Source of the DNA: Gemmata massiliana
GTDB taxonomy: Bacteria; Planctomycetota; Planctomycetia; Gemmatales; Gemmataceae
Assembly (NCBI GenBank): GCA_000531095.1
Contig: HG799462.1
Location: forward strand, 593,545-657,544
Reading direction: 5' to 3'
Length of the DNA stretch: 64,000 nt
Every line of letters begins with the position of its first letter. The first letter of the stretch is position 1. Under the pieces are notes generated by a model. It had not been told where the DNA came from, searched no databases, and saw only the letters and a program-made list of their open reading frames with translations. This document shows positions 1 to 64,000 of this stretch, piece by piece. The position numbers and the translations under genes are program-made.

Positions 1-449
1 ACAACAGGTCGCGTCCAACAGGGCCTGGAATGTCCACGTCGCCCCGAGCGGCTACGCCGCTGTCGTATAACTTCGTATAATGTATGCTATACGAAGTTAT
101 CACGCGTGTGATCGCCCCACTTGCGGCAGCTGGTCTCGTCGATCACCCCAACCGTGCCCAACGGGTCACTCGCGAGGTCCGCAACCACCGAACCGAGGTA
201 CTTCTGCAAGGTGTCGCGAGCCGAGGCCTGGTCCCACCGTGCGGTGACCAGGAACTCCTGGAGGGTTCGGACCGCGGTCCCGGCTTCGAGTGCGATGGGC
301 TCAATACTCTTACGCGACAGATCGGACAGCAACCCGCGGCAATATGTGCCGAAGTGCTTGGCCGTACGGTCCTGGCCCAAGTGCCCTCGGAACCGTCTAA
401 GGTATGCCGCGAACGCCGGACCAAGGGCCACGATCTCCCGCTCGGTCAT
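1..449 (-). pseudogene. IS701-like DDE transposase, partial and interrupted by linker sequence
   Basis: The reading frame starting at 449 has the N-terminal pattern I associate with IS701-type transposases: an ALGPAFAAYLRRF opening, TYCRGLLSDL, then IEPIALEAGTAVRTLQEFL, ending at VGVIDET, the region of the first catalytic aspartate. Coding sense stops at the linker at 63-104. Bases 1-61 read on the minus strand give FQALLDA, which could be the continuation in another frame, so the transposase probably runs off the left edge. The start at 449 has a GGAGG-type site upstream on the minus strand. The element lies in the same orientation as gajB and ends its reading frame. Family assignment is from recognised motifs, not a search. 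Confidence 0.7.
63..104. other. 454 Titanium paired-end linker containing a loxP site (assembly artefact)
   Basis: Positions 67-100 are an exact 34-bp loxP: two 13-bp inverted arms around the spacer ATGTATGC. The four bases before it (TCGT) and three of the four after it also match the 42-base linker used for Cre-circularised 454 paired-end libraries, with one mismatch at 101. A natural loxP with these exact flanks is very unlikely. It sits inside a transposase frame and breaks it, so the two sides may not be neighbours in the genome. Confidence 0.93.
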
Positions 450-473
450 CGGTAATCCTCCCCGATGAACAGC

Positions 474-944
474 TTACGGAACGCTGGAAAACCCGCGCTG
501 TACTGTTAAGGTGGAACGAAAGTAGCCCAGCCGCTCGTTGACCCCCACTTGATCGAGGGCGCGCTGAAGAATCGCATCCGTCGTGCGGTCCGTGGCGACC
601 CTTGCGCGGGTTAGCACTTCGTCGCCGAGCATTGCTCCGAATGGCCGTAGGACGCAGTTGAGGCAGAAACCATGCACAGTGCCGAGGAACAGCCGAGGTC
701 CAGGGTGAATTCCGAGGTCGGCTAGACGGACCCGAAACTCCCTCGCCGCTTCTCGTCCATACGTAATGCATGCAAGGCCGCGCGGGGCGGGAATCACCGA
801 CGTCAGAAGGTGTGCCACTTTGACTACCAGCGTGGCGGTTTTTCCGCTCCCAGGGCCGGCCCGCACCACCAAGTTGTCAAGGTGGGTTACGGCCAGCTTC
901 TGCTCTCTGTTCAACCGCTCGAAGGCGGCGGAGAGATCACGCAT
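474..944 (-). pseudogene. gajB: Gabija protein GajB (UvrD/Rep-like helicase), 3' truncated by insertion element
   Basis: The protein opens with a UvrD/PcrA-type Q motif (NREQKLAV) and Walker A GPGSGKTA at residues 30-37, followed by helicase motif Ia-like sequence and GTVHGFC. GajB is normally near 500 residues; here only about 140 remain before the frame enters DNA leading to the transposase, with the junction near 495-510. The ATG overlaps the end of gajA by 8 bases, the usual Gabija arrangement. Without the helicase core beyond motif Ia it cannot work. The rest of gajB may lie beyond the left edge, on the far side of the insertion. Confidence 0.85.
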
Positions 945-2727
945 TGGCGCGCACCTTGGTCACGATCCTCTCGATGGCCAGCTTGATGTGTGCGGGGGGC
1001 TCGACGTCCTCAAGATGGTCGGCGAGCCGCTGAGCAAACCGTCCTTTGCCCTTGTCCTCGATTCGCGATAGCAGTGCCTTTCGTTCGTCAGGGCCGCCGC
1101 CATTCGCGGCAGCTACCTCGGCGGCGAAATTGTCTGCGACCTTCTTTGTGACTCCCAGTTCGCCCCACGCAGCCTTCATTGCTTCGGCCGCCGCAGGGAG
1201 CAAATCAGTTTCAAGAGTCGTCACACCGACAAAGATGTGGGCCTTCCGGAGTTCCACTCGCGCGGCCTGGAATTTCTTTGCCGCGAGGTGCGCGTCTACG
1301 GTGGGCTTTACACCGGAGTTCGGGCCGAGAAGCTTAGCGCCGCGATTCAGACCGGCATTCTCAATCCCCCGTGCATCAGGGTCAGCATCACCGTCAGTGA
1401 TGATGACGCTCGGGATATTTAACGCTCCCGGGGCGAGCAACCTCCTGTACGGAGCGAAATCCGTTCCGTGAACGGAACAGACGCTGATCCCGAGAGAATC
1501 GAGATCGATGTCCATTTCGCGAGCAAATGCCGGCACCAGAAACAATTCAGCTGCGCCCTCCACCAAGATTACGCCTTTCGCGAATAACAGCTCCGCCCGG
1601 TTGACATCGAGGTATCGCTCCACGTCGGCGGTCTCGATGTCGGTGAGGCCGGCACCGGAAGCAGTAAAGGCTTGTGTGCCGGCATCACCGCGCTTGTGCA
1701 AGACGATCAATGACGCCAAAGGCGTAACGCTGGCAATATGTGGGGAATGGGTCGAGAGCAACAGGGGAGCGTCCAGGCGAAGCAGCGATCGGAAGATGAC
1801 ACGTTGTAAGTGCGGGTGGAGGTGCGCCTCTGGCTCTTCAACTCCCAAGACGGTCGTCACCACCTCGCCAGCTTTTTTCTGTTCGGACATCTCCTCGAGC
1901 AGGAGTGCCAGGAAGATGAGGTTGGCAGTCCCTAGGCATGTCTCGCCGATCGATCGCTCGGTTTCTTCGGCGATGAACAGCCTGACGGCCCGGATTACCT
2001 GCTCCGACCGCATCGCCGCCACCCCGAGTCGCGTCGGCACAGAGAACAACTCGCCGGCCATGTCCTCAACGCGCTTGGCGATGGCGTCGTTAAGTCCCTG
2101 AACGGATGGCTCGCTCAGCAAAGCCTCCGAAGCGGCCTTCACCGAGTCAGCCAGCTCGCTCAGCTTCTTTTCGGGTATTTGGAGGCGCTGTATGAGGGGG
2201 CGTAGCGGCGAACGTTGCCAGTTCTGGAGATCACTCTCCGCGTCCCGAAGCGCTGGTAGCACGCGGAGCGAGATGTAGCGACGGACATCCGAGCCGATCC
2301 GCTTCTTCTCGTCGGTACCGCCGAAGACAACGAACTCGTAATCGGCTTCCGTCAGCGCCTTCGATGGCTCGATCGATTGCCGAGGACGGTAAACGTAGGT
2401 CATCCGGCCGACAAGCGGGGCTGTCGACACGTTGCAATCGACTAGGACGCACTTTCCGTTTACGTCGTTGTCGTACCCGGTGACTTCGACCACGACCCGA
2501 ATCTCTGCTCCGCCAAACCGCGAACCCAAACCATCCCAAAAATCCTCCGGTCGGAGGACGCGCGAACTGTCCGGGAGTGACGGGTCGAGAACCAACCGAA
2601 GGGCGTCAAGGAGGTTGCTCTTTCCGACGTTATTCTCGCCGACGATCACGACCGTAGCCGGGAGTCCGTCTACGGAGAGGTGCTTGAAATTGCGGTAATT
2701 CGTGATCTCGATCTTCGAAATGTGCAT
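937..2727 (-). CDS. gajA: Gabija protein GajA, OLD-family ATPase/TOPRIM endonuclease
   Basis: A 596-residue OLD-family protein. The N-terminal ABC-type ATPase has Walker A GENNVGKS at residues 30-37 and a signature/Walker B stretch EEPEAHLHPH near residue 300, followed by LLSTHSPH. The C-terminal TOPRIM domain shows the glutamate in ILVEGAAE and the ITDGDADPD acidic cluster. GajA forms a nucleotide-sensing DNA-nicking complex with GajB against phage. The overlap with the downstream helicase gene on the same strand supports Gabija rather than a stand-alone OLD nuclease. The gene looks intact although its partner is truncated. Confidence 0.92.
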   Translation of the reverse strand: MHISKIEITNYRNFKHLSVDGLPATVVIVGENNVGKSNLLDALRLVLDPSLPDSSRVLRPEDFWDGLGSRFGGAEIRVVVEVTGYDNDVNGKCVLVDCNVSTAPLVGRMTYVYRPRQSIEPSKALTEADYEFVVFGGTDEKKRIGSDVRRYISLRVLPALRDAESDLQNWQRSPLRPLIQRLQIPEKKLSELADSVKAASEALLSEPSVQGLNDAIAKRVEDMAGELFSVPTRLGVAAMRSEQVIRAVRLFIAEETERSIGETCLGTANLIFLALLLEEMSEQKKAGEVVTTVLGVEEPEAHLHPHLQRVIFRSLLRLDAPLLLSTHSPHIASVTPLASLIVLHKRGDAGTQAFTASGAGLTDIETADVERYLDVNRAELLFAKGVILVEGAAELFLVPAFAREMDIDLDSLGISVCSVHGTDFAPYRRLLAPGALNIPSVIITDGDADPDARGIENAGLNRGAKLLGPNSGVKPTVDAHLAAKKFQAARVELRKAHIFVGVTTLETDLLPAAAEAMKAAWGELGVTKKVADNFAAEVAAANGGGPDERKALLSRIEDKGKGRFAQRLADHLEDVEPPAHIKLAIERIVTKVRANA

Positions 2728-3199
2728 GGGCGGAACCTGCGATCCTGAATCAAAATGGATACCGGATCAGCTCACGGCAGTGGCCAACCCACCCGCAACG
2801 AGCACGGTGCAGGCAAATGCACTTCTGGCGGCGTTTGTGTTCCGGCTCACGCTCGGAATTCAGAGTGGCATTCCCACCCCGGTCGTAGTCTAATCCTGAC
2901 TCGTAGATACAATAACGTTGCCGTCTGCTGAAGGCCAACCGAAACATTACGTAAGATCTTGTTGACCAGAGGAGTACTCAGCCAATTGGGTAACGGCAAG
3001 GGCACACAGGCATATTCTCACCTTCGATATTCCTTCGCGTTCGTCGCCCACGAGGCGACGCACGCGGGTTGATGCGAAGGCGAGAAGTCTTCGGGGTGAT
3101 TGCCCACAGCCTGCTGCGGGGAGATACCCTGCGGTCTCTCCTCGCAGGCTATGGACAATCCAGGGTGGGTTTGAAGTCCGTGCCGCTGCCCGACGAATC
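2728..3199. other. Gap upstream of gajA, no convincing gene
   Basis: About 470 bases between the gajA start and the end of the next minus-strand gene. The open frames here are short, arginine/proline-rich and lack ribosome sites. The gajA promoter should be in the part next to 2727, but I see no clear -35/-10 pair. Possibly decayed DNA. Confidence 0.5.
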
Positions 3200-3466
3200 T
3201 CACAGTCGAGCCAGAGGCAGGAGGTCGGCAAACGTCGCTTCGGACTTCCAAATGATCGCGTAGCCCTGTCCGGTCCCAATCCAGTGCCAGTTCGTTTCGT
3301 ATCGCTCGATGTGCTCAGCGAATGCGAGTAACCCGAGAGTTTCGAGTCGGGCTTTGAATTGCTCCGGGCCAACGTTGGTCCGGACACGAGACCGGTAGCG
3401 AGTTACCGGGCCATCACCGCAAGCATCGTCTTCTTGCCAAGTCGTCACTTCGCTTGCCAGCGACAT
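3200..3466 (-). CDS. Small hypothetical protein
   Basis: An 88-residue protein beginning MSLASEVTTWQ. The ATG at 3466 has a strong GGAGGAAGG directly upstream on the minus strand, which is why it is preferred to the longer frame to 3532. The C-terminal half is hydrophobic/aromatic (ETNWHWIGTGQGYAIIW) but has no membrane segment. No domain recognised. It follows the TPR gene on the same strand by 115 bases and may be co-transcribed with it. Confidence 0.6.
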   Translation of the reverse strand: MSLASEVTTWQEDDACGDGPVTRYRSRVRTNVGPEQFKARLETLGLLAFAEHIERYETNWHWIGTGQGYAIIWKSEATFADLLPLARL

Positions 3467-3581
3467 CCTTCCTCCATTTCGCTGCCTGTTGGTTGAGAAG
3501 AGTTGATCAGAGTCAGAAGGGGCCGCCGGCAAGTTACTGACGGCCCCACGATTTCACATTCACGCCGCCGGGCGGTCTGGC

Positions 3582-5822
3582 TCAGAACCCGCCCAAGCCC
3601 CCACTGCCTTTCCCGCCAAATGTCGCGTATTCGCTTAGCGGCAACCCGCGGACAGCCAGCAGCGTCTCATTCCACGCATCCCAGAACGACTCCCACGACC
3701 GTCGCTCTTCTGCCCCGAGTTTTGCTTGCAGGTAGGGTTCGCGAACCGAAGCCAAGAGGGGGTCGATCTGGAAGCTTGTCATGTGGGTCAGCAGTTCACC
3801 TCGAGTCAGACCACCTTTGGCTTGCGAGATCTTTTCGAGTTCCGCACGCACTCGGCCCAGCTCTTCGTCTGCCCACTTGCGGGCCAGCGCGTGATACGCC
3901 TTTGCGTCACTTTGCCGATCACAGTCGCCAAAAAGCCCCCCGCGCCCGGCTCGCACCGCCGAGCCAACAGCTAGTCGTGTGACCTCACCGGAAGGGTATT
4001 CGAAGTCGGGCTGCTTTAAGACTGCTTCGAAGATGCGCGATGCTACGAGGTAGTGCTTGTTTGCAGCGGCAGCTTGGCCAAGTGCGAACGTTGGCTTTAC
4101 TTTCCTAACCGTAGTGGTGTTCGACACGGCGTCTTGCAAAGCACCCAGTGATACCGCTTGCTCAATCCCCTCTGCCGTCGAGATCAGTCGGCCTGGATTC
4201 CAAGCCGAGTAGTTCGACGAACTCTTAGCTTCTAACTTGGCGCGGGCAAACGATTCTTTGGCCTGCTTTGCGTTTCCCTCTGCCAGTGCGAACTCACCAA
4301 GAGCCGAGAGCACTTCGGGATCTGTCGGGGCGAGTTTGTGAGCGTGAGTCATCGCCTCCACCGCTTGGCGGATTTCGCCGCAGGCAAAGTAAGCCCTTCC
4401 CAGCCAGAACCAGGCGGAAGCAGACTTCGGCCGGTGGCGGACTGCCGTCACCAGCGGCGTGGCCGCGTCGGTTGCCCGCCCAAGGTCGAGATACGCCCGG
4501 CCAGTAACGATATGGGCCATCACCAGTTCTTCTGGCCCTGGAACAGAGAACGGTTCGAGGGCACTGGGTTTTAGAGCACCAGGCTTTGGCGTGCCCGGCA
4601 CGGCCGGCGGTTGCGGACGTGCGTTACAGAGCTTGATGCACTGTTCGGCTTCTCGAATGACCCGGTTGGGGTCACGGCCGAGAGCCTGGAGCGACTGGGC
4701 CAGAGCGAAGTGGTAGAGCGCTGCGTCGTCAGCACCAGGCCCGACGAGTGCGGCTTCTCGCACGGCCGCTTCAAAGGCGACAACCGATTGCCCCGTGTGC
4801 CACTCGTCGGAGTAACCGAAGGCGACACCGAGTCGGTAATGCGTGTGCGGGTCGAGTCGTTTCTGTTCTGAGTTGAGTCGAACTGCCTCCTGAAAGTGTT
4901 CGATGGAGTCACCCACCGCGTTCACGTCGTGGTCTTCTCGAAAGTCTCGAACGTCAGGGGACCGTTCAACGTGCCGCCCCGTGGCGGCGTTGAAGAGCAC
5001 TTGCCCAAGCTGCGAGTGATACGCCGGGTTGGCTGGGTCAGAGAGCAGTAGCGCGTAGGCGTATCGGCTCGCCTGGGCCGGGGTGCGGCTTGTGTTGACC
5101 AGGAGCGTTTGAATCGCCGGGTCGGTAGGCCGGAGGCGTGCGAGCTTTTTAAGCGAAACCGACGCGGCCGAGTGAGACGACTTCGACAAGACGGTGTGAA
5201 CCTGTCCAAAGAGAGCGCCCGGGAACTGACGAAGCGTGTCGTCGCTGACCGACTTCTTCCCTTCGAAGAGTGCCGCGAGTGCTTCCACGTCACGAGCTGC
5301 GACGGCTTTGCGGATCTGGCAGACCGGGAGTTTGTTCGGTTCGTCAGCGTCTAGACGCAGGGCTTCCAGACGCACCGCGTAGCTGCGTAGGAGCTTCAGG
5401 GCCGCTTGAACTCGTTCGTCTTCTTGCGTGTGCTGCTCCAGCAGGAACATCCAGTGGTCGAGGGCCTGTAACACCGCGTGACGTTGTAAGTGGTCACGCG
5501 ACACGACACGTTCGAGGTGGTCGAGGTCTTCTTGCGTGACCACTTCGGCCGCACCGGTGGCTGTCGGGAACAGTCCCAGGTGCCGAAACGTAGCGAGATA
5601 CAGCGAGTTAACGGCCTTAGCTCGAGCTGTCGTCAGCGGTAGCCGGTCTGCGTCTCGTCGCGTGTTCTCCAGTTTGCGAGTTACGTCTGTGCCGGGTGGC
5701 TGCGGTGAAGCCGTCGGCGGTGGGTCTGCGGCCGGCGTAAGTGCCGTGAAGCCGGCAAAGGCCAGGCAGACGAGCAGGTGACGAGACCGCAGGTGAAGGT
5801 GGGTAGCGGAAGCCGGGACCAT
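3582..5822 (-). CDS. Secreted/periplasmic TPR-repeat protein
   Basis: Start chosen at 5822, where AGGAGA precedes the ATG; the longer frame to 5951 lacks a site. The 746-residue product begins with a signal peptide (charged start, hydrophobic LLVCLAFAGFTALTPA, cleavage near AAD). The body is alpha-helical with degenerate tetratricopeptide repeats, clearest around residues 240-290, 350-380 and 430-560 (ASAWFWLGRAYFACGEIRQA; TDPEVLSALGEFALAEGNAK). The tail is Gly-rich (GGKGSGGLGGF). Such proteins act as scaffolds; the partner is unknown. The HTH and unknown genes upstream on the same strand may share its transcript. Confidence 0.8.
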   Translation of the reverse strand: MVPASATHLHLRSRHLLVCLAFAGFTALTPAADPPPTASPQPPGTDVTRKLENTRRDADRLPLTTARAKAVNSLYLATFRHLGLFPTATGAAEVVTQEDLDHLERVVSRDHLQRHAVLQALDHWMFLLEQHTQEDERVQAALKLLRSYAVRLEALRLDADEPNKLPVCQIRKAVAARDVEALAALFEGKKSVSDDTLRQFPGALFGQVHTVLSKSSHSAASVSLKKLARLRPTDPAIQTLLVNTSRTPAQASRYAYALLLSDPANPAYHSQLGQVLFNAATGRHVERSPDVRDFREDHDVNAVGDSIEHFQEAVRLNSEQKRLDPHTHYRLGVAFGYSDEWHTGQSVVAFEAAVREAALVGPGADDAALYHFALAQSLQALGRDPNRVIREAEQCIKLCNARPQPPAVPGTPKPGALKPSALEPFSVPGPEELVMAHIVTGRAYLDLGRATDAATPLVTAVRHRPKSASAWFWLGRAYFACGEIRQAVEAMTHAHKLAPTDPEVLSALGEFALAEGNAKQAKESFARAKLEAKSSSNYSAWNPGRLISTAEGIEQAVSLGALQDAVSNTTTVRKVKPTFALGQAAAANKHYLVASRIFEAVLKQPDFEYPSGEVTRLAVGSAVRAGRGGLFGDCDRQSDAKAYHALARKWADEELGRVRAELEKISQAKGGLTRGELLTHMTSFQIDPLLASVREPYLQAKLGAEERRSWESFWDAWNETLLAVRGLPLSEYATFGGKGSGGLGGF

Positions 5823-5962
5823 GTCTTTTCTCCTAACCGTGAAAGTTGTGGACGTAGGGAGGACGGGACCGCCCACACGAGGTGTGCAGGCGGCCTGCGT
5901 CGATTGGTGAACAACCAAGAGGACTGCGGGTGAGCCGATGCGACGGCCCAAAGACGGTGAGT

Positions 5963-6286
5963 TCAGCGCGGCTTGTTCACGGCCGGTTGGTCCGTGCCGG
6001 GAAGTAAACCTTCTTGACGGAGGCGATTCAGCTCTTGAGCAGAGACCCGGTATTCGGGCTTATTTCCGCGGCCGGACTTTGTGCGCTGTGCGACTATACG
6101 CCCTGTCCGGCAGTGACTCCGCACGGTGTCGGGCGAGAGCTTGATGATCCGCGAGAGTTCGCGCACCGTGTACCACTCCTGCTCCGGCTGGGCCTCGGTG
6201 AGTTTGCGAAGCGACGCTTCGATTCGACCGAGGCGGGTCACTGCGTCACCAAGGGTTTGATTGATTTCTTCGAGTAGTCTCATCAT
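5963..6286 (-). CDS. Excisionase/MerR-like helix-turn-helix protein
   Basis: A 107-residue protein. After a short coiled N-terminus (LLEEINQTLGDAVTRLGRIE) comes a helix-turn-helix of excisionase type (WYTVRELSRIIKLSPDTVR), then basic RSHCRTGRI and a hairpin-like segment KPEYRVSAQELNRL. The ATG at 6286 shares its A with the TGA of the upstream gene (TGATG), suggesting coupled translation. Likely a DNA-binding regulator or recombination directionality factor, though no recombinase is adjacent. Confidence 0.72.
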   Translation of the reverse strand: MMRLLEEINQTLGDAVTRLGRIEASLRKLTEAQPEQEWYTVRELSRIIKLSPDTVRSHCRTGRIVAQRTKSGRGNKPEYRVSAQELNRLRQEGLLPGTDQPAVNKPR

Positions 6287-6615
6287 CACAGAGTGAACCA
6301 TTTTTGGACGAGGGGGCACGACAACGCTTCGGACCACTTCGGACGCGGGACGTGAAAACGTCGTCCGTCCTCCCGGAACTTCACTGCCGTGAAGCGGTTG
6401 CACGTGAAGTCGTCCGGTTGGCCGACCGTGAACATTTCGGGTGCTAGCGTGTAGGCAACTGCGAGGTGAAGCACCTTGACGCCGCCGAGAACTCGGATGC
6501 AGTCGTTGTCCCCGGTGGGTTGCTGGTGGTAGTCATCGTTCGTTTCCCAGGAGGAGTTGACTAACCTGCGAACCAGACGCTTCACCACTTCCGAGAATCG
6601 TGACCAGTGAGCCAT
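6286..6615 (-). CDS. Hypothetical protein, first gene of the minus-strand set
   Basis: A 109-residue protein starting MAHWSRFSEVVKRLVRRLV at 6615, with GGAGAAGCGC before the ATG. The middle (CIRVLGGVKVLHLAVAYTL) looks like beta strands. Not recognised. It overlaps the HTH gene by a TGATG junction, so the pair is probably made together. The 183-bp gap to the divergent sigma-factor gene should hold promoters for both directions; I see no clear consensus boxes. Confidence 0.6.
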   Translation of the reverse strand: MAHWSRFSEVVKRLVRRLVNSSWETNDDYHQQPTGDNDCIRVLGGVKVLHLAVAYTLAPEMFTVGQPDDFTCNRFTAVKFREDGRRFHVPRPKWSEALSCPLVQKWFTL

Positions 6616-6798
6616 TGCGCTTCTCCTTGTCGGCACGGAGCGATCGAGCGCTACCGGCCGGGTGGTTCTGCTGAGTTGTGGCCGCCGACTCTAGCTGGGG
6701 TTACGATGACCAAAACCACGCGCCAGCAGCCAGCAGTCAGGGGGGAGTGGATCGCCTCCGTACTGTTAACGCGCGGTCATAGAGCGGAGGGGAAAAAA

Positions 6799-7413
6799 AT
6801 GTGGCCGGCAACCTCCAACACCATGATCGAGGCGATGATCGGCGAGGCGGTCGATCCTGCTACCCGAGAAAACGCCTGGAAGAGGTTTGTCAAAGAATAC
6901 GATCAGCCAGTCCGGACGCTCTGTAAGGCACGCCTCCCCACAGGAGATCTTGACGATGCCGTTCAGTGCGTTCTCGTGCAATTGTTCGCCAATCTGAAGA
7001 AATACGCGAAGCAGACAGACGGGCAGTTCCGACGGTGGCTGTCGATCGTTATCCGCAACGCGGTCGTGACGGAATATCGTCGGGGGCGGCACTTTACGTC
7101 CCTGGGGCCGCTTCCAGATGACGACACACTTCAAGAGCAACCACGGTCCGGCCCGATCCGCCTCGCGGACGAACTCGCTAACGCGGTCGGGCAGAAACTC
7201 GACGACGAATTGAAATGGCTACTGCAAGAGGTTCGCTCCCGGGTCTCCGACCGGGACTGGGACATCTTTGTTCGCTTTGACGCCGGAGAAGGGCCGGCGG
7301 AGATCGGGGCGACGCACCAACTGGACGCAGCAAACACCGGCAAGATTGCTCTGAGAGTTAAACGGCTCGCGGCGGAGCTGTGGAGTACCCGCCCCGGCCA
7401 CTCGAACTCCTGA
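6799..7413 (+). CDS. ECF-type RNA polymerase sigma factor
   Basis: A 204-residue ECF sigma factor. Region 2 is visible as DLDDAVQCVLVQLFANLKKYAKQ followed by FRRWLSIVIRNAVVTEYRR near residues 50-95, and region 4 as SDRDWDIFVRFDAGEGPAEIGATHQL with the helix-turn-helix near residues 155-190. The ATG at 6799 has GGAGGGGAAAAAA upstream and is preferred to the longer frame from 6607. The Ser/Thr kinase gene begins 12 bases downstream, an association common in planctomycetes, where the kinase is thought to control the sigma factor. Confidence 0.88.
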   Translation: MWPATSNTMIEAMIGEAVDPATRENAWKRFVKEYDQPVRTLCKARLPTGDLDDAVQCVLVQLFANLKKYAKQTDGQFRRWLSIVIRNAVVTEYRRGRHFTSLGPLPDDDTLQEQPRSGPIRLADELANAVGQKLDDELKWLLQEVRSRVSDRDWDIFVRFDAGEGPAEIGATHQLDAANTGKIALRVKRLAAELWSTRPGHSNS

Positions 7414-7425
7414 CGGTGCATTGCG

Positions 7426-9795
7426 ATGACAAGCCGTTGCCCAACCGCCGCCGAGATCCGAGCGTTCCTAGTCGCTACATCGGACGCCACGACGGACACC
7501 GGCCGGCACCTAAACGCGTGCGAGTCGTGTCAGCAACGGATGGCCAGAATCGTTCGGGGCGAACTGACGGCGGATGGGGCTGACGCCGACGAGGCGTTTG
7601 CGTTCGACGAGAAGACGCCGCCGGTCGTGCCGAAGTATTCGTTCAAGAAGCTTCTTGGGTCGGGGGGTATGGGGCAGGTTTGGAAGGCCAAGCAGCGCGT
7701 CCCAAGCCGCTTTGTAGCGGTCAAATTTTTCCGGAAGTCGGCGGCGGTTGTAGAGGTCATGGCCCGCGTCCGGAGCGAGGCCGATGCCGCCGGGAGGGTG
7801 CAACACCCCAACCTGGTCACCGTTTATGAAGTCAGCGAGAAGTCATCGGCCGGCCCCTTTATCGTCATGGAGTATGTGCAGGGTGGTACTCTCGCCGATC
7901 GCATCACCCGCGGGCCGGTCGAACCGGTTCAGGCATGCAGGTGGGTGCGAACGGTCGCAGCCGCAATCCATGTCGCGCACGGCAGAGGTGTTATTCACAG
8001 GGATCTCAAGCCGACGAACGTGTTGCTTACCGAGCACGGCGTGCCGAAGGTATCGGATTTTGGCATCGCTCTGTGCCGGGAAGCCGGCGATGGTCCGTCG
8101 GCCGCTGGAACGCTCCACTACATGGCTCCCGAGCAGGCCCGCGGGAAGTCGGTTGACCGCCGGGCGGACGTTTACTCTCTCGGCGTGATCCTGTTCGAGT
8201 TGCTGACTGGGCTCAAGCCATTTCCCGGTGAATCGCGCGAGGTCGTCTTACTTGCCCAAGAGCTACTCGCCCCGCCCCTTGCGGATAAGCACCGCAAGGT
8301 CGTGCCGAGGGCGGTTTCGGTCATTTGCCAGAAATGTCTGCACCCTAATCCGGATCGACGGTATACGTCTGCCGCCGAGTTGGCCGCTGATCTCGGCCGT
8401 CATCTCGCGGGCCGGCCGATCCAGGCCATGCCTGTAAATCGTCTGGAACGCGGGCGGATGTGGGTGAAACGGAACCGAGCATTGTCGGCCGCAGCCGTTC
8501 TTGGCATCTTGATTCTTTGCGTATCGATCCCTCTTCTCATCGTGTCGCGGCGGGAGGCCGAGCGACTCAGCGAGCTCGGCCTAAACTCGGAACTCAACCA
8601 ACTCGAAAAGGATTTGGAAACAGACATATACCTGCCGGACGGCGACCCGGTCACGGCACGGGCGTTCGAGCAGACGGTCGAAAAGTTGCGTCAGCACCAG
8701 TCGCTATTGAGTCGGGCACGCGGCTCTGAACTCGCCCACCTTCCGGCCGTGGCTGCGGACGCCCGGCGAGCTGCCGACGCGGGGAATTGGGTAGCGGCCG
8801 AAGCCGCAATCTCGAAGTGTCTGCGGGAACTCCGTCCGGTTTTTGACGAGATGCCGGAAGATGAGGCAAGGCTCCTCAATGCGAATCTATTGTTGGTCAA
8901 AAGTACCGCACAACGCAACCTCGGGCGGTTCGGTGAGGCAACCGAGTCGGTACGACTAGCCCGGGCGGAAGTCGAACGACCAATGGCCCCCGATAGTGCC
9001 AGCGAACAAGCGAGAGTCACACGGGACGCGTCGTTCGGTTTGGCTGCCTGTTTGTGGGTAACGAATCGGCAGAAGGAGGCCGGATCGGCTTACGCAGAGG
9101 GTGTGAAGCATGCCGAACGGCTGGCGAAAGCTCCCGGAAAGATGGAAGACCGGCTGGCACTCGCGTGGGGACTTGTGCACCAAGCCGAGTGCCTGCAAGC
9201 GGTGCCTGATCCCGACCGCCTGCTCTCCGACGCCGATCGCGGGTGCGGGTTACTAGAGCAAATTAGCCAGTCGTACCCCCAGTCCTCACGACTCGCCATG
9301 ATAGTCCCAGAGGCGAGGTTCATCGTCGCCGATCACACCCTGGGTTATGGCGACCTGGCAGCGGCCAGAACCCACGCGACCAAAGGCGTCACGCTCTTGC
9401 GTTCCGTTCGGGAGCGATTTCCAACTCGTCTTGCCCATTCGACATGCGAACCCGAAGGGTTGCGGCTTCTGGCCAACATCTCTCTGCGCGAAGGGCATAC
9501 TCAACAGGCAGTTGAGCTTGCCCGCTCGGCAGTTGTATCTGTCCGCGCTTGCCGTCAAGCCAACCCCAACGACGCTTATGTCTTGAAACAATCGGTCTTC
9601 GTAAACGACACTCTTGCAGATGCGATGGAAGCCGCAGGTCACCCGGCTGAGGCGATTGTCGCGCTGGAAGATGCGATTCGTGATGCGACGGAATTGGCCA
9701 CAGGACTGGGGGCGGAGGACACAATCGCTCCCTCAATTTCCAAACGCCGCCTGCGGCAGGCGAATCTGAAGGGAACACTTCAAAAGAATAAGTAA
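7426..9795 (+). CDS. Membrane Ser/Thr protein kinase (Hanks type)
   Basis: A 789-residue kinase. Residues 1-40 have a cysteine-containing zinc-finger-like segment (HLNACESCQQRM), as in anti-sigma factors. The kinase domain follows: Gly loop GSGGMG at 78-83, Lys100 (AVKFF), HRDLKPTN at 191-198 and DFG at 211-213, then APEQARG and the DVYSLG segment. All catalytic residues are present. One membrane helix lies near 353-375, then a long helical TPR-like extracytoplasmic region with no clear ligand site. Co-transcription with the sigma factor is likely, with a 12-base gap. Confidence 0.92.
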   Translation: MTSRCPTAAEIRAFLVATSDATTDTGRHLNACESCQQRMARIVRGELTADGADADEAFAFDEKTPPVVPKYSFKKLLGSGGMGQVWKAKQRVPSRFVAVKFFRKSAAVVEVMARVRSEADAAGRVQHPNLVTVYEVSEKSSAGPFIVMEYVQGGTLADRITRGPVEPVQACRWVRTVAAAIHVAHGRGVIHRDLKPTNVLLTEHGVPKVSDFGIALCREAGDGPSAAGTLHYMAPEQARGKSVDRRADVYSLGVILFELLTGLKPFPGESREVVLLAQELLAPPLADKHRKVVPRAVSVICQKCLHPNPDRRYTSAAELAADLGRHLAGRPIQAMPVNRLERGRMWVKRNRALSAAAVLGILILCVSIPLLIVSRREAERLSELGLNSELNQLEKDLETDIYLPDGDPVTARAFEQTVEKLRQHQSLLSRARGSELAHLPAVAADARRAADAGNWVAAEAAISKCLRELRPVFDEMPEDEARLLNANLLLVKSTAQRNLGRFGEATESVRLARAEVERPMAPDSASEQARVTRDASFGLAACLWVTNRQKEAGSAYAEGVKHAERLAKAPGKMEDRLALAWGLVHQAECLQAVPDPDRLLSDADRGCGLLEQISQSYPQSSRLAMIVPEARFIVADHTLGYGDLAAARTHATKGVTLLRSVRERFPTRLAHSTCEPEGLRLLANISLREGHTQQAVELARSAVVSVRACRQANPNDAYVLKQSVFVNDTLADAMEAAGHPAEAIVALEDAIRDATELATGLGAEDTIAPSISKRRLRQANLKGTLQKNK

Positions 9796-10080
9796 TTCCA
9801 AAAAGCTACTACGTTCTGTGATCACCTAACGACTACGGCATTAGGGCACACAGTTGATTATGGTCGCCATATCAACGGTGACGCCGTGCTCTTTCTTTCT
9901 GGAAGCTAAATGTGACGCTCGACCGCAGGCCGTCGCGGAGGCAAATCGCCTTCGGGACGACCGGGCATTGGTAATGGTTTTGCAACACGTTCGTTTAGTC
10001 CGCCTGCACCTTGGTGGGGACTGTCGGCTCCGTAGAGGGAAACCCCTCTCTGGTCCCGATAGTAACCTCGGAGTGTTCGC

Positions 10081-10383
10081 ATGCGGAACGCAAACGGCTC
10101 AGACTGGGTTCAAGAACTCGAACGCCTTGATGTTGTCGTCTCGGACGCGAACGCCTTCGGCGACGCGCTGGCCACGACTACCGACCCGGCTACGGTTCGG
10201 GCGGTCGTTAAGGTTTACCTCGACGACAAGCTGCCGGACACCCTCGACCAAACGGTGGCCGCGCTGGTCCAGACCGCCGAGATCTGGAAGCAGGCGTTCG
10301 CCGCTTTGTGGCAGGAGGGCCGCAGCGACCCGTTGGTGAAGCTGCTGTGCGCCACATACCGCCGCCAGCAAGCGGAGGGTTAA
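10081..10383 (+). CDS. Small acidic helical hypothetical protein
   Basis: A 100-residue protein with a helical, acidic composition (VYLDDKLPDTLDQTVAALVQ). The ATG follows CTCGGAGTGTTCGC. A hairpin of GAGGG/CCCTC type lies at about 10034-10050 upstream. Not recognised. It is the first of a same-strand series running to 16421, and may belong to that module. Confidence 0.6.
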   Translation: MRNANGSDWVQELERLDVVVSDANAFGDALATTTDPATVRAVVKVYLDDKLPDTLDQTVAALVQTAEIWKQAFAALWQEGRSDPLVKLLCATYRRQQAEG

Positions 10384-10556
10384 GTCAATCAGGGAAGCAC
10401 CGGCCCGGTCTTCCCGCCCTTGTTACGCCTCTAGCTTTCGAGAGGTCGGCAGCACATCTCAGCCGACCCGAGTCGCACATCCTTAGATCGATAGACAAGT
10501 TCCCCACATCCACCACACAATTCATTGCAGCCGAGCGCGACCCCGCGAATCGCCTG

Positions 10557-10931
10557 ATGCGTCTAATGCTGTGCGGCCGATTGGCTGACCACTCCGCACA
10601 GGAGATCCACTTGTTCAACCCCTTTGCCTTCATCCGCGAGAAGGCCCGCGAGTCGGTGCTCGCCGGCATTCACGACGCGCTCGTGCAAATCGACGCCTCC
10701 GCAAATCAGACCCCTCCGACAGTAACCACCGTTCCCACCCCCGCCCTCTCCGCGGGACCGTCGCCCGCGGCCTCGGATTCCGACATGGACACGTCGGGCG
10801 ATTCGCCCGAGGAGTCCTTGCAGGAACGGCTCGCCCGCGCTGCCGAGGCCGGCAATCCCCCTCAGCTACCACCCGCCCCGTCCGCACCCATTCGGGGCCG
10901 CGGTCGTCCACCGAAGGGCGACAAGCCGTGA
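10557..10931 (+). CDS. Hypothetical protein with AT-hook-like C-terminus
   Basis: The open frame runs from 10308, but its first 60 codons read like non-coding sequence, so I place the start at the ATG at 10557; the true start is uncertain because no ribosome site is evident. The N-terminal half is helical (EIHLFNPFAFIREKARESVL), the middle is Pro/Ser-rich and disordered, and the end, IRGRGRPPKGDKP, resembles an AT-hook DNA-binding tail. The stop overlaps the GTG of the next gene (GTGA). Confidence 0.5.
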   Translation: MRLMLCGRLADHSAQEIHLFNPFAFIREKARESVLAGIHDALVQIDASANQTPPTVTTVPTPALSAGPSPAASDSDMDTSGDSPEESLQERLARAAEAGNPPQLPPAPSAPIRGRGRPPKGDKP

Positions 10932-11584
10932 TCATCACTCCCAGGGATGTCGTTCTCATCAACGCTCTGTGTGGCCCCGTTCGCATGCTCTCGGGGGAGC
11001 AAATCTACTGCGGATGTCCAGGCTTTGAGACAAACACTCCGAGTAGACGACGGGCCACCCTTCGCCGCCTGGCGCTGCTCATCGAGAGGCGGTTGCTTGT
11101 CCGGCACCGGATGTCAGTGCGGCCCGCGTTGTGGCCGACGGAACCAATGGCTTGCTGGCCACCAGGAGGTGAAGAGTGCGATTTCAACGAGCTGGCTTCC
11201 AGGCTCGCCAAACGCTGGCAAGAAGCACCGATCTCAACGACCGTGTACCGAGCAACGAAACGCGCTGTGAACTTGTTTGGCGGTGTGCTTCGTGAACGCC
11301 CCGCCCCCGGCTACCAGGCGTCACACGACCTCGGGCTTTCCGCCGTCTACCTCCACTACCTCGTCAAGCGTCCCGACGAGGTCAAGCTGTGGAGGGGTGA
11401 GGACGAACTGCCCCGCAAGCGGTCACTCTCCGGTGGGCGCAAGCGTCCCGACGCTGTGCTTAGCGAGGGTAACCGCATAGTTCGTGCGATCGAATTTGGA
11501 GCGGCATACCCGGCTGAAAGGCTTCGAGAGTTTCACGACGACTGTGCCGGCCAGAACCCACCACTCGCCTACGAGATCTGGTAA
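10928..11584 (+). CDS. Replication-relaxation/MobC-like winged-helix protein
   Basis: A 218-residue protein starting at a GTG that overlaps the preceding stop by four bases. The N-terminus reads as a winged helix (ITPRDVVLINALCGPVRML then RRRATLRRLALLIERRLLV), and the C-terminus has a nuclease-like pattern (KRPDAVLSEGNRIVRAIEFG, AERLREFHDDC, LAYEIW). I recognise this layout from replication-relaxation family proteins on mobile elements. The role is inferred: DNA processing for the coupling-protein module downstream. Confidence 0.6.
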   Translation: MIITPRDVVLINALCGPVRMLSGEQIYCGCPGFETNTPSRRRATLRRLALLIERRLLVRHRMSVRPALWPTEPMACWPPGGEECDFNELASRLAKRWQEAPISTTVYRATKRAVNLFGGVLRERPAPGYQASHDLGLSAVYLHYLVKRPDEVKLWRGEDELPRKRSLSGGRKRPDAVLSEGNRIVRAIEFGAAYPAERLREFHDDCAGQNPPLAYEIW

Positions 11585-11587
11585 CGC

Positions 11588-12307
11588 ATGACCACAAACG
11601 ATGAAAACACAACTTCGCAACCTCTTCCCGACGGCCTCGACACGCTTGCTCGTCGAGACGCTGTGCTCGACCGAATCGACCGCTTTGGGATGACGACGGT
11701 TGCCGACACACACAAGCATGTCTGCCCCGAGATCACGCTTGGGGGCACCCGCAAATGGTTCGAACGCCTTGCGGCAGCCGGTTGGCTCAACGCCTTCCCG
11801 CTCATCGAACGTGAAAACTACTACGTCGCCGGTCTCGAAGCCGTGCGGACCAGAAACCTTCATCCCCGAAAGGCGAAGGCGTTTGGACCGCTCGCCAAAG
11901 TCACGGCCTACGGCACGATGTTGTATTGCACCCGATATCGGGTTCGAAAGATTACGGCACAAGAGTTTCGCACTGACTTTCCCGAGCTGTGCCGCGAGCA
12001 CACGAACGAAGCTCATTACTTCATCGAGCAGGCAACCCCAGCCCGCCTCGGCCTGCTTCTCATCGACCACGGTGCCGACGCGCGGCGACTGCCGGCAAAG
12101 GCCAGGAAGATCATCCGTGAGCGCGGCCAAGTGCCGGGATTTCGCAAGTTGTTCGCTGCGGACTTGTTCGTGATCTCGATTGCCTGCACGTCACCGAATC
12201 GGGCGAAGAAACTCCTCAAAGCCTTTCGCAAGAAGCCGTGTCACTTGGCCGAGGTGACCATTGAGACAGTTTCCGAGTTGCTTCAACTCAACGTCATGGA
12301 GGGTTGA
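11588..12307 (+). CDS. Hypothetical protein with N-terminal winged helix
   Basis: A 239-residue protein starting three bases after the previous stop. Residues 20-75 look like a winged helix (ARRDAVLDRIDRFGMTTVAD, then TRKWFERLAAAGWLNAF). The centre has FIEQATPARLGLLLIDHGAD, and the C-terminus is basic (RAKKLLKAFRKKP). Not recognised further. Its arrangement resembles the preceding gene, so the two may be partners or diverged paralogues acting at the same DNA site. Confidence 0.6.
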   Translation: MTTNDENTTSQPLPDGLDTLARRDAVLDRIDRFGMTTVADTHKHVCPEITLGGTRKWFERLAAAGWLNAFPLIERENYYVAGLEAVRTRNLHPRKAKAFGPLAKVTAYGTMLYCTRYRVRKITAQEFRTDFPELCREHTNEAHYFIEQATPARLGLLLIDHGADARRLPAKARKIIRERGQVPGFRKLFAADLFVISIACTSPNRAKKLLKAFRKKPCHLAEVTIETVSELLQLNVMEG

Positions 12308-13530
12308 AAGTGGCCTTCCCAAGTCGAAGCCCGATGCCCGATCCGCTCGACCTGAAGCAGGTGCAGGGGCTTGCAGAGTGTGAACTCAACGAGCGGGTGG
12401 AGTCACCCTACGCGAGTAGCCGCGCGGCCAAAGCCGCCCTGACGCTTGTTGTCGGCGTCAGCGTCGGAGCACTGACCGCCCGCCTGGCGTTTGGATTACT
12501 CTGCGAGGAAATCGCCGTCGCCTGGCGTATCAGTCTGCTTGTGGGGGCTGCCTACCTCGCGGTTGTGTGGGTGGCACACGCTTCACACCTGCGTTACGCA
12601 ACGTCTGTGTTCGCCCTCTGGATCTTCGTGGGGTTGTTCGCCTGGGGGCAGTCGTATCTTGTTGGTCCCGTTCACACGGTTCGTGTAGCGCTGGTCGTCT
12701 CGGCAGTAGTTTCGCTCGTCTGCACATCGCTTGTTACAGAACAGTATGTGTTTTATGCGACGGCAAACATGAGCCACCCTTGGGAGAAATCCCTTCGCTG
12801 GCGGACTTACTGGAAGAAGGTGAACCAGTTTCAAGCCGTGCCCAGCCGGCCAGACGTGACCTCGTTTCGGCGTCGAACGCTCATTGTTGCGGCCGGAGTG
12901 ACTTGCGGTTTGGCGATGAGTCGTTCACCACAGCCGCTGACGACCGCTTTGCTCGGATACGCTGCCGTCGTGGCCGGAACCGCGCTATTGTTCTGGCCCC
13001 AAGGCGTGTCACCGTTTGCGGCGTTGCGGGCATCGATTGCCGCAGTCCGGATGTTCCTGTCCTACTTGCCGACTCCAATCTTTGCACCCGGCGTGTTTCA
13101 ATTGCCCACTAAGTGGCTTCGCCGGTTCGAACCGCGTCAGGCACTGTGCGTGCTTGCCCTGCTCCCACTTGCGTGGGCCACAACGAACCTGCCGCCAATT
13201 TACACGGCTCCCCCAAAGACCGTGTCTCGAAGCTTCAACCGCGGTGCGACCTGGGAACAACTGCCGCCCATCACCGAGGACGAGAATGACTTTCTCAACT
13301 CGCTCCCGTTTGACGACCAGGAAGACTACGTCCGCGTGCTGATCGCCCGCAGGAAGGCAGAAACTCGCTTTGAACTGTCAAGCCGAAACGCTTACACGTT
13401 CGGACTCCTCGCTTCTCTCGTTGCCGGCAGTCTGCTTCCCCCGGCTGTGTTCTTACTCACGCTATTTGCAACTTCCGGCCCGCTCCTGGGCGCGTTCCAC
13501 ACCGCTTTTGAAAAAGGAAGCCAAGAATGA
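12304..13530 (+). CDS. Polytopic membrane protein of the coupling-ATPase module
   Basis: A roughly 400-residue protein with about eight hydrophobic segments: four closely spaced ones in the first 150 residues, then several around 190-250, 280-300 and 360-395. A hydrophilic loop of about 60 residues precedes the last pair. The TTG at 12304 overlaps the upstream stop (TTGA); ATG at 12334 is an alternative start. The next gene starts inside its stop (ATGA), so membrane protein and ATPase are probably translated together. It may be the membrane partner of the ATPase, as VirB6/TraG-type proteins are, but I see no family match. Confidence 0.65.
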   Translation: MKVAFPSRSPMPDPLDLKQVQGLAECELNERVESPYASSRAAKAALTLVVGVSVGALTARLAFGLLCEEIAVAWRISLLVGAAYLAVVWVAHASHLRYATSVFALWIFVGLFAWGQSYLVGPVHTVRVALVVSAVVSLVCTSLVTEQYVFYATANMSHPWEKSLRWRTYWKKVNQFQAVPSRPDVTSFRRRTLIVAAGVTCGLAMSRSPQPLTTALLGYAAVVAGTALLFWPQGVSPFAALRASIAAVRMFLSYLPTPIFAPGVFQLPTKWLRRFEPRQALCVLALLPLAWATTNLPPIYTAPPKTVSRSFNRGATWEQLPPITEDENDFLNSLPFDDQEDYVRVLIARRKAETRFELSSRNAYTFGLLASLVAGSLLPPAVFLLTLFATSGPLLGAFHTAFEKGSQE

Positions 13531-15026
13531 GCAAGCCTCGCAAAGTATCGAACGTCTTGTGGGACAACCGGGTTGATCGAATCCTTCACTCGACGAACGC
13601 GCTCGAGCGGCGTCACCTCTACCTTGGCCGAAGCCAGGCATACGGCTACCCGGCCTACCTCGACCGGAAACTGTTGCACCTCCACGCCTGGATTCACGGC
13701 GGGAGTGGGTCACGAAAAACGTCCTTGAGTTTTGCCACACTCATCACCCAACTCATTGCTGGCGAGTCCAAGCGTCGCCGGGACTGGCTGGAATCGCTGC
13801 CGCAAGGCGACCCGAACGAGGAAAAGGACGAGCGGTGCTCTGTGCTCGTATTAGACCTCAAAGGCGACTTAAGCCTGGCTCAGAACTGCTACGCCGAAGC
13901 GAAAGCCGCCGGCCTTCCCTTTGAGATGTTCACCAACGTGATCGGCCAGACAAGTCACGTATTTAATCCGCTCAACGACATCCACCTCGGCGCACTTGTG
14001 TCCGCGAACCAGCAGTGCCAAACGCTCCTCCAAGCTATGTCGGCCGAGTATGGCGCTGGTTACGGCCCCTCGTTCTTCTCGGCAATGAACGAGATTGTGT
14101 TGCTCTCCTACATGCAGAAGTTCGGCACGGGCCACTCGTTTCGCAGACTTTATGAACTGCTCAGTAACGAAAGCGATTACCCCGGCCTTCCATCCGATTG
14201 GAAGAACGCCCGGCACCTGCCGGCACTTGCCGGCCGCCTAGCCGGGGTGCATCCGTTGAACTTCGACGAAGAGGACCTGCGAGCCCGACCTGAGGTGGCC
14301 AAGAACGAGATTCGACTCCCGGACATGCTTCGCAAAAGCAAGGTGGTGTACTTCTTCCTCAGCCCGGCTGTCGAAAAGACGAGCGTGTCAACGATTGCAA
14401 AGCTCGTCCTCTACTGCCTCTTTGCTGCCGCAGCAAAGAGGGCGGCGGATGCGAAGCACCGGGTCTACATCTTCATCGATGAGTTTCAGCTCGTCGTTTC
14501 GGCAAACATGACGCTACTCCTTGAGCAGGCCCGATCGATGGATCTCAGTTTTATCCTTGCCCACCAAAATGTCGGCCAGCTCAAAGCCGATCGCGGCGCG
14601 GAACTGGTTGATACGGTGGAATCCTGCGTCGGTTTTGAGCAAGCGTTCAAGGTAGCTGGCGTTCGGGAGATGGAACGAATCAAAGAACTTTCTGGGAACA
14701 AAAGCGACTACGCTCCATCGTGGGACGACGAATCAGTGCGTTGGAACGAGACGATTGCACCGCGTCTGAGCGTGAATGACCTGATCGAAGCCAGCGCCGC
14801 CCCGTTTACGAGCTTGGTCCGTTTCAGCGAGGGAAGCGGCCTGTCGCAGTTTTCCGGCTACTGGCAGCCCGTAGTTGGCGAGTTTCACATCGCCGAGGAC
14901 GAATACCGGCTTCGACAACGTGCCGGTTGGCCAGACCTCGGCCCAGGAGCAATCACCGTGGAACCGATTGCAGCTAAGCCCCACCCCTATCGACGCCGCA
15001 GTCCCGGCTCTCGTGACGAGTCGTGA
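13527..15026 (+). CDS. VirD4/TraG-HerA-like DNA-translocating ATPase with altered Walker A
   Basis: A 499-residue P-loop ATPase. The Walker A region is GGSGSRKT at residues 58-65, with arginine where the invariant glycine before the lysine is expected. Walker B is clear (VYIFIDEFQ), followed by LILAHQNVGQL-type sensor sequence, and LVLDLKGDLS resembles T4CP/TrwB motifs. Such ATPases move DNA or select it for conjugative transfer. No relaxase or VirB4 homologue is visible nearby, so this may be part of a reduced transfer or a different DNA-handling system. ATGA overlap with the membrane-protein gene. Confidence 0.72.
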   Translation: MSKPRKVSNVLWDNRVDRILHSTNALERRHLYLGRSQAYGYPAYLDRKLLHLHAWIHGGSGSRKTSLSFATLITQLIAGESKRRRDWLESLPQGDPNEEKDERCSVLVLDLKGDLSLAQNCYAEAKAAGLPFEMFTNVIGQTSHVFNPLNDIHLGALVSANQQCQTLLQAMSAEYGAGYGPSFFSAMNEIVLLSYMQKFGTGHSFRRLYELLSNESDYPGLPSDWKNARHLPALAGRLAGVHPLNFDEEDLRARPEVAKNEIRLPDMLRKSKVVYFFLSPAVEKTSVSTIAKLVLYCLFAAAAKRAADAKHRVYIFIDEFQLVVSANMTLLLEQARSMDLSFILAHQNVGQLKADRGAELVDTVESCVGFEQAFKVAGVREMERIKELSGNKSDYAPSWDDESVRWNETIAPRLSVNDLIEASAAPFTSLVRFSEGSGLSQFSGYWQPVVGEFHIAEDEYRLRQRAGWPDLGPGAITVEPIAAKPHPYRRRSPGSRDES

Positions 15027-15074
15027 TAGTTCCTGCGGTCGTCGAATCTACCTACTTTCACACGGAGTTTTGAA

Positions 15075-16421
15075 ATGACCGTCCCAACCGCTGGATTGGA
15101 TTCTCTCCTGCCCACCCCGCCCAAAAACACCCCGTGGTATCGCAAGGCGTTCGTGGCAGCACTCGTCTGCGCGGGTCTTTTCGTCGCCGCCCGCTACGCC
15201 AAGCCGGCGATGGATGCGGCGACGACGCTTGTGCTGAGCCCAACACCGGTAGCCGCCGCTACCCCCGAAGACGACCCACCGCCAAACGAATCGCCGACAC
15301 GAACTCCTCCACAAAAGTCGGCCGCTGCTGCAAGCTACGAGAAGAAGCTTCGCACGGCCGAACAAGCTGCGAACGACACGAACCTCAACCAACGCCTCGC
15401 CGCTGCGAAGGCCGCACAGAAAGTGCTTACAGAACTCGGTAAAGAGATTAACGGTGTTCTCGACGAAGCGAACACCGAACTCGACCTCTGGAACAAAAAA
15501 GTGCCACCTCTCCTCACGAACGAGGAAGGCAAGTTTGTTGCTGGCAACCCAGAGTCCACCAAAGCGTTTAGAGCGCTACGCGACCTGGAACGCCCAGGGA
15601 CCTCTGACATCGTAAAGATCCGCACGGACGTCGAGATGCTCCTTGCAAACGTCGAGTCAGCGCAGAAGAATTCAAACAACTTGTGGGACAAGACCGCGGA
15701 AACAGAAAACCGTCTCAAGTCGCTCTTGTCTCAGTCGAAGTCACTTCGCGTTGCAGTGCGAGATTCTCGAGTTCAGCTCTGTGCCCTTGCCACCGCGGCA
15801 AAGCGTGACGGCAAATCAAGCGATCTGACATTGGAGCAAGCCATCGACCTCGTCGTCAACGACGAAGCGGTTGAAAAAGGCCGCTTGATTGCAAACGCCC
15901 GCGACATCTCCCGCCAGGCAAACGACAAGCTGCTGGCCGAGACCATCGCCGAAGCAGACCTTCGTGACGGCGAAACGTCGCGTAAAAGTGAGGCGGTGAA
16001 ACGAGAGATCAGCCGCAAAGAAGAGGAAGCCAAAGCGGACACCAAGCTTCGCGAAGCCGCAAAGGCCACGCTTCGAGCAAAGGCGAAGACCCCAGAAGTG
16101 CAACAAGACCTCGCCGTTTTCCTCGCCAAAGGCTACTCGCAGCCGCGAGCGGGAGGCAGTGGGTTCTTCGACCGCACCGCCGAGTCGGCCCCGGTCTCCT
16201 TCACTCGCTTGAAGACCGGCGGCTACCTCGACGACTCCACCGACGGGCTAAAGAAGCTTCTTCGCCTCGGCGCGGAACCCAACCGGGACAATGACCGGCC
16301 GAAGTGGAAGTTCAACCCCCACCGCCTCGACTCTTCAAACGAGGAGTTTCTGAAGCGTGTTCAGGGTATGCTACGGGATCTCGGGCCGGTAATGGTTGAA
16401 GAAGGGATGCTTGCGAAGTAA
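15075..16421 (+). CDS. Membrane-anchored coiled-coil protein
   Basis: A 448-residue protein with a short cytoplasmic N-terminus, a single membrane helix at about residues 30-48 (AFVAALVCAGLFVAARYA), a Pro/Thr-rich linker and then about 300 residues of Ala/Glu/Lys/Arg-rich coiled coil, ending in a small folded tail. It follows the ATPase by 48 bases. Probably a structural partner of the membrane protein and ATPase. The function is unknown. Confidence 0.65.
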   Translation: MTVPTAGLDSLLPTPPKNTPWYRKAFVAALVCAGLFVAARYAKPAMDAATTLVLSPTPVAAATPEDDPPPNESPTRTPPQKSAAAASYEKKLRTAEQAANDTNLNQRLAAAKAAQKVLTELGKEINGVLDEANTELDLWNKKVPPLLTNEEGKFVAGNPESTKAFRALRDLERPGTSDIVKIRTDVEMLLANVESAQKNSNNLWDKTAETENRLKSLLSQSKSLRVAVRDSRVQLCALATAAKRDGKSSDLTLEQAIDLVVNDEAVEKGRLIANARDISRQANDKLLAETIAEADLRDGETSRKSEAVKREISRKEEEAKADTKLREAAKATLRAKAKTPEVQQDLAVFLAKGYSQPRAGGSGFFDRTAESAPVSFTRLKTGGYLDDSTDGLKKLLRLGAEPNRDNDRPKWKFNPHRLDSSNEEFLKRVQGMLRDLGPVMVEEGMLAK

Positions 16422-16444
16422 CGCGTGAGTAAGGCTCCATCTCG

Positions 16445-16466
16445 TCACCGCCTTTCGGGGCGGTGA
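16445..16466 (+). terminator. Hairpin after the coupling-ATPase module
   Basis: TCACCGCC and GGCGGTGA form an 8-bp perfect stem with a 6-base loop, followed by a GTCGTTTTC stretch that is only weakly T-rich. It lies 23 bases after the last gene of the module and before the HNH gene. Confidence 0.6.
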
Positions 16467-16576
16467 TGTCGTTTTCGGAACCGGAAACTGTTCCGCAACA
16501 ACGTTTTGTGTCACCCAGTTAACGCCGGGCCCTCCGCCGACAGACGTAGAATATCCTTAACAAAAGGAGAATTGTG

Positions 16577-17407
16577 ATGGAAAAGCCGGACGGCAATCAC
16601 GGGTTCACGCACGCGGAGATTTCCTACGGTGCGTTCTGCATTTCCCAAGAAGAAGCACGACAGGGGAAGCACAGCGGCCGGGACGCGCATTGGTTCGCGG
16701 CTATCGAGCGGCTTGCCCGAAAACGCACGAAGGGCGCAGGGCCGAAAACGTGCTATATGTGCGACTCTCCACCGACCTCGGTGGAACACGTTCCACCCAA
16801 GTGCTTTTTCCCCGAGAAGAAAGACCTGCCAGACGGCGTGGACTACCGGCAGAACCTCTTCACGGTGCCGTCCTGTGACGTGCATAACACTGAGAAGTCC
16901 AAGCACGACACCTACGTCTTGGCGCTGGTCGCAGCCTATTTTGCCAACAATCAGCAGGCAAAGGACCACTACGGAACGAAGATCCTACGGGCACTGAAGA
17001 AGAGCACCGGTTTTGCCCACTGCGTTTTGACTGGCAGCGAGAAAGTTACTTTCGGTGGCGAGGAGACGAAGGCGCTGAAGGTAGACACGCCCCGGTTTTT
17101 GCAGGAGTTGCAGCACATGGCTAAGGCGCTCTATTTCCAACACTTTGGGACGCGATGCCCGCATCCGGTCCAAGTGCATACACCGATGCTGCACGACGAG
17201 AACAAACAACCGCGCGAAGACATCAAAGCTCTCTTCAAGATGGTACGACCCGTGATAGATGATGCGCAGGCGTACGGAGACAACTCGGCCATTTTCCACT
17301 ACCGACTCGCAGCATTGCCAGGCACCGCGATGACGCTCATTAAAATGACATTCTATCAAGGCGCGGAAGTTCTTGCGATCTGCTCTCCAGGGCTGATGGA
17401 GGAGTGA
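16577..17407 (+). CDS. HNH-endonuclease-like protein
   Basis: A 276-residue protein with AAAGGAGA upstream; the ATG at 16577 is chosen over the adjacent GTG at 16574. Residues 55-105 have a beta-beta-alpha-metal layout: CYMCDSPP, EHVPPKCFFP and then SCDVHNTEKSKHD, giving two zinc-type cysteine pairs, the catalytic-type histidine after glutamate and an HN pair. The C-terminal 170 residues are unassigned. A single restriction or defence nuclease is plausible given the surrounding island. Its own promoter is likely because it follows a hairpin and a 110-base gap. Confidence 0.7.
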   Translation: MEKPDGNHGFTHAEISYGAFCISQEEARQGKHSGRDAHWFAAIERLARKRTKGAGPKTCYMCDSPPTSVEHVPPKCFFPEKKDLPDGVDYRQNLFTVPSCDVHNTEKSKHDTYVLALVAAYFANNQQAKDHYGTKILRALKKSTGFAHCVLTGSEKVTFGGEETKALKVDTPRFLQELQHMAKALYFQHFGTRCPHPVQVHTPMLHDENKQPREDIKALFKMVRPVIDDAQAYGDNSAIFHYRLAALPGTAMTLIKMTFYQGAEVLAICSPGLMEE

Positions 17408-17511
17408 CACTGCCTGCCCGGAGGGAGGCGAATGATTACGGCAGTACACGCGATTGGCCGGTGATGACTCAGATGGAATTGACTTCCGAGATCAGGCCAT
17501 GAGAGAAAGAA

Positions 17512-17544
17512 CCCTGCAAGAGGAGGGCTAGTCCTCTTGCAGGG
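17512..17544. terminator. Bidirectional 13-bp perfect hairpin between convergent genes
   Basis: CCCTGCAAGAGGA and TCCTCTTGCAGGG form a 13-bp perfect stem with a 7-base loop, between the convergent HNH gene and the small membrane protein. No T tract follows on either strand, so termination would be Rho-dependent or the hairpin has a different role such as mRNA end protection. Confidence 0.6.
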
Positions 17545-17556
17545 CCGGTCAGTCAC

Positions 17557-17952
17557 TTATCGTTGACTGGCGTTGTGATACTTCTCCACTTCTACCGCAT
17601 GGTTTGCCGTCCACAGCAGGTGGGCGGCAAACATTCCGAACAAAAATACTCCTATCGTTTTTAAGCCAAGCCACGAAGTTGGTACTATCCAGTCCAATGC
17701 GTGGTATTGGTTTGGGTTGAGCAGAATCTGCCCAACATGTTTTCCGTTCTGGCTCACACCGGTTGAAATGCGTAGGTACATCGGCAATTCATTGCCTTCG
17801 ATGTTATACACTTTTCCGTTTGCTGCCTGGATCACGAGCTGATGAATCCGCCTTACGACAGTCTCGCCGTTCTCAAGGTACACAAACTTGCAGTGATCTC
17901 GCCGTTTCCTCGATAAAACCTCCTTTGATTCCAGAAAATTGTCGTTCTGCAT
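17557..17952 (-). CDS. Small protein with C-terminal membrane helix
   Basis: A 131-residue protein; ATG at 17952 with GAGGAGAAAAG upstream. The first 100 residues are hydrophilic with beta character (CKFVYLENGETVVRRIHQLV), and a hydrophobic segment (LKTIGVFLFGMFAAHLLW) near 100-118 is followed by a short tail. It resembles a tail-anchored protein. Unknown function. A terminator-like hairpin at 18067-18093 lies just upstream on the same strand, so it probably has its own promoter in 17953-18066. Confidence 0.6.
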   Translation of the reverse strand: MQNDNFLESKEVLSRKRRDHCKFVYLENGETVVRRIHQLVIQAANGKVYNIEGNELPMYLRISTGVSQNGKHVGQILLNPNQYHALDWIVPTSWLGLKTIGVFLFGMFAAHLLWTANHAVEVEKYHNASQR

Positions 17953-18066
17953 AACTTTTCTCCTCTCTATATCACCCCTGAATTTCGCTTCAGGAGCGTG
18001 TTCGCAACCCCGGCGCATTGCCAATAGGGATTGCCAACACGTGGCGAGAGGAACCCCTCGCGGGGT

Positions 18067-18093
18067 AAAAAAAAAGGCCCACACGGGGCCTTT
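18067..18093 (-). terminator. Rho-independent terminator, minus strand
   Basis: On the minus strand AAAGGCCC, a short loop and GGGCCTTT are followed by a run of nine T (18067-18075 as A on the plus strand). This is a good intrinsic terminator for transcription arriving from the right, where there is no protein gene but a strongly folded region (18129-18241). Confidence 0.75.
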
Positions 18094-18128
18094 CCCGGCC
18101 AGCACGAACAAAGTTCATGTTGGCCGTT

Positions 18129-18241
18129 CGACTGCACACACAGTGCAAGAAAAAGAGTTACGCACAGTAACTCAGCTTGCAGCACTCACGGTGTGCAGTC
18201 GCTTCCCATCATTGTTTCTTCACTTCCCGATGGGTGGGAAG
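18129..18241 (-). ncRNA. Candidate small structured RNA upstream of the terminator
   Basis: Three nested perfect stems form one rod: 18129-18139 with 18191-18201 (11 bp), 18144-18149 with 18176-18181 (6 bp) and 18155-18161 with 18167-18173 (7 bp, 5-base loop). A second hairpin (CTTCCCA with TGGGAAG, about 18202-18241) abuts it. The minus-strand terminator at 18067-18093 is 36 bases further. Together this resembles a small RNA transcribed leftward and ending at the terminator. No protein frame of quality fits. Strand is inferred from the terminator; a DNA structural role is the alternative. Confidence 0.45.
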
Positions 18242-18590
18242 GCGAGCCAAAGCCCGAGTCACAAAGTGTTTAACTTCTCCATGTGACCAGCAGAGAAACA
18301 GGGGTTGCACGCAGTTGTTTCGGTTCGAGTTCGCACTCGACAACGGAATCGTAACACCTCACCGGGCGAGTTCCAGACGTGATGGAAGTGGTTTCGACAA
18401 GACGCACACTACCCCCACACAAAGCGACGTGATGCTGAATTCGGTCGATAGTCGTGAAGCTCATGGCGAGCGTCGAACAAGCGGTTCGCGTGCCTGTCGG
18501 CCGAATGCCACCGCCCCACACCTCCAACTTTGATGCCGACTGGTGGTCGGCCCCGAGGAGCTTTCCACAGGGGCCTGCGGCCCCCGCGGC

Positions 18591-18754
18591 GTCAAGGTTG
18601 CCCTTCGGCGTCTCCGGGGGTGTCCCCGACCTTCCGCGCTTCGCTTGTGCAGGTCGGGTGATCCCCCTCCCCCGGAGACGACCTTGACCCCGCACCCCCG
18701 CTCATTGCCGCGAGGCTAGTGAGTTTCAGCAGCGGCAAATGCCGCTCTGAAACT
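18591..18754. other. Nested hairpin cluster upstream of the 18778 gene
   Basis: GTCAAGGT 18591-18598 pairs with 18681-18688, GTCTCCGGGGG 18610-18620 with 18669-18679, and CCCGACCT 18625-18632 with 18651-18658: 27 perfect pairs in three tiers. A further hairpin covers 18722-18754 (8 bp, one-base bulge, 6-7 bp, tight loop). It sits 24 bases before the ATG at 18778, so it could be a 5' leader structure; it could also be a replication or transfer site of the mobile element. Confidence 0.5.
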
Positions 18755-18777
18755 AACAACTGATTGGAGAACACGTC

Positions 18778-19293
18778 ATGACCCGAACCAAGAACCGGCC
18801 TGCATGGGACGCGATCAAACAGCTCACCGAACACTATCTGGCAGACGAGCAAGCCGACTACAAATGCTGTTCGAGGATGGAGCAACGAAACCACATCTAC
18901 TCAGCATGGAAGCAGCTCGAGGACTGGGCGAACGCTGACCGCGAGGAAGCATCGCGGGGCTACAACGGCTGGTCGAACTACGAGACATGGGCCGTCGCCC
19001 TGTGGCTGGACAATGAGGAGCACAGCCAACGCCACTGGCGGGAGGTCACCGAGGAGTGCGTCCACACCGCCGCCTACCACCCTCACGCCCGTCACGGCCT
19101 TCTCCCTGCCCATTTGATTGCCCGGAACCTGCTCGCCGAGCGGCTGGAGGCGGAGGTGGAGGAATTTGCCCCTGACCTCGACGCGACGCTCTACGCCGAC
19201 CTGCTCGGGGCGGCATTGGAGGCCGTGGAATGGTCCGAGGTAGCTGAACACTACCTGGACGGGTCGGAAAGCGACTCCGATATTCGCAGTTGA
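18778..19293 (+). CDS. DUF7249-like small protein of mobile elements
   Basis: A 171-residue acidic protein; TTGGAGAACACGTC precedes the ATG. The core GYNGWSNYETWAVALWLDN near residues 60-80 is a motif I know from small proteins common on plasmids and phages; their function is unknown. The rest is helical and Glu-rich. The long folded leader (18591-18754) immediately upstream may control its translation. Confidence 0.7.
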   Translation: MTRTKNRPAWDAIKQLTEHYLADEQADYKCCSRMEQRNHIYSAWKQLEDWANADREEASRGYNGWSNYETWAVALWLDNEEHSQRHWREVTEECVHTAAYHPHARHGLLPAHLIARNLLAERLEAEVEEFAPDLDATLYADLLGAALEAVEWSEVAEHYLDGSESDSDIRS

Positions 19294-19637
19294 GAGGAAT
19301 AGGGACGAGGTCGGTCGGAGCGTGATGCACTCCGGCCAATTTCGGTTTGAGGCTTCACATTGTCACGCCTTCAGCCAGTCGGATGATTTCCCATGAGGTC
19401 TTTTGCGCTCGCTTTCCTGCCTGTGACACGCGTCGGTTTGTGTCACCAGGCGATTCGACGCTTCAAATTTCCGCTGGCTGGCCTATCTCGTTTCTCGTTC
19501 ACAGTTTGTGAATTCTGAACCCTTCGATTCGGTTCTCCAGTTAGCTGGCCCACTGTGGTTTTTTCCCCTCTTCGATGCTTGCGAAAAACACAAACCGCAT
19601 TTAGATTCTTTTTCGACCTCGAAGATTTCTGGAAGCG
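19294..19637. other. Gap with no recognisable gene
   Basis: About 340 bases. One small inverted repeat (CGGAG..CTCCG near 19315-19335) lies shortly after the preceding stop and might terminate transcription. The rest is lower in GC, for example around 19540-19620, and presumably carries the promoter of the next gene. No credible reading frame. Confidence 0.5.
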
Positions 19638-19931
19638 ATGGACAGCACCGACTTAACACGCGAGCAGGCCGAGCGACTTCACGCGACGATGAGTCGCCTC
19701 TTCCAATATTTCAAGCAGCTAGAACGGCGGTTAGAGCAACTTCAGTTCGACCGTGCGGACCGCTTCTTTCGCCTCGTCTATGAGGCCCACGACCTTCTTC
19801 AGTCCCTGAGCGTGGAAACGCACTACATGAGCTGCGATGGCGGCGTGTGCCGACGGCCCCGGCGGGATGCCTCGCAATTGGCTCGGACGGCGGTTGTGGA
19901 CTGGAACAATTCCGATCCTGCGGAGGGGTAA
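19638..19931 (+). CDS. Small hypothetical protein
   Basis: A 97-residue protein starting MDSTDLTREQAERLHATM with GGAAGCG upstream. The first 65 residues form an amphipathic helix pair (SRLFQYFKQLERRLEQLQFD), and a CDGGVCRR segment follows. Unknown; it precedes the recombinase gene on the same strand and may belong to the same cassette. Confidence 0.55.
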   Translation: MDSTDLTREQAERLHATMSRLFQYFKQLERRLEQLQFDRADRFFRLVYEAHDLLQSLSVETHYMSCDGGVCRRPRRDASQLARTAVVDWNNSDPAEG

Positions 19932-20084
19932 TCAGTTCATCGCCTTTGGCGGTTTCCTGTGCCACATAAAGGAGGTTATGCATCACAGAGAGAAGAGCAG
20001 AGAGGCGTTTTTGTGGTGCGGCAATTCGACACCGCGCGACTCGGAAAAGGGAGTTCACGGCAGAGGCGACGGAGTGAATGCGAG

Positions 20085-21071
20085 ATGATGAGTCGAGAAT
20101 TGAAAGCGCGACGAGCGTTCACGGTCGCTCGCGTTGACCCGTCGGCTATGTTGCCGGCGACGATCTGTCAGGCTGGCAGCCGAGCCGAAGAGAAGTATGT
20201 CGAGTTCTTCACTGCCAGAATCCGGAACGCGAATACCCGGATGGCCTACCTCCACGCAGTCAAGCTGTTCTTCTTGTGGGCCGAGTCCGCCACGCTCCCC
20301 TTGTCGCTCATGCGACCGTTTCACGTTGCCGCTTATGTTGAGCAGCTCCAGACGCAGTTTGCCGCCCCGACGGTGAAGCAACACCTTGCGGCAATTCGGC
20401 AGCTCTTCGACTACCTTATCGTCACGCAAGTGACCGAGACGAATCCGGCTACGGCCGTGCGTGGACCGAGTTACTCCGTAAAAGTTGGCAAAACTCCCGT
20501 CCTTGACGAGGACGAGGCTCGCAATCTTCTCGATTCCATCGACACGACGAGTGTTGTCGGTCTCCGGGACCGAGCCGTCATCGCGATGATGACCTACACC
20601 TTTGCTCGGATCGGGGCTGTCGTTGCCATGAACGTGGAAGACTACTTCCCGCAAGGGAAACGCTGGTGGGTGCGGCTCCACGAGAAGCGAGGCAAACTGC
20701 ACTCGGTTCCGGCACACCACAAGCTCGAAGAGTATCTCGATGCTTTTCTCGATGCTGCGGGCACCTGGGACGAGAAACGAGAGCCGCTCTTCCGCACCGC
20801 GATCGGGACAACCAAGCGTCTTTCTCTAAATCGGTTGTCTCGAAGCGATGCCTATCGGATGATTCAACGACGAGCAGACGACATGGGAATGGAAACCGCG
20901 GCCTCGTGTCATACCTTCCGGGCAACCGGAATCACGAACTACTTGACCAACGGCGGGACACTGGAGAAGGCCCAGCAACTCGCGAACCACGAGAGCGCTC
21001 GGACCACAAAGCTTTACGACCGCCGCGACGACAAGCTCTCGCTCGACGAAGTGGAGCGGATTACGATCTGA
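20085..21071 (+). CDS. Tyrosine site-specific recombinase (XerC/D-like)
   Basis: About 328 residues. The N-terminal SAM-like core-binding domain (RNANTRMAYLHAVKLFFLWA, AAPTVKQHLAAIRQLFDYL) is followed by a catalytic domain with the Arg of FARIGAV, the Lys of EKRGK, HTFRATG (His-x-x-Arg), the second His in LANHES and the Tyr of TTKLYDR. All catalytic positions are present. The start is the ATG at 20085. It is 154 bases after the preceding small gene. Such enzymes integrate plasmids, transposons or islands; no core site is obvious. Confidence 0.87.
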   Translation: MMSRELKARRAFTVARVDPSAMLPATICQAGSRAEEKYVEFFTARIRNANTRMAYLHAVKLFFLWAESATLPLSLMRPFHVAAYVEQLQTQFAAPTVKQHLAAIRQLFDYLIVTQVTETNPATAVRGPSYSVKVGKTPVLDEDEARNLLDSIDTTSVVGLRDRAVIAMMTYTFARIGAVVAMNVEDYFPQGKRWWVRLHEKRGKLHSVPAHHKLEEYLDAFLDAAGTWDEKREPLFRTAIGTTKRLSLNRLSRSDAYRMIQRRADDMGMETAASCHTFRATGITNYLTNGGTLEKAQQLANHESARTTKLYDRRDDKLSLDEVERITI

Positions 21072-21343
21072 TCCAATTCCTTGCGGATCAGGCCTTTTGA
21101 GGCCATTCCAGCCACAAACAATCCGCCGGTGCTACCACGCATTTGCCCCAGATCGATGCGCACTCCGCACAACTCCGGCATCATCCCCGGCCTGTTTACC
21201 CGTTCTTTGAGTTCTCTCAGCCGAGCAGCAAACACACTCGCATCCTGTTCACTCAGGTGACCAGGGAGCAGGAGATATCCCATAGGTTCAGTCGCTTTAA
21301 GAGAGCGGCGAGGTGCCCCCGTCTTCGAGAGCACTGCTGTCAA
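21014..21343 (-). CDS. Doubtful hypothetical protein overlapping the recombinase end
   Basis: A 109-residue frame, MTAVLSKTG..., whose middle (GYLLLPGHLSEQDASVFAARLRELKERVN) has normal amino-acid composition. The last 58 bases lie on the opposite strand of the recombinase gene, which is unusual. It may be a decayed 3' end of another gene. No family recognised. Confidence 0.3.
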   Translation of the reverse strand: MTAVLSKTGAPRRSLKATEPMGYLLLPGHLSEQDASVFAARLRELKERVNRPGMMPELCGVRIDLGQMRGSTGGLFVAGMASKGLIRKELDQIVIRSTSSSESLSSRRS

Positions 21344-21385
21344 AGGCGGGGAACTTGTCCACGCTTCTCTCCTGGAGTGCAGTCC

Positions 21386-21763
21386 ATGCCAATGCTCTAC
21401 ATTGTCGATTCGATCACGTTCACGGCCCGTCAGGATGGGAAGACCTCGACACGGTCACTGTCCTTGGGGGTCATCGGGCGAGAAGTCCGATTCAACTTCA
21501 AGCCTTGCCTGCCACAGGCCAACGACGGTGGCGTCGGAGTGCTGCGAGAGTTGAACTTCCCGGCCGCGATCGTTGACCACGTTCGGACGGTGCTCGGCGG
21601 GATGTTCGACGACCCAGACGAAAGCTCTTGGACGGCCGGCCTCAACCCGGACAAGATTCCCGAGGGAGACGGCAACCAGAAGCTGATTGTGCGGGGTAGC
21701 GGCAACCACATCAACTGGCGGGTGGAAATCGTGATCTGGCTCAGCGACCTGCCCACCAAGTAA
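21386..21763 (+). CDS. Small hypothetical protein
   Basis: A 125-residue protein; ATG at 21386 with CTGGAG upstream. It looks like a beta-rich single domain (MLYIVDSITFTARQDG, LIVRGSGNHINWRVEIVIWL). Not recognised. Its stop is 20 bases from the 3' end of the convergent arsenite transporter gene, marking the border between the recombinase cassette and the arsenic operon. Confidence 0.55.
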   Translation: MPMLYIVDSITFTARQDGKTSTRSLSLGVIGREVRFNFKPCLPQANDGGVGVLRELNFPAAIVDHVRTVLGGMFDDPDESSWTAGLNPDKIPEGDGNQKLIVRGSGNHINWRVEIVIWLSDLPTK

Positions 21764-21782
21764 GTAGGCATTCACCACAGGT

Positions 21783-22910
21783 TCAAGTTACGGTCACGTC
21801 TCTTGCTCCTGTGCGCTCCAAAGCTGGAAACCACCCACGCGTTCGGTTGCACGCTGCACAGACCGACAGCATCACCGGCACCTCGACCAGCACGCCGACC
21901 ACTGTCGCAAGTGCTGCCCCCGACTCCGGCCCGTACAGGGCGATCGCAGTTGCCACCGCCAGCTCGAAGAAGTTGCTCGCCCCGATGAGCGCCCCCGGGG
22001 CCGCGACCGCATGCGGCACCTTGAACCACCACATCAGCCAGTAGGTCAGCGAGGCGTTGAAGTAGACCTGAATCAGAATCGGCACCGCGATGAGGCCGAC
22101 GTGCAGCGGGTGGCTCAGGATGTTCTGCGACTGGAAGGCGAAGATCAGCACGAGCGTGCCGAGCAGTGCCGCCACCGCCACCGGCTGGAAGCGCGGCAGG
22201 AACGACTTCTCGAACCACTCAGGCCCTCTCGCCCGCACGAGCAGCAGCCGGGCGATCGCCCCAATGACCAGCGGCACGACGATGAACACAGCGACCGAGA
22301 GCAGGATGACGTTGAACGGTACGGCCAGGCCGGCAACGCCGACCAGCAGCCCGACGATCGGCGCGAACAGTACGAGCATCAGCAAGTCGTTTACTGCGAC
22401 CTGGACCAGCGTGTAGGCCGGATCACCGTCGGTCAGGTAGCTCCACACGAAGACCATTGCCGTGCAAGGGGCTGCCGCCAGGATGATCACCCCGGCCGTG
22501 TACTGCCGGGCCAGGTCGTCGCCGATGAGCGGCAGGAAGATGTTCTGGAAGAACAGCCAGCCCAGGGCGAACATCCCAAACGGTTTCACGAGCCAGTTGA
22601 CGAAGAGCGTGATCAGAATGCCCTTCGGTCTCCGTGTCACGCCGGCGAGCGAGGTGAAGTCGATCTTCATCATCATCGGCACGATCATCAGCCAGATGAG
22701 CGCCGCAATCGGGCCGTTGATCTGGCTGCCCTTGCCGAACTCCAACCCGCGAACCGCGTTCGTCGCTCCGGGAAATGCTTGCCCGATGGCAACGCCGGCG
22801 ACCATGCACAGCGCCACCCACGCCGTCAGGTAACGCTCGAACAGGCCCATGCGCTTCGGCCCAGCGGGTTCGACCGGGGCCGGCGGGGTGTGCGTCTCGG
22901 CTGCACTCAT
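21783..22910 (-). CDS. acr3: Arsenite efflux permease Acr3
   Basis: A 375-residue BASS-superfamily transporter with ten hydrophobic segments. Acr3 hallmarks are visible: LIWLMIVPMMMKIDF, the conserved cysteine in AAAPCTAMVFVWS, and GASNFFELAVATAIALYG near residues 305-330. It exports arsenite using the proton gradient. Its ATG overlaps the arsC stop by four bases (ATGA), and it is the last gene of the arsR-arsM-arsC-acr3 set on the minus strand. The protein is intact. Confidence 0.95.
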   Translation of the reverse strand: MSAAETHTPPAPVEPAGPKRMGLFERYLTAWVALCMVAGVAIGQAFPGATNAVRGLEFGKGSQINGPIAALIWLMIVPMMMKIDFTSLAGVTRRPKGILITLFVNWLVKPFGMFALGWLFFQNIFLPLIGDDLARQYTAGVIILAAAPCTAMVFVWSYLTDGDPAYTLVQVAVNDLLMLVLFAPIVGLLVGVAGLAVPFNVILLSVAVFIVVPLVIGAIARLLLVRARGPEWFEKSFLPRFQPVAVAALLGTLVLIFAFQSQNILSHPLHVGLIAVPILIQVYFNASLTYWLMWWFKVPHAVAAPGALIGASNFFELAVATAIALYGPESGAALATVVGVLVEVPVMLSVCAACNRTRGWFPALERTGARDVTVT

Positions 22911-23338
22911 GCCGCACCGTCCTTTTGGCCCGTGGGCGCATCGAGCGAAGCGAGCAGCGCCTTCACCTTCTCCTCGATCAGGTCACGCACCTTGCGAAAC
23001 TCGTCGTCGGGAAGCTCCTTAGGGTCGGGGATGTTCCAGTCCTCGCGGCGCTCGGCCAGCACGAGCGGGCAGTAGTCGCCGCAGCCCATCGTGACGGCCA
23101 CCGCCACCGGGGTGCCGTTGAACTCGTCGAGAGACTTCGAGCCGTGCGTGGAGAGGTCGTAACCGAGCTCGGCCATGAACTGGATCGCCCGCGGGTTGAC
23201 CTTCCCCGACGGCCGCGAGCCGGCCGAGTTTGACTCCACCCCTTCCCCGCCGTGCATCCGGGCGAACGCCTCGGCCATCTGGCTGCGGTTGCTGTTCTCG
23301 ATGCAAACGAACAGCACTCGCTTCTTCTGCTCTGCCAT
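22907..23338 (-). CDS. arsC: Arsenate reductase, thioredoxin-coupled LMW-PTPase type
   Basis: A 143-residue protein. The P-loop CIENSNRSQ at about residues 12-20 fits the CX5R signature of low-molecular-weight-phosphatase-type ArsC. The second and third redox cysteines are in TMGCGDYCP, and IPDPKELPDDEF is typical of the family. It reduces arsenate to arsenite for Acr3. Start at MAEQKKRVLFV (23338); the longer frame adds a low-quality N-terminus. ATGA overlap with acr3 downstream; a 110-base gap from arsM upstream. Confidence 0.93.
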   Translation of the reverse strand: MAEQKKRVLFVCIENSNRSQMAEAFARMHGGEGVESNSAGSRPSGKVNPRAIQFMAELGYDLSTHGSKSLDEFNGTPVAVAVTMGCGDYCPLVLAERREDWNIPDPKELPDDEFRKVRDLIEEKVKALLASLDAPTGQKDGAA

Positions 23339-23447
23339 GTCTTTCCCCGTGGTGTTGTGGATCTGCTTGCCGCACAACCCGCGCGCCGACCGTGCCGCGG
23401 CCACGAGGGGCAAGGAGGACGACGAGCGCTGTGCTTTGCGTGGTGCG

Positions 23448-24332
23448 TTACGGCTTGATGGCGTAGACCTGGACGCTCGCCGCGAAGTCGTTGACGTTGT
23501 GCTTGCGGATCAGCTCGGCCAGGTCGTCGTGAAGTGCTGTGGCCGTCGGCGTGCAGCAGCCGGCCGCGTCGTCCACGGAGTTCACGACGTTTAGCGACGA
23601 AGTGAGTGCCGCCGGCGGAGCGCAGCAGCCGGCCTGGTTCTCGACCTTCGCGTAGGCGTTCAAGTCTTTCTTGGTGTCCACGACCTGCACCGCGGAGAAG
23701 CCCGCCGCCTTGAGATGGGCGACATAGTCCTCAACCGGAATGGCCCCGGCGATGCAGCCGACGTAGGCCAACAGGTTCTCGCCGATCTCTGGCGGCATGG
23801 CCGCCGTGAGCGCGATGTCAGAGACCGCCACGCGGCCGCCGGGCTTGAGCACGCGGAAGATTTCACGGAACACGGCCGGCTTGTCCGCGGCCAGGTTGAT
23901 GACGCAGTTCGAGATGACGCAGTCCACTGAGTTGCCTTCAAGCGGCGTCTTGTCGATCGTGGCGAGGTGAAACTCGACGTTTGTCAGCCCCTGTTTCTGT
24001 GCCCCGCGGTTCGCCCGCTCGACCATCTCGGGCGTCATGTCGATGCCGATCGCCTTCCCGGTCGGCCCGACCTTCTTTGCGGCCAGGAACACATCGAGGC
24101 CGCCGCCCGAGCCGAGGTCAACGACCACTTCGCCCGGCTTCAGGTGCGCGGTCGCCGTCGGGTTTCCGCAGGACAGGCCCATGTTCGCCTCAGCCGGGAT
24201 GCTTGACAGCTCCTCGGCCGAGTAGCCGAACGCTTCGGCAACCGCGTGAACGCCGGTGTGCTCGCTCGTCAGGTCGCTGACCGCTACGGCCGCGTACTTC
24301 TCCCGAACCGCTTGGGTGACCGTCTCCGTCAT
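23448..24332 (-). CDS. arsM: Arsenite S-adenosylmethionine methyltransferase ArsM
   Basis: A 294-residue protein. Motif [21 protein letters not shown] near residues 75-95 binds SAM, and [10 protein letters not shown] and [12 protein letters not shown] follow. The cysteines expected for As(III) binding are present in [14 protein letters not shown] and YVGCIAG, and CC pairs occur in the C-terminal part. It converts arsenite to methylated forms. The start at 24332 has GGAG close upstream and overlaps arsR by four bases. Confidence 0.93.
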
Positions 24333-24739
24333 GTCTCCGCTCCGTTTCTGGTTGTGGTCATGCCCTCGTCCTCCATGAGGCAGAGAGCGAGGTCGAGCAG
24401 CGGGGCAACGCACGGGTTTTCGACCCGGTAGTAAACGTTGTTGCCGTCCCGACGTGAGGTGAGCATCCGCGTATCCGCGAGCCGCACGAGCTGGTTTGAG
24501 ACCGCTTGCGGCTTCATCCCAAGCGTTTTCGCCATGCCGGTGACGGTGGCTTCCCCCGAACGAACCAGGTGGTGAAGGAGCCGAATGCGGGTGTCGTTTC
24601 CGAGCACCTTGAACAGCGCCATCACCTTCACCGCGTCCACAAACGACAGCAGCGGACGCTCGGCCAACGCTAGCCGGTCAGTTGAACATCCCTCGCCGGG
24701 TTCGCAGCAGACCGCAGGGGCTGCTTGTTTCTTCGCCAT
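24329..24739 (-). CDS. arsR: ArsR-family transcriptional repressor
   Basis: A 136-residue winged-helix repressor. Residues 1-20 carry CCEPGEGC, a likely As(III)-sensing cysteine cluster at the N-terminus. The HTH ([27 protein letters not shown]) and the wing ([16 protein letters not shown]) follow. It probably binds the palindrome at 24762-24779, represses the whole operon and releases DNA on arsenite binding. It overlaps arsM by four bases. Confidence 0.92.
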
Positions 24740-24761
24740 AGCCGTCTCCCTCGTTCAAGTT

Positions 24762-24779
24762 ATACACGATACCGTGTAT
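24762..24779. promoter_or_regulatory. Likely ArsR operator palindrome
   Basis: ATACACG-ATAC-CGTGTAT is a 7-bp perfect inverted repeat with 4-base spacing, lying 23-40 bases upstream of the arsR ATG, where an autorepressor would be expected to bind. Confidence 0.75.
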
Positions 24780-24836
24780 TGGTGTCAAGTTGCCAGGTGC
24801 TGTTAGCCGTTTCCCGTCTCTGGGCCGGTTTCGCCA

Positions 24837-24868
24837 TTGACCCCGTAGTCACCTACGGGGTTTAGAAT
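24837..24868 (+). promoter_or_regulatory. MerR-type promoter and operator
   Basis: TTGACC and TAGAAT are 20 bases apart, the overlong spacing typical of MerR-activated promoters. Between them the 8-bp inverted repeat CCCCGTAG-TCAC-CTACGGGG (24841-24860) fits a MerR operator. It precedes the truncated merR at 24887 and points right, so it once drove a metal-resistance operon that is no longer beside it. Confidence 0.75.
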
Positions 24869-24886
24869 CCGTCTTAGGAGCACGTC

Positions 24887-25051
24887 ATGCAGAAGATAAC
24901 GGTTGGAAAACTGGCTCAGCTCGCAGGCATCGGCGTGGAGACGGTGCGTTTCTACGAGCAGACCGGCCTTCTCGCTGCGGACTTGAAGGCCAAGAACGGT
25001 GCACCGCGGGTTTCCGAAAAACTCGCCGCTAAAGACGACCTTCCCCGTTGA
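24887..25051 (+). pseudogene. Truncated MerR-family regulator
   Basis: A 54-codon frame: TTAGGAG precedes the ATG at 24887. Residues 1-29 match the MerR DNA-binding start (MQKITVGKLAQLAGIGVETV then RFYEQTGLL), then the sequence changes at residue 30 to unrelated residues and ends at 25051. The dimerisation helix and metal-binding cysteines are missing. It is a remnant of a heavy-metal regulator cut by the arrival of the Qat region. Its promoter/operator remains intact. Confidence 0.75.
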
Positions 25052-25060
25052 CGTGCTTCT

Positions 25061-25829
25061 TCAGCGTGGCCCTGGCCGGCATGCTCGCTTGAAGTTTTCC
25101 ATCAACAGTAATCGGGCTTCATCTTCTGGAATCGACCAGAGTGCAGCCAAGTAGCCCGATACAAGTGCCGTCTGGGGTGGTGTGACAGGGGATCGCTGAT
25201 GGGAAACAAACGGGCCGTCCGTCTCGGTCAGAACTCGCTCACGCGGTAACAGTGTCAGCAACTGCTGCGAAGACTTCGAGACAAGCATTGCGGGATTCAC
25301 CGAAAAGTAGCAGCCGTTTTTAAGCCCCTGCTCGGCTTCTCGTTTCGTTCCGGTGAACCAGTGCAAAATCACTGAGCCGTTGAACCCACTCCCCACTGCC
25401 GAAATCACATCGCTAGCCGCACGGCGTGAGTGAACCGTGAGCACTTTACCCCCCAGTGCCGAACAGCGATCAAGGATCTTTGTGAAGATCTGCCGCTGTC
25501 GTTCTCGCAGGCTCTGATCGTTTGTGACGTAATCGAGTCCGACTTCCCCGACGAACTTGGTCTCTTCCAGCAGGGGCATCAGTTGGTCGATTTCGTGTCC
25601 GTGGGTTGCCACGAGTTCCGGGTCCCGTAATAACTTCGTATAGCATACAATATACGAAGTTATACGACTTCTTCGTGTGAAAATAAACGCTCGGCGCGTT
25701 TGTGACGGCAACGACTAGCACTTTCTGCGCTGAGGCTGCTGCCAGAATCGGTGCGGCATCTGGGTAGAGGTCAACGTGACAGTGCGTATCGACGAGAACA
25801 GTTTCCTGATTCAGTTCCTTGGACATCAT
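25061..25829 (-). pseudogene. qatD: QatD, TatD-family metal-dependent nuclease, interrupted by linker
   Basis: The 5' part (from 25829) reads VLVDTHCHVDLYPD with the HxH metal site at residues 16-18, to VYFHTKK. The 3' part resumes at DPELVATHG and shows EVGLDY, VHSRRA, HWFTGT and TETDGPF, all TatD-type metal/active-site segments. Between them is the linker at 25626-25667, with a frame change and an estimated 20-30 missing residues compared with TatD proteins. The break is most likely an assembly error rather than a real mutation. The ATG overlaps the qatC stop by four bases. Confidence 0.88.
25626..25667. other. 454 Titanium paired-end linker with lox site (assembly artefact)
   Basis: Forty-two bases matching the reverse-complement Titanium linker (CGTA + lox + ACGA) with one mismatch at 25650 in the lox spacer (GCATACAA instead of GCATACAT). 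The 13-bp arms are exact. It lies in qatD at the point where coding sense breaks. Confidence 0.93.
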
Positions 25830-27151
25830 GCCCTACCAGTCTGCGTGAAAAACCGCCGAACCTCTTCCATCCCCCGGTCATAAACAGCAGCGTATTCGGG
25901 CGCGTCGTCTGGTGGTAGAGGCCCAGAACCGAGAACCTCCAAGAACGCCCGGTGGCCGCTGGATTGCCGGGCGAGTGCCATCTGAAACGCCCGAAAATCC
26001 TTCCCCGTCTCCGTGCCAGCACCCGGAGGATTCCGAAGCACGTCAATCAGATAATCTTCCGCCCGGTCCTCCCCGACGTGGGCCATCGACCCGCGGCGGA
26101 TGATGCACGGCACGCAATACCCGCAATGCTGTCCCGGAGCAACGTGGTGATACCTTCCCACGTCCGGGTGCGAGCACGAAAGCGTTTGCCGGGCAACGGC
26201 ACGAAGCACGGTCTGGTTCGTCGCTTCCGCCAGCATCTCGCCTTTTGTGCGAAACCGGTAAGGCGTCTCGACGCCGACACCAATTCCGATCAGTCCCAAG
26301 AACTCTCGAAAGAGTGCGATGAAGTGCGGGTGTGTTGTTCGCGTGCTCAGCGTTCCCGTGCGGGCCGGGGTAAGTGGGACGTTGAGTGAGATCAGCCCGT
26401 TCTCGGGAACGTAGAGCGGAAGCGGGTCTCCAAACGCTGAGGCCACAAGCGTTCCCAATGCAAGGAACAGAATCGAACGCGAGCGCGTGCTTGGTTCCGG
26501 CAACGTGCCGTTGAGCCTCGGAGGACGCACGTAGAAGCGGTGGAACGAGCTGCCGTTATTGAAATGCGCTTCGAGTGCCTCGCTCACCGCGTCCTGTGCC
26601 TGACTCGTCGGCCCGGTGCTGTAGTGCCCGACCATACCGACCGTGTGTCCTGCCTCGAGCAAGTCGAGCACACCAACGAAGGAGTCGAGACCACCCGAGA
26701 AAAGCGACACGGTTGAAGGCCGGCGTAGTGGCTTTGCTCGCTTTCGTTTCACAACGGGCGGGATGGGATTCGTGAGCGGGCGAAATTCAATCTGCCACCG
26801 GTCACCGCTGAGAAAGCCCAGCATCCGGCACAAATGCTCTGATGCCGCGGTCCACACTTCGGGCTGCCCCACCGGCATGAACAGGCGATACTCGCGCGTC
26901 CAGCGGTCGTAAGCCGTAATACGCCGAGTGCAAACATCTGCCGAGTAAACGGCAGTGGCGAGGTTGAGCAAATCGAGCGCAACGGGTAGCGGTGAAATCG
27001 CCGTGCGTTCGAGTTGTTGCCGCACGGTGATGCCGACCGACACCGGTGCCCCCGGCTGTTCGATGGCCATTTCTAGGAGCGTGTCGTTTGGCGACACAGC
27101 GGGCTGGAAGTTGTCGCCCTCACCGACTCGACAGACGACCACGCGCGCCAT
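25826..27151 (-). CDS. qatC: QatC, QueC-like ATPase of the Qat defence system
   Basis: A 441-residue protein. A PP-loop SGGLDSFVG at residues 152-160 marks the QueC-like nucleotide-binding domain. A zinc knuckle is visible near residue 340-355 (HCGYCVPC following a CSHPD). QueC makes preQ0 in other bacteria; in Qat the homologue has an extra N-terminal region as here. It overlaps qatD (ATGA) and its start shares one base with the qatB stop, so the four genes form one operon. Confidence 0.9.
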   Translation of the reverse strand: MARVVVCRVGEGDNFQPAVSPNDTLLEMAIEQPGAPVSVGITVRQQLERTAISPLPVALDLLNLATAVYSADVCTRRITAYDRWTREYRLFMPVGQPEVWTAASEHLCRMLGFLSGDRWQIEFRPLTNPIPPVVKRKRAKPLRRPSTVSLFSGGLDSFVGVLDLLEAGHTVGMVGHYSTGPTSQAQDAVSEALEAHFNNGSSFHRFYVRPPRLNGTLPEPSTRSRSILFLALGTLVASAFGDPLPLYVPENGLISLNVPLTPARTGTLSTRTTHPHFIALFREFLGLIGIGVGVETPYRFRTKGEMLAEATNQTVLRAVARQTLSCSHPDVGRYHHVAPGQHCGYCVPCIIRRGSMAHVGEDRAEDYLIDVLRNPPGAGTETGKDFRAFQMALARQSSGHRAFLEVLGSGPLPPDDAPEYAAVYDRGMEEVRRFFTQTGRA

Positions 27152-28077
27152 TATTCGCCCTCCAGCATTTCGTAGGCGTCCCGGTAGATTCGCTCGACAA
27201 ACTGTTGTCCCGCTGGCCCACCCCAGTCCAGGGTGAGCGGGTTGATGCGAGTCATGTCGAGTTTCACTGTCTCCTCGATAAATGCTCTGACATCGCGTTC
27301 CAGCCGCACTGCTTCGTTGGCCGTGTAGGCGTTTTCTTCGAGCTTGCGGCCGAGTTCTTGCACCCAGCGGTGGTAGACGTACGAGGTGACCGATACCGCC
27401 ACGGCTTCCGTCACACCCTCGCGGTCCATCGCATCGAGCTTGTTCAAGTCGCCGTCTTCTAGCCCGTAACGCTCGTAGAGGAAGGCTAACGTGTCGTTGA
27501 CGGCTTGTCTCGCAACCGCCTCCTCTTGGGTCGCTCCGTCCGGAGCGAGTGCGTTTGCGATTGCTGCAAGCACCTGATCGACGTTACGTCCGAGATACGC
27601 CGACAAGCCCAGGTCTGTCGCAGCCTGAGTAAATCCACGAGATGCAACTCCCGAAAGGAATCCACCCACCCGAGCCGTTGAGGAGCGTCCAGCCTGAGCG
27701 GAGCGTGCTGCTGTTCCCCCTCCGCCCCGTGCTCCCACGTATCGATTCGCTGCACCTTGTAGCCGCCCGCGGTCACCACGAGACGAGGTGTAGGCCGTCA
27801 TCCCGCGCTTGGCCGCTGCCCACGAAACGCTTGGTAGCGTGACTGGGGGACTAACAGGATTTTGAGGCGAAGGAGCTGGCCCATCAGGGGCGTTGTTGCC
27901 GTCACCTGGGGGCAAGGATTCGCCGCCATCTGGTGGCAATCCGTCTGGAGGTGGCGGCTCTCCATCTGGCTCTCCCGGATCGGGCGGCGGGAGCGGCGGC
28001 GGACCGCCACCCTGCGCCCACGGAGGAAGGAGCGGGTTTCTGCCAGACGGACCGTTAAACGAACTCGAAGTTCCCAT
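27151..28077 (-). CDS. qatB: QatB
   Basis: A 308-residue protein starting MGTSSSFNGPSGRNPLLPP at 28077, 13 bases after the qatA stop. The first 80 residues are rich in Pro/Gly (repeated PPP and DG), and the rest is helical with a glycine-rich RGGGGTAARSAQ segment followed by an AAxxAL-type helix region. This layout and the position between qatA and qatC identify QatB; its biochemical role is unknown. Confidence 0.85.
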   Translation of the reverse strand: MGTSSSFNGPSGRNPLLPPWAQGGGPPPLPPPDPGEPDGEPPPPDGLPPDGGESLPPGDGNNAPDGPAPSPQNPVSPPVTLPSVSWAAAKRGMTAYTSSRGDRGRLQGAANRYVGARGGGGTAARSAQAGRSSTARVGGFLSGVASRGFTQAATDLGLSAYLGRNVDQVLAAIANALAPDGATQEEAVARQAVNDTLAFLYERYGLEDGDLNKLDAMDREGVTEAVAVSVTSYVYHRWVQELGRKLEENAYTANEAVRLERDVRAFIEETVKLDMTRINPLTLDWGGPAGQQFVERIYRDAYEMLEGE

Positions 28078-28090
28078 ATGCTCTCGGGCG

Positions 28091-30052
28091 CTAGAGACCT
28101 TTCCCCTTCGACGCAACTGCAAGCTGTTTGTTGACCGTGGACTTCTCCCACTTCGAGAAGACTTGTTTTGCAAACCCCTCGGATTCCGTCCCCGCTACGA
28201 GCTTTGCTAACCGTGGTGGGACCGCTGGCGGGATGACTTTTTCTTGCAGCCGCGAAAGGGCGGTCACGAGTTGGCCGCGAAGCTCGGGACGCGCATCTGC
28301 CCAGTCAAAGGCACGCCAGAGCACTGACTTCTTGTCGCCCAAATCCTCGGCCCGTTCCATCTGACTCACCAGTGATTCGAACACACCGGCTGCGTCCGAA
28401 GGGCTGAGCTTCGGAGCGTTTTTGAGAGCAACGGCGCGCTGTGCGTCGCTTTCGTGCATTAGTTGGTTAAGTGCGTCTTGCGCTGCAGGGCTGAGACGGC
28501 GCACCGACGCACCAAGCGGCCCCAAGTTGTCTCGCGAGAAGAAGAAGTAGGGACGCAGATCGACCGACGAGAGCGGTGGGTCTGACTTGAGCCAGTCACC
28601 CATCCACGCGTCGACCAGCCAGGTTTGAAACTCTGGAGAGAGGACTTGGGTTTCGGGTTCGCCCTTCGTGCCTCCAGACGTTTTTGATTTGGCACCCGAG
28701 GTGGCACCGTCCTTCTCCTCACCCGTGCTAGCGGTGTGCGAATCCACTGGAGGGGAAGATGTCGTTCGCGCCTTCCCTTCAAGGGTTGCGAGTTCGGTTG
28801 GCTTCCCGCTCTGAGCGGCCTGGAGTTCGGCCAACCGCTTAAACCATTCCGGCTTGAAATACTCGACGAGCATCAGCTTTGCGAGCACGGTCTGCTTCAG
28901 CTCCACCTTGCGGCTGGTGGCCATCTGCCCGCGGATGATCAGGGTGTTCAGGAATCGTTTGCACTGCCGCGGATTACCACTCAGACCAACCGTGAGCACC
29001 GGCGCGAGGCGCTGTGCGATGGCTAAGTTTTCAGCAAGACCGGGAGGAACATCCGTAAAGAGCGACTGCGCAATGCCGTGGTTGTAGGTCACACCGTGAA
29101 TCGCATCCGCAGAGGCGTTGACGACCGCAAGCCGTGCCTGCTCGAAAAGCTCTGGGAGTAGATCCTGTGTCGCTTCGGTAAAGAGGAGGTTGATGTAAGT
29201 TTCGATCTCGGCATGCCCAAGTGGCGGAATGCGAATCGGAAACTGGACGAGCTTTTCCAAATACTGGATGCCGACTTCGATCCGCTCTCCGGGTTGGTCG
29301 AGTTCCGGAAATCGCTTCCGCACTGCGTAACGAATCAATCGTTCGTCCGCGCCAAGAATGAACGCCGTGTGCGGCACGAACAAGAACAGCTTGATCGCTT
29401 CGAGGGTTTCGATGACCGTTCCCGGATTACACCGGTCCAGATCATCGACGATGACAACAAGCCGTTTGATGTGAGTCGCTTTGAGCAGTTCCGAGAAGTC
29501 CTTCCTGAAGTCTCGCACCCCGCGGATGATGTTCTGACCCGGATCGTCCTTTAGAAACTTCTCGGCTTCCTCGCCGGAGTAATCTTCGCCCAGCTTCTTT
29601 GCGACATCTTGGGCCGCGGTCATCGCGTCGGCCCCAGCAGTGATGCCAAGCGCCACCGGCCCACCGGTGGCAAACGCAAGACCATACTTCAGCCCCGCCC
29701 CTGCAACCCGCATCCAGTTGACGCGCTTGAGTAAGCGTGTCGCAAGTCCGAGCGCCTTCGCTTCGAGCTTTCGATTCGACGTAATGGCGTCGATGATGGA
29801 GCCCATGAGCGCGGTCTTGGCGTCTTCGTAACCTTCGAAGAGCCAGCCGTTAAACGTCAGGACCAGGGTCGATTCGTCCTTCTCCAGTTCGGACTTCACC
29901 ATCCCAAGAAGGGTGGACTTCCCGCTTCCCCAGTCCCCGTAAACCCCGATCGTCAGCGGCAGCAGCGCGTCGTTTTTGACCAGAGACACAACGCCGTCGG
30001 CCAGGTGCTGATACCCTAGAAAGTCTGTTGCTGACTCGTTGTCGGACCACAT
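28091..30052 (-). CDS. qatA: QatA, KAP-family P-loop ATPase
   Basis: A 653-residue ATPase. Walker A GDWGSGKST is at residues 39-47 and the KAP Walker B VVIVDDLDRC near 200-211. An insertion with hydrophobic character (TGGPVALGITAGADAMTAA) follows Walker A at about 135-155, as in KAP NTPases that touch the membrane. In QatABCD this ATPase is required for phage defence. First gene of the operon; upstream is a long palindrome (30301-30389) and the divergent yhcG-like nuclease gene. Confidence 0.92.
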   Translation of the reverse strand: MWSDNESATDFLGYQHLADGVVSLVKNDALLPLTIGVYGDWGSGKSTLLGMVKSELEKDESTLVLTFNGWLFEGYEDAKTALMGSIIDAITSNRKLEAKALGLATRLLKRVNWMRVAGAGLKYGLAFATGGPVALGITAGADAMTAAQDVAKKLGEDYSGEEAEKFLKDDPGQNIIRGVRDFRKDFSELLKATHIKRLVVIVDDLDRCNPGTVIETLEAIKLFLFVPHTAFILGADERLIRYAVRKRFPELDQPGERIEVGIQYLEKLVQFPIRIPPLGHAEIETYINLLFTEATQDLLPELFEQARLAVVNASADAIHGVTYNHGIAQSLFTDVPPGLAENLAIAQRLAPVLTVGLSGNPRQCKRFLNTLIIRGQMATSRKVELKQTVLAKLMLVEYFKPEWFKRLAELQAAQSGKPTELATLEGKARTTSSPPVDSHTASTGEEKDGATSGAKSKTSGGTKGEPETQVLSPEFQTWLVDAWMGDWLKSDPPLSSVDLRPYFFFSRDNLGPLGASVRRLSPAAQDALNQLMHESDAQRAVALKNAPKLSPSDAAGVFESLVSQMERAEDLGDKKSVLWRAFDWADARPELRGQLVTALSRLQEKVIPPAVPPRLAKLVAGTESEGFAKQVFSKWEKSTVNKQLAVASKGKGL

Positions 30053-30300
30053 GTATCACCGGGCGTTTTGCGGCTTATGGACTAAATTCACACGAGTCTA
30101 CGACCCAGGGGGTGGGCGCTGCAAGGTCGGAGGTGGCTGAAAAAATGACGAGGTGCCCGGAACAACCAGCCCAAGAAGATCTCACCTTTGCAGGAACCTG
30201 CGGTTCCCGCACCCTCCCTTTCAAAAAGAGGGGAAGACGCTCTTGGCTCCCTCTGGCTCGGAAGGATGCCCCCTAAAACCCCTCCCAGCCCCCCCCAGAA

Positions 30301-30389
30301 GCTTCCCCCGTCGCCGTCGGTCGCCTGTCGCGCTCCCCCACGATCAGGTGAGGGGAGCGCGACAGGCGACCGACGGCGACGGGGGAAGC
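30301..30389. repeat. 38-bp perfect inverted repeat
   Basis: The arms 30301-30338 and 30352-30389 are exact reverse complements over 38 bases with a 13-base loop at 30339-30351, about 74% GC. It lies between the divergent qatA and nuclease genes, 249 bases from the qatA start and 134 from the nuclease start. It could form a very stable cruciform or RNA hairpin, or be an inverted duplication. No gene overlaps it. No other copy was noticed. Confidence 0.9.
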
Positions 30390-30522
30390 CCGCACAGGGG
30401 GAGTATCTTCATGCCCTCGGCACGAAGGCAGGACTTGCCACCCGACGCGCGAGCGCTGATTGCCGTTGAGCGTTTTGCCCGCAGAGGCTAGCCTCATCCG
30501 ACCTTTGGAGAGCAGGTCGGGA

Positions 30523-31686
30523 ATGGCAAAGCGAAAACAGAAGCCGGGAGCACTCACCCCGGTCGGCGGGAAGGAATACGACGGCTTCTTAACCGGCCTG
30601 TCGGGGCTCGTTGATCAGGCCCGAGTCGCTTCGGCCCGCGTTGTAAACGGCATCATGGCTGCCACTTACTACGAAGTGGGCCGGCGCATCGTCGAGTTCG
30701 AGCAAGGGGGTAAGGAACGAGCGGGGTATGGTGAGGGACTGCTCAGCCGGCTCGGAACCGACCTCAGTAAGCGTTACGGCCGGGGGTTCTCTCGGCGTAA
30801 CCTCGAACAAATGCGAGTCTTCTACCTGGACTGGGAACTCAACCAGACCCCTTCCGGAGCATTCCAGCTACGGGCCAAAATCGAAGACGCCGCAAAAACG
30901 CAGACACTGTCTGCGCTTTCGTCCCCCCTGATGACGAACGAGACCTTCCCCCTTCCGTGGTCCCACTACGTGCGGCTGATGACGGTCGGAAACCGAACCG
31001 CCCGGCAGTTCTACGAGGAGGAAGCCATCAAGGGCGGGTGGTCCGTCCGCCAGCTCGACCGGCAGATCTCGACGCAGTTCTACGAGCGCCTGTCCGGGTC
31101 GAAGCGAAAGGGCGAGCTCCTAGAGAAGGCCCAGGTCGTTCAGCCCGGCGACATCGCCGAAGCGTCGGAACTGGTCCGCGACCCCTACGTCCTGGAGTTT
31201 CTGAATCTGACCGATGAGTACGGAGAAAGCGAACTCGAAGAGGCTATCATCCGAAACCTCGAAAGCTTCCTCGTGGAGCTTGGCCGCGGGTTCACGTTCG
31301 TGGCCCGCCAGCGAAAGATCCGGATCGACGCCCAGTGGTACAAAATCGACCTACTGCTCTTCCACCGCCGGCTTCGCTGCCTCGTTGTCATCGACCTGAA
31401 GATCGGTGCGTTCACCCACGCCGATGCCGGCCAGATGAACCTCTACCTGAATTACGCGAAGGAACACCTCACCGAACCGGGGGAGCACGACCCGGTCGGG
31501 CTAATTCTGTGCAGCGAGAAGTCGGACACGGTGGTGAAATACGCGATGGGCGGAATTAACGCGAAGGTGTTCGCTTCGGAATACCTGACCGTGCTGCCCA
31601 GCGAAGAGGAACTTCGAAAGGCCATCGAGCGGGCAAAGCTCGCCCTGGCCTCCGCTAACCTTCTCCCTCCAGGTGAGAAGACGTGA
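30523..31686 (+). CDS. DUF1016/YhcG family PD-(D/E)xK nuclease
   Basis: A 387-residue protein from the ATG at 30523. The N-terminal YhcG_N region is visible as YYEVGRRIVEFEQGG, LSKRYGRGFSRRNLEQMR and WSHYVRLM. The C-terminal nuclease core has YKIDLLLFHRRLRCLVVIDLK, giving D and D-x-K of the PD-(D/E)xK fold, and QMNLYLNYAK. These nucleases are frequent in defence islands next to restriction or abortive systems. Its 3' end overlaps the opposite-strand gene by 32 bases. Confidence 0.9.
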   Translation: MAKRKQKPGALTPVGGKEYDGFLTGLSGLVDQARVASARVVNGIMAATYYEVGRRIVEFEQGGKERAGYGEGLLSRLGTDLSKRYGRGFSRRNLEQMRVFYLDWELNQTPSGAFQLRAKIEDAAKTQTLSALSSPLMTNETFPLPWSHYVRLMTVGNRTARQFYEEEAIKGGWSVRQLDRQISTQFYERLSGSKRKGELLEKAQVVQPGDIAEASELVRDPYVLEFLNLTDEYGESELEEAIIRNLESFLVELGRGFTFVARQRKIRIDAQWYKIDLLLFHRRLRCLVVIDLKIGAFTHADAGQMNLYLNYAKEHLTEPGEHDPVGLILCSEKSDTVVKYAMGGINAKVFASEYLTVLPSEEELRKAIERAKLALASANLLPPGEKT

Positions 31687-32344
31687 GCGCAGGCTGTTCC
31701 CCCGCCCAGCGCTCAGCCCTCTTTTCGAATGGCCGGTAGATTCGCCGTTCGGCCGGAACACAGCTCCTTGGCACCAGTTCGAACCCGGCAACCTTCCGCA
31801 CCCGGTTGATCGCCCGCCAGATGCAAAGCAGTTGTCCTCGCACCGCGGCGTAGGGTTCGTAAGGCACCGCCGCAAACTCCCCCGCCAGTGTTTCAGCCGA
31901 CCGGTGGAGTGCAAGCGACACGAAGTATGCCTTAAGCGCCCGGTATTCCTCCCGCTCGATTCGAACAACGGCCTGCCCCTCCTTCGAGCTAATCGAGTAG
32001 CCCTCAACTTTGAGCGGCACCCGTCGGAGGTCTCTCACCTGCCCGGCCTCTTCCTCGAAGAACGAGTGTTCGCCGTGGGTGGCCAGCAAAACGAACGTGT
32101 CCCGGAAGCGGATGTATTGAAGGTTCGCTCGGCCCGCCTGCTTTCGCCGGTAGCGGGTGAACTTCGAGCAGTCGATGTCGTAACGAGTGACCAGCTTCGA
32201 GTCGATTGCCGTCGGGTCTTTCTTTGCCGGCACGCGGCCGATGACGTAGAAGAAGTAACCGTTCGTGACGTAGCTCACGGCCACCTGCTGGACGAACCCG
32301 GGAAGTGACGTTGCCTCGACTCGGTAATCTGCGCGGTAGCTCAT
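31655..32344 (-). CDS. Unknown protein downstream of the large folded region
   Basis: A basic protein of about 229 residues starting MSYRADYRVEATSLPGFVQQ at 32344; the frame stays open to a GTG at 32434. It looks globular: strands around VAVSYVTNGYFFYVIGRVP, a segment KLVTRYDIDCSKFTRYRRKQ and a C-terminal basic helix RAINRVRKVAGFELVP. I do not recognise a family. The start has no clear ribosome site but lies just after a small hairpin of the folded region (32345-33785), on the same strand, and may depend on that RNA. Confidence 0.65.
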   Translation of the reverse strand: MSYRADYRVEATSLPGFVQQVAVSYVTNGYFFYVIGRVPAKKDPTAIDSKLVTRYDIDCSKFTRYRRKQAGRANLQYIRFRDTFVLLATHGEHSFFEEEAGQVRDLRRVPLKVEGYSISSKEGQAVVRIEREEYRALKAYFVSLALHRSAETLAGEFAAVPYEPYAAVRGQLLCIWRAINRVRKVAGFELVPRSCVPAERRIYRPFEKRAERWAGEQPALTSSHLEGEG

Positions 32345-33785
32345 CAGGGCGAATCGGCGAAGTTCGCCGTGCTGCTTCCCAAGCCCGGCAAGGGCGGGAA
32401 AAGAGAGGACGTTGTTTGCGGCACAACGTCCCACAAGGCCGTGTCGTGAAAAACCGCCTGGCTGTTCGCTTCCGCTTGGTCACCGCGTTCCCACTAGTTT
32501 CAGTGGTTGCAGTTGCCCATATATAGCGGTAGCGGAGCAAAAACCTCCGGCGGCACTCGGATACAACTCGAGTGTCCGCCGTCCGTTCGCTGCCAAAGGA
32601 CTATGCTCCCTCCCGAGAGCACACTCGTTTAGCCGCTGTTACGCCCCCGCCAGGGGTTGGTTTTCACCGCACGTCATCGAGACGGGTTAAACCCGTCGGG
32701 GCTTTCGTCGTGGCTACGTGCCCGGCACCACCCGTAAGCACACCAACACACCCCGGACTGCCAGCCCGGAATATGCCTCGCTCCCGCGAAGCTCCTACTT
32801 GCCCCCCGCTCCCACGCTCCAGCATTTGAATCACTCGGCTGATATGCCGAGCACCGGGGGACCACCCCGGCCGCTGGACCGCTTCCCAGGTTAGCTTCCA
32901 AACGACTACTTCCGTCGGTCACGTCGCTAGAGGGTCTCCCCTCACCTCACCGCCGTATGTCCCGAACTCCCGTTCGGGCATAGTTTCCGACAGCCTCTCG
33001 GCTCTCGATTTCGGGGGGCCGAAACTAGAAGCGCCCCCCTACCCATCAGCGGTGTCGTTTCGCGGCTTGGCCTCGCGTCTCCGACGGAACTGACCGGCAA
33101 GCCCTTGCGGGCCTCTCATGGTTGAGCTTTTCGCGGTCGGCTGTTTCGGCCGATCCCCGGGTCTGTTCGAAGACCCGGCCCCGCCTGTCACCAGGTCGAG
33201 GACTCCCCACGCCGGCACGGTTGAACGGACCTGACGGGACTTCCACCCGAATTGCCGTTCTAAGACGGCTATGGCCCGGACCCCCGAGACGGGATTAGCT
33301 GCCAGTTACGGCAGAGCACCCGCTTCGTCTGGAACGTCCTTCAACGGGAGCAGTGCTCCCAAGGAAGGTGTGTCCCTGTCGCCCTGTTTCTGAAACACTA
33401 AGTCACATCGGATAGAACGCCGGGATTCGGCCCTCAAGTTTACCTCTGCCATACGAGGGCAGCGGCCTTGAGGGAATTACTCCGACGAGCCTCCGTCGCA
33501 CCGGACGAGCCAGTCTCCTGGCATCCGGCGCTACGGGTGTCAGCACCTCTGCGGTTCGAAAACCGCGGGCGGTTGGTGAGACCGCCGACCCTTAGCCCGA
33601 TTGGTGATCGGGCTTACCGGGCGGTGCTGCCCGTCTCGATGAACGTCCGCAACGCTTCACGTTAAGGACAGCCGCAGCCGTTTCCGGCCGCTAAGCACTG
33701 GTATGCGAGAGCGACAGGTGACGGTTGCTCGGGGGAGAATTCCCGACCTGCGAGGTGTCTCGGTTTCGTGAAACGAACTAAGTCC
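32345..33785 (-). ncRNA. Candidate large structured non-coding RNA (about 1.4 kb)
   Basis: No credible protein gene on either strand, but a dense run of local perfect stems: 32407-32415/32423-32431 (9 bp), 32549-32580 (two-tier), 32834-32851, 32854-32870, 32961-32978 (7 bp), 33157-33178 (8 bp), 33431-33474 (8 bp plus inner stem), 33501-33528 (two-tier), 33551-33566, 33568-33586 and 33594-33614 (8 bp). On the minus strand several loops are GNRA, for example GCAA at 33105-33108 and GGGA at 32968-32971, which favours minus-strand transcription. It runs directly into the protein at 32344. No rRNA, and no reverse transcriptase of a group II intron, is recognisable. Confidence 0.6.
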
Positions 33786-33797
33786 CAAGGGTTCTGA

Positions 33798-33884
33798 CGT
33801 GTCTCTGGCGTTGCACCTAAAACCCTCCTAGGCGTGTCTCTGGCGTTGCACTTTCCCCGGGCAGGCGTGTCTCTGGCGTTGCAC
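33798..33884. repeat. Three 19-bp iterons, candidate plasmid origin
   Basis: CGTGTCTCTGGCGTTGCAC occurs exactly at 33798-33816, 33833-33851 and 33866-33884, all in the same orientation and spaced 33-35 bases, about three helical turns. They lie 190-280 bases beyond the 3' end of the Rep-like gene and before a long AT-containing palindrome at 33894. This is the arrangement of Rep-binding iterons at a theta-type origin. Confidence 0.8.
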
Positions 33885-33893
33885 TTACGGGGG

Positions 33894-33912
33894 AAATTGC
33901 CAGTGGCAATTT
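33894..33912. promoter_or_regulatory. 19-bp palindrome AAATTGCCA-G-TGGCAATTT
   Basis: A perfect palindrome with one central base, next to the iterons. Its 17-bp core recurs at 35609-35625 in front of parA. A binding site for ParB, ParA or Rep is likely. Confidence 0.7.
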
Positions 33913-34075
33913 TGGGCTAAGCATTTGGTTATTCAGAGGAATCGAGCCGTCTTGATGCACGAGGCTTCGAGCGTCAAAGAATACTGGATCAAAGATCTCT
34001 GTAAACAAAGGGATCGAGTCTGCTTTTGGAGGAGTGTAATTTCAGGAGCGGAAACAGGGTGAATTAAGCCGATTC

Positions 34076-35422
34076 TCAATCCCCCGCTCCGTCTGGCTCA
34101 GCCGCTCGAAGCTGCACGCCGAACACCGTGTCTTGGAGCCGTCGAAGAACGGCCGCAGTGTGCTCGGGTGTGGCTGACGTTTGGGCCGCCGAGGGCGCAG
34201 AGCCGGGTAGGGTGCGAGACTCCTGACGCTCTCGACTTCGAAGCTCATGCCACCACTCCGGCGGTGTGCGGCCAGAGCTTCGGGCCGCTTGGAGGTTGTC
34301 CACGAGATACGCTTGCGGGGTGCGCTTAAAGAACTTCGCCCCATACCGCTCGCGGGCCGCAAGCGTGATATCGAGCCATTCCCGCAACATCGGCTTCGGG
34401 AACTCTCGGAGCAACCGGTTCGCAGCCGGGGGATCGAATTTCAGTGCCAGCAGGGCATCTCGAAGCGGCGAGCGGGAATCTGCCTCGGCAGTCGGTAGGG
34501 GAGGCTTGTTGAACCGCGGTCCGCGGTGAAGAACTACCGAGTAGCCCGACCCGGATTTCATCGCACTTGCTTGCTTCTCGATCGTAACCGGACCGGCAAG
34601 AATTCCCGCATCGACGAGGGCGGAAAAAACACGCTGAAGCTTGATGCGCTGATTCCGCGGGGCGACGGTAGGGGAGAAGCCCAGCACATCAACCGCCAGG
34701 TGTTCGAGGTCGAAGCGGGGAGTCGTGTCACGCCGATCGAAAATCTTGCTGACGAGCAAGAACAGTCGTCGAGCGGCCGGGTCGAGTGCCCGATAACATT
34801 CGAGGTCGAATCGGAACTGACCGCCGAGTGGTCGAACCAGGTCGAAGAAAATCGGGTCCCAAGCGATCCGCCAGGCGCGGGAACTTTGGGGGTCAAGCGG
34901 CAGGCTGTAACTGAGAAACCCGAAGCGAACCTTTCGGTGCTCAGCCCGAACCGGATCGTAGAACGCATCACTGGCGTAGCTAACCTGAGCCAGACGATCG
35001 AGGGTGTTGGCAAAAGCCTGATACTGCCGACCACCTCGTTTACCGTGCTGGTCGATCATGCCGAGCTGTCGCAGGCAGAAGTGCGGGGTTGCGTGAAACT
35101 CGCTATCCGCTCCGGCTCCCGAGACGCTACTCGGGTCACAGTCTGCAAAAGTCAAAGCGAGCAGTCCCCAGAGGTAGAACTCATCAGAAGGAGAGAGACC
35201 ACCGGGGCAGGTCACTTTGACTGCCGCCTTCTTCTGATGCCGGTTCTTATCCGAGTAGTAATAACCGGTTTCGAAGATCAGGTTTTCACGAAGTGACTGT
35301 GTCGGGTCGAGTGGGCACAGGGCGTGCTCGACGAGGGTGAGTTGACCAAGCCCCGCCGACGAACGACGGATCGGGGATGACGGAGCGATTTGAATTCGTT
35401 TGTCGTTCGTCGCCCGCGGCAT
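34076..35422 (-). CDS. Plasmid replication-initiator-like protein
   Basis: A 448-residue protein from MPRATNDKRIQIAPSS (35422); the longer frame to 35485 is possible. The body has the pattern of RepA/TrfA-type initiators: a region of strands and helices (GLSPSDEFYLWGLLALTFAD), TLDRLAQVSYASDAFYDPV, LDPAARRLFLLVSKIFDRR, a winged-helix-like RIKLQRVFSALVDAGILAG, and a C-terminal helical/disordered tail. It lies between the iterons and parA, which is why I call it Rep. Family match is from layout, not a search. Confidence 0.65.
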   Translation of the reverse strand: MPRATNDKRIQIAPSSPIRRSSAGLGQLTLVEHALCPLDPTQSLRENLIFETGYYYSDKNRHQKKAAVKVTCPGGLSPSDEFYLWGLLALTFADCDPSSVSGAGADSEFHATPHFCLRQLGMIDQHGKRGGRQYQAFANTLDRLAQVSYASDAFYDPVRAEHRKVRFGFLSYSLPLDPQSSRAWRIAWDPIFFDLVRPLGGQFRFDLECYRALDPAARRLFLLVSKIFDRRDTTPRFDLEHLAVDVLGFSPTVAPRNQRIKLQRVFSALVDAGILAGPVTIEKQASAMKSGSGYSVVLHRGPRFNKPPLPTAEADSRSPLRDALLALKFDPPAANRLLREFPKPMLREWLDITLAARERYGAKFFKRTPQAYLVDNLQAARSSGRTPPEWWHELRSRERQESRTLPGSAPSAAQTSATPEHTAAVLRRLQDTVFGVQLRAAEPDGAGD

Positions 35423-35607
35423 GTCTCTCGGCTGTCCGGCTGTGGGAATTACTGAGTGCTTTAAGTCAGTTGAACTGCGTAGCACGTTCCCAGGGCCGAC
35501 GAAAGCCGGGAACTAGTCAGGCCGAGTCTGGCGTTTGAATTGTTTTCCTTGACGACCTCTCACGCTGCGTGCGACCGTTCACCCAATCGATTCCGAGAGT
35601 TAGCCGA

Positions 35608-35626
35608 GAATTGCCACTGGCAATTC
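35608..35626. promoter_or_regulatory. Palindrome GAATTGCCA-C-TGGCAATTC upstream of parA
   Basis: A perfect 19-bp palindrome. The 17-bp core is the reverse complement of the site at 33894-33912. It lies 68 bases before the parA ATG, between divergent rep and parA, where a partition site or shared operator would be. Confidence 0.72.
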
Positions 35627-35693
35627 GGCAGTATGGCAAGCCCCGGCGCAAGTCCGCCCCGAGGTGTATGGCCCCCGGCATCGCCGGAGGAAC

Positions 35694-36548
35694 ATGCCCA
35701 CAACAACGGTCTGCTTCATCAACCAAAAGGGCGGCTGCGGGAAGTCCAGTTCGACCTACCACCTCGGCGGGGCACTCGCCGTAAAAGGGCGAAACGTCCT
35801 CCTCGTCGATTGCGACCCACAAGGCTCCTTAAGCCAAGCCTTTTTCGGCTCAGCCGCCGTCGAGAACCTGTCCGCCAGGGAAACGCTTGCGGCGGTGTTC
35901 GATCCTGACGCCATGCTCGACAACCCTGCACGGCTTGCGGTCCCAACCGGCTTTGAGCGATTGAGCATCCTCCGGGCAAACCAAACGCTTGCCCCATACA
36001 ACCGCCCCGAGCCGGAGCGAGAAGGGCTCAACCAGTTCCTCCTTCGTGACGCCCTCTCAGACATCACCGGCTACGACATCGTGCTTATCGACTGCCCGCC
36101 AAATCTTTACCTGGCCAGTTGGAACGCGATGCTCGCTTCTTCTCACGTCGTCGTTCCGGTTCCCCCAGAAGACTTCGGTGCCCAGGGGCTTCGTGTTGTG
36201 CATCAGGCCATCGAGCAAGCCTCGCAGCTAAACCCGCGCTTGCATCTGACGGGTCATCTCGTCACGCGCTACGACGGCCGACTGGCGGTTCACCGGGCCT
36301 ACATGCAAAAGCTTCGCTCGCTCTACCACGAGTCGATCTTCGAGGCGGTCGTGCCCGAAGCATCCGCGTTCAAAGTGGCACTGACGTGCCGAACCCCGGT
36401 CTCGCACCACATGCCAGGTTCGAAAGCCGCCAAAGTCATGGCCGAAGTTAGTGACGAGTTGCTGGCGAGAATCGCCAGCACGTTCTTACCCGTCATCCCT
36501 CCCGGTGACATGGAGACGAGTGCAACGAAGAAGCAGAGCGTGGGGTAA
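35694..36548 (+). CDS. parA: Chromosome/plasmid partition ATPase ParA
   Basis: A 284-residue ParA. The deviant Walker A is INQKGGCGKSS near residues 9-19, followed by NVLLVDCDPQGSLSQAFF, then DIVLIDCPPNLYLASWNAML and VPVPPEDFGAQGL, with all ParA/Soj motifs present. ATG at 35694 with CCGGAGGAAC upstream, preferred to the in-frame start at 35664. parB begins two bases after its stop. It is a small ParA (no N-terminal HTH), so ParB is expected to bind the partition site. Confidence 0.95.
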   Translation: MPTTTVCFINQKGGCGKSSSTYHLGGALAVKGRNVLLVDCDPQGSLSQAFFGSAAVENLSARETLAAVFDPDAMLDNPARLAVPTGFERLSILRANQTLAPYNRPEPEREGLNQFLLRDALSDITGYDIVLIDCPPNLYLASWNAMLASSHVVVPVPPEDFGAQGLRVVHQAIEQASQLNPRLHLTGHLVTRYDGRLAVHRAYMQKLRSLYHESIFEAVVPEASAFKVALTCRTPVSHHMPGSKAAKVMAEVSDELLARIASTFLPVIPPGDMETSATKKQSVG

Positions 36549-36550
36549 CA

Positions 36551-37462
36551 ATGGCCAGCACCAGTGACCTTCTCAAGCAAGCAGTCGGTAACCTCGAAGA
36601 GTCGATGGGCGTGCGTAGTGTTGACTTACGGCCGACACTGACGCCGGTATCTAATCCGAAAGACGTTGGCCGACGACCACTTCGAAACGTCGGCCAGGTG
36701 GACGTGAACCAGGTCGTGCCCGACCCGACCAACCGCGAATCGAGTTCACCGAAGACGGCCTCGACAGTCTTGCCAAGAGCATTCGAGACAACGGACAGTT
36801 GCATCCGGTGCGAGTGCGCTGGTCGGCTGAACTGAGTAAAATGGGTCATCATCTCCGGCGAACGCCGCTGGCGAGCAACTCGCCGGGCCGGACTTGAAAC
36901 CATCGATTGCGTGTTCGTCGATGGCGAGCTCTCCCGCGGAGATCTTCTCTCGCAGCAGCTCATCGAGAACTTACTTCGAGAAGATCTGCGACCGGTCGAA
37001 GAAGCGAAAGCGTTTCGGGAGTTGCTCACACTCAACGAGTGGACTGGGAAGCAGCTTTCGGAAGCACTTCGAATTCCGCCCTCGAAGGTCACCCGCTCAC
37101 TGGCACTCTTGGAGTTACCCTCAGACTTGCAGCACCAGGTCGAACTCGGCGAGCTTCCCGCACGAAGTGCTTACGAGATCGCAAAGCTTGGAGATGACGA
37201 GAAGCGCCGCAAGCTTGCCGAAGCAGTGCAAGACGGTGGCCTTACCGTTGAAGACACGAGAAAGGCGGTGCGGACCCGCCAGGGTAAAGCCACACCGAAG
37301 GAGCGCGGCACGCGGGAGAAGTATGCTTCCCCCGGCGGTGTTCTTGTCAGCGTGACCGCGGGGCGAAGCGTGACCGATATCGAGATTGAAGCCGCACTTA
37401 TTCACGCGCTGAGCGTGGTTCGAAAACGGCTCGACGCGACTGGCTCGCCAACCGCCGCTTAA
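36551..37462 (+). pseudogene. parB: ParB partition protein, two apparent frameshifts from A-run indels
   Basis: Frame 1 from 36551 gives MASTSDLLKQAVGNLEE... NVGQVDVNQVVPDP, then breaks near 36728-36732. The next frame reads RIEFTEDGLDSLAKSIRDNG and QLHPVRVRW, and breaks again at the AAAA of 36838-36841. The third gives WVIISGERRWRATRRAG, continuing through DLLSQQLIENL, the HTH (KQLSEALRIPPSKVTRSLALL) and the C-terminal dimer domain to 37462. Restoring one A at the first site and removing one at the second makes a continuous ParB of about 303 residues. Probably intact in the organism. Confidence 0.9.
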
Positions 37463-37559
37463 TTCCCGTAATTGGTCTCAGCGGTTTTTTCGCGGCTCCG
37501 GCAAGGGGAAAGGCCTGCTAGCGTGGACCCGCTCCCCTCGCGCCGTTTACGGCCCCCTG

Positions 37560-37581
37560 CCCGATAACACCTCTTATCGGG
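37560..37581. terminator. Hairpin between parB and the integrase gene
   Basis: CCCGATAA and TTATCGGG form an 8-bp stem with a 6-base loop, between the convergent parB and integrase genes. The plus strand continues ATTCTGGCTTTT, a weak T-rich tail. Confidence 0.5.
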
Positions 37582-37601
37582 ATTCTGGCTTTTGGGCCAA
37601 A

Positions 37602-38831
37602 TCACGCATCAAACACTGACTGAATGGCCTGTCGCTGCTGGCCTGGAATCAAGTGCCGGTAGCGACGACGCATCGCCTCCGTCGTGTGGCCCACCCATTC
37701 GTCGATCATCCGCTGATCCACGTTCTTTGCCGCACAGTTCGAAATAAACGAGTGCCGAAAGACGTGCCAGCCGCGCAGGTGCTTCCACTTCGACTTCGCA
37801 AAGGCCGTCTTAAATAAGTCGTCGGCGTCGTTTGGCGTAAATGTCTCTTCGGTCGTGCCCTCGGCAAAGCACGTCGGAAACGCGAGGATCGCTCCGGCAC
37901 TTTTCTCCCGCCATTTGCGAAGCACGTCGATGAGCGACTGTGCGAGCGGAACTCGTCTCGTCGTCTGTTTCCCCCGGGCCTTCTTCCGCTCGTGGAGCAC
38001 AACCGTCTGCGACGGGAAGTCGATATCCTGCCAGCGAAGCCGCATCACCTCACTTCGCCTGGCCCCAGTCATCGCCGCAACGCAGAACATCGGGTGAACA
38101 ACCGCGTAGCGGCTTTGCGTTTCGGCGTAGCGAAGCATCTCAGCAAGTTCTTCCAGCGTGAGGAACACGCAGTCCCACAGGTCTCGGCACTCACCTTCCG
38201 TGATGTTCTCTCGCTTCACCAGTTCACTGACCTCGTCGAAGGTGCGAAATGGCGGCTTCTCGCTCGTCTTCGGAAAGCGAATCCCCTGATTCGGGAAGCG
38301 TCCCGTCAGCATCCCCGCTTGCACCGCCCAGTTCCACGCTGCTCGAAACGTGGCGAGTTCCTTCTTCGTCGTCACCGGGCTGAGCTTTCGCTTGTGGATG
38401 CCGTTACACTTCGCCCGGCGGTTGACGTGCTCTTGGAGCTTGATCATCGTCAGCGACTGCACGTCGAAGGATTCCCCGAGCGACTCGACGAAGTGAATGA
38501 AGTGCGTGCGAATCGTTTGCAGTGTCTTCGCCTCCAGACTTCCTTGCGAGTGCGTTTCCGTGTAGCGGTCCCGGAACTCGCCAAGCGTCAGACGTGCCCG
38601 AGGCACCGGCGTGTCGTTGAGCTTTCCGTCGGAGAGGAGAAACGTCGGCAGGTCGGCGTCTGGTGGAAGAAGCAATCGGCCGCGCTCGAGCAGCCGGATG
38701 TTTTCTTCCACCCGCTCGACGCAGGCTTGTGCCTCACGCTCGTTCTCGGTGCGAAGTGGGTGTTGGTATTTCTGCCCGGCGTAGCGAAAGACGAGGCGGA
38801 ACTTCTTTCCGCGGCGTTCAAGCGAAGCCAT
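37602..38831 (-). CDS. Tyrosine integrase
   Basis: A 409-residue integrase from MASLERRGKKFRLVFRY at 38831. It has an N-terminal arm-binding-like segment, a SAM-like domain (SLEAKTLQTIRTHFIHFVES) and a catalytic domain with TGARRSEVMRLRW (Arg), WHVFRHSFIS (His-x-x-Arg), the second His in VGHTTEAM and the Tyr of RRRYRHL. It faces the par genes and is probably the integrase of the plasmid-type element. The outer boundary of that element is not visible. Confidence 0.92.
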   Translation of the reverse strand: MASLERRGKKFRLVFRYAGQKYQHPLRTENEREAQACVERVEENIRLLERGRLLLPPDADLPTFLLSDGKLNDTPVPRARLTLGEFRDRYTETHSQGSLEAKTLQTIRTHFIHFVESLGESFDVQSLTMIKLQEHVNRRAKCNGIHKRKLSPVTTKKELATFRAAWNWAVQAGMLTGRFPNQGIRFPKTSEKPPFRTFDEVSELVKRENITEGECRDLWDCVFLTLEELAEMLRYAETQSRYAVVHPMFCVAAMTGARRSEVMRLRWQDIDFPSQTVVLHERKKARGKQTTRRVPLAQSLIDVLRKWREKSAGAILAFPTCFAEGTTEETFTPNDADDLFKTAFAKSKWKHLRGWHVFRHSFISNCAAKNVDQRMIDEWVGHTTEAMRRRYRHLIPGQQRQAIQSVFDA

Positions 38832-39261
38832 GTCGTGTGCCCTCTGCCGATGTGACACACGCGGATTGCTCGCAGTGCGTCGCATTTCGGCGAACTGGCA
38901 CAAACCCCACACTACTTGGTGACTGTCCCCAATCTGTCCCCAGATGAACCTTTCTTGGAGAAGGGCCTGTTGCGCCCGTCGCCGTAAAGCTATGCTGGAA
39001 AGAGGTCTACGAAGACCGGATTCTCAGCGGTGCTTTCAGGCGAACTAGTCGCTGCATCTGACCCAGACCGTGACATCGGTTATAGGGATTCATAGCTCAC
39101 TCAGGCTCGCTGGGCAGGCGAGCCGTGTCGTTCGGCCACACGGGGCGATTTGCAAGCAACGTAGTTGGTTCCTGTCGCTGCCGCCGGTACCCATTAGAAT
39201 CGGCGGCGCTGCGCGCTGTGCAGGCGTCAAATTACACACTAACGCTGGGAGCGTGTTACAC
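38832..39261. other. Gap between integrase and small gene
   Basis: About 430 bases. The 37602 integrase promoter should be here, but I see no clear boxes. The sequence has no reading frame of quality and no copy of the tRNA-Arg end. The boundary of two elements may lie here. Confidence 0.4.
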
Positions 39262-39606
39262 ATGCCACACGGAGATTCCGGAAATTTGGATGCCCGTGCA
39301 TGGGCAGCGGAAGATCAGCAACGTGCGAGGGAAGCTTCATTCAACTCCGCGCGGGCGCAGGGCCAAGTCGTCGTGTGCATCGACAGAGATGTCCATCGGA
39401 GAGTGGCAGAACTGCGATCGCAAGGGCAACACGAAGCTGCAAAGGCTCTTGAAATCTCAATACCAGAGGTGAAGGCAAGAATCGGGATCGACGGAGTCCA
39501 CGTTAAGGTGGGAGGCTGGGATTGTACGGTCCGTCCGATGTTCCATGTAGACACAGCAAAAAGAAGCGTAGAGTTTCGAGGAGTCGATGCGACATGTACG
39601 AAATGA
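39262..39606 (+). CDS. Hypothetical protein
   Basis: A 114-residue protein from MPHGDSGNLDARAWAAEDQ with GGGAG about 11 bases upstream; the longer frame to 39070 is less likely. A short strand-rich middle (QGQVVVCIDRDVHRRVAEL) is followed by helix and strand segments (HVKVGGWDCTVRPMFHVD). Not recognised. Isolated on the plus strand between two minus-strand elements. Confidence 0.5.
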   Translation: MPHGDSGNLDARAWAAEDQQRAREASFNSARAQGQVVVCIDRDVHRRVAELRSQGQHEAAKALEISIPEVKARIGIDGVHVKVGGWDCTVRPMFHVDTAKRSVEFRGVDATCTK

Positions 39607-39760
39607 GATGCCGGGTCGTCGCGTCAGGATCACTCGACGTTGATGCGGGATGTGCTCCAGACGAACACGACCCGTTATCAAATGAGAGCAGTTGAGTTGT
39701 TCCGTATTGGTAAGCAGTGTGCTTAAGTCCATATCCAGCCGTCCGTCGTTGGGCGTTTTT

Positions 39761-40017
39761 AGGTCACCCAGGTCACCCTCTCGATTTCGAGGGTGACCCG
39801 AGCAGAGCCTTGTTTTTCAAGCTCAGGTCACCCAGGTCATAGTGGTCACCCTGTTTTGGAAATCCCATCTCAGCAACAAGAGCCGAGGTCGTAATGAGTG
39901 GTCCGGAGTTATTCGGGGATAAGGACAGGGTGACCAGGGTGACCAGGGTGACCTAGCCCTGTTTCGCAAGCGTTTGCGAAGGTCATAGCGGTTTCGGTGA
40001 GGGTGACCTGGGTGACC
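39761..40017. repeat. GGTGACC iteron array, candidate replication origin
   Basis: The heptamer GGTGACC or its complement occurs in full at about 39762, 39771, 39792, 39826, 39844, 39929, 39938, 39947, 40002 and 40011, often 9 bases apart. Most left copies read GGTCACC and all right copies read GGTGACC, so the array is arranged convergently. A TTCGCAA-GCGT-TTGCGAA palindrome is at 39963-39980. It directly follows the 3' end of the primase-helicase gene, as iterons follow or flank the primase-helicase gene in phage P4-like satellites. Confidence 0.8.
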
Positions 40018-40020
40018 TAA

Positions 40021-42741
40021 CTACATCGGAATGTCGCTCTCGGGGCTCCAACCGGCCGAATCCCGGCGCCGGCGATCGAACTCGACGAGCAGTCCGTCGG
40101 GCCGGCCTTCCGACCAGGCGACGCCGGCGTAAGCGTGCGGCCGGTCCTGACCGACGCGGAGCCGGGTCTTCTTCACGGCCCGGTGCGCCTTCCGCAGCTC
40201 GGCCCCGAAGTTCCCGTCGTTGAGCGGCTTGTACCCCTTCAACCGGCACCACGATTGGTAAGCGGCGAACAGCTCGCCCACGCGCAGGTACGCGCCCTCG
40301 TCTTCCTTCACGTGCTCGTCCAGGAACTGCTTGTGGGGGTTGCACAACTCCCGGTGCTCGGCCTTCGCCGCGGTACACACGGCCGAGCTGGTGAACCCGC
40401 CCTGAGCGTGGAGCCGGTGCAGGCCCGTGAGCGCCCAGTTGAGCACGCCCGGCATCTCGCCGGATGCGACCCACCACTCGGGCGAGTCCATCCCGCGGAC
40501 CCGCTCGGCGACCGCGATGACCACGTTGAACGGGACGACCGTGTACCGGCGCCACACGCCCTCGGTGCGGTCCGCGAACCGGGGCAGGATGTTCGTCGAG
40601 AGGAGCAGCCGGGCGGTCGGCCGCGTGTTGAGGGCCGACTTGTTCTTGCGGTCGAAGTTCATCAGGTCGCCGGACACGAAGCTCTTGAGCTTGGCCTCGG
40701 CCACCTTGTCCATCTCCCCGACCTCGGCCACCGCGTTCACGAGCTTCCCGAGCGTGCTCGCGAGTGCGAACCGCTCTCCAAACTCCTCCAGCGGGACCGA
40801 GGCGTAGTTGTAATCCCCGATCAGTGCCCGGAGCACGGCCAGGAACGTGCTTTTCCCGTTGCCCCCTTCGCCGGTCATGATGAAGAACGACTGGAACCCG
40901 GTGTCGAACCGGAGCAGGTAACCGGCCATCTCCTGGAGCACGAGCTGACGTTCGCGGTCCCCGTCGGTGACGCGCGCAAGGAACGCCTCGAACTTGGGGC
41001 ACGCGGCCCCGGGTTTGAACTTCACGGGCAGGGCGGCCGGGGTGAAGTACAGCGGGGTCGGGGGCGCGAGCACGGCCCGCCCGGTTGCGAGGAGCTCGGG
41101 CACATCGATGAGCCCGTTGGCACACGCGATGTACTCGCGCGCGTCGGGATCGGGCCGGAGCTTGGGGATGTGCCCGGGGCGCAGCGCATCGGCCTTGAGC
41201 ATGACGGGCCAGGTCGTGTCCCCGTCCAGGTGGCACATCGAGGCCGCGGCCTGGACCGCGTTGGTGACCTTGCGCCCGTCGAGCTTCACGATCGTCGGGC
41301 GCGCCGACTTGCGCCCGTCCTGGTCCCACGCGAGGACCGCGGACCGGTGATCCGCCTCGCACTCCTCGCGCAGCGTGGCCCACGCGCGCTTGTCGAAGTC
41401 GTCGTCGGCCACGGTCACGTACCGCCCGTTCCGCCACTCCCACCATTCGGCCCGGTGGTACACGAGCGTGGGCAGCCCGTCGGCCCGGGGCACGAGCAGC
41501 CGGCCGAGCCGGTGCGGGTCCAGGAACTCCTCGTTCACTGCTTCTTCGGTCACGGGATCAACGGGCCGGTCCTCGGACGCCGGGACCGAGCGGTTGTGCT
41601 CCCGCGGTGCCGTCGGCACGGGGCGCTGTGATCGGACTGGGCCGTACCCCTCACGCCGGAGCTGCTCGGCGAGCCGGGCGAACTGGCCCGGGTACTCGAG
41701 GGCCGCGCGCAGGTTGCTCGGGTTGAGCCCTTTGTGGTCCGGAATCCCGGCCGCGTCGGTGAACCCGTAGAAGATGGGCGTGCCCGACACGAGCATCAGG
41801 TTCCCGCTCTTGTCCCCGTTCTTGTCGGGCCGCCGGAAGTCCCAGCGCTCGCCGCGGTGCCCGACCGGAACCCAGCGGTGCCGCTTGAGCAGCTCCCCGA
41901 CCGATTCCATCGTCTGCGCGCGGTTGTACGCGGCGAACACGTCGGTCTCGGGATCGGTCGAGCCGCCCGGTGTGAGGGGCACGTGCGGGTGCGGTGCCGA
42001 CGGCACGGGGCGCGGGTTCGGGTCGAACGTGCGGGCCTCGTCCGGGATCAGCTCGACCGGGTCACCCCCGATCCCGAGCACGTACTCGACCGCCGCGTCC
42101 CCGTCGAGCCACTCGCTCCCGCTCCACACGCGGCCCCAAAAGTCGCGCCCGTGGTGCCGGCCGATGAGCCGGAGCCAGTTCCCGTACTTCGTGTCCCCGT
42201 CGATCACGGCCTGCTTGGGGAACACCTCGGGCGGCTTGGCGAACCCGTACTCGGCCGCGTCGCGCACGAGCCAGCGCCCGAACGCGAACAGGACCGGCCC
42301 CTCGACCGCGCCCTCGAACAGCGCGCGGACGTGGAACCCGCCCTTGCCGTTGGACTCGCTCAACAGCGGAGTAAACCCGAGCACCGCGAGTCGGTCGTAT
42401 ATCGCCAGCGCGAAGCGCTCGTTCGCGTCGGGATCGGCTTTGGTGCCCGGGTGTGCGTCGATGTCCACTCCGACCCACTTGCCGAACCCGTCGGCCCCGA
42501 GCGCGTGGAGCCCGATCACGTCCTCGGTCGCGCTGGCCCGGAAGTGGCGCGCAAGCAGGCGCAGGTCCACGTACCCGGGCTTCGCGCCCCCGGCCGGGCG
42601 CGTCGTGCGCCGGACGTCGCCCGTTTCAGGATCTCCGTAGCACCCGCCGCACCGGTCGGTCCGGTTCACCAGGCGGGTCAGCGCCCAGCGCGCGAGGTTC
42701 TCGGCGCGAGCGGTCCACGGGTTGGCAATCGCCGTCGTCAC
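40021..42741 (-). CDS. AEP-type primase fused to SF3 helicase (replication protein)
   Basis: A 906-residue protein. The N-terminal archaeo-eukaryotic primase-like domain has DID in WVGVDIDAHPG at residues 93-95 and LLSESNGKGGFHVR as the second active-site motif. The C-terminal half is a D5-type superfamily 3 helicase with Walker A GEGGNGKST near residue 627, FDRKNKSALNTRPTARLLLSTNILPRF and a C-terminal winged-helix-like tail. It can start and unwind replication of the element. It is the last gene in a series of overlapping minus-strand genes and is followed by an iteron array. Confidence 0.9.
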   Translation of the reverse strand: MTTAIANPWTARAENLARWALTRLVNRTDRCGGCYGDPETGDVRRTTRPAGGAKPGYVDLRLLARHFRASATEDVIGLHALGADGFGKWVGVDIDAHPGTKADPDANERFALAIYDRLAVLGFTPLLSESNGKGGFHVRALFEGAVEGPVLFAFGRWLVRDAAEYGFAKPPEVFPKQAVIDGDTKYGNWLRLIGRHHGRDFWGRVWSGSEWLDGDAAVEYVLGIGGDPVELIPDEARTFDPNPRPVPSAPHPHVPLTPGGSTDPETDVFAAYNRAQTMESVGELLKRHRWVPVGHRGERWDFRRPDKNGDKSGNLMLVSGTPIFYGFTDAAGIPDHKGLNPSNLRAALEYPGQFARLAEQLRREGYGPVRSQRPVPTAPREHNRSVPASEDRPVDPVTEEAVNEEFLDPHRLGRLLVPRADGLPTLVYHRAEWWEWRNGRYVTVADDDFDKRAWATLREECEADHRSAVLAWDQDGRKSARPTIVKLDGRKVTNAVQAAASMCHLDGDTTWPVMLKADALRPGHIPKLRPDPDAREYIACANGLIDVPELLATGRAVLAPPTPLYFTPAALPVKFKPGAACPKFEAFLARVTDGDRERQLVLQEMAGYLLRFDTGFQSFFIMTGEGGNGKSTFLAVLRALIGDYNYASVPLEEFGERFALASTLGKLVNAVAEVGEMDKVAEAKLKSFVSGDLMNFDRKNKSALNTRPTARLLLSTNILPRFADRTEGVWRRYTVVPFNVVIAVAERVRGMDSPEWWVASGEMPGVLNWALTGLHRLHAQGGFTSSAVCTAAKAEHRELCNPHKQFLDEHVKEDEGAYLRVGELFAAYQSWCRLKGYKPLNDGNFGAELRKAHRAVKKTRLRVGQDRPHAYAGVAWSEGRPDGLLVEFDRRRRDSAGWSPESDIPM

Positions 42742-43043
42742 GAACGGGCCTCCGGGCGGTCGTCGATTGGGTGCGAGGTCAGGTAGTCATCCGGCACGTT
42801 CCAGAAGCGCCCGCGCGCGTCCCGGACGACGGACCCGCCCGGGCGGTCCCAGCGCCGGCACACAAACGTGAACGACTCGCGGGGCGATAGCCACGTGCCT
42901 CGGGCGACCTGGTCACTGAGAGCCCGGGCGCGCTGGTTCGGGGTCACGGCGCTGCCCGGGTCGCCGGGCCACGCCAGGAACACCACCAACAGGCGCACGG
43001 CACGGCCGGCGCGGAACTCATCTGAGTGCATCGGGGCTACCAT
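42738..43043 (-). CDS. Small hypothetical protein upstream of the primase
   Basis: A 101-residue protein from ATG 43043 (GGAGCAAC upstream), MVAPMHSDEFRAGRAVRLLV... It overlaps the primase start (ATGA) and the preceding gene end. Arg/Asp-rich; a segment ESFTFVCRRWDRPGGSVVRD may be a strand hairpin. Function unknown; coupling suggests a role in replication of the element. Confidence 0.55.
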   Translation of the reverse strand: MVAPMHSDEFRAGRAVRLLVVFLAWPGDPGSAVTPNQRARALSDQVARGTWLSPRESFTFVCRRWDRPGGSVVRDARGRFWNVPDDYLTSHPIDDRPEARS

Positions 43044-43215
43044 CACGTTGCTCCTTCAAAGGTGTCGAGGTCTGGTGGGATTGGGGCTGCGCCGGAGGCG
43101 GCTCGGTGATCCGCATTTCGGGCGGTCCCGATCGGCACCCGTGACACAAGCCTGCCTCGATGCTCTCGGTGCTGTGCAGGAACGCAGGACAACGGGAACA
43201 CGTAGGCTGACTCAC
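43018..43215 (-). CDS. Zinc-ribbon micro-protein
   Basis: A 65-residue protein that starts at a GTG overlapping the VRR-NUC stop (GTGA). It begins with QPTCSRCPAF and LCHGCRSG, two CxxC pairs that make a zinc ribbon, and ends in a Pro/Gln-rich tail. Its stop lies 25 bases inside the next gene. Function unknown; a DNA- or protein-binding role is possible. Confidence 0.6.
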   Translation of the reverse strand: MSQPTCSRCPAFLHSTESIEAGLCHGCRSGPPEMRITEPPPAQPQSHQTSTPLKEQRDGSPDALR

Positions 43216-43529
43216 GATCGGCCCCCCAACACGGTTTGGATCTCGTCCCACGAGTCCGGGCGCCAGAGGTAGCACCCGACCGTGCCGCCCGTTGCTTCGG
43301 CCACCGCGCTCAGGGCCTCCAGCCACTCGCGCTGAGCGGTCGACGTGGTGTTGCTCCCGACCTTCAACTCGGCGAACACCAATCGGCCGTTGCGCACGAG
43401 CACCAGGTCGGGGAACCCTTCCTCCGAGCGGCGCGAGTCCGCGGTGTGGTAGACGCGCCACCGGTTCAGGCGCGCGAACTGGAGCACCGCGGACTGGAAC
43501 GAGGCCTCGGTTTCGCGCCGGATGCCCAT
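43212..43529 (-). CDS. VRR-NUC domain nuclease
   Basis: A 105-residue single-domain protein from MGIRRETEASFQ (43529). The VRR-NUC pattern is clear: E near the start, FPDLVLVRNGRLVFAELKVG with D and E-x-K, then TAQREWLEALSAVAEATG and a final strand. These enzymes process Holliday junctions or branched DNA in phages and mobile elements. The ATG overlaps the previous stop (TGATG), linking it to the replication operon. Confidence 0.88.
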   Translation of the reverse strand: MGIRRETEASFQSAVLQFARLNRWRVYHTADSRRSEEGFPDLVLVRNGRLVFAELKVGSNTTSTAQREWLEALSAVAEATGGTVGCYLWRPDSWDEIQTVLGGRS

Positions 43530-44068
43530 CACGCCTCGTCCTTCGGCGTGAAGATCGCCCAGCACTTCGGGCACTGCTGGCGCTTCACGGTCACGCGCAC
43601 GAGGTACGGCTCGGACGGACCGGCCGGGATCTCGTCACCGGCCCGGACGCCGAACGGGTTGGCCCCGGCGACGAACGTGTACCCGCTGTCGGCCCCGGAC
43701 CCGAGCGGCGCCCGCCCGATGTACTCCGCCAGCACCGCCGTTTCGGGCACGCGCCCGTCACGGCTCCACTGCGCGAAGATCCCGGCCAGGTCCTCACCGG
43801 GCGGCAGGGTGATGTGTGCGTCGAGGCTCAACCCCTTCGGCCGTACCCGCGGGGGTGGTGTGCGCTCATCGAACGGGTCGGGTCGAGGCGCCGGTTGCGG
43901 AACTGGCGCGGGGCTCGGCTTCGTCGCCGGGCGCGCTTCGGCCATCACCTCGGCACGTGCGAGGCGCTGGGGGCACGTGTCGTTGCGGTGCTTTCCGCCC
44001 TTTGTCCGGCACACATCGCCGGCGGGGGATTTACAGTTCGGGCACGGGATGTTGATCGGATCGATCAT
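43529..44068 (-). CDS. Zinc-finger hypothetical protein
   Basis: A 179-residue protein that starts IDPINIPCPNCKSPAGDVC then RTKGGKHRNDTCPQR, a cysteine/histidine cluster like those of mobile-element zinc fingers. A Pro-rich linker leads to a domain with LPPGEDLAGIFAQWSRDG and a terminal KRQQCPKCWAIF. Unknown function; the start overlaps the preceding stop (ATGA). Confidence 0.6.
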   Translation of the reverse strand: MIDPINIPCPNCKSPAGDVCRTKGGKHRNDTCPQRLARAEVMAEARPATKPSPAPVPQPAPRPDPFDERTPPPRVRPKGLSLDAHITLPPGEDLAGIFAQWSRDGRVPETAVLAEYIGRAPLGSGADSGYTFVAGANPFGVRAGDEIPAGPSEPYLVRVTVKRQQCPKCWAIFTPKDEA

Positions 44069-44877
44069 TGGGTCACCGCCTTCGGCTTGCGGGCGCGCTT
44101 CGGCTTGGGCAGGTTGAGCACGTCGACGATTTTGGGCGCGAAGTGGTCGACCAGCTTGTCGCCGACAGCGAGCACCAGGGACTCGCCGAGCCCGAGGGAC
44201 CGCAGCGCCGAGTACCGGGTCGCCTCGCGGTGGGCCGATTTGGTCCGCATCTCGGCCACCTTCGCGTCGAGCTCTTCGACCGTGCGAACACCCTCGTCCG
44301 CGAGCGGACCGAGCGCCTTGACGGGGAACCCGGGGACGGAGGCGAGGTGCGTTCCGACCGGTGCGGGATCGCTTCTGGGAACCGGTGCGATCTTCGGTTG
44401 GAGGTGAGATGCGATCGCGTCCGCGGCGTTCTCGGCCGGTTTGATCTTCACCTTCAGCTTGACCAGGTACGTGACGACACGGTTGCGGAGTGGTAGGTCG
44501 ATTCCCTTGGTGGCTTCGTCGACCCGCTCGATGAGCGTGGGCACCGTGCTCACACCCTGCGCGAAGAGAGTATCGAACACCGCGGCGGGGAAGTTCGGGA
44601 CATCAATCAAGCGGACAACGGGCTCCGTCGTATCCTCGAGCGCGAGCGATTGCGGTGCCGGCACTGCTGGGGCGGGTTCGGCGAGGTCGAACAGCCCCGG
44701 CTGACGGTTCTCGTCGAGAGCCTCGTCGATCGCGGTCAGGTATCGCTTGTTCGCGGCCTTGAGTTTGTCCGTCGCGGCCCGAAGCGCCTTGCGGGCCTCG
44801 GCCTCTTCGCGCTCCGCGTCCCGGAGTTGGGTGCGAGCCTTGGAAATGGCAGCGAGCAGATCGGCGGGCGTTGGCAT
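44065..44877 (-). CDS. Coiled-coil / HhH-like hypothetical protein
   Basis: A 270-residue protein. Residues 1-65 are a coiled coil (TQLRDAEREEAEARKALRAA). Later segments (FPAAVFDTLFAQGVSTVPTL, FPVKALGPLADEGVRTVEEL) are two similar units resembling helix-hairpin-helix repeats, and the end is basic (PKPKRARKPKA). DNA binding is plausible. First of the ATGA-linked chain down to the primase. Confidence 0.55.
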   Translation of the reverse strand: MPTPADLLAAISKARTQLRDAEREEAEARKALRAATDKLKAANKRYLTAIDEALDENRQPGLFDLAEPAPAVPAPQSLALEDTTEPVVRLIDVPNFPAAVFDTLFAQGVSTVPTLIERVDEATKGIDLPLRNRVVTYLVKLKVKIKPAENAADAIASHLQPKIAPVPRSDPAPVGTHLASVPGFPVKALGPLADEGVRTVEELDAKVAEMRTKSAHREATRYSALRSLGLGESLVLAVGDKLVDHFAPKIVDVLNLPKPKRARKPKAVTQ

Positions 44878-44911
44878 GACGGAGATCCTTTGGCGGGGAT
44901 GTGGGTGATCG

Positions 44912-45370
44912 TTACGCCTTGACGCGCTCCGGGAGCAGGCGCCCGATCCGCCCGACGTAAGCGGCCCGGGCCAGGTGGTCGGCCTCGACGTTCTGGTCGC
45001 GCGGAATCCAGTGCGCCTTCCACACGCACCCGAGCTCGGTCAGGTGTTCGAGGCACCGGTCCCGGTACTCGCGCAGGCGCTCGTTGTTGCACTCGAAGTC
45101 GCCGATGAGCTGATTGATGACGAGCTGTGAATCGCCGTAAATGGTGACGGTGTCGGGCTTGAGCTTCTCGGCCCGGACCAGCGCGAGGGCCTTACCCAGC
45201 GCGATCCACTCGGCCACGTTGTTGGTCATCCCGGCGCCGGCCTTGAACACCCCGCACCCGGTCACGGCCCGCCCGATCGGAGCAATGCCGTAGATCGCGT
45301 ACCCGTAGCACGCGGTGCCGCCCGGGTTGATCGGTTCACACAGGCCGTCGAAGAAGATGCCGAGGTCCAT
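44912..45370 (-). CDS. RNase H-like protein
   Basis: A 152-residue RNase HI-fold protein from ATG 45370; the frame to 45481 would add a poor N-terminus. Acidic residues are seen in DGLCEPINPGG, NVAEWIALGKAL, IYGDSQLVINQL and NVEADHLA, the D-E-D-D pattern. It may remove RNA primers during replication of the element or act as an RNA:DNA-binding protein. It lies 35 bases before the coiled-coil gene. Confidence 0.85.
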   Translation of the reverse strand: MDLGIFFDGLCEPINPGGTACYGYAIYGIAPIGRAVTGCGVFKAGAGMTNNVAEWIALGKALALVRAEKLKPDTVTIYGDSQLVINQLIGDFECNNERLREYRDRCLEHLTELGCVWKAHWIPRDQNVEADHLARAAYVGRIGRLLPERVKA

Positions 45371-45408
45371 TGATGCGTCTCGTGGGCAGTGGGGCCGCGG
45401 GGCTGGCC

Positions 45409-45540
45409 TCAGTCTTTGCGTGGGGTCGAAGGTTCCTCGTTGGGTTCGAGCCACTCGAACAGGCGTCCGAACGCGAGGCACACCGCGATCCAGAACAGGA
45501 GCCAGCCCATCCCGATCGCGAAGAATTTCTCGAAGCTCAT
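45409..45540 (-). CDS. Small single-span membrane protein (43 residues)
   Basis: MSFEKFFAIGMGWLLFWIAV and CLAFGRLFEWLE form one membrane helix with a charged C-terminus. GGAGGCCCGCC precedes the ATG at 45540, a strong ribosome site for so short a gene. Between RNase H and the next unknown gene on the same strand. A small toxin or membrane anchor is possible; nothing shows which. Confidence 0.6.
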   Translation of the reverse strand: MSFEKFFAIGMGWLLFWIAVCLAFGRLFEWLEPNEEPSTPRKD

Positions 45541-45751
45541 GGCGGGCCTCCGTGTGTTCGCGCGGCGGACCCGGGCGGAGCGATGTGCCCGGGTCTCGGA
45601 CTCTCCCACGGGCCGTGCCGCCGTTCGCCCGTCGCTCCCTTGCCGACCCCCGACCGGAACACCCGGCCGCGGGGCACCGCGTGGATCACCGACCGGGGGA
45701 GTCAACGGCCGTCGCCCTGCGGCGCGAAGCCTCGACCCCGGTCGGTTTGCT

Positions 45752-46045
45752 TCAGGCCGCGAGTGCGGCCGGTGTGTTGGTGGGGTCCGGTTCGAGATCG
45801 ATCGCGAGCTCGAACTCGATCGGGGCGACGTCGACGCCGGCGTCGAAGGCTTGGATGAACCGCGTGACGTACCAGGGCAGCGGATACGCGATCCAGTTGT
45901 CGCCGTCGCGGATGTGGATCGCGATGGTCCCGACCTCGAACTCCACGCCCGGGAGCGCGTCCCGGAGCGCGTGCCCGATCGGGCAATCAAGGCACGAACC
46001 GATCTCACCCGCGCGGACGTGGTCCGCCGAGACAACGATCATCAT
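45752..46045 (-). CDS. Small hypothetical protein
   Basis: A 97-residue protein from MMIVVSADHVRAGEIGSCLD with AGGTG upstream of ATG 46045. It contains CLDCPIGHALRDALPG, a CxxC and a following strand-rich part (EVGTIAIHIRDGDNW). I associate this composition with small planctomycete mobile-element proteins, function unknown. A gap of 211 bases separates it from the small membrane protein. Confidence 0.55.
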   Translation of the reverse strand: MMIVVSADHVRAGEIGSCLDCPIGHALRDALPGVEFEVGTIAIHIRDGDNWIAYPLPWYVTRFIQAFDAGVDVAPIEFELAIDLEPDPTNTPAALAA

Positions 46046-46092
46046 CGGTGTCACCTGTTAGTGGTCGAGTTGTTCGAGTCGCAGGGGCCGGA

Positions 46093-46419
46093 TCAGCGGG
46101 TGTTCGCGAAGTCGGTTAAAAGGCTCGACACCTTCCGGGCGGAGTCTTTGAGGTTCTCGGAAGGCGTCAACTCGACGGTAGGTCGAACCGTCTCCCCCGA
46201 TATGGCCGCGAAAAACCGATCCAGGGCCTCACGGCTCGTAAGCCTCTTCACACCGAGTCGCCCGGCTTCGAGCTTCACTCGAACGCCGTTCACCCTCACG
46301 CCAGTTTCAACCCACGAGAGCACAGTCTCGCGGGTGGGTCGCTTGCCGCTGACAGCGGGACAGGATGCTGCAGCTTCCGCGAACGTGAGCGCGGTTTCAG
46401 TGAGGACTTGCGGGCGCAT
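46093..46419 (-). CDS. DUF1580-like excisionase-type protein
   Basis: A 108-residue protein with LTFAEAAASCPAVSGKRPTR and TVLSWVETGVRVNGVRVKLEA near the N-terminus, the helix-turn-helix pattern of DUF1580/excisionase-like proteins of planctomycetes. It probably acts as directionality factor or regulator for the integrase at 48188. It starts three bases after the stop of the small regulator at 46423, on the same strand. Confidence 0.7.
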   Translation of the reverse strand: MRPQVLTETALTFAEAAASCPAVSGKRPTRETVLSWVETGVRVNGVRVKLEAGRLGVKRLTSREALDRFFAAISGETVRPTVELTPSENLKDSARKVSSLLTDFANTR

Positions 46420-46422
46420 GGG

Positions 46423-46659
46423 TTAAGCCCCCGTTCGTCGGTTGGCTGATGCTCGTGCTGATGCTCGTGCCGCACGGATCGTTCGGAGCGCAAGTTCGAT
46501 TTGTTGGAACCGCGCGACAACCGCGGGGCGAGCGATCGGGTCGAGGATCTCGGCGACCGAGCCGCCCTCGACCTCGATAATCCCCGTCAACATGTCGGCC
46601 AAATCTTCCGGAACACGAACTTGGCGCGTCCCTTGGTTCTGTGCTTGAGCATCAGCCAT
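46423..46659 (-). CDS. Small ribbon-helix-helix-like regulator A
   Basis: A 78-residue protein. The core TRQVRVPEDLADMLTGIIEV has a short strand and helix pattern of ribbon-helix-helix proteins, then EGGSVAEILDPIARPAVVAR. The divergent gene at 46786 has a clearly related core, so the two are paralogues. Its promoter overlaps the palindrome at 46684-46699. Confidence 0.65.
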   Translation of the reverse strand: MADAQAQNQGTRQVRVPEDLADMLTGIIEVEGGSVAEILDPIARPAVVARFQQIELALRTIRAARASARASANRRTGA

Positions 46660-46683
46660 CGTCTACCTCCATCGGCGACTCTG

Positions 46684-46763
46684 ATACTGTACACAGTATT
46701 TATGTTACTTGTCAACCAGAAATATCGTGACTTGTTGACCGAATGCTTGAGCGGCGAGATACT
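46684..46763. promoter_or_regulatory. Divergent promoters with palindromic operator between paralogous regulators
   Basis: On the minus strand TTGACA (46710-46715) is 18 bases from TACAGT (46686-46691), giving a near-consensus promoter for the gene at 46659. That -10 lies in the palindrome ATACTGT-AC-ACAGTAT (46684-46699). On the plus strand TTGACC (46735-46740) is 17 bases from GATACT (46758-46763), for the gene at 46786. The two regulators could therefore compete at shared sites. Confidence 0.75.
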
Positions 46764-46785
46764 GCAAGCATGTTGAGGTACTGAA

Positions 46786-47055
46786 ATGGCCCTGACCGTG
46801 AGGCGCGGGATGGCAAAGGGAAGAGGTGGTCGCCCGAGGAAGGAAGACGGTGACTCATCAACTCGCCAGATCCGTGTGTTCGCGGACCTGGCGGACATGA
46901 TGGCCGAGATCATCGACGTCGAAGGTGGGACCGTCGCGAACCTGGTCGACGGGTGGATTCGCGAAAAGGTGGTTGCAAAGCACACCGTGCTCAAACCGCT
47001 TATCGAGCAGATGAAGCAAACCCGTTTGCAGGCTCAGTCGGTGAAAGAGGAATGA
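46786..47055 (+). CDS. Small ribbon-helix-helix-like regulator B
   Basis: An 89-residue protein. After a basic RGMAKGRGGRPRKEDGD segment, TRQIRVFADLADMMAEIIDV EGGTVANLVD is the counterpart of the core in regulator A. It is more basic at the N-terminus, so could bind DNA differently. GAGGTACTGAA precedes the ATG. It is transcribed away from regulator A. Confidence 0.68.
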   Translation: MALTVRRGMAKGRGGRPRKEDGDSSTRQIRVFADLADMMAEIIDVEGGTVANLVDGWIREKVVAKHTVLKPLIEQMKQTRLQAQSVKEE

Positions 47056-47251
47056 TCGGAAGGCACAGATCCGGCGCCACGCCGTTCGGGAATCCCCCGA
47101 CCAGCACGGCGTAACGAAGCTGGGGGTAGTGTTTCGCTAACAAGGCGCGGTTAACACGTACTGCCAGCTCGGTCAGATCCCCCGCGTCCAGAAGCTTAAT
47201 TAACTCGTCGGCTGTGACTTCGTACTTCGGGCCGTCGTTCCGCACGTTCAC
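47000..47251 (-). CDS. Small hypothetical protein
   Basis: An 83-residue protein from MNVRNDGPKYEVTADELIKL. Residues 8-50 have good helix/strand composition. Its 3' end overlaps regulator B by 56 bases on the opposite strand. Unknown and of moderate credibility. Confidence 0.4.
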   Translation of the reverse strand: MNVRNDGPKYEVTADELIKLLDAGDLTELAVRVNRALLAKHYPQLRYAVLVGGFPNGVAPDLCLPIIPLSPTEPANGFASSAR

Positions 47252-47361
47252 TCTCCATTGTGATCACCCGTACACAGCCCAGCTTAACCTTTCCGCTCCA
47301 AACGGGAATCTCTCCTCGACTGCCCCGCGAAAAAAGGCAGTCGCTTCTGATCGGTGCCCAG

Positions 47362-48180
47362 ATGTCTGAAAAAGAAACTCCGGAACAAGTCGCTCGTCGT
47401 GCCGCTCGCGAGATACGAGACGCCTTGCGGCGCGCCGGGCGCGACTACCTTCGCTACGGAGAAACGATTGACGGATTGCGGCTAACGATCGGGGTGAAGC
47501 AGGCAGGTAAGGTCGATGCCGAGTCCTTCGATTTGCCAGACGAGCTGCGCGTCTCTCGGCCTTCGACACGCCGCGTGTACCGCGTGCTTCGCGAACTGGT
47601 GGGAGCCAATCAAGTGGTTCGCCCCAGTGTGATCGAGGCCCACCTGCGCGAAATGGATACCGAATCGGAACCGTCCCTCCACACGATTAATCACGCGCTC
47701 CGGGATCTGCGAGACCGCGGTCTCGCGTGGTCCCACTCCGAGCGCGGGTGGTGCTTGGGGCGCGAACAAGAGACGCTGCCTTTTTTCACAGGGCCGTCCG
47801 AAGCAACCTTACAAACTGCTTCACTTCCCGCGCCCCAAAACTCTCCAAAGCGGGCCAGTCGTGGAGCATCGACCGTTACGAAGAACGTTATCTGGGTGCC
47901 GGGTGAGCAAAGCGATTACGGAGTCGTGATTACCGACGCGGTTACTGAAGGTGCGGTTGCAGTCACCGAGCGGGTCGGGGAAATGCAAGTTACAACCCGG
48001 AGTGGGCGGCTCAGGAAGGTGCCCGCAGTTCGCGGAGAGTTGCTTCGGACCGAGGAGCCTTACGCATTAGTGCGGCTCCCCGGTGGTCACCAGATTCGCA
48101 CGCGAATTCTCGGAGAGTGGCACACTGCAGGAATGGCGACACCAGAGTCTGATACCCCACCAGACTCTGGCGCGGCCTGA
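47362..48180 (+). CDS. Hypothetical winged-helix protein
   Basis: A 272-residue protein from ATG 47362; the frame opens at 47260. The first 40 residues are helical. A winged helix is visible as RVYRVLRELVGANQVVRPSV, then SLHTINHALRDLRDRGL; the C-terminal half has beta repeats (DYGVVITDAV, GAVAVTERVG) resembling a Tudor/SH3-like part. The last bases form a hairpin. It converges on the integrase gene 8 bases later. Confidence 0.6.
   Translation: MSEKETPEQVARRAAREIRDALRRAGRDYLRYGETIDGLRLTIGVKQAGKVDAESFDLPDELRVSRPSTRRVYRVLRELVGANQVVRPSVIEAHLREMDTESEPSLHTINHALRDLRDRGLAWSHSERGWCLGREQETLPFFTGPSEATLQTASLPAPQNSPKRASRGASTVTKNVIWVPGEQSDYGVVITDAVTEGAVAVTERVGEMQVTTRSGRLRKVPAVRGELLRTEEPYALVRLPGGHQIRTRILGEWHTAGMATPESDTPPDSGAA
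48142..48170. terminator. Hairpin across the 3' end before the integrase
   Basis: CCAGAGTCTG and CAGACTCTGG form a 10-bp perfect stem with a 9-base loop, inside the last codons of the plus-strand gene and just before the convergent integrase stop. No T tract; a bidirectional Rho-type end or a recombination-linked site is possible. Confidence 0.5.
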
Positions 48181-48187
48181 ACAATCC

Positions 48188-49399
48188 CTACCCCATTTGC
48201 TCCGCCACTCGCACGGCCAGAGAAGCGTCGCGCTCAGCGTACACCTGCGTGACGTTAGCTTGTTGGTGCCCGAGGAGCACCTGGGCGGCTTCCAACCCGA
48301 ACCGCGCGCGTACCTCCGTGCCGAACTTGTGCCGGAGCTGGTTCGGGTGCCAGTTTGGGATACCGGCCTTCTCGCACGCCAGTTCGACCGCATGGGCGTA
48401 CCCACCGATCGTGAACATTTCCGGCACCTTGCGCTTCCGTGCGGCCGTCGGTTTCGCCCGACTCACTTGAGACGGTTGAACCTTCGACTTGCGATTTGCT
48501 CGCATCAGCGCGTACCGCTCGGCTAATGCGCGCGCCGGCGCGAACACCACCTCTTCGGGCTGACGCCCGTCGAGGAACGGTGCAAGGATCTCGGCCGCGG
48601 CACCCCCGATGTAGACCGTTCGCGACGAACCCCGGTACGCGGTCTTGTGCTGCGGGGGCTGATACACCCACGGGCGCAGCTCGCGGTTGACCTGGCCGAC
48701 GCGCACACGGCGCACGTCCTGGGGCCGGCACCCTGTGAGCCGTTGTACGAGGACCATCGCCCGGAGCGTCGGTGTCATGTAGGGGAGCGTAGCTGCGACA
48801 TACAGATCACAAACCGAGATGACCGGTTTTGATTCGCGCGCCTCGGTGCGTCCCTTCTTGAGCCCGGCGACCGTGGTGAGCGCGGTGTGAACCGCGACCG
48901 GCACCAGCTCCTCGGACGCGGCCCACTTGAAAACGCGCCGCACGCGGTTGACCCGCGCGTTGATCGTGGTGCGCGCGAGCCCGGCGACGATCCACTGTTG
49001 GCGGATCGTCTTGAGAGCGACCGGCCCGAACTCGGTCGCGAGGGTGTGCCCGTACAACTTGGCGACGTCCGTGAGCGATTCCTTGAGCCACGGGATCTCG
49101 CTCGTGTGCTTGCCGTCGGCACCCCGGTAGTGGCCCTTGGCCCACTCCCAGAATGCGGCCAACACGTCAATCACTTTGGACACGCGGGATCGTGGCCGTG
49201 GTCCGGTGCCCGTTTTGGCCGGTTCCGCCGCGGCCGGGGCCTTGCTCGCAAGCTCGGCTCGGATACGATCGTACTCCTTCTTCGACTCATCCGACCCGTA
49301 AGGGCCGAGGTAGATGTCTTTCCCGGCCACGCGAATGCGAGCCTGTCCGCTCGCCTTGTGGTGGAGGTACTTCGGGACCGGGTTTCGAGGGCGCCCCAT
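48188..49399 (-). CDS. Tyrosine integrase of the tRNA-Arg element
   Basis: A 403-residue integrase. The N-terminus has an AP2-like/arm-binding start (YLHHKASGQARIRVAGKDIYLG), the SAM-like domain is in the middle (TTINARVNRVRRVFKWAASE), and the catalytic domain shows TGCRPQDVRRVRV (Arg), NQLRHKFGTEV (His-x-x-Arg), LGHQQANVTQVYAERD (His and Tyr). It lies 110 bases from the tRNA-Arg gene, which is the typical attachment site, so it is the integrase of the element to its left (about 39-49.5 kb). Confidence 0.93.
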   Translation of the reverse strand: MGRPRNPVPKYLHHKASGQARIRVAGKDIYLGPYGSDESKKEYDRIRAELASKAPAAAEPAKTGTGPRPRSRVSKVIDVLAAFWEWAKGHYRGADGKHTSEIPWLKESLTDVAKLYGHTLATEFGPVALKTIRQQWIVAGLARTTINARVNRVRRVFKWAASEELVPVAVHTALTTVAGLKKGRTEARESKPVISVCDLYVAATLPYMTPTLRAMVLVQRLTGCRPQDVRRVRVGQVNRELRPWVYQPPQHKTAYRGSSRTVYIGGAAAEILAPFLDGRQPEEVVFAPARALAERYALMRANRKSKVQPSQVSRAKPTAARKRKVPEMFTIGGYAHAVELACEKAGIPNWHPNQLRHKFGTEVRARFGLEAAQVLLGHQQANVTQVYAERDASLAVRVAEQMG

Positions 49400-49509
49400 A
49401 ACGGCTCCGGGGTTTCGGGGTATGGTACCACGAAACTACCCGGGTCAGGGGCCGCTCGACAATGACGGTAGGCGGGGCGAAGTGCTTGAAAATCAGGTCT
49501 TTCGGTCAG

Positions 49510-49583
49510 TACACCCGGCGGGACTTGAACCCACAACCACCCGCTTAGAAGGCGGGTGCTCTATCCAGTTGAGCTACGGGTGC
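49510..49583 (-). tRNA. tRNA-Arg, anticodon UCU
   Basis: A complete cloverleaf on the minus strand: acceptor GCACCCG with CGGGTGT (first pair G-U), D arm AGCTCAACTGGATAGAGC, anticodon stem CCCGC with GCGGG and loop containing TTCTAA (anticodon TCT), and T arm with GTTCAAGTC. No CCA is encoded. The 3' end faces the integrase at 48188 and is the likely attB half-site. Confidence 0.95.
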
Positions 49584-49890
49584 GTAATGCTTATTTTCGA
49601 GCCATTCTTAAATATTTCTCCGAACAGTTTATCGTGACACTACATCCGATAAGTCGGAACTATCACCAAAACCAAAAGTCGTAGTGAAGCTGGGACACGG
49701 CTTCTGCTCTTTTTACACCAGACGGGCCAAGGGGCAAAGGAGGTTCGCGGTAAGCGGTATGACTTTGACACTCATTGGCTTCGGGGAAGCACTTTGTCGG
49801 CGTTGTGGTGAGCGGTAGCGTTTAGTCACGGCGCTGGAACAAGGCACATCAGCGCGGTAACCTGTGGCTCCATTCTTACTGGAGTCACAC
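49584..49890. other. Gap after tRNA-Arg
   Basis: About 300 bases of lower GC sequence. It should contain the promoters of the tRNA (reading left) and of the next gene (reading right), but no clear consensus is seen and no credible frame is present. Confidence 0.45.
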
Positions 49891-50964
49891 GTGTCCAACT
49901 TTTTGCAGTATTTCAACATCGAGAAAATGGGCCGGTTCCCTAACGGAGCCGACGCGCTGCTGACCACGCGCATGGGCGTGTACTCCAAACTCGCGGCCGT
50001 GCAGCAGGCTCAGGGCGGCACGGTGTTCGTGATTAGCGGGTTCGGTAAGCCCAAAACGTATGTGCTGTGGGAAGCGTTCACCATCGAGGACATCGTTAAG
50101 CAGGACGATCAGTTCGTTGTCTCCGGGGTTGGTCGCGTGTTACTCCCGCCGGCGGTGCTCTCGGGCAAGGACTTCGAGAAGTTCAAATCCGCGTGCGCCA
50201 ACTTCGTCGGGTTCCGCAAGATCGACGACCAGAAATATACCGAGACGCTCCAGCAACTCGCCGACGCCAATGCGAAAGCCCGGCTCTCGCCCGCGTGCGA
50301 ACAGTTCTGCGACGAACTGGTGAAGGCGTTCCCCAAGATGGGCGATGCGTACTACTACCGCGCGCACACGCGCCAACACCTCGGCAACGCGGCCGGCGCC
50401 AAAACCGACTACGAGCAAGCGATCAAACTGGGTACCAACTTCCCCGACGAAGCACGAGCGGGTATCGCCGGTCCACCTCCGGTCAGTCAGAGCGGCGACG
50501 ACCAGAAGCAGACTTCTGGGAAATCAACGGGCGGCATCGCGGCGCAGGTTGTTGCAAAGGGCGTGTTTGCGGCCAAGGCCCCGGCGGGTGTATCCGAAGT
50601 TGCCTGGCGCGGGGTGCTCCAGCGTCGCGGCGCGGAAGATTTCCGCCAGAAGGTACTAACCGCTTACGACAACAAGTGCGCGGTCAGCAGCGCGGACGCC
50701 GAAGCCGTTATCGAAGTCGCGCTCATCGACCCCGAGGGACCGAACGAACTCAAAAACGCGATCCCGCTCCGTGCCGATCTCCGCACGCTGTTTGATTTGA
50801 ACCTGCTCCGCGTTCACCCGAAGACGCGCAAAATCTTCCTCGCGGACTCGGTGCAAAACGGGAGCTATGCCCGCTTGTGGGCACGCACGCTTCGCGCGCC
50901 TGCGAGCAAAGATGCTGCCCCTGATTTCACCACGCTCCAGAAGCGCTGGAACAGTGCGAAGTAG
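49891..50964 (+). CDS. TPR-like protein with degenerate HNH-type C-terminal domain
   Basis: A 357-residue protein; GTG 49891 with CTGGAG upstream fits a start at SNFLQYFNIEKMGRFPN. Residues 1-120 are a strand-rich region with GGTVFVISGFGKPKTYVLW, the middle contains a TPR-like unit (GDAYYYRAHTRQHLGNAAGA), and the end matches the HNH_2 fold (FRQKVLTAYDNKCAVSSADA, DLRTLFDLNLLRV). The usual AAHI histidine is replaced (VALID) and the LH.LFD histidine by arginine (DLRTLFD), so it is probably not a nuclease. Confidence 0.6.
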   Translation: MSNFLQYFNIEKMGRFPNGADALLTTRMGVYSKLAAVQQAQGGTVFVISGFGKPKTYVLWEAFTIEDIVKQDDQFVVSGVGRVLLPPAVLSGKDFEKFKSACANFVGFRKIDDQKYTETLQQLADANAKARLSPACEQFCDELVKAFPKMGDAYYYRAHTRQHLGNAAGAKTDYEQAIKLGTNFPDEARAGIAGPPPVSQSGDDQKQTSGKSTGGIAAQVVAKGVFAAKAPAGVSEVAWRGVLQRRGAEDFRQKVLTAYDNKCAVSSADAEAVIEVALIDPEGPNELKNAIPLRADLRTLFDLNLLRVHPKTRKIFLADSVQNGSYARLWARTLRAPASKDAAPDFTTLQKRWNSAK

Positions 50965-51109
50965 TCGAAACGCGCAACTAGCAACGCTTGCGGTAGTGTG
51001 TGGCAAACAGTTCCTCAGCTCCAATCACGCAATCACGTCCCGTCAAAGCAGGTGATTGGGGGAACTGTTCTTCGCGGCTATACTGTCCCGCACCTCGCGG
51101 AGACACGTC

Positions 51110-54100
51110 ATGCACCGCTTTTGTCTTGCCGTATTTTTTGCTGTTCTGGCTGCAACTTCAGCCGCCGCCCAACCACAAACGCCCACCCACCAAGTGAAGC
51201 TGAACGGGCACACGTTTACGCTGCCGGAAGGCTTCACGATTGAACTCGCGGCCGGCGCGGACCTAGTCCCGCGGCCCATCGTCGCGGCGCTCGACGAGAA
51301 GGGGCGACTTTATGTGTGCGATTCGAGCGGCTCCAACGACAAGGTCGCGGAGCAACTTAAGAACAAGCCCCACCGCATCGTGCGACTCGAATCGACGAAG
51401 AACGACGGCAAGTTCGACAAGCAGACCGTGTTCGTGAAGAACGTGATGTTCCCCGAAGGCGCGATGTGGTTGAACGGTTCGCTGTTTGTGGCCGCTCCCC
51501 CACACATTTTGAAGTTCACCGACACCAACGATGACGGCGTCGCGGACAAAGAGGAGGTCTGGTTCGACGGGAAGACGCTCACCGGGTGCGCGAACGACTT
51601 GCACGGCCCGTACCGCGGACCGGACGGCTACGTTTACTGGTGCAAGGGGGCGTTCGCGCATCAGGAACACGTCGTCAACGGTAAGAAGTTCTCCACACGC
51701 GCAGCCCACGTCTTCCGTGCGACCGCGGACGGTAAAAACATCGAACCGGTTATGACCGGCGGCATGGACAACCCGGTTGATGTCGTCTTCACGCCGGGCG
51801 GCGATCTCATCTTCAACACCACGTTTTTTCAGCACCCCGGCGGAGGAAAGCGCGACGGTCTCGTTCACGCGATCTACGGCGGTGTGTACGGGAAGGACCA
51901 CGACGTAGTGTACGAGCACCCGTGGACGAGTCCCCAACTCATGCCGGTGCTCACGCACATGGGACCGGCGGCCCCGTGCGGGCTTCACCGGTACGAGAGC
52001 GATCAGTTCGGAAAGGACTACGCGAATAACATTTTTTGTTGTCAGTTCAACTTGCGCAAAGTGAGCCGGCACGTCCTGGTTCCGAAGGGCTCGACCTACG
52101 AGACGCGGGACTCGAATTTCGTGGTGTCGGACAACATCGATTTCCACCCCACGGACGTGATCGAAGACGCCGACGGCTCGCTGCTCGTCGTGGATACGGG
52201 CGGCTGGTACAAGCTGTGCTGCCCCACTTCGCAACTCGTAAAGCCGGACGTGACGGGTGCGATCTACCGCGTAAAGAAGGTCGGCGCCCACGCGGTAGAA
52301 GATCCGCGCGGGCTGGCGATCGATTTGGCAAAGGCCGATACCGAAACCCTGGAGAAGCTGTTCCGCGATCCGCGGCCGGTGGTGCGCCAGCGCGTGACCG
52401 ATTTCCTCGCAACGCGATCGGGCGCAGACAATTCGAGTAAGAGCCTTCTCGATCGGGCTTGTGTCTTGGGCAATTCGGAGGAAACACGCCTCAACGCAGT
52501 GTGGGCCATGTCGCGCCTTCGCGAGCCGAATTTTGCACTTCTAGCGCGCATGGTGACCAGGGACGGCCCGGTTTCGACCGCTGCCGCGAACGTTCTTGGT
52601 TTGCACCGGTATAAGCCCGCGGTGGACACCTTGTGTCAGTTCGTGAAGGAAGGTTCGCTTCCCGTTCGTCGGGCATGCGCAACGGCTCTTGGGCGCATCG
52701 GAGATCCAGCCGCAATCCCGGCTATCCTCGCCGCGCTGAGTGAACCGACGAATGATCGCGCGCTCGACCACGCGCTCACCTATGCGCTCATCGAAATTGC
52801 CGACGCTCAGGCGACCGCGAAACTCCTGACCAGCTCTAACCCCGCCGTTCGGCGCGCGGCACTCGCGGCCCTCGAACACATCCCCAGTAGCAACCTCGAA
52901 GCAAAAGCGGTACTGGCTGAACTCGATTCGCCGAACGCGGCGCTGCGTGAAACGGCGTGGTGGATCGCCGGTCGGCACCCGCAATGGGGCGGCCAACTCG
53001 CGGGCTACTTCAAGGCGAAGTTGAAAGTCGCCGACCAACTCGCCCCCACTGAGCGCGACGAACTCACAGCGCGGCTCATCAAGTTCGCGTCGAACACTGC
53101 GATTCAGAAAGTGCTGGGGGAATCGCTAACCGGTGCGACACCAGAATCGGCCCGAATCGCACTCGGTGTGATGGCTCGTTCCGGATCGAAGGTCTTCCCC
53201 GCCGTGTGGCGTGATGCGCTGCTCACTGAGGCAAAACATTTCGACAACGATGCGGTGTTGCGCGACGCACTGATGGCCCTTCGTGTGCTGCCCACGGAGG
53301 CCAAAGATTACGACACGTTCGTGGCGCGATTGCCGCGTGTGAAGCTCTGGCCCAGTGGAGTCGTCCCGACAGAGTTTCGGCTCGCACTTCTGGCGGCACG
53401 TCCCGCGGGGCAGGAACTCGATGCCGCGGCTACGAATCACCTACTTCACCAAATCACACGCGACGAACCCGCGACCGACCGCGCAGCCGCTGCGGACGTG
53501 TTGCTACGCGCCAAACTAACGACGGAGCAACTCGGTGCAATCGTCGACGCGCTTCACACGACATCGCCGCTCGACCTCGCGAAACTGCTCAACATCTTCA
53601 CCAAAACGACGGACGAGAAGGTCGGGTTGGCTCTGGTGAAGGCACTTCGTGATAAGGCCGTGCGCCCGGCGCTCCGCACGGAACTCGTGAAGCCGGTGCT
53701 CGACAAGTACCCCCAGGCGGTGAAGGACGAAGCCGAAAAGCTCTACGCGGAACTCGCGGACGCGCGCAAGGACGAAACCGCGCGCCTGGAGAAGTTACTC
53801 TCGGACCTGAAACCGGGCGACGTGCGCCGCGGCCAACTCGTGTTCAACAGTGCGAAGACGAACTGCGTCGCGTGCCACAAGGTCGGGTACGTGGGCGGCA
53901 CTGCCGGCCCGGACCTCACGCGGATCGGGAGCATCCGCACCGAGCGCGACTTGCTCGAATCCGTTATTTTTCCCAGCGCAAGTTTCGTGCGCAGTTACGA
54001 ACCGGTTCGCGTCGTCACCACCGACGACCGCACACTTAACGGCGTACTGAAAAAAGATGCCCCGGACGAAATCGTCATCGTGGTCGCGGCGGACAAAGAG

Positions 54101-54232
54101 GAGCGCGTCGCCCGGGCCGATATTGGAAGCATCGCTCCGAGCACCGTGTCTCTCATGCCCGCCGGAATGGAGCAACTTCTTACCCCGCAAGAACTAGCGG
54201 ACCTAATTGCGTTTCTAAAGGCCTGCAAGTAA
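51110..54232 (+). CDS. Secreted PVC-type haem-binding dehydrogenase-like protein
   Basis: A 1040-residue protein with signal peptide (HRFCLAVFFAVLAATSAAA). It has a beta-propeller-like region with Asp-rich loops (DTNDDGVADKEE; HPTDVIEDADGSLLVVDTGG) at residues 20-400, HEAT-like helical repeats at 420-880 and a C-terminal cytochrome c-type region with CVACH near residue 921, followed by the AGPDLTRIG motif and TLNGVL. This three-part architecture is typical of Planctomycetes and thought to act in periplasmic electron transfer or sugar oxidation. The start is the ATG at 51110. Confidence 0.93.
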   Translation: MHRFCLAVFFAVLAATSAAAQPQTPTHQVKLNGHTFTLPEGFTIELAAGADLVPRPIVAALDEKGRLYVCDSSGSNDKVAEQLKNKPHRIVRLESTKNDGKFDKQTVFVKNVMFPEGAMWLNGSLFVAAPPHILKFTDTNDDGVADKEEVWFDGKTLTGCANDLHGPYRGPDGYVYWCKGAFAHQEHVVNGKKFSTRAAHVFRATADGKNIEPVMTGGMDNPVDVVFTPGGDLIFNTTFFQHPGGGKRDGLVHAIYGGVYGKDHDVVYEHPWTSPQLMPVLTHMGPAAPCGLHRYESDQFGKDYANNIFCCQFNLRKVSRHVLVPKGSTYETRDSNFVVSDNIDFHPTDVIEDADGSLLVVDTGGWYKLCCPTSQLVKPDVTGAIYRVKKVGAHAVEDPRGLAIDLAKADTETLEKLFRDPRPVVRQRVTDFLATRSGADNSSKSLLDRACVLGNSEETRLNAVWAMSRLREPNFALLARMVTRDGPVSTAAANVLGLHRYKPAVDTLCQFVKEGSLPVRRACATALGRIGDPAAIPAILAALSEPTNDRALDHALTYALIEIADAQATAKLLTSSNPAVRRAALAALEHIPSSNLEAKAVLAELDSPNAALRETAWWIAGRHPQWGGQLAGYFKAKLKVADQLAPTERDELTARLIKFASNTAIQKVLGESLTGATPESARIALGVMARSGSKVFPAVWRDALLTEAKHFDNDAVLRDALMALRVLPTEAKDYDTFVARLPRVKLWPSGVVPTEFRLALLAARPAGQELDAAATNHLLHQITRDEPATDRAAAADVLLRAKLTTEQLGAIVDALHTTSPLDLAKLLNIFTKTTDEKVGLALVKALRDKAVRPALRTELVKPVLDKYPQAVKDEAEKLYAELADARKDETARLEKLLSDLKPGDVRRGQLVFNSAKTNCVACHKVGYVGGTAGPDLTRIGSIRTERDLLESVIFPSASFVRSYEPVRVVTTDDRTLNGVLKKDAPDEIVIVVAADKEERVARADIGSIAPSTVSLMPAGMEQLLTPQELADLIAFLKACK

Positions 54233-54401
54233 CCGATTCTGAGATGGTACGTGTAAGTATGATAAAGTTTTTCGGTATTGCCTGTTGGCCCGGGACACCT
54301 GGAGTACCGATAATACGGGAAACTTCCGCCCAATTGCGCCCGCGCCCGTGGCACCAATCGTATTGCCCCGGGCGCGTTCCGTTTTCATCTCCGGAGCGTT
54401 T

Positions 54402-55334
54402 ATGATCTCTCCTGTCTTTTCCTTCGGTTACACACAGTCACTAAAACGACGAAGCGCCTTTACTCTCATCGAGTTGCTCGTCGTGATCGCGATTATCGCG
54501 ATCCTGATCGGCCTGCTCCTCCCCGCGGTCCAGAAAGTTCGAGCGGCCGCCGCGCGCATGCAGTCCGCGAACAATTTGAAGCAGATCAGCCTCGCGAACC
54601 ACAGCTACCACGACGCGAACTCCAAGCTCCCGCCCCTCGCCGGCCCGCTCCCCCCGGGGAACGGTTGGGTTTCGGTTCACTTCTTCCTGCTCCCGTACAT
54701 CGAGCAGGACAACGTGTACAGCTTAGGTGTAGCTAACGGCGGGGCGTGGAACGGGGGCGCGGCCTCGGCCGGCTCGAAGAAGATCAAGACGTACCTGTCG
54801 CCGCGCGACACGTCGAACCCGCCGGAAGCGTGGCGGGAGAGCAACGGCGGGACGTGGGGCATTTGCAACTACGCCGCGAACCACGCCATCTTCGGCGTCC
54901 CGGGCGGTGGCGACACGAACTCGCGCATGACGCTCCAGGGCATCGGCGACGGCACCTCGAACACGGTCGGGTTCGGTGAGCAGTACGGCGTGTGCGGGAC
55001 CGGCGAAACGGACACCACGATGGGGTCGCAGTACTACAACAAGCTCTGGGCCTACAACGTGACGTGGCGCTGGGAGCGCGGGCCGTACTTCGACACGCGC
55101 ATCATGAGTAACAACACGATCAACCCGGACGCCAACTCCACCGCGGCCACGCCGCAAATTCAGCCCACGATCGCGAACTGCAACCCGTACCTGCTCCAGG
55201 CAATGGACGCGGCGGGGTGCCAGGTCGGGCTGATGGACGGCAGCGTGCGCCAGGTGTCGTCGAGCGTTTCCGGTTCTACGTGGGTTCGGGCGATCTGGCC
55301 GCGGGACGGCCTGGTGCTCGGGGGCGACTGGTAA
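54402..55334 (+). CDS. DUF1559 prepilin-like protein
   Basis: A 310-residue protein from ATG 54402 with CCGGAGCG upstream. The N-terminal prepilin signal is [20 protein letters not shown] near residues 16-36, followed by [11 protein letters not shown]; the DUF1559 C-terminal motifs [22 protein letters not shown] and [13 protein letters not shown] are clear. Such pseudopilins are highly expanded in planctomycetes and are thought to be processed by a PilD-type peptidase. Confidence 0.95.
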
Positions 55335-55422
55335 GCACACGTCTTCGTAACGAAGTTCTGCCGGCGCGGTTCGATCTCGCGCCGGTCCTCTTTCACACAA
55401 CACAGTGAGACACACAACTCAG

Positions 55423-55824
55423 ATGAAACCACTGATCCGCGCGTTCGCTTTCGGGGTGCTCGTGGCCTGTCTTGCGGCGGGTTGCTCGAAGGGCGGCGTG
55501 AAAAAACTGACGGTTACTGGCACGGTTTCGTACAAGGGCGAGCGATTGACCTCGGGCATCCTGCGCGTGGTGGGGACCGACGGGGCGTTCGCGACGGCTC
55601 GGGTCGGGGCGGACGGGACGTTTACGCTCACGGACGTGGTGCCCGGAGAGGTCCGCGTCGGCATCACAGAAGCGCCGCAATCGTCCTCGTCCTCGGACGG
55701 CAAGGGCGGGCCGGCCGCGAAACCTCCGGTCAAGCTCCCCGCGAAGTACCAAGACCCGGACAAGTCGGACCTGAAGTACACGATCGGGGACAACACGAAA
55801 TCTCTGGACATTGAGCTCAAATGA
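55423..55824 (+). CDS. Small lipoprotein, carboxypeptidase-regulatory-like
   Basis: A 133-residue protein with lipobox LAAGCSK near residue 21 and a beta-sandwich of transthyretin/carboxypeptidase regulatory type (KLTVTGTVSYKGERLTSGIL, TFTLTDVVPGEVRVGI). Starts at MKPLIRAF, 88 bases after the DUF1559 gene. Such lipoproteins are frequent partners of DUF1559 proteins in this phylum. It overlaps the convergent MFS gene by 8 bases. Confidence 0.85.
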   Translation: MKPLIRAFAFGVLVACLAAGCSKGGVKKLTVTGTVSYKGERLTSGILRVVGTDGAFATARVGADGTFTLTDVVPGEVRVGITEAPQSSSSSDGKGGPAAKPPVKLPAKYQDPDKSDLKYTIGDNTKSLDIELK

Positions 55825-57166
55825 CCTCGTCGCGCCGCTCGTGCTGTGGCGCCGATTTCCACAGCACGAGCAGCGCAACGAGTCCCGCTATGGGCGCCAG
55901 TCCCGCGATGTAGAAGCCGATGTTGTAGTTCCCCGTCGCTTTGATGCGCGCCCCCATTGTCTCTTGCAACTCCCCGACCGCGAACCACCCGGCCGCCGCG
56001 AGAATTCCCGAGAGCAGGGCCATGTGCTTCGCGGGCAGCTCTTGCGCGAGTGCGTAGTAGTACGGGTGCAGCCCGAGAATTCCCGCGCCGGCCAGAACAA
56101 TCAGCCCCACACCGACCCACCCGCCAATGAGTGGCGCGAGCGCCGCGGACGCTGTTACGAGCGCGAACACCGCGTAGCCCGTGACGCGCGCGGAATGGAC
56201 CTCGCGCCCGCGGGTAACCAACCACCGCACCAACAACCCGGCCGCGAAGCACCCGAGTTCGGCCGCGATGTAGTAAACCGGAACGATCACGTCGGCCGCG
56301 TCCGCGGAGAATCCCTGCGATTCCTTCAGGAACTTCGGGAGCCACTCGCGAATGAACTGCCAGCTCGCACTGATCCCCAGGATGACCGCGAACAGCGTGA
56401 GATAGATGCGAATGAACGGTCCCCATTGAAACGGCGCTTCTGGGATGGAGACAGGGGCGGGTGGGAGGTACTCGCCTTCGTTTTCGCTTGTTTCGACCGG
56501 CTGGGCTTGATCGAGCGATCCGCGGCGCACGAGTGCGAGCCAAACCGGAACCCACAGCAGCCCGGCGGCGCCGATCGTCCAGAACGCGACTTCCCATCCG
56601 CCGCCGAGGTTTCGCACCGCCATCACGTACAGCGGAACCAGAATCGCACCGAGTGACGCCCCACTCTGGAGCAAGCCGTTACCGAGCGGCCGGTCCCGCG
56701 CCGTCAGGATCTGGCGCGCCGTCAGCAACGCGCAGGGCCAGTGCCCGGCCTCGAAGAACCCGAGGAGCGTGCGACAGTACAGCAACCAGTAATAAGCCCC
56801 ACTTCCCGGCTCGTCCGGTCGCGCGAACTGAGCGGTCAGGGCTTCATCGCGCATCATCGGGGTCGCGAGCCCCGCTATCGACCACCCGATGAGCACGATC
56901 GGGTACAGCAAACGCGGGCCGATGCGGTCGGCGACGAAGCCGAAGAAAATGGACCCGAGCGCGAACGCCCGAGCGAAGTTTCCGGCAATCTGACCGTACC
57001 GGGCGTCGTCGAGGCCGTAGGCGCTTTTCAGCTCCGTGGCGATTTGCGGCAGAACCTGCCGGTCCATGTAGTTCAGGAGCGTGGCGAACATCATCGCTCC
57101 GCACACCCACCACCTCCAGGGCGACGAAGAGTGGGGGGAGCTGAGTGCGGAATCAGGGGTACGCAT
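55817..57166 (-). CDS. MFS transporter, anion/cation symporter type
   Basis: A 449-residue permease with 12 hydrophobic segments. The N-terminal half has NYMDRQVLPQIATELKSAYG, FVADRIGPRLLYPIVLIGW and a LLGFFEAGHWPC segment typical of the hexuronate/ACS branch of the MFS. The central cytoplasmic loop is about 40 residues. The substrate is unknown; the neighbouring creatininase and oxidoreductase genes do not identify it. Confidence 0.85.
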   Translation of the reverse strand: MRTPDSALSSPHSSSPWRWWVCGAMMFATLLNYMDRQVLPQIATELKSAYGLDDARYGQIAGNFARAFALGSIFFGFVADRIGPRLLYPIVLIGWSIAGLATPMMRDEALTAQFARPDEPGSGAYYWLLYCRTLLGFFEAGHWPCALLTARQILTARDRPLGNGLLQSGASLGAILVPLYVMAVRNLGGGWEVAFWTIGAAGLLWVPVWLALVRRGSLDQAQPVETSENEGEYLPPAPVSIPEAPFQWGPFIRIYLTLFAVILGISASWQFIREWLPKFLKESQGFSADAADVIVPVYYIAAELGCFAAGLLVRWLVTRGREVHSARVTGYAVFALVTASAALAPLIGGWVGVGLIVLAGAGILGLHPYYYALAQELPAKHMALLSGILAAAGWFAVGELQETMGARIKATGNYNIGFYIAGLAPIAGLVALLVLWKSAPQHERRDEVI

Positions 57167-57214
57167 GAATCGTTTCCGTGCTTCGAGTCTCGCGGTTGTG
57201 ATTGGTGGTGAGCT

Positions 57215-57976
57215 TTACCGGTCCCAGCTCCCGTCCCACTCCACAACACGCTCCAGATACGCGGCTACGCCCGATGCGAAGTGCGCGAACAGCGCTTCGC
57301 CCTTCTCGGCAGTCGCGGCGGCCGGTGAACCGATGTGCCCGGGTTCACTGCGGTCGGGCATCACCCACGCGCGGTAGCCGGGGGCGAACTCGCGCCCGAA
57401 CGGAACCTCGGGCACTTGAGCAACGTCGCCGACAACGAGCTTCGGGTTCAGGCGCAGCACCATCGACGTTTCCCATTCGCAGGCGTGCCCCATTCGCTGC
57501 TGCACCAGGCCCGGGATCTTCTCAGCGGGGTTACCGGCCGAGTCCCAGTAAGTGAGCGACAGGAGGAGCAGGTCGCGCCGGTCGCGGTGGTCTTGCTTCA
57601 ACTCGAAGAGTGCCTGCTGGCTCGGTGTGATGTTACCGCCGTGACCGTTCACGAAGACGATGCGCGTGAACCCGTGCGCCATGAAGCACGTCGCGAGGTC
57701 TTTGAGTGTGTCGAGGTACGCGCGCGGCGAGCCGGACAGCGTGCCCGGGAAATCGAGGTGGTGGTGCGAGTTGCCGAGCCACTGGAGTGGGCTGAACAGG
57801 CACTTCTCGGCCACGAGAGCGAGCTTCACTCGGCGAATCACCTCGCCCAAAAGCAGCGAATCGGTGAACACCGGCATGTGCTTTCCGTGCTGTTCAAGAG
57901 CCGCGATGGGGAAGATGATGGGAGTGGTTTTCGGCAGCGCAGCGACAGCGGGCCACGCGAGATCAGCAAGTTCCAT
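57215..57976 (-). CDS. Creatininase-family amidohydrolase
   Basis: A 253-residue protein. Metal ligands of creatininase/mycofactocin MftE-type enzymes are visible: ALEQHGKHMP (E, H), FTDSLL, NSHHHLDFPGT, NGHGGN and ACEWETS. It cleaves cyclic amides or acts in cofactor maturation; the substrate is unknown. It lies 48 bases upstream of the MFS transporter on the same strand, possibly in one operon. Confidence 0.9.
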   Translation of the reverse strand: MELADLAWPAVAALPKTTPIIFPIAALEQHGKHMPVFTDSLLLGEVIRRVKLALVAEKCLFSPLQWLGNSHHHLDFPGTLSGSPRAYLDTLKDLATCFMAHGFTRIVFVNGHGGNITPSQQALFELKQDHRDRRDLLLLSLTYWDSAGNPAEKIPGLVQQRMGHACEWETSMVLRLNPKLVVGDVAQVPEVPFGREFAPGYRAWVMPDRSEPGHIGSPAAATAEKGEALFAHFASGVAAYLERVVEWDGSWDR

Positions 57977-58060
57977 TATGCGGGTTCCGGCGGGATCAAA
58001 GGCGGGGTGCGAGTTTCGTCGTTCTTTACGCTATTACTCCAGACAAACGGGGAGAACAAC

Positions 58061-58297
58061 GTGGCAAAGAAATCGATGCGCTACACGGCGACGGACGGGA
58101 AAATGGTCCTTGTGCTCGAAGTCGCTGAGGAGGGAGGATTCACGGTTACTGCTCCGTTCATTCCAGGGCTCGACACAGAAGCCGAAACACTTGAGGAAGC
58201 CTTCGCGATGGCGAAAGACTGCGCCGCGGCGCTCAAATCGGCGCGGGCACAAATGGCCCGCCGGCGAAAACGGATATCCCGCTCGGATACTCGTTAA
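58061..58297 (+). CDS. HicB-like antitoxin domain protein (orphan)
   Basis: A 78-residue protein from a GTG at 58061 with GGGGAGAACAAC. The sequence AEEGGFTVTAPFIPGLDTEA ETLEEAFAMAKDC is a HicB N-terminal degraded-RNase-H-like fold; the C-terminus is basic (RRRKRISR) with no HTH. No HicA gene is seen on either side, so this is an orphan, or the partner lies elsewhere. Confidence 0.75.
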   Translation: MAKKSMRYTATDGKMVLVLEVAEEGGFTVTAPFIPGLDTEAETLEEAFAMAKDCAAALKSARAQMARRRKRISRSDTR

Positions 58298-58311
58298 CCG
58301 TGCGACCTCGG

Positions 58312-59640
58312 CTACACTTCCCAGCCCTTGCGATAGTTGCGCTTCACGAGTGCGTTTGCTTCCGGCAAGTCGGCGGACATTTTCTCCACGTCCCACGTGA
58401 TCCGCTTACCCGCACCGACGCGGCTCGCCATCACGCCCGTGAGTACGAACTCGGTGAACGGGCCGGCGTAGTCGAAGCTCGAACTCGGCTCCTCCCCACC
58501 TTTGCACGCCGCGAGCAGATCGCCTTTTACTCCGTGCTTCGAGCGCGGAATCGTCTTCGCTGGGGGCGGGAACTTGTCGTGCTTGTCCTTCGGCAACAGG
58601 CGCGGGTTGCCGCCGTAGGTATCAGTGACCATCACGCCCTTCGTGCCGACGTACACGGTCCCGCCGTCCTGTCGGTCCTTCAGGTCGTAGAGCAGCGCCT
58701 TAATGTCTTTGGGCCAGTCGGCGTCGTAAGTGTTGACCGTCAGTGCCGGCATCGCACCGCGCGGACCGAACTGCCACCGCAAGTGGTTGTATTGGGCGAA
58801 CATTTCGCTGCTCCCGCCGGTTTGCGACACACATTCGACAGTGAATTTCTTCGCCTCGGTGAGCTTGAGCGCCCAGAACACGCCATCGAGCACGTGGCAA
58901 CCCATGTCGCCCATGACCCCGGTGCCGAACTCGGACCAGTTCCGCCAGCCGAACTGGTGCAACCCGCCGTGGTAGTCGCGCTCGCTCGCGGGGCCGAGCC
59001 ATTCGTCCCAGTGCAACCCGTCGGGCACGTTCTCGCCCTTCGGTCGGCCGCCTTTTCCACCGAAGTTCCGGCTCAACATGCTGTGCGTTTCAGTCACGTC
59101 CCCGATCGCCCCGGCCCAAATGTACTCGCACAACCGGCGGTACCCTTCGCCCGCGTGCCCCTGGTTCCCCATCGACGTGTGTATTTTGTGCTTCTTCGCT
59201 TCGGTCGCCAGTGTGCGGGCCTCGTAGATACACCACGTCAGCGGCTTCTCGCAGAACACGCTTTTGCCGAGCCGAATAGCCCGAATCGCCGCCGGTGCGT
59301 GGTGATGGTCCGGCGTGGCGATCAGAACGGCGTCGATGTCCCGCGCGTGTTTGTCGAACATTTTCCGGTAGTCGAAGAATACCGGCGGGTCTTTGGCCTT
59401 GTCGCCGAGCCCTTTGATCGTGTTCGCGATGATCTTTTCGTCCACATCTACAAGTGCGACGAGGCGCTCGCTCGCGGCGATACCGGGGTTACCGCCACCT
59501 TGACCGCCGCACCCGATGACCGCGATCCCGAGCTTCTCGTTGGGCGCGCGGGCAGACAGAACCATCGGCGCGCTAAACGCGGTGGTTGTGGCGAGCGCGG
59601 ACCGTTTGAGGAAATCGCGGCGCGAGGATTTGCGGGCCAT
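58312..59640 (-). CDS. Gfo/Idh/MocA-family oxidoreductase with Tat signal
   Basis: A 442-residue protein. SRRDFLKRSALATTTAF is a twin-arginine signal; the NAD-binding Rossmann loop is VIGCGGQGGG and the family EKP lysine is in FCEKPLTW near residue 130. The C-terminal domain has MGCHVLDGVFWALKL. Such enzymes are abundant in planctomycetes and act on sugars or sugar alcohols in the periplasm. Start at ATG 59640. Confidence 0.92.
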   Translation of the reverse strand: MARKSSRRDFLKRSALATTTAFSAPMVLSARAPNEKLGIAVIGCGGQGGGNPGIAASERLVALVDVDEKIIANTIKGLGDKAKDPPVFFDYRKMFDKHARDIDAVLIATPDHHHAPAAIRAIRLGKSVFCEKPLTWCIYEARTLATEAKKHKIHTSMGNQGHAGEGYRRLCEYIWAGAIGDVTETHSMLSRNFGGKGGRPKGENVPDGLHWDEWLGPASERDYHGGLHQFGWRNWSEFGTGVMGDMGCHVLDGVFWALKLTEAKKFTVECVSQTGGSSEMFAQYNHLRWQFGPRGAMPALTVNTYDADWPKDIKALLYDLKDRQDGGTVYVGTKGVMVTDTYGGNPRLLPKDKHDKFPPPAKTIPRSKHGVKGDLLAACKGGEEPSSSFDYAGPFTEFVLTGVMASRVGAGKRITWDVEKMSADLPEANALVKRNYRKGWEV

Positions 59641-59719
59641 TGCAGCACCGTTGGGGAGGGAAGGAGCGGCGGGTGAAGGCGAGAGTACCTCGCTTGGCGC
59701 GTCGGTGCAAGCGCCGCGT

Positions 59720-60181
59720 TCAGCTTTGCGATTCGACACGGGCAGATGCCGCGCGCTGGGCGAACGATCTCAGATAATCGATTTGCTCGCGAGTGACGGC
59801 GTTCGCGGGAATGGTCAGTACGGAACCGTCGAGGTGCAGCACGGTCCAGGTTTCACCGGCCTTAAAGACTTGGAAAATCCCAGCAAGCGCGAACGTGCGC
59901 CGCGAACCGCGGGTGGCTATTTCGCAGTGTGCTTCGTCCACCGACACTTCGACTGGTAGCCCGCCGCGGACGACCAAATCAAAGACGAACGCGATCAACC
60001 CGCGGTACACAACGGGCGGAATCAACAACAGGAGAAGGAACCGGGGAGAAGCGTTCGTGGCGAGAAACGCGGCCCCGATCGTGAAGCCGAGAGACGCAGC
60101 AATCGCCGGCAGCCACGGCATGAGTTCGACCGCGAGCCGCTGCCGGCGCGACAACGTGAATGTGAGACGAAACGGTACCAC
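59720..60181 (-). CDS. Two-span membrane protein, YcxB-like
   Basis: A 153-residue protein from a GTG at 60181 (CTGGAGGCTCGC upstream). Two membrane helices lie near residues 25-40 and 48-70 (LGFTIGAAFLATNA, FLLLLLIPPVVYRGLIAF). The C-terminal half is a soluble strand-rich region (EIATRGSRRTFALAGIFQVF) like YcxB/PH-type domains. Unknown role. Confidence 0.65.
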   Translation of the reverse strand: MVPFRLTFTLSRRQRLAVELMPWLPAIAASLGFTIGAAFLATNASPRFLLLLLIPPVVYRGLIAFVFDLVVRGGLPVEVSVDEAHCEIATRGSRRTFALAGIFQVFKAGETWTVLHLDGSVLTIPANAVTREQIDYLRSFAQRAASARVESQS

Positions 60182-60212
60182 GCGAGCCTCCAGTGGCGCT
60201 CCAGGATACCGT

Positions 60213-60908
60213 TTACGGCACCTTCGCAACGGCGGCGTTTGCGATATCGGTAACCAGTTTCGCTACGAGCACCCACACCGCCCGGTGGTACGGCTTCGGA
60301 ATATCAACCCGCTGACCGGGCGCGAAACGTGTCAGCGCTCCGGCCTTGAAGAGATACCCGGCGTCGGCTACCCCGCGGTTGTGAACGAGGACGTCCCGCG
60401 TCGCCTTTGCCTCTGCGAGTTGATCGATCTCCGCCGGCATCGGAAGTGGTAACCCGATCCGGCGCTCCAGGTATTGGAAGACCGTTCGGGGCGACTTGTA
60501 GGTCACCTCTGCAACCTCGTGGTCGACGAGCCGCGCGACCAGAGTTGCCAGGTCGCCCGCGTCCAGTGCCTCCTTAAGTTCCACCGTTTTGCCGCCAATC
60601 GCACGCGGGTGCGCAGTGAGCCAGAGCCGGAGCAGATCGCCGATGAACACTTCAAACGTGGAAAGAAACTGCTGGAACGTGGCCTCCAGCAGTTGTTTAC
60701 CGGTGTAGTCCGCCGCGAGCGCGACCAACTGCGTCCCGGATACTGTCGTTCCGGTCGCAGAGTTCTGATACGAATGTGCCGGGTTGGTCGCGAACTCACG
60801 CCCGGCCAGCCCCCAGGCGAGTTCGCTGTAATAGAAGTAATCGAAGACTGCGTTCAGTTCGGCGAGTGTCTGATCGCGAAGAGCGAGGATGTGGGCGACG
60901 AGTGACAC
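60213..60908 (-). CDS. HEPN-domain-like protein
   Basis: A 231-residue helical protein. The motif RDVLVHNRG near residue 170 is the RxxxxH of HEPN domains, and FQQFLSTFEVFIGDLLRLW and PRTVFQYLERRIGLPL are in the positions expected for RiboL-PSP-HEPN-like proteins. HEPN proteins are often RNases in toxin-antitoxin or defence pairs. The start is a GTG at 60908. Eleven bases upstream lies the small gene at 60920, a possible partner. Confidence 0.72.
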   Translation of the reverse strand: MSLVAHILALRDQTLAELNAVFDYFYYSELAWGLAGREFATNPAHSYQNSATGTTVSGTQLVALAADYTGKQLLEATFQQFLSTFEVFIGDLLRLWLTAHPRAIGGKTVELKEALDAGDLATLVARLVDHEVAEVTYKSPRTVFQYLERRIGLPLPMPAEIDQLAEAKATRDVLVHNRGVADAGYLFKAGALTRFAPGQRVDIPKPYHRAVWVLVAKLVTDIANAAVAKVP

Positions 60909-60919
60909 GACCGACTCCG

Positions 60920-61162
60920 TCAGGGCGTGGCATCGAGCAGTGCTTGTACCCGGTTCGGGTCTTCGTTGAGACTGAGGCTAATGCTCGTAACCGGGTTCTT
61001 CCCCTCGGTGCCGTAAACCCATTCGTTCCACCAGTAGGCGACCTTGTGTAGGTCCAAGAGCGCCCGAACTTGGTCGAGTTGTGCGTAGGGCAGCCACAAC
61101 AGGGTACCGCCCTTGGGACCGACGAGTATCCGCAACGGTTCGTTTTTCACTACGTCGGTCAT
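60920..61162 (-). CDS. Small protein preceding the HEPN gene
   Basis: An 80-residue protein, MTDVVKNEPLRILVGPKGGT, then WLPYAQLDQVRALLDLHKVA, mixed strand/helix. Unknown; the 11-base spacing and orientation match two-gene toxin-antitoxin operons, where the small protein would be the antitoxin. Nothing in the sequence tests that. Confidence 0.55.
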   Translation of the reverse strand: MTDVVKNEPLRILVGPKGGTLLWLPYAQLDQVRALLDLHKVAYWWNEWVYGTEGKNPVTSISLSLNEDPNRVQALLDATP

Positions 61163-61184
61163 TTCGCTGTCCCCGTTGGCCGCC

Positions 61185-63134
61185 TTACGCGCTCGGCTCT
61201 TCGAGGTAAGTATACCCCTCCAGCCCGTTCTCGTAGAAGCGCAGGAAGTGCCGGGCTTCGGCCGCGGTGATGCGCGAGTGCTTCACCGCCTTCTCGACGT
61301 CCTTACGCATCCGGTCGGTCAGTTTCTCGGCGCTGTACTGCACGTAGTTCAGCACCTCCGTCACGGTGTCGCCTTTCACCACCGAGTCGATGCTCGGCGT
61401 GCCGTCGTCCTCCATCGACACGTGGACCGCGTTCGTGTCGCCGAGCAGGTTGTGGAGGTCGCCCAGGATTTCCTGGTACGCGCCGAGCAGGAACGCGCCC
61501 AGGTAGTACGGCTCGTTCGGGCTGTGCGTGTGCAGTTCGAGAGTGCTGCGCACGTCGCGCAGATCGATGAACTGGTCGATCTTGCCGTCGCTGTCGCACG
61601 TGATGTCGCCCAGCACCGCGCGCCGCGTCGGGGCTTCCGTGAGCCGGTGGATCGGCATCAGCGGGAAGAGTTGCTTGATCGCCCACGAGTCGGGCATGCT
61701 CTGGAACACCGAGAAGTTGCAGAAGTAGGTGTCCGAGAGCATGTTGTCGAGGCCGTTCAGTTCCTCCGGCACGTAATCGAGGTCGCGCACGATGCGCTGG
61801 AGCTTGCGCCCGAACGCCCAGAACAGGCGCTCCGCGAGCGCACGCAACTCGATCGTGAGGTGGCCTAGGTTGAAGAGCGAGAGCGTCTTCTCCATCTGGT
61901 CCACGGCGTCGTGGTAGAACTCCAGGAAGTTCTTTTTGTTCAGCTCGCGGAAGTTGGAGTACAGGTCGCGGATCGGTTCGGGGGCGTCGTCCGGCAGCGA
62001 GTCCGGCGCGGTGCATTTATCGAAGTCGGACGTGCCGAGCACGTCGAACACGAGCACCGAGTGGTACGCGACCACCGCGCGCCCGCTCTCGGAGATGATC
62101 GCCGGGTGCGGCACTCCCGCCTCGTCGCACACCGACTTGATCCGGTACACCACGTCGTTCGCGTACTCTTGCAGCGTGTAGTTCGTGCTGCTCTCGAACG
62201 CGGTCTGCGACCCGTCGTAGTCGATCCCCAGGCCGCCGCCCACGTCGATGTACTTCAGCCCGGCCCCCAGGCGATACAGTTCGACGTACACGCGGGCCGC
62301 CTCGGACAGTGCGTCCTTCACCTTGCGGATGTCCGACACCTGCGACCCCATGTGGAAGTGGGTCATCTGCAGGCAGTCGCCCAGCTCCTTCGACTTCAGG
62401 TACTCGTAGGCTTCGAGCACTTCTGTGAGCGTCAGCCCGAACTTCGAGCGGTACCCGGCGCTCCCGCGCCACCGGCCCGACCCCCGCGACGCGAGCTTCA
62501 CGCGCACGCCGATCGGCTGCCGCACCCCCAGCTCTTCCATGTACTTGACGAGCAGTTCGAGTTCCGTGAACTTCTCGACCACCGGGATGATGTTCTTCCC
62601 GATCTTGCGCGAGAGCACCACCATCTTGATGAACTCGTCGTCCTTGAACCCGTTGCAGATGATGGGCGTGTCCACGCCGTTGGTGAGCGCGAGCACCGCG
62701 AGCAGTTCGGGCTTGCTACCGGCCTCCAGGCCGAAGTTGTGCCCCTTACCGAAGCCCAGCACCTCTTCGACGACGTGCCGCTGCTGGTTCACCTTGATCG
62801 GGTACACGCAGTGGTAATCGCCCGTGTACCCGTACTCGGTACGGGACTTCTCGAACGCGCCCGCGATCTCGCCGATGCGGTGCTGGAGGATGTCGGTGAA
62901 GCGGAGCAAGAGGGGCGGCTGGATGCCGCGTGTGCGGATCTGGTCGACGAGGTCTTTGAGGTCGATGCTGCGCTCGGAGTTCTTATCCGGGTGAACGGTG
63001 ACGTGCCCTTGCTTGTTGATCCCGAAGTAACCCTTGCCCCAGTTCTTGACCCCGTAAGTCTCGAAAGCGTCGTGGAGCTTCCAGGCGGGGTTGATGTCGG
63101 ACGTGTCGGGTGCGCGGCGGTCGAGTTTGGCCAT
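61185..63134 (-). CDS. speA: Biosynthetic arginine decarboxylase
   Basis: A 649-residue PLP enzyme of the alanine-racemase-like fold. The PLP lysine is in YPIKVNQQ (Lys114); HMGSQVSDI, YIDVGGGLGIDYDG and ISESGRAV follow, and CDSDGKID plus LGAYQEILGDLHNLLGDTNA complete the active site. It makes agmatine for polyamine synthesis. ATG at 63134 is preferred over the TTG at 63137. A normal-length SpeA; ordinary chromosomal gene. Confidence 0.96.
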   Translation of the reverse strand: MAKLDRRAPDTSDINPAWKLHDAFETYGVKNWGKGYFGINKQGHVTVHPDKNSERSIDLKDLVDQIRTRGIQPPLLLRFTDILQHRIGEIAGAFEKSRTEYGYTGDYHCVYPIKVNQQRHVVEEVLGFGKGHNFGLEAGSKPELLAVLALTNGVDTPIICNGFKDDEFIKMVVLSRKIGKNIIPVVEKFTELELLVKYMEELGVRQPIGVRVKLASRGSGRWRGSAGYRSKFGLTLTEVLEAYEYLKSKELGDCLQMTHFHMGSQVSDIRKVKDALSEAARVYVELYRLGAGLKYIDVGGGLGIDYDGSQTAFESSTNYTLQEYANDVVYRIKSVCDEAGVPHPAIISESGRAVVAYHSVLVFDVLGTSDFDKCTAPDSLPDDAPEPIRDLYSNFRELNKKNFLEFYHDAVDQMEKTLSLFNLGHLTIELRALAERLFWAFGRKLQRIVRDLDYVPEELNGLDNMLSDTYFCNFSVFQSMPDSWAIKQLFPLMPIHRLTEAPTRRAVLGDITCDSDGKIDQFIDLRDVRSTLELHTHSPNEPYYLGAFLLGAYQEILGDLHNLLGDTNAVHVSMEDDGTPSIDSVVKGDTVTEVLNYVQYSAEKLTDRMRKDVEKAVKHSRITAAEARHFLRFYENGLEGYTYLEEPSA

Positions 63135-63282
63135 CAAACTGCCTTTCCCGTGTAACGGGAAGCGAGGGAAACAGAGGCGCGGGCGGAGCGCGATTGTTCC
63201 ATCTTACGTTGCGCGCGACTCGGTGCAACGCCGATCGAAAGATTGGACCGCGGCGGCGCCGAGTCGCGCGCGAACGGGGCAC

Positions 63283-63723
63283 TCAGTCCACGTCGAACGA
63301 GAACTGATTGGGGTCACCCTTCTTCACCGTCACCTTGATAAACGGCTGCTGCGGGTTCCCATATTTCGGTTTGAGTTTGGCCGGACCAGCCGAGCCCTCG
63401 GTAAGCGAGAACCCCGCCTTGTTCTCCTTCGCGGGCGGGCGCCAATCGATGGTCACGCCGTACTCGCCCTCGGGGGCGCCATCACCCTCGGCGAAGGTCG
63501 TCAGCGCGAAGGTGCCGTCTTCCTTCACTTTCCCAAACGGTTTGCCGCCGATCCGTTTCTCGAATGCGGGGTCTACTGGGTGGAACACCACCAGCGCTCC
63601 GACGGGCGGTGTGGTCTTGTTGAACGTTACCTTCCCGCCGGACGGGAGTGCCTCCGGCTTCCCGGTGCCCCCGCACCCGGTGAGTGCAAAGAGACAGATC
63701 CCGGCACAGAAAAGACGAGTCAT
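63283..63723 (-). CDS. Small lipoprotein
   Basis: A 146-residue protein with signal peptide MTRLFCAGICLFALTGCGG, whose lipobox is ALTGC. The mature part is a beta-sandwich (GGKVTFNKTTPPVGALVVF, DGTFALTTFAEGDG) of the planctomycete type often encoded beside DUF1559 genes, as here: the DUF1559 end at 63859-64000 lies upstream on the same strand. Confidence 0.88.
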   Translation of the reverse strand: MTRLFCAGICLFALTGCGGTGKPEALPSGGKVTFNKTTPPVGALVVFHPVDPAFEKRIGGKPFGKVKEDGTFALTTFAEGDGAPEGEYGVTIDWRPPAKENKAGFSLTEGSAGPAKLKPKYGNPQQPFIKVTVKKGDPNQFSFDVD

Positions 63724-63858
63724 GATGATTGTTAAATTTGATGTGTTGAGTGCGGAAGTACCACCGCGCCGATCCTGAAGGGACCGGCGCGGAACGCGCT
63801 CGTTTTCGGTGAAGCGCGAGCGAGGCGCTCGCGCATTCCGGGAATGCCCATGCTGGTA

Positions 63859-64000
63859 TCAGTCGGTGCCGGGGCTGACTTCGGCCGTGACTCCGGTCAG
63901 CCCGCCACCCTGCGCGGTGATGAGGGCCGCGTAGGTCTTCGGGTTGATCGAGTCGCGGATGTACCGCACGCTGCCGTCGGCGAACACGTGGTTCGCGCCG
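63859..64000 (-). CDS. DUF1559 protein, C-terminal end only
   Basis: Reading the minus strand from the window edge gives GANHVFADGSVRYIRDS followed by INPKTYAALITAQGGG and the stop at 63859. The H-x-x-F-x-DGSVR pattern is the DUF1559 C-terminal motif. The gene starts beyond the right edge and precedes the lipoprotein gene. Confidence 0.88.
   Translation of the reverse strand, partial: GANHVFADGSVRYIRDSINPKTYAALITAQGGGLTGVTAEVSPGTD

Follow-up and report, generated by a model that had tools for sequence, protein, structure and literature searches.

The question raised by this locus is what occupies the roughly 1.4 kb at positions 32345–33785 of the window, i.e. of the whole 64,000-nucleotide stretch of Gemmata massiliana DNA that was analysed. 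The sequence-only reading had described dense RNA-like folding without a gene and proposed that the minus strand encodes a very large structured RNA, in the size class of GOLLD, ROOL or OLE, that forms a unit with a basic protein and matches no described family. According to our analysis, the minus strand of the region very probably encodes a circularly permuted (CP) group II ribozyme and its AcpG protein, a predicted maturase. CP group II RNAs (formerly T-large), a rare kind of self-splicing RNA with rotated domain order, were described in iScience (Roth et al., 2021; PMC8637638), and the window RNA is a member of this ribozyme class, in which it belongs to a distinct clade.

The minus strand of positions 32700–33690 reached a minimum folding energy of -491.8 kcal/mol, compared to -435.9 kcal/mol (sd 7.9) for 20 shuffled sequences (z -7.1). 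The plus strand of the same segment yielded a z of -6.0, and a coding control of equal length (34200–35190, minus strand) a z of -0.2. Open reading frames lying wholly within 32345–33785 did not exceed 92 aa. Two minus-strand frames leave the region: one of 259 aa from a GTG at 32434, which is an extended version of the AcpG frame, and one of 178 aa from 32540 in another frame. The RNA limits were refined to approximately 33690 and 32405 on the minus strand (~1.3 kb), with the AcpG gene following; the core through the D4 strand measures ~1.0 kb, and ~1.3 kb is reached by counting all conserved sequence to 32405. The gene-less, RNA-like character of the region was thus borne out.

Its proposed novelty was not. 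The Rfam model RF00029 (group II intron D5-D6) matched positions 33533–33407 of the minus strand with 47.2 bits, above the gathering cut-off of 40 (E 3.7e-6; E 1.2e-7 in a shorter search of 32000–34100). A match to a known intron had been named beforehand as a refutation of novelty. No other Rfam family, those of the GOLLD, ROOL and OLE size class included, matched 32000–34100 up to E 1. A new class of the GOLLD, ROOL or OLE kind is ruled out by the RF00029 match together with the domain anatomy, which is that of a CP group II RNA.

Domain 5 (33531–33498, GCGCCGGATGCCAGGAGACTGGCTCGTCCGGTGC) was located by RF00029 and by covariation, and carries a CGC triad, a UC bulge and a GAGA loop, the latter being a GNRA loop as claimed for the minus strand. 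The triad reads AGC in 25 of 30 aligned sequences. Domain 6 (33497–33407) ends in CTATCCGAT, with a bulged branch-point A at 33413 and the 3' splice site placed after 33407. The branch A (A119 of the alignment) is invariant among the aligned sequences and bulges from a covarying helix of 12 pairs, which is paired in 360 of 360 cells over 30 sequences and in which 10 pairs changed on both sides. The structure of the whole D5-D6 alignment showed 161 both-side changes versus 41 (sd 5.5) after shuffling and at most 26 when partners were slid; as the D5s of this alignment (30 of 31 sequences kept, L121 dropped) were chosen by pairing, D5 covariation is biased and D6 provides the clean test. On the 5' side, positions 33690–33539 contain the covarying helices 33629–33623/33547–33539, 33612–33608/33600–33596 and 33585–33582/33572–33569, probably the counterparts of P1 and P2 in CP group II RNAs, a naming drawn by analogy.

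Downstream of D6 follows a linker, or 'exon', of 22 nt (33406–33385), which lies between D6 and GGGCG in the aligned relatives too. Its last six bases, GAAACA, constitute IBS1. The predicted 3' splice motif in the window is AT after D6, and the predicted 5' splice site is at GGGCG. In the relatives, D6 ends in CTATCCNAT, followed by the linker and GGGCGA, and the succession of D5, D6, linker and GGGCGA was found in 40 of the 48 sequences inspected; the other eight depart from this exact pattern in the branch motif, in the splice motif or by a long linker. In a few relatives, the linker is longer and was called at up to 142 nt.

AcpG homologues turned up in 13 of 99 related genomes, a count that includes the window's own genome. 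Six plasmid records carry one as well (a planctomycete plasmid, four of Leptolyngbya boryana and one of Calothrix), as do 97 stretches from contigs of named genomes, the best 80 of which were analysed. By their titles, these 80 comprise 54 Planctomycetota, 10 Verrucomicrobia, 4 Acidobacteria, 3 Proteobacteria (one being the isolate Thiocystis violacea), one each of Nitrospinaceae, Calditrichota and Fimbriimonadaceae, and 6 named only as bacteria; the query was of the planctomycete type, so that these counts are no unbiased census, and most loci are metagenome bins, in which lone odd phyla may be misbinned.

A covariance model of the piece from D5 through D6 and the linker to the splice site, made from the aligned sequences of this clade and termed R1, matched 69 of the 80 AcpG loci (including L124, which shares its contig with L099 as a second copy, and L054, which resembles L053), in 69 of 69 cases on the AcpG strand. 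The 11 loci without a match comprise only 111–987 nt of contig 5' of AcpG. The distance from D5 to AcpG is 1103–1510 nt in 58 of 62 sequences and up to 2147 nt in four; at L053 and L054, D5 lies ~6 kb from AcpG. At L053 (23–6612), ParA and other plasmid-type genes are situated between the RNA and AcpG. In another R1 search, 22 of 27 sources matched. No R1 match was obtained in L022 (where the RNA lies beyond the fetched stretch, compare L053), in L037 (contig end), near the AcpG fragment in L034 and the truncated second AcpG copy in L025, or on two AcpG-bearing Thermus plasmids (L045 and L046). Calothrix plasmid5 (L040) carries tandem CP RNA copies at 1660–1800 and 3811–3942, and AcpG stands directly behind the second copy only.

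When 294 genomes of the phylum were drawn independently (that of the window among them), 28 gave R1 matches at E ≤0.001. Eight of them scored at least 78 bits, and the next one 43. AcpG was present in seven genomes of this draw, all of them among the eight strong R1 carriers and collinear with the RNA; in the eighth, the contig ends ~0.5 kb past the RNA start. The 20 weaker genomes (<44 bits) probably contain D5-D6 of ordinary group II introns and could include divergent CP RNAs. The claim of an RNA upstream of, and collinear with, a basic protein therefore stands as a conserved RNA-protein unit across relatives. R1 also found pPNAP05 (47.2 bits, E 1.3e-9) and, weakly, three Thermus plasmids: pTT8 (21.4 bits, E 0.003), where the RNA is divergent from a ~260-aa (259-aa) gene, together with pTB2 and pTthSNM1-1f, for which the two scores were 27.1 and 22.3 bits.

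The remaining domains are located 3' of the linker. Domain 1 (33384–32887) starts with GGGCG; its basal stem, 33378–33375/32890–32887, retains 4.0 of 4 pairs over 15 distinct combinations versus 2.26 after shuffling, and further helices in it covary. The covarying helices within 32882–32698 are the probable D2 (32882–32873/32823–32814) and D3 (closing helix 32805–32801/32702–32698), named by position. Just 3' of D3, positions 32696–32690 pair with 33539–33533, one base before D5 (6.33 of 7 pairs over 30 distinct combinations, versus 5.19, sd 0.15, after shuffling, with 0 of 2000 shuffles as high). On the strength of this covariation, the 5' flank of D5 and the 3' flank of D3 are apparently the two strands of a D4 stem split by permutation, and the polarity of the pairing, which is that of a D4 stem, implies that the RNA was opened inside D4. 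A scan of all column pairs yielded the D1 basal stem, 33538–33533/32696–32691 and EBS1/32501–32494, in addition to local helices. Distinct combinations were counted once in the shuffle tests of these pairings, yet kinship inflates them.

The canonical order from D1 to D6 was rejected, since D5-D6 precede D1 here. A canonical intron could still be imagined, with D1-D4 encoded farther in the 5' direction, within rep or past it, and with the 1 kb 3' of D6 unrelated; taken by itself, D5-D6 is what the 3' end of an ordinary intron would look like. However, in an eight-locus cluster the 200 nt 5' of D5 are conserved and the next 300 nt are not, while the D1 basal stem, EBS1 and the D4 pairing all reside 3' of D6 and covary, EBS1 doing so with the linker that itself follows D6. 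Covariation and conservation limits refute this arrangement, to which we assign a negligible probability.

The structure was also evaluated over the full length of the RNA. RNAalifold (span limit 260), applied to a MAFFT alignment of 57 of 62 sequences (those too long, short upstream or near-identical were dropped), predicted 182 pairs; standard pairs occupy 9641 of the 10262 cells, and changes on both sides were counted 2488 times. When partners of the same 182 pairs were slid by 1–2 columns, only 3753–4062 cells were paired, with 523–607 both-side changes. The alignment was made from sequence only and the structure derived from the same alignment, and the test is therefore biased in favour of the structure. 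Together with the folding z, these conserved and covarying stems argue for the very large structured RNA on the minus strand that had been proposed, and the stems of D5, D6, D1 and D4 covary among the homologues. They also bear on whether the locus is a decayed or scrambled remnant of an ordinary group II intron without function. Six RVT_1 matches in the genome, the AcpG fragment in L034 and the truncated copy in L025, both without R1 nearby, would be in keeping with decay. Such a remnant is nevertheless very improbable, considering the compensatory changes in D5, D6, D1, D4 and EBS1-IBS1 across dozens of lineages and the identical permuted order seen on named planctomycete and cyanobacterial plasmids.

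The exon-binding loop EBS1 in D1 (CTAGTTTC, 33028–33021) has two partners, the linker IBS1 (33390–33385) and a second one at 32501–32494. At the variable positions of EBS1-IBS1, 2.02 of 3 are paired versus 1.22 (sd 0.12) after shuffling (0 of 2000 as high, 43 distinct combinations), 5'-site calls with linkers >100 nt being uncertain in this test; without a fixed register the signal is weak (5.82 versus 5.51, sd 0.13). In the window itself, 5 of 6 positions pair. The second partner (GAAACTAG) forms the loop of a small hairpin and covaries with EBS1: 8 of 8 pairs are formed in 27 of 30 distinct combinations, and the mean is 7.73 of 8 versus 6.08 (sd 0.16) after shuffling (0 of 2000). The EBS1-like loops of Leptolyngbya and of one Calothrix copy have an 8-nt partner as well, amid many chance partners; none was found for the best pPNAP05 EBS1 candidate or for K2D. 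The second partner could be a staple, a switch or a target.

A switch might mean that the main task of the RNA is gene or replicon control, with EBS1 alternating between the linker (active) and the 32501–32494 loop and thereby setting the expression of rep and acpG; we regard this as possible and rather unlikely, and we are equally doubtful that the 32501–32494 pairing represents an inactive state or a self-cleavage site. Pairing with the second partner (7.73 of 8) does surpass that with the linker, this partner changes in step with EBS1, and rep and acpG flank the unit on a shared strand at 9 loci with homologous rep. On the other hand, a loop-loop pairing could be purely architectural, and it was missing for the best EBS1 candidate of pPNAP05. 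Splicing with the linker as exon is the reading we retain.

At its 3' end, the RNA closes with a conserved hairpin at 32431–32407 (GGACGTTGT...ACAACGTCC; consensus gguUGuGCC...gAAnCAacc). Located just before acpG, this hairpin (GUUGUGCC...CAAC) is a possible site for AcpG binding or translation control. A D4 that continues as conserved RNA past acpG was rejected, as the 300 nt after the AcpG stop are unconserved (24% identity) in the eight-locus cluster. In a distant set of 14 loci, the last 300 nt before AcpG showed 22% by a crude measure, versus 20% after it. Because conservation is no better there in this distant set, the 3' part of the RNA rests on covarying pairs.

The protein encoded behind the RNA (32344–31655, minus strand; 229 aa, pI 9.6) had been considered to match no described family. 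It proved to be distantly homologous to AcpG from Thermus plasmids, and its relatives start at the equivalent of ATG 32344 (M-x-Y-R). Against a profile of five Thermus AcpGs it scored 46.2, and 60 column-shuffled decoys did not exceed 24.9; hhalign gave E 2.5e-6 with a probability of 89 (E 3e-5, weaker, with a larger alignment). A single Thermus AcpG sequence gave no significant match, and plain tblastn between the window AcpG and Thermus AcpG found none in either direction. The profile-profile match to Thermus AcpG (TTHC007, here taken as pTT8 6164–6943), which also lies beside a CP RNA, extends over ~150 columns; unlike the window protein, Thermus AcpG has a longer C-terminus and is divergent from the RNA in pTT8. 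As a side observation, acpG overlaps the convergent gene of a DUF1016/YhcG nuclease (30460–31686, plus strand) by 32 nt (31655–31686).

AlphaFold models of the window AcpG (78 relatives as alignment) and of a second homologue, 41% identical, reached pLDDT values of 91.8 and 89.9. With VIA-align, the best eight rows for the window model were group II intron reverse transcriptases (Z 9.8–8.7), followed by G2L4, DGR and DRT9 enzymes, with Prp8 at Z 7.8; for the second model, the best nine rows were group II intron enzymes (Z 9.8–8.3). Reverse transcriptases, telomerase, spliceosome/Prp8 or viral RNA polymerases make up 48 and 49 of the best 50 rows for the two models, respectively, and the others are the AbiA polymerase (twice) and one GGDEF domain. 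A Z of 9.8 is only moderately above the 7–8 that is typical, according to the tool, for models without clear matches. Foldseek matches were weak (best E 1.6e-3 and 2.2e-3, TM-score ≤0.44), and against viral models there were weak polymerase-like rows only. The order of the predicted elements, a strand (32–37), helices (44–54 and 61–69), hairpins (75–88 and 116–129) and further helices (131–144, 150–158 and 166–185), fits a palm followed by a thumb.

Polymerase residues were not found in this fold. Position 79 is an arginine in 79 of 79 AcpGs, at the hairpin where YxDD would be expected (Y77-x-R79); five of the 79 have [YF]xDD elsewhere in the chain. No D or E conserved at ≥80% occurs among the 79 in residues 29–42 and 76–98, the places of motifs A and C being judged from the fold order. 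Sequence homology to reverse transcriptases was rejected (16.8 for the profile against 28 RVT_1 proteins, decoys up to 24.8). Searches of Pfam (RVT_1 included), NCBIfam and PHROGs returned nothing significant, the AcpG profile obtained one chance-level row among PDB sequences, and AcpG was absent from the viral contigs searched. The protein was not filed as a reverse transcriptase because YxDD and the motif A aspartates are absent. From the modelled folds, we consider AcpG likely to be a remote, polymerase-dead relative of an intron-encoded protein, a link to maturases that appears to have been previously unnoticed. The six RVT_1 matches in the window's genome indicate that ordinary retroelements coexist with the unit and could supply reverse transcriptase in trans.

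If the RNA is a CP ribozyme, AcpG could still be a passenger that binds RNA or DNA for plasmid maintenance, its palm and thumb likeness reflecting a common alpha-beta arrangement. The lack of sequence similarity to reverse transcriptases and Foldseek E values >0.001 would be compatible with that, as would the position of the unit next to rep and par genes and the RNA-bearing genomes without AcpG mentioned in the available text of Roth et al. (PMC8637638). We judge it unlikely, since polymerase-type proteins account for 48 and 49 of 50 rows with group II intron enzymes first for both models, the secondary-structure order is that of palm and thumb, and RNA and protein are linked in 69 of 69 loci and in 7 of 7 genomes. 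A predicted maturase thus remains the preferred assignment.

The genomic setting resembles that of a plasmid. Three iteron-like repeats of 24 nt (33886–33795) separate the RNA from rep; they lie outside the ribozyme, and the plasmid iterons noted earlier beside the RNA were confirmed as context, the unit adjoining plasmid replication genes. Iterons as a conserved part were rejected, with exact repeats of ≥14 nt upstream of D5 at 3 of 20 loci (the window, L076 and L104). The upstream rep-like gene (35485–34076, minus strand) has no Pfam match itself; its homologues are found 5' of the RNA on the same strand at 9 of 80 loci. Divergent from it is ParA (35664–36548, plus strand; PF13614, E 2.9e-30), with homologues at 26 of 80 loci, 24 of them 5' of the RNA. 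Among 121 ORFs 5' of the RNA (50 loci, 8 near-duplicate loci dropped) were 15 ParA-type AAA_31, 12 RPA replication initiators and 4 ParB. For 70 of the 140 ORFs picked 3' of AcpG, one ParB_N match was obtained, and ParA and RPA were absent among the 25 families listed of 73. The window belongs to a 1.75-Mb contig of a 9.3-Mb genome, and the replicon may therefore be integrated here. Positions 36551–37462 hold a ParB-like frame interrupted by a stop codon, with the ParB HTH domain in 36911–37462. A tyrosine integrase and a P4-type primase (TIGR01613) within 37602–42741 and a tRNA-Arg at 49509–49583 make an integrated element possible; attachment repeats of ≥14 nt to the tRNA-Arg were not detected in the window.

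By analogy to the published reaction, the 2'-OH of the bulged A33413 in D6 would attack the 5' splice site at 33384, ahead of GGGCG. This would release the 3' end of the linker, and that end, kept in place by EBS1-IBS1 pairing, would in turn attack the 3' splice site after D6 (33407), so that a 22-nt RNA circle and a branched RNA would result, the latter consisting of the D5-D6 arm joined 2'-5' to D1-D4 and the acpG message. The rotated RNA can still fold because the D4 stem is apparently re-formed by the 5' flank of D5 and the 3' flank of D3. As the models suggest, AcpG is most probably what this lineage has kept of its intron-encoded protein, a palm and thumb resembling those of a reverse transcriptase without polymerase residues, and most probably it binds the RNA and assists folding and reaction as a maturase. 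The unit would be part of the replicon, 3' of the rep and par genes, and may be of benefit to it.

A more tentative reading, which we hold to be possible but not the favoured outcome, concerns the origin of the permutation. Read from D1, a circular replicon would represent a complete intron in ordinary order with the 22-nt linker as its sole exon; D4 would be acpG, the rest of the replicon, par, rep and the iterons; AcpG would be the D4-encoded protein that Roth et al. (PMC8637638), in the text available, considered lost, polymerase-dead like Prp8; and the permutation would date back to an intron turning into, or capturing, a circular plasmid. The second EBS1 partner, where IBS1 is directly followed by paired bases as in joined exons, could be a self-target.

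Few large ribozyme classes have been discovered recently, and CP group II ribozymes are one of them. A maturase-like fold would offer a direct mechanistic hypothesis for AcpG and a reason for its linkage to the RNA, and the split D4 stem would account for the ability of an intron in rotated order to fold. If AcpG is a reduced intron-encoded protein, it would exemplify a bacterial protein related in fold to reverse transcriptases whose only remaining role is to assist splicing; such a step is what is usually proposed to have given rise to Prp8. The fixed arrangement of rep before the ribozyme and acpG after it, together with a second partner for EBS1, makes roles in replicon control testable in bacteria that pose no hazard.

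Compared to known systems, AcpG resembles group II intron reverse transcriptases/maturases and Prp8 in its predicted palm and thumb fold and its basic character, and acpG resembles an intron-encoded gene in its position 3' of D3 on the intron strand, i.e. in D4 beside a group II ribozyme. Unlike group II reverse transcriptases, AcpG has 229 aa, no conserved acidic residues in motifs A and C and no detectable sequence similarity. In the available text of Roth et al. (PMC8637638), no homology was found for AcpG and its function was left open. We found no later papers on the CP group II class or AcpG in the open-licence literature.

For the RNA, the same text gives the order D5-D6-D1-D2-D3-D4, GGGCG and NU splice motifs, circles of 15–86 nt, a plasmid context and an in vitro reaction, and names pPNAP05 and pTT8 as carriers, the RNA of pTT8 being divergent from the AcpG gene (PMC8637638). 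To the extent of that description, the window RNA agrees in having D5-D6 5' of D1 and internal, reversed splice sites, in GGGCG, the 22-nt linker, the branch A and EBS1-IBS1, and in its plasmid context with an AcpG gene nearby; R1, moreover, finds both named carriers. The P2-D2 loop-loop pseudoknot of published CP RNAs (PMC8637638) had no clear covarying counterpart in the column-pair scan, the loops concerned being poorly aligned. Again within what the source states, the window RNA differs in length (~1.3 kb if all conserved sequence is counted and ~1.0 kb for the core, versus ~900 nt) and in D5: published CP D5s have AGC with an unpaired A, which is present in the R1 matches of pPNAP05 and Thermus and not in the window, whereas the triad base of this clade is paired (A-U or C-G) as in ordinary introns. 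AcpG of this clade is always 3' and on the same strand, unlike in published loci, where gene orientation varies and some genomes have no AcpG (PMC8637638), and EBS1 of this clade has a second partner. Carriers in Planctomycetota, Verrucomicrobia, Acidobacteria and Cyanobacteria extend the class to phyla beyond those named in the available text, and, as far as it goes, the maturase-like fold of AcpG, the split D4 stem and the second EBS1 partner add to what it reports for CP group II RNAs.
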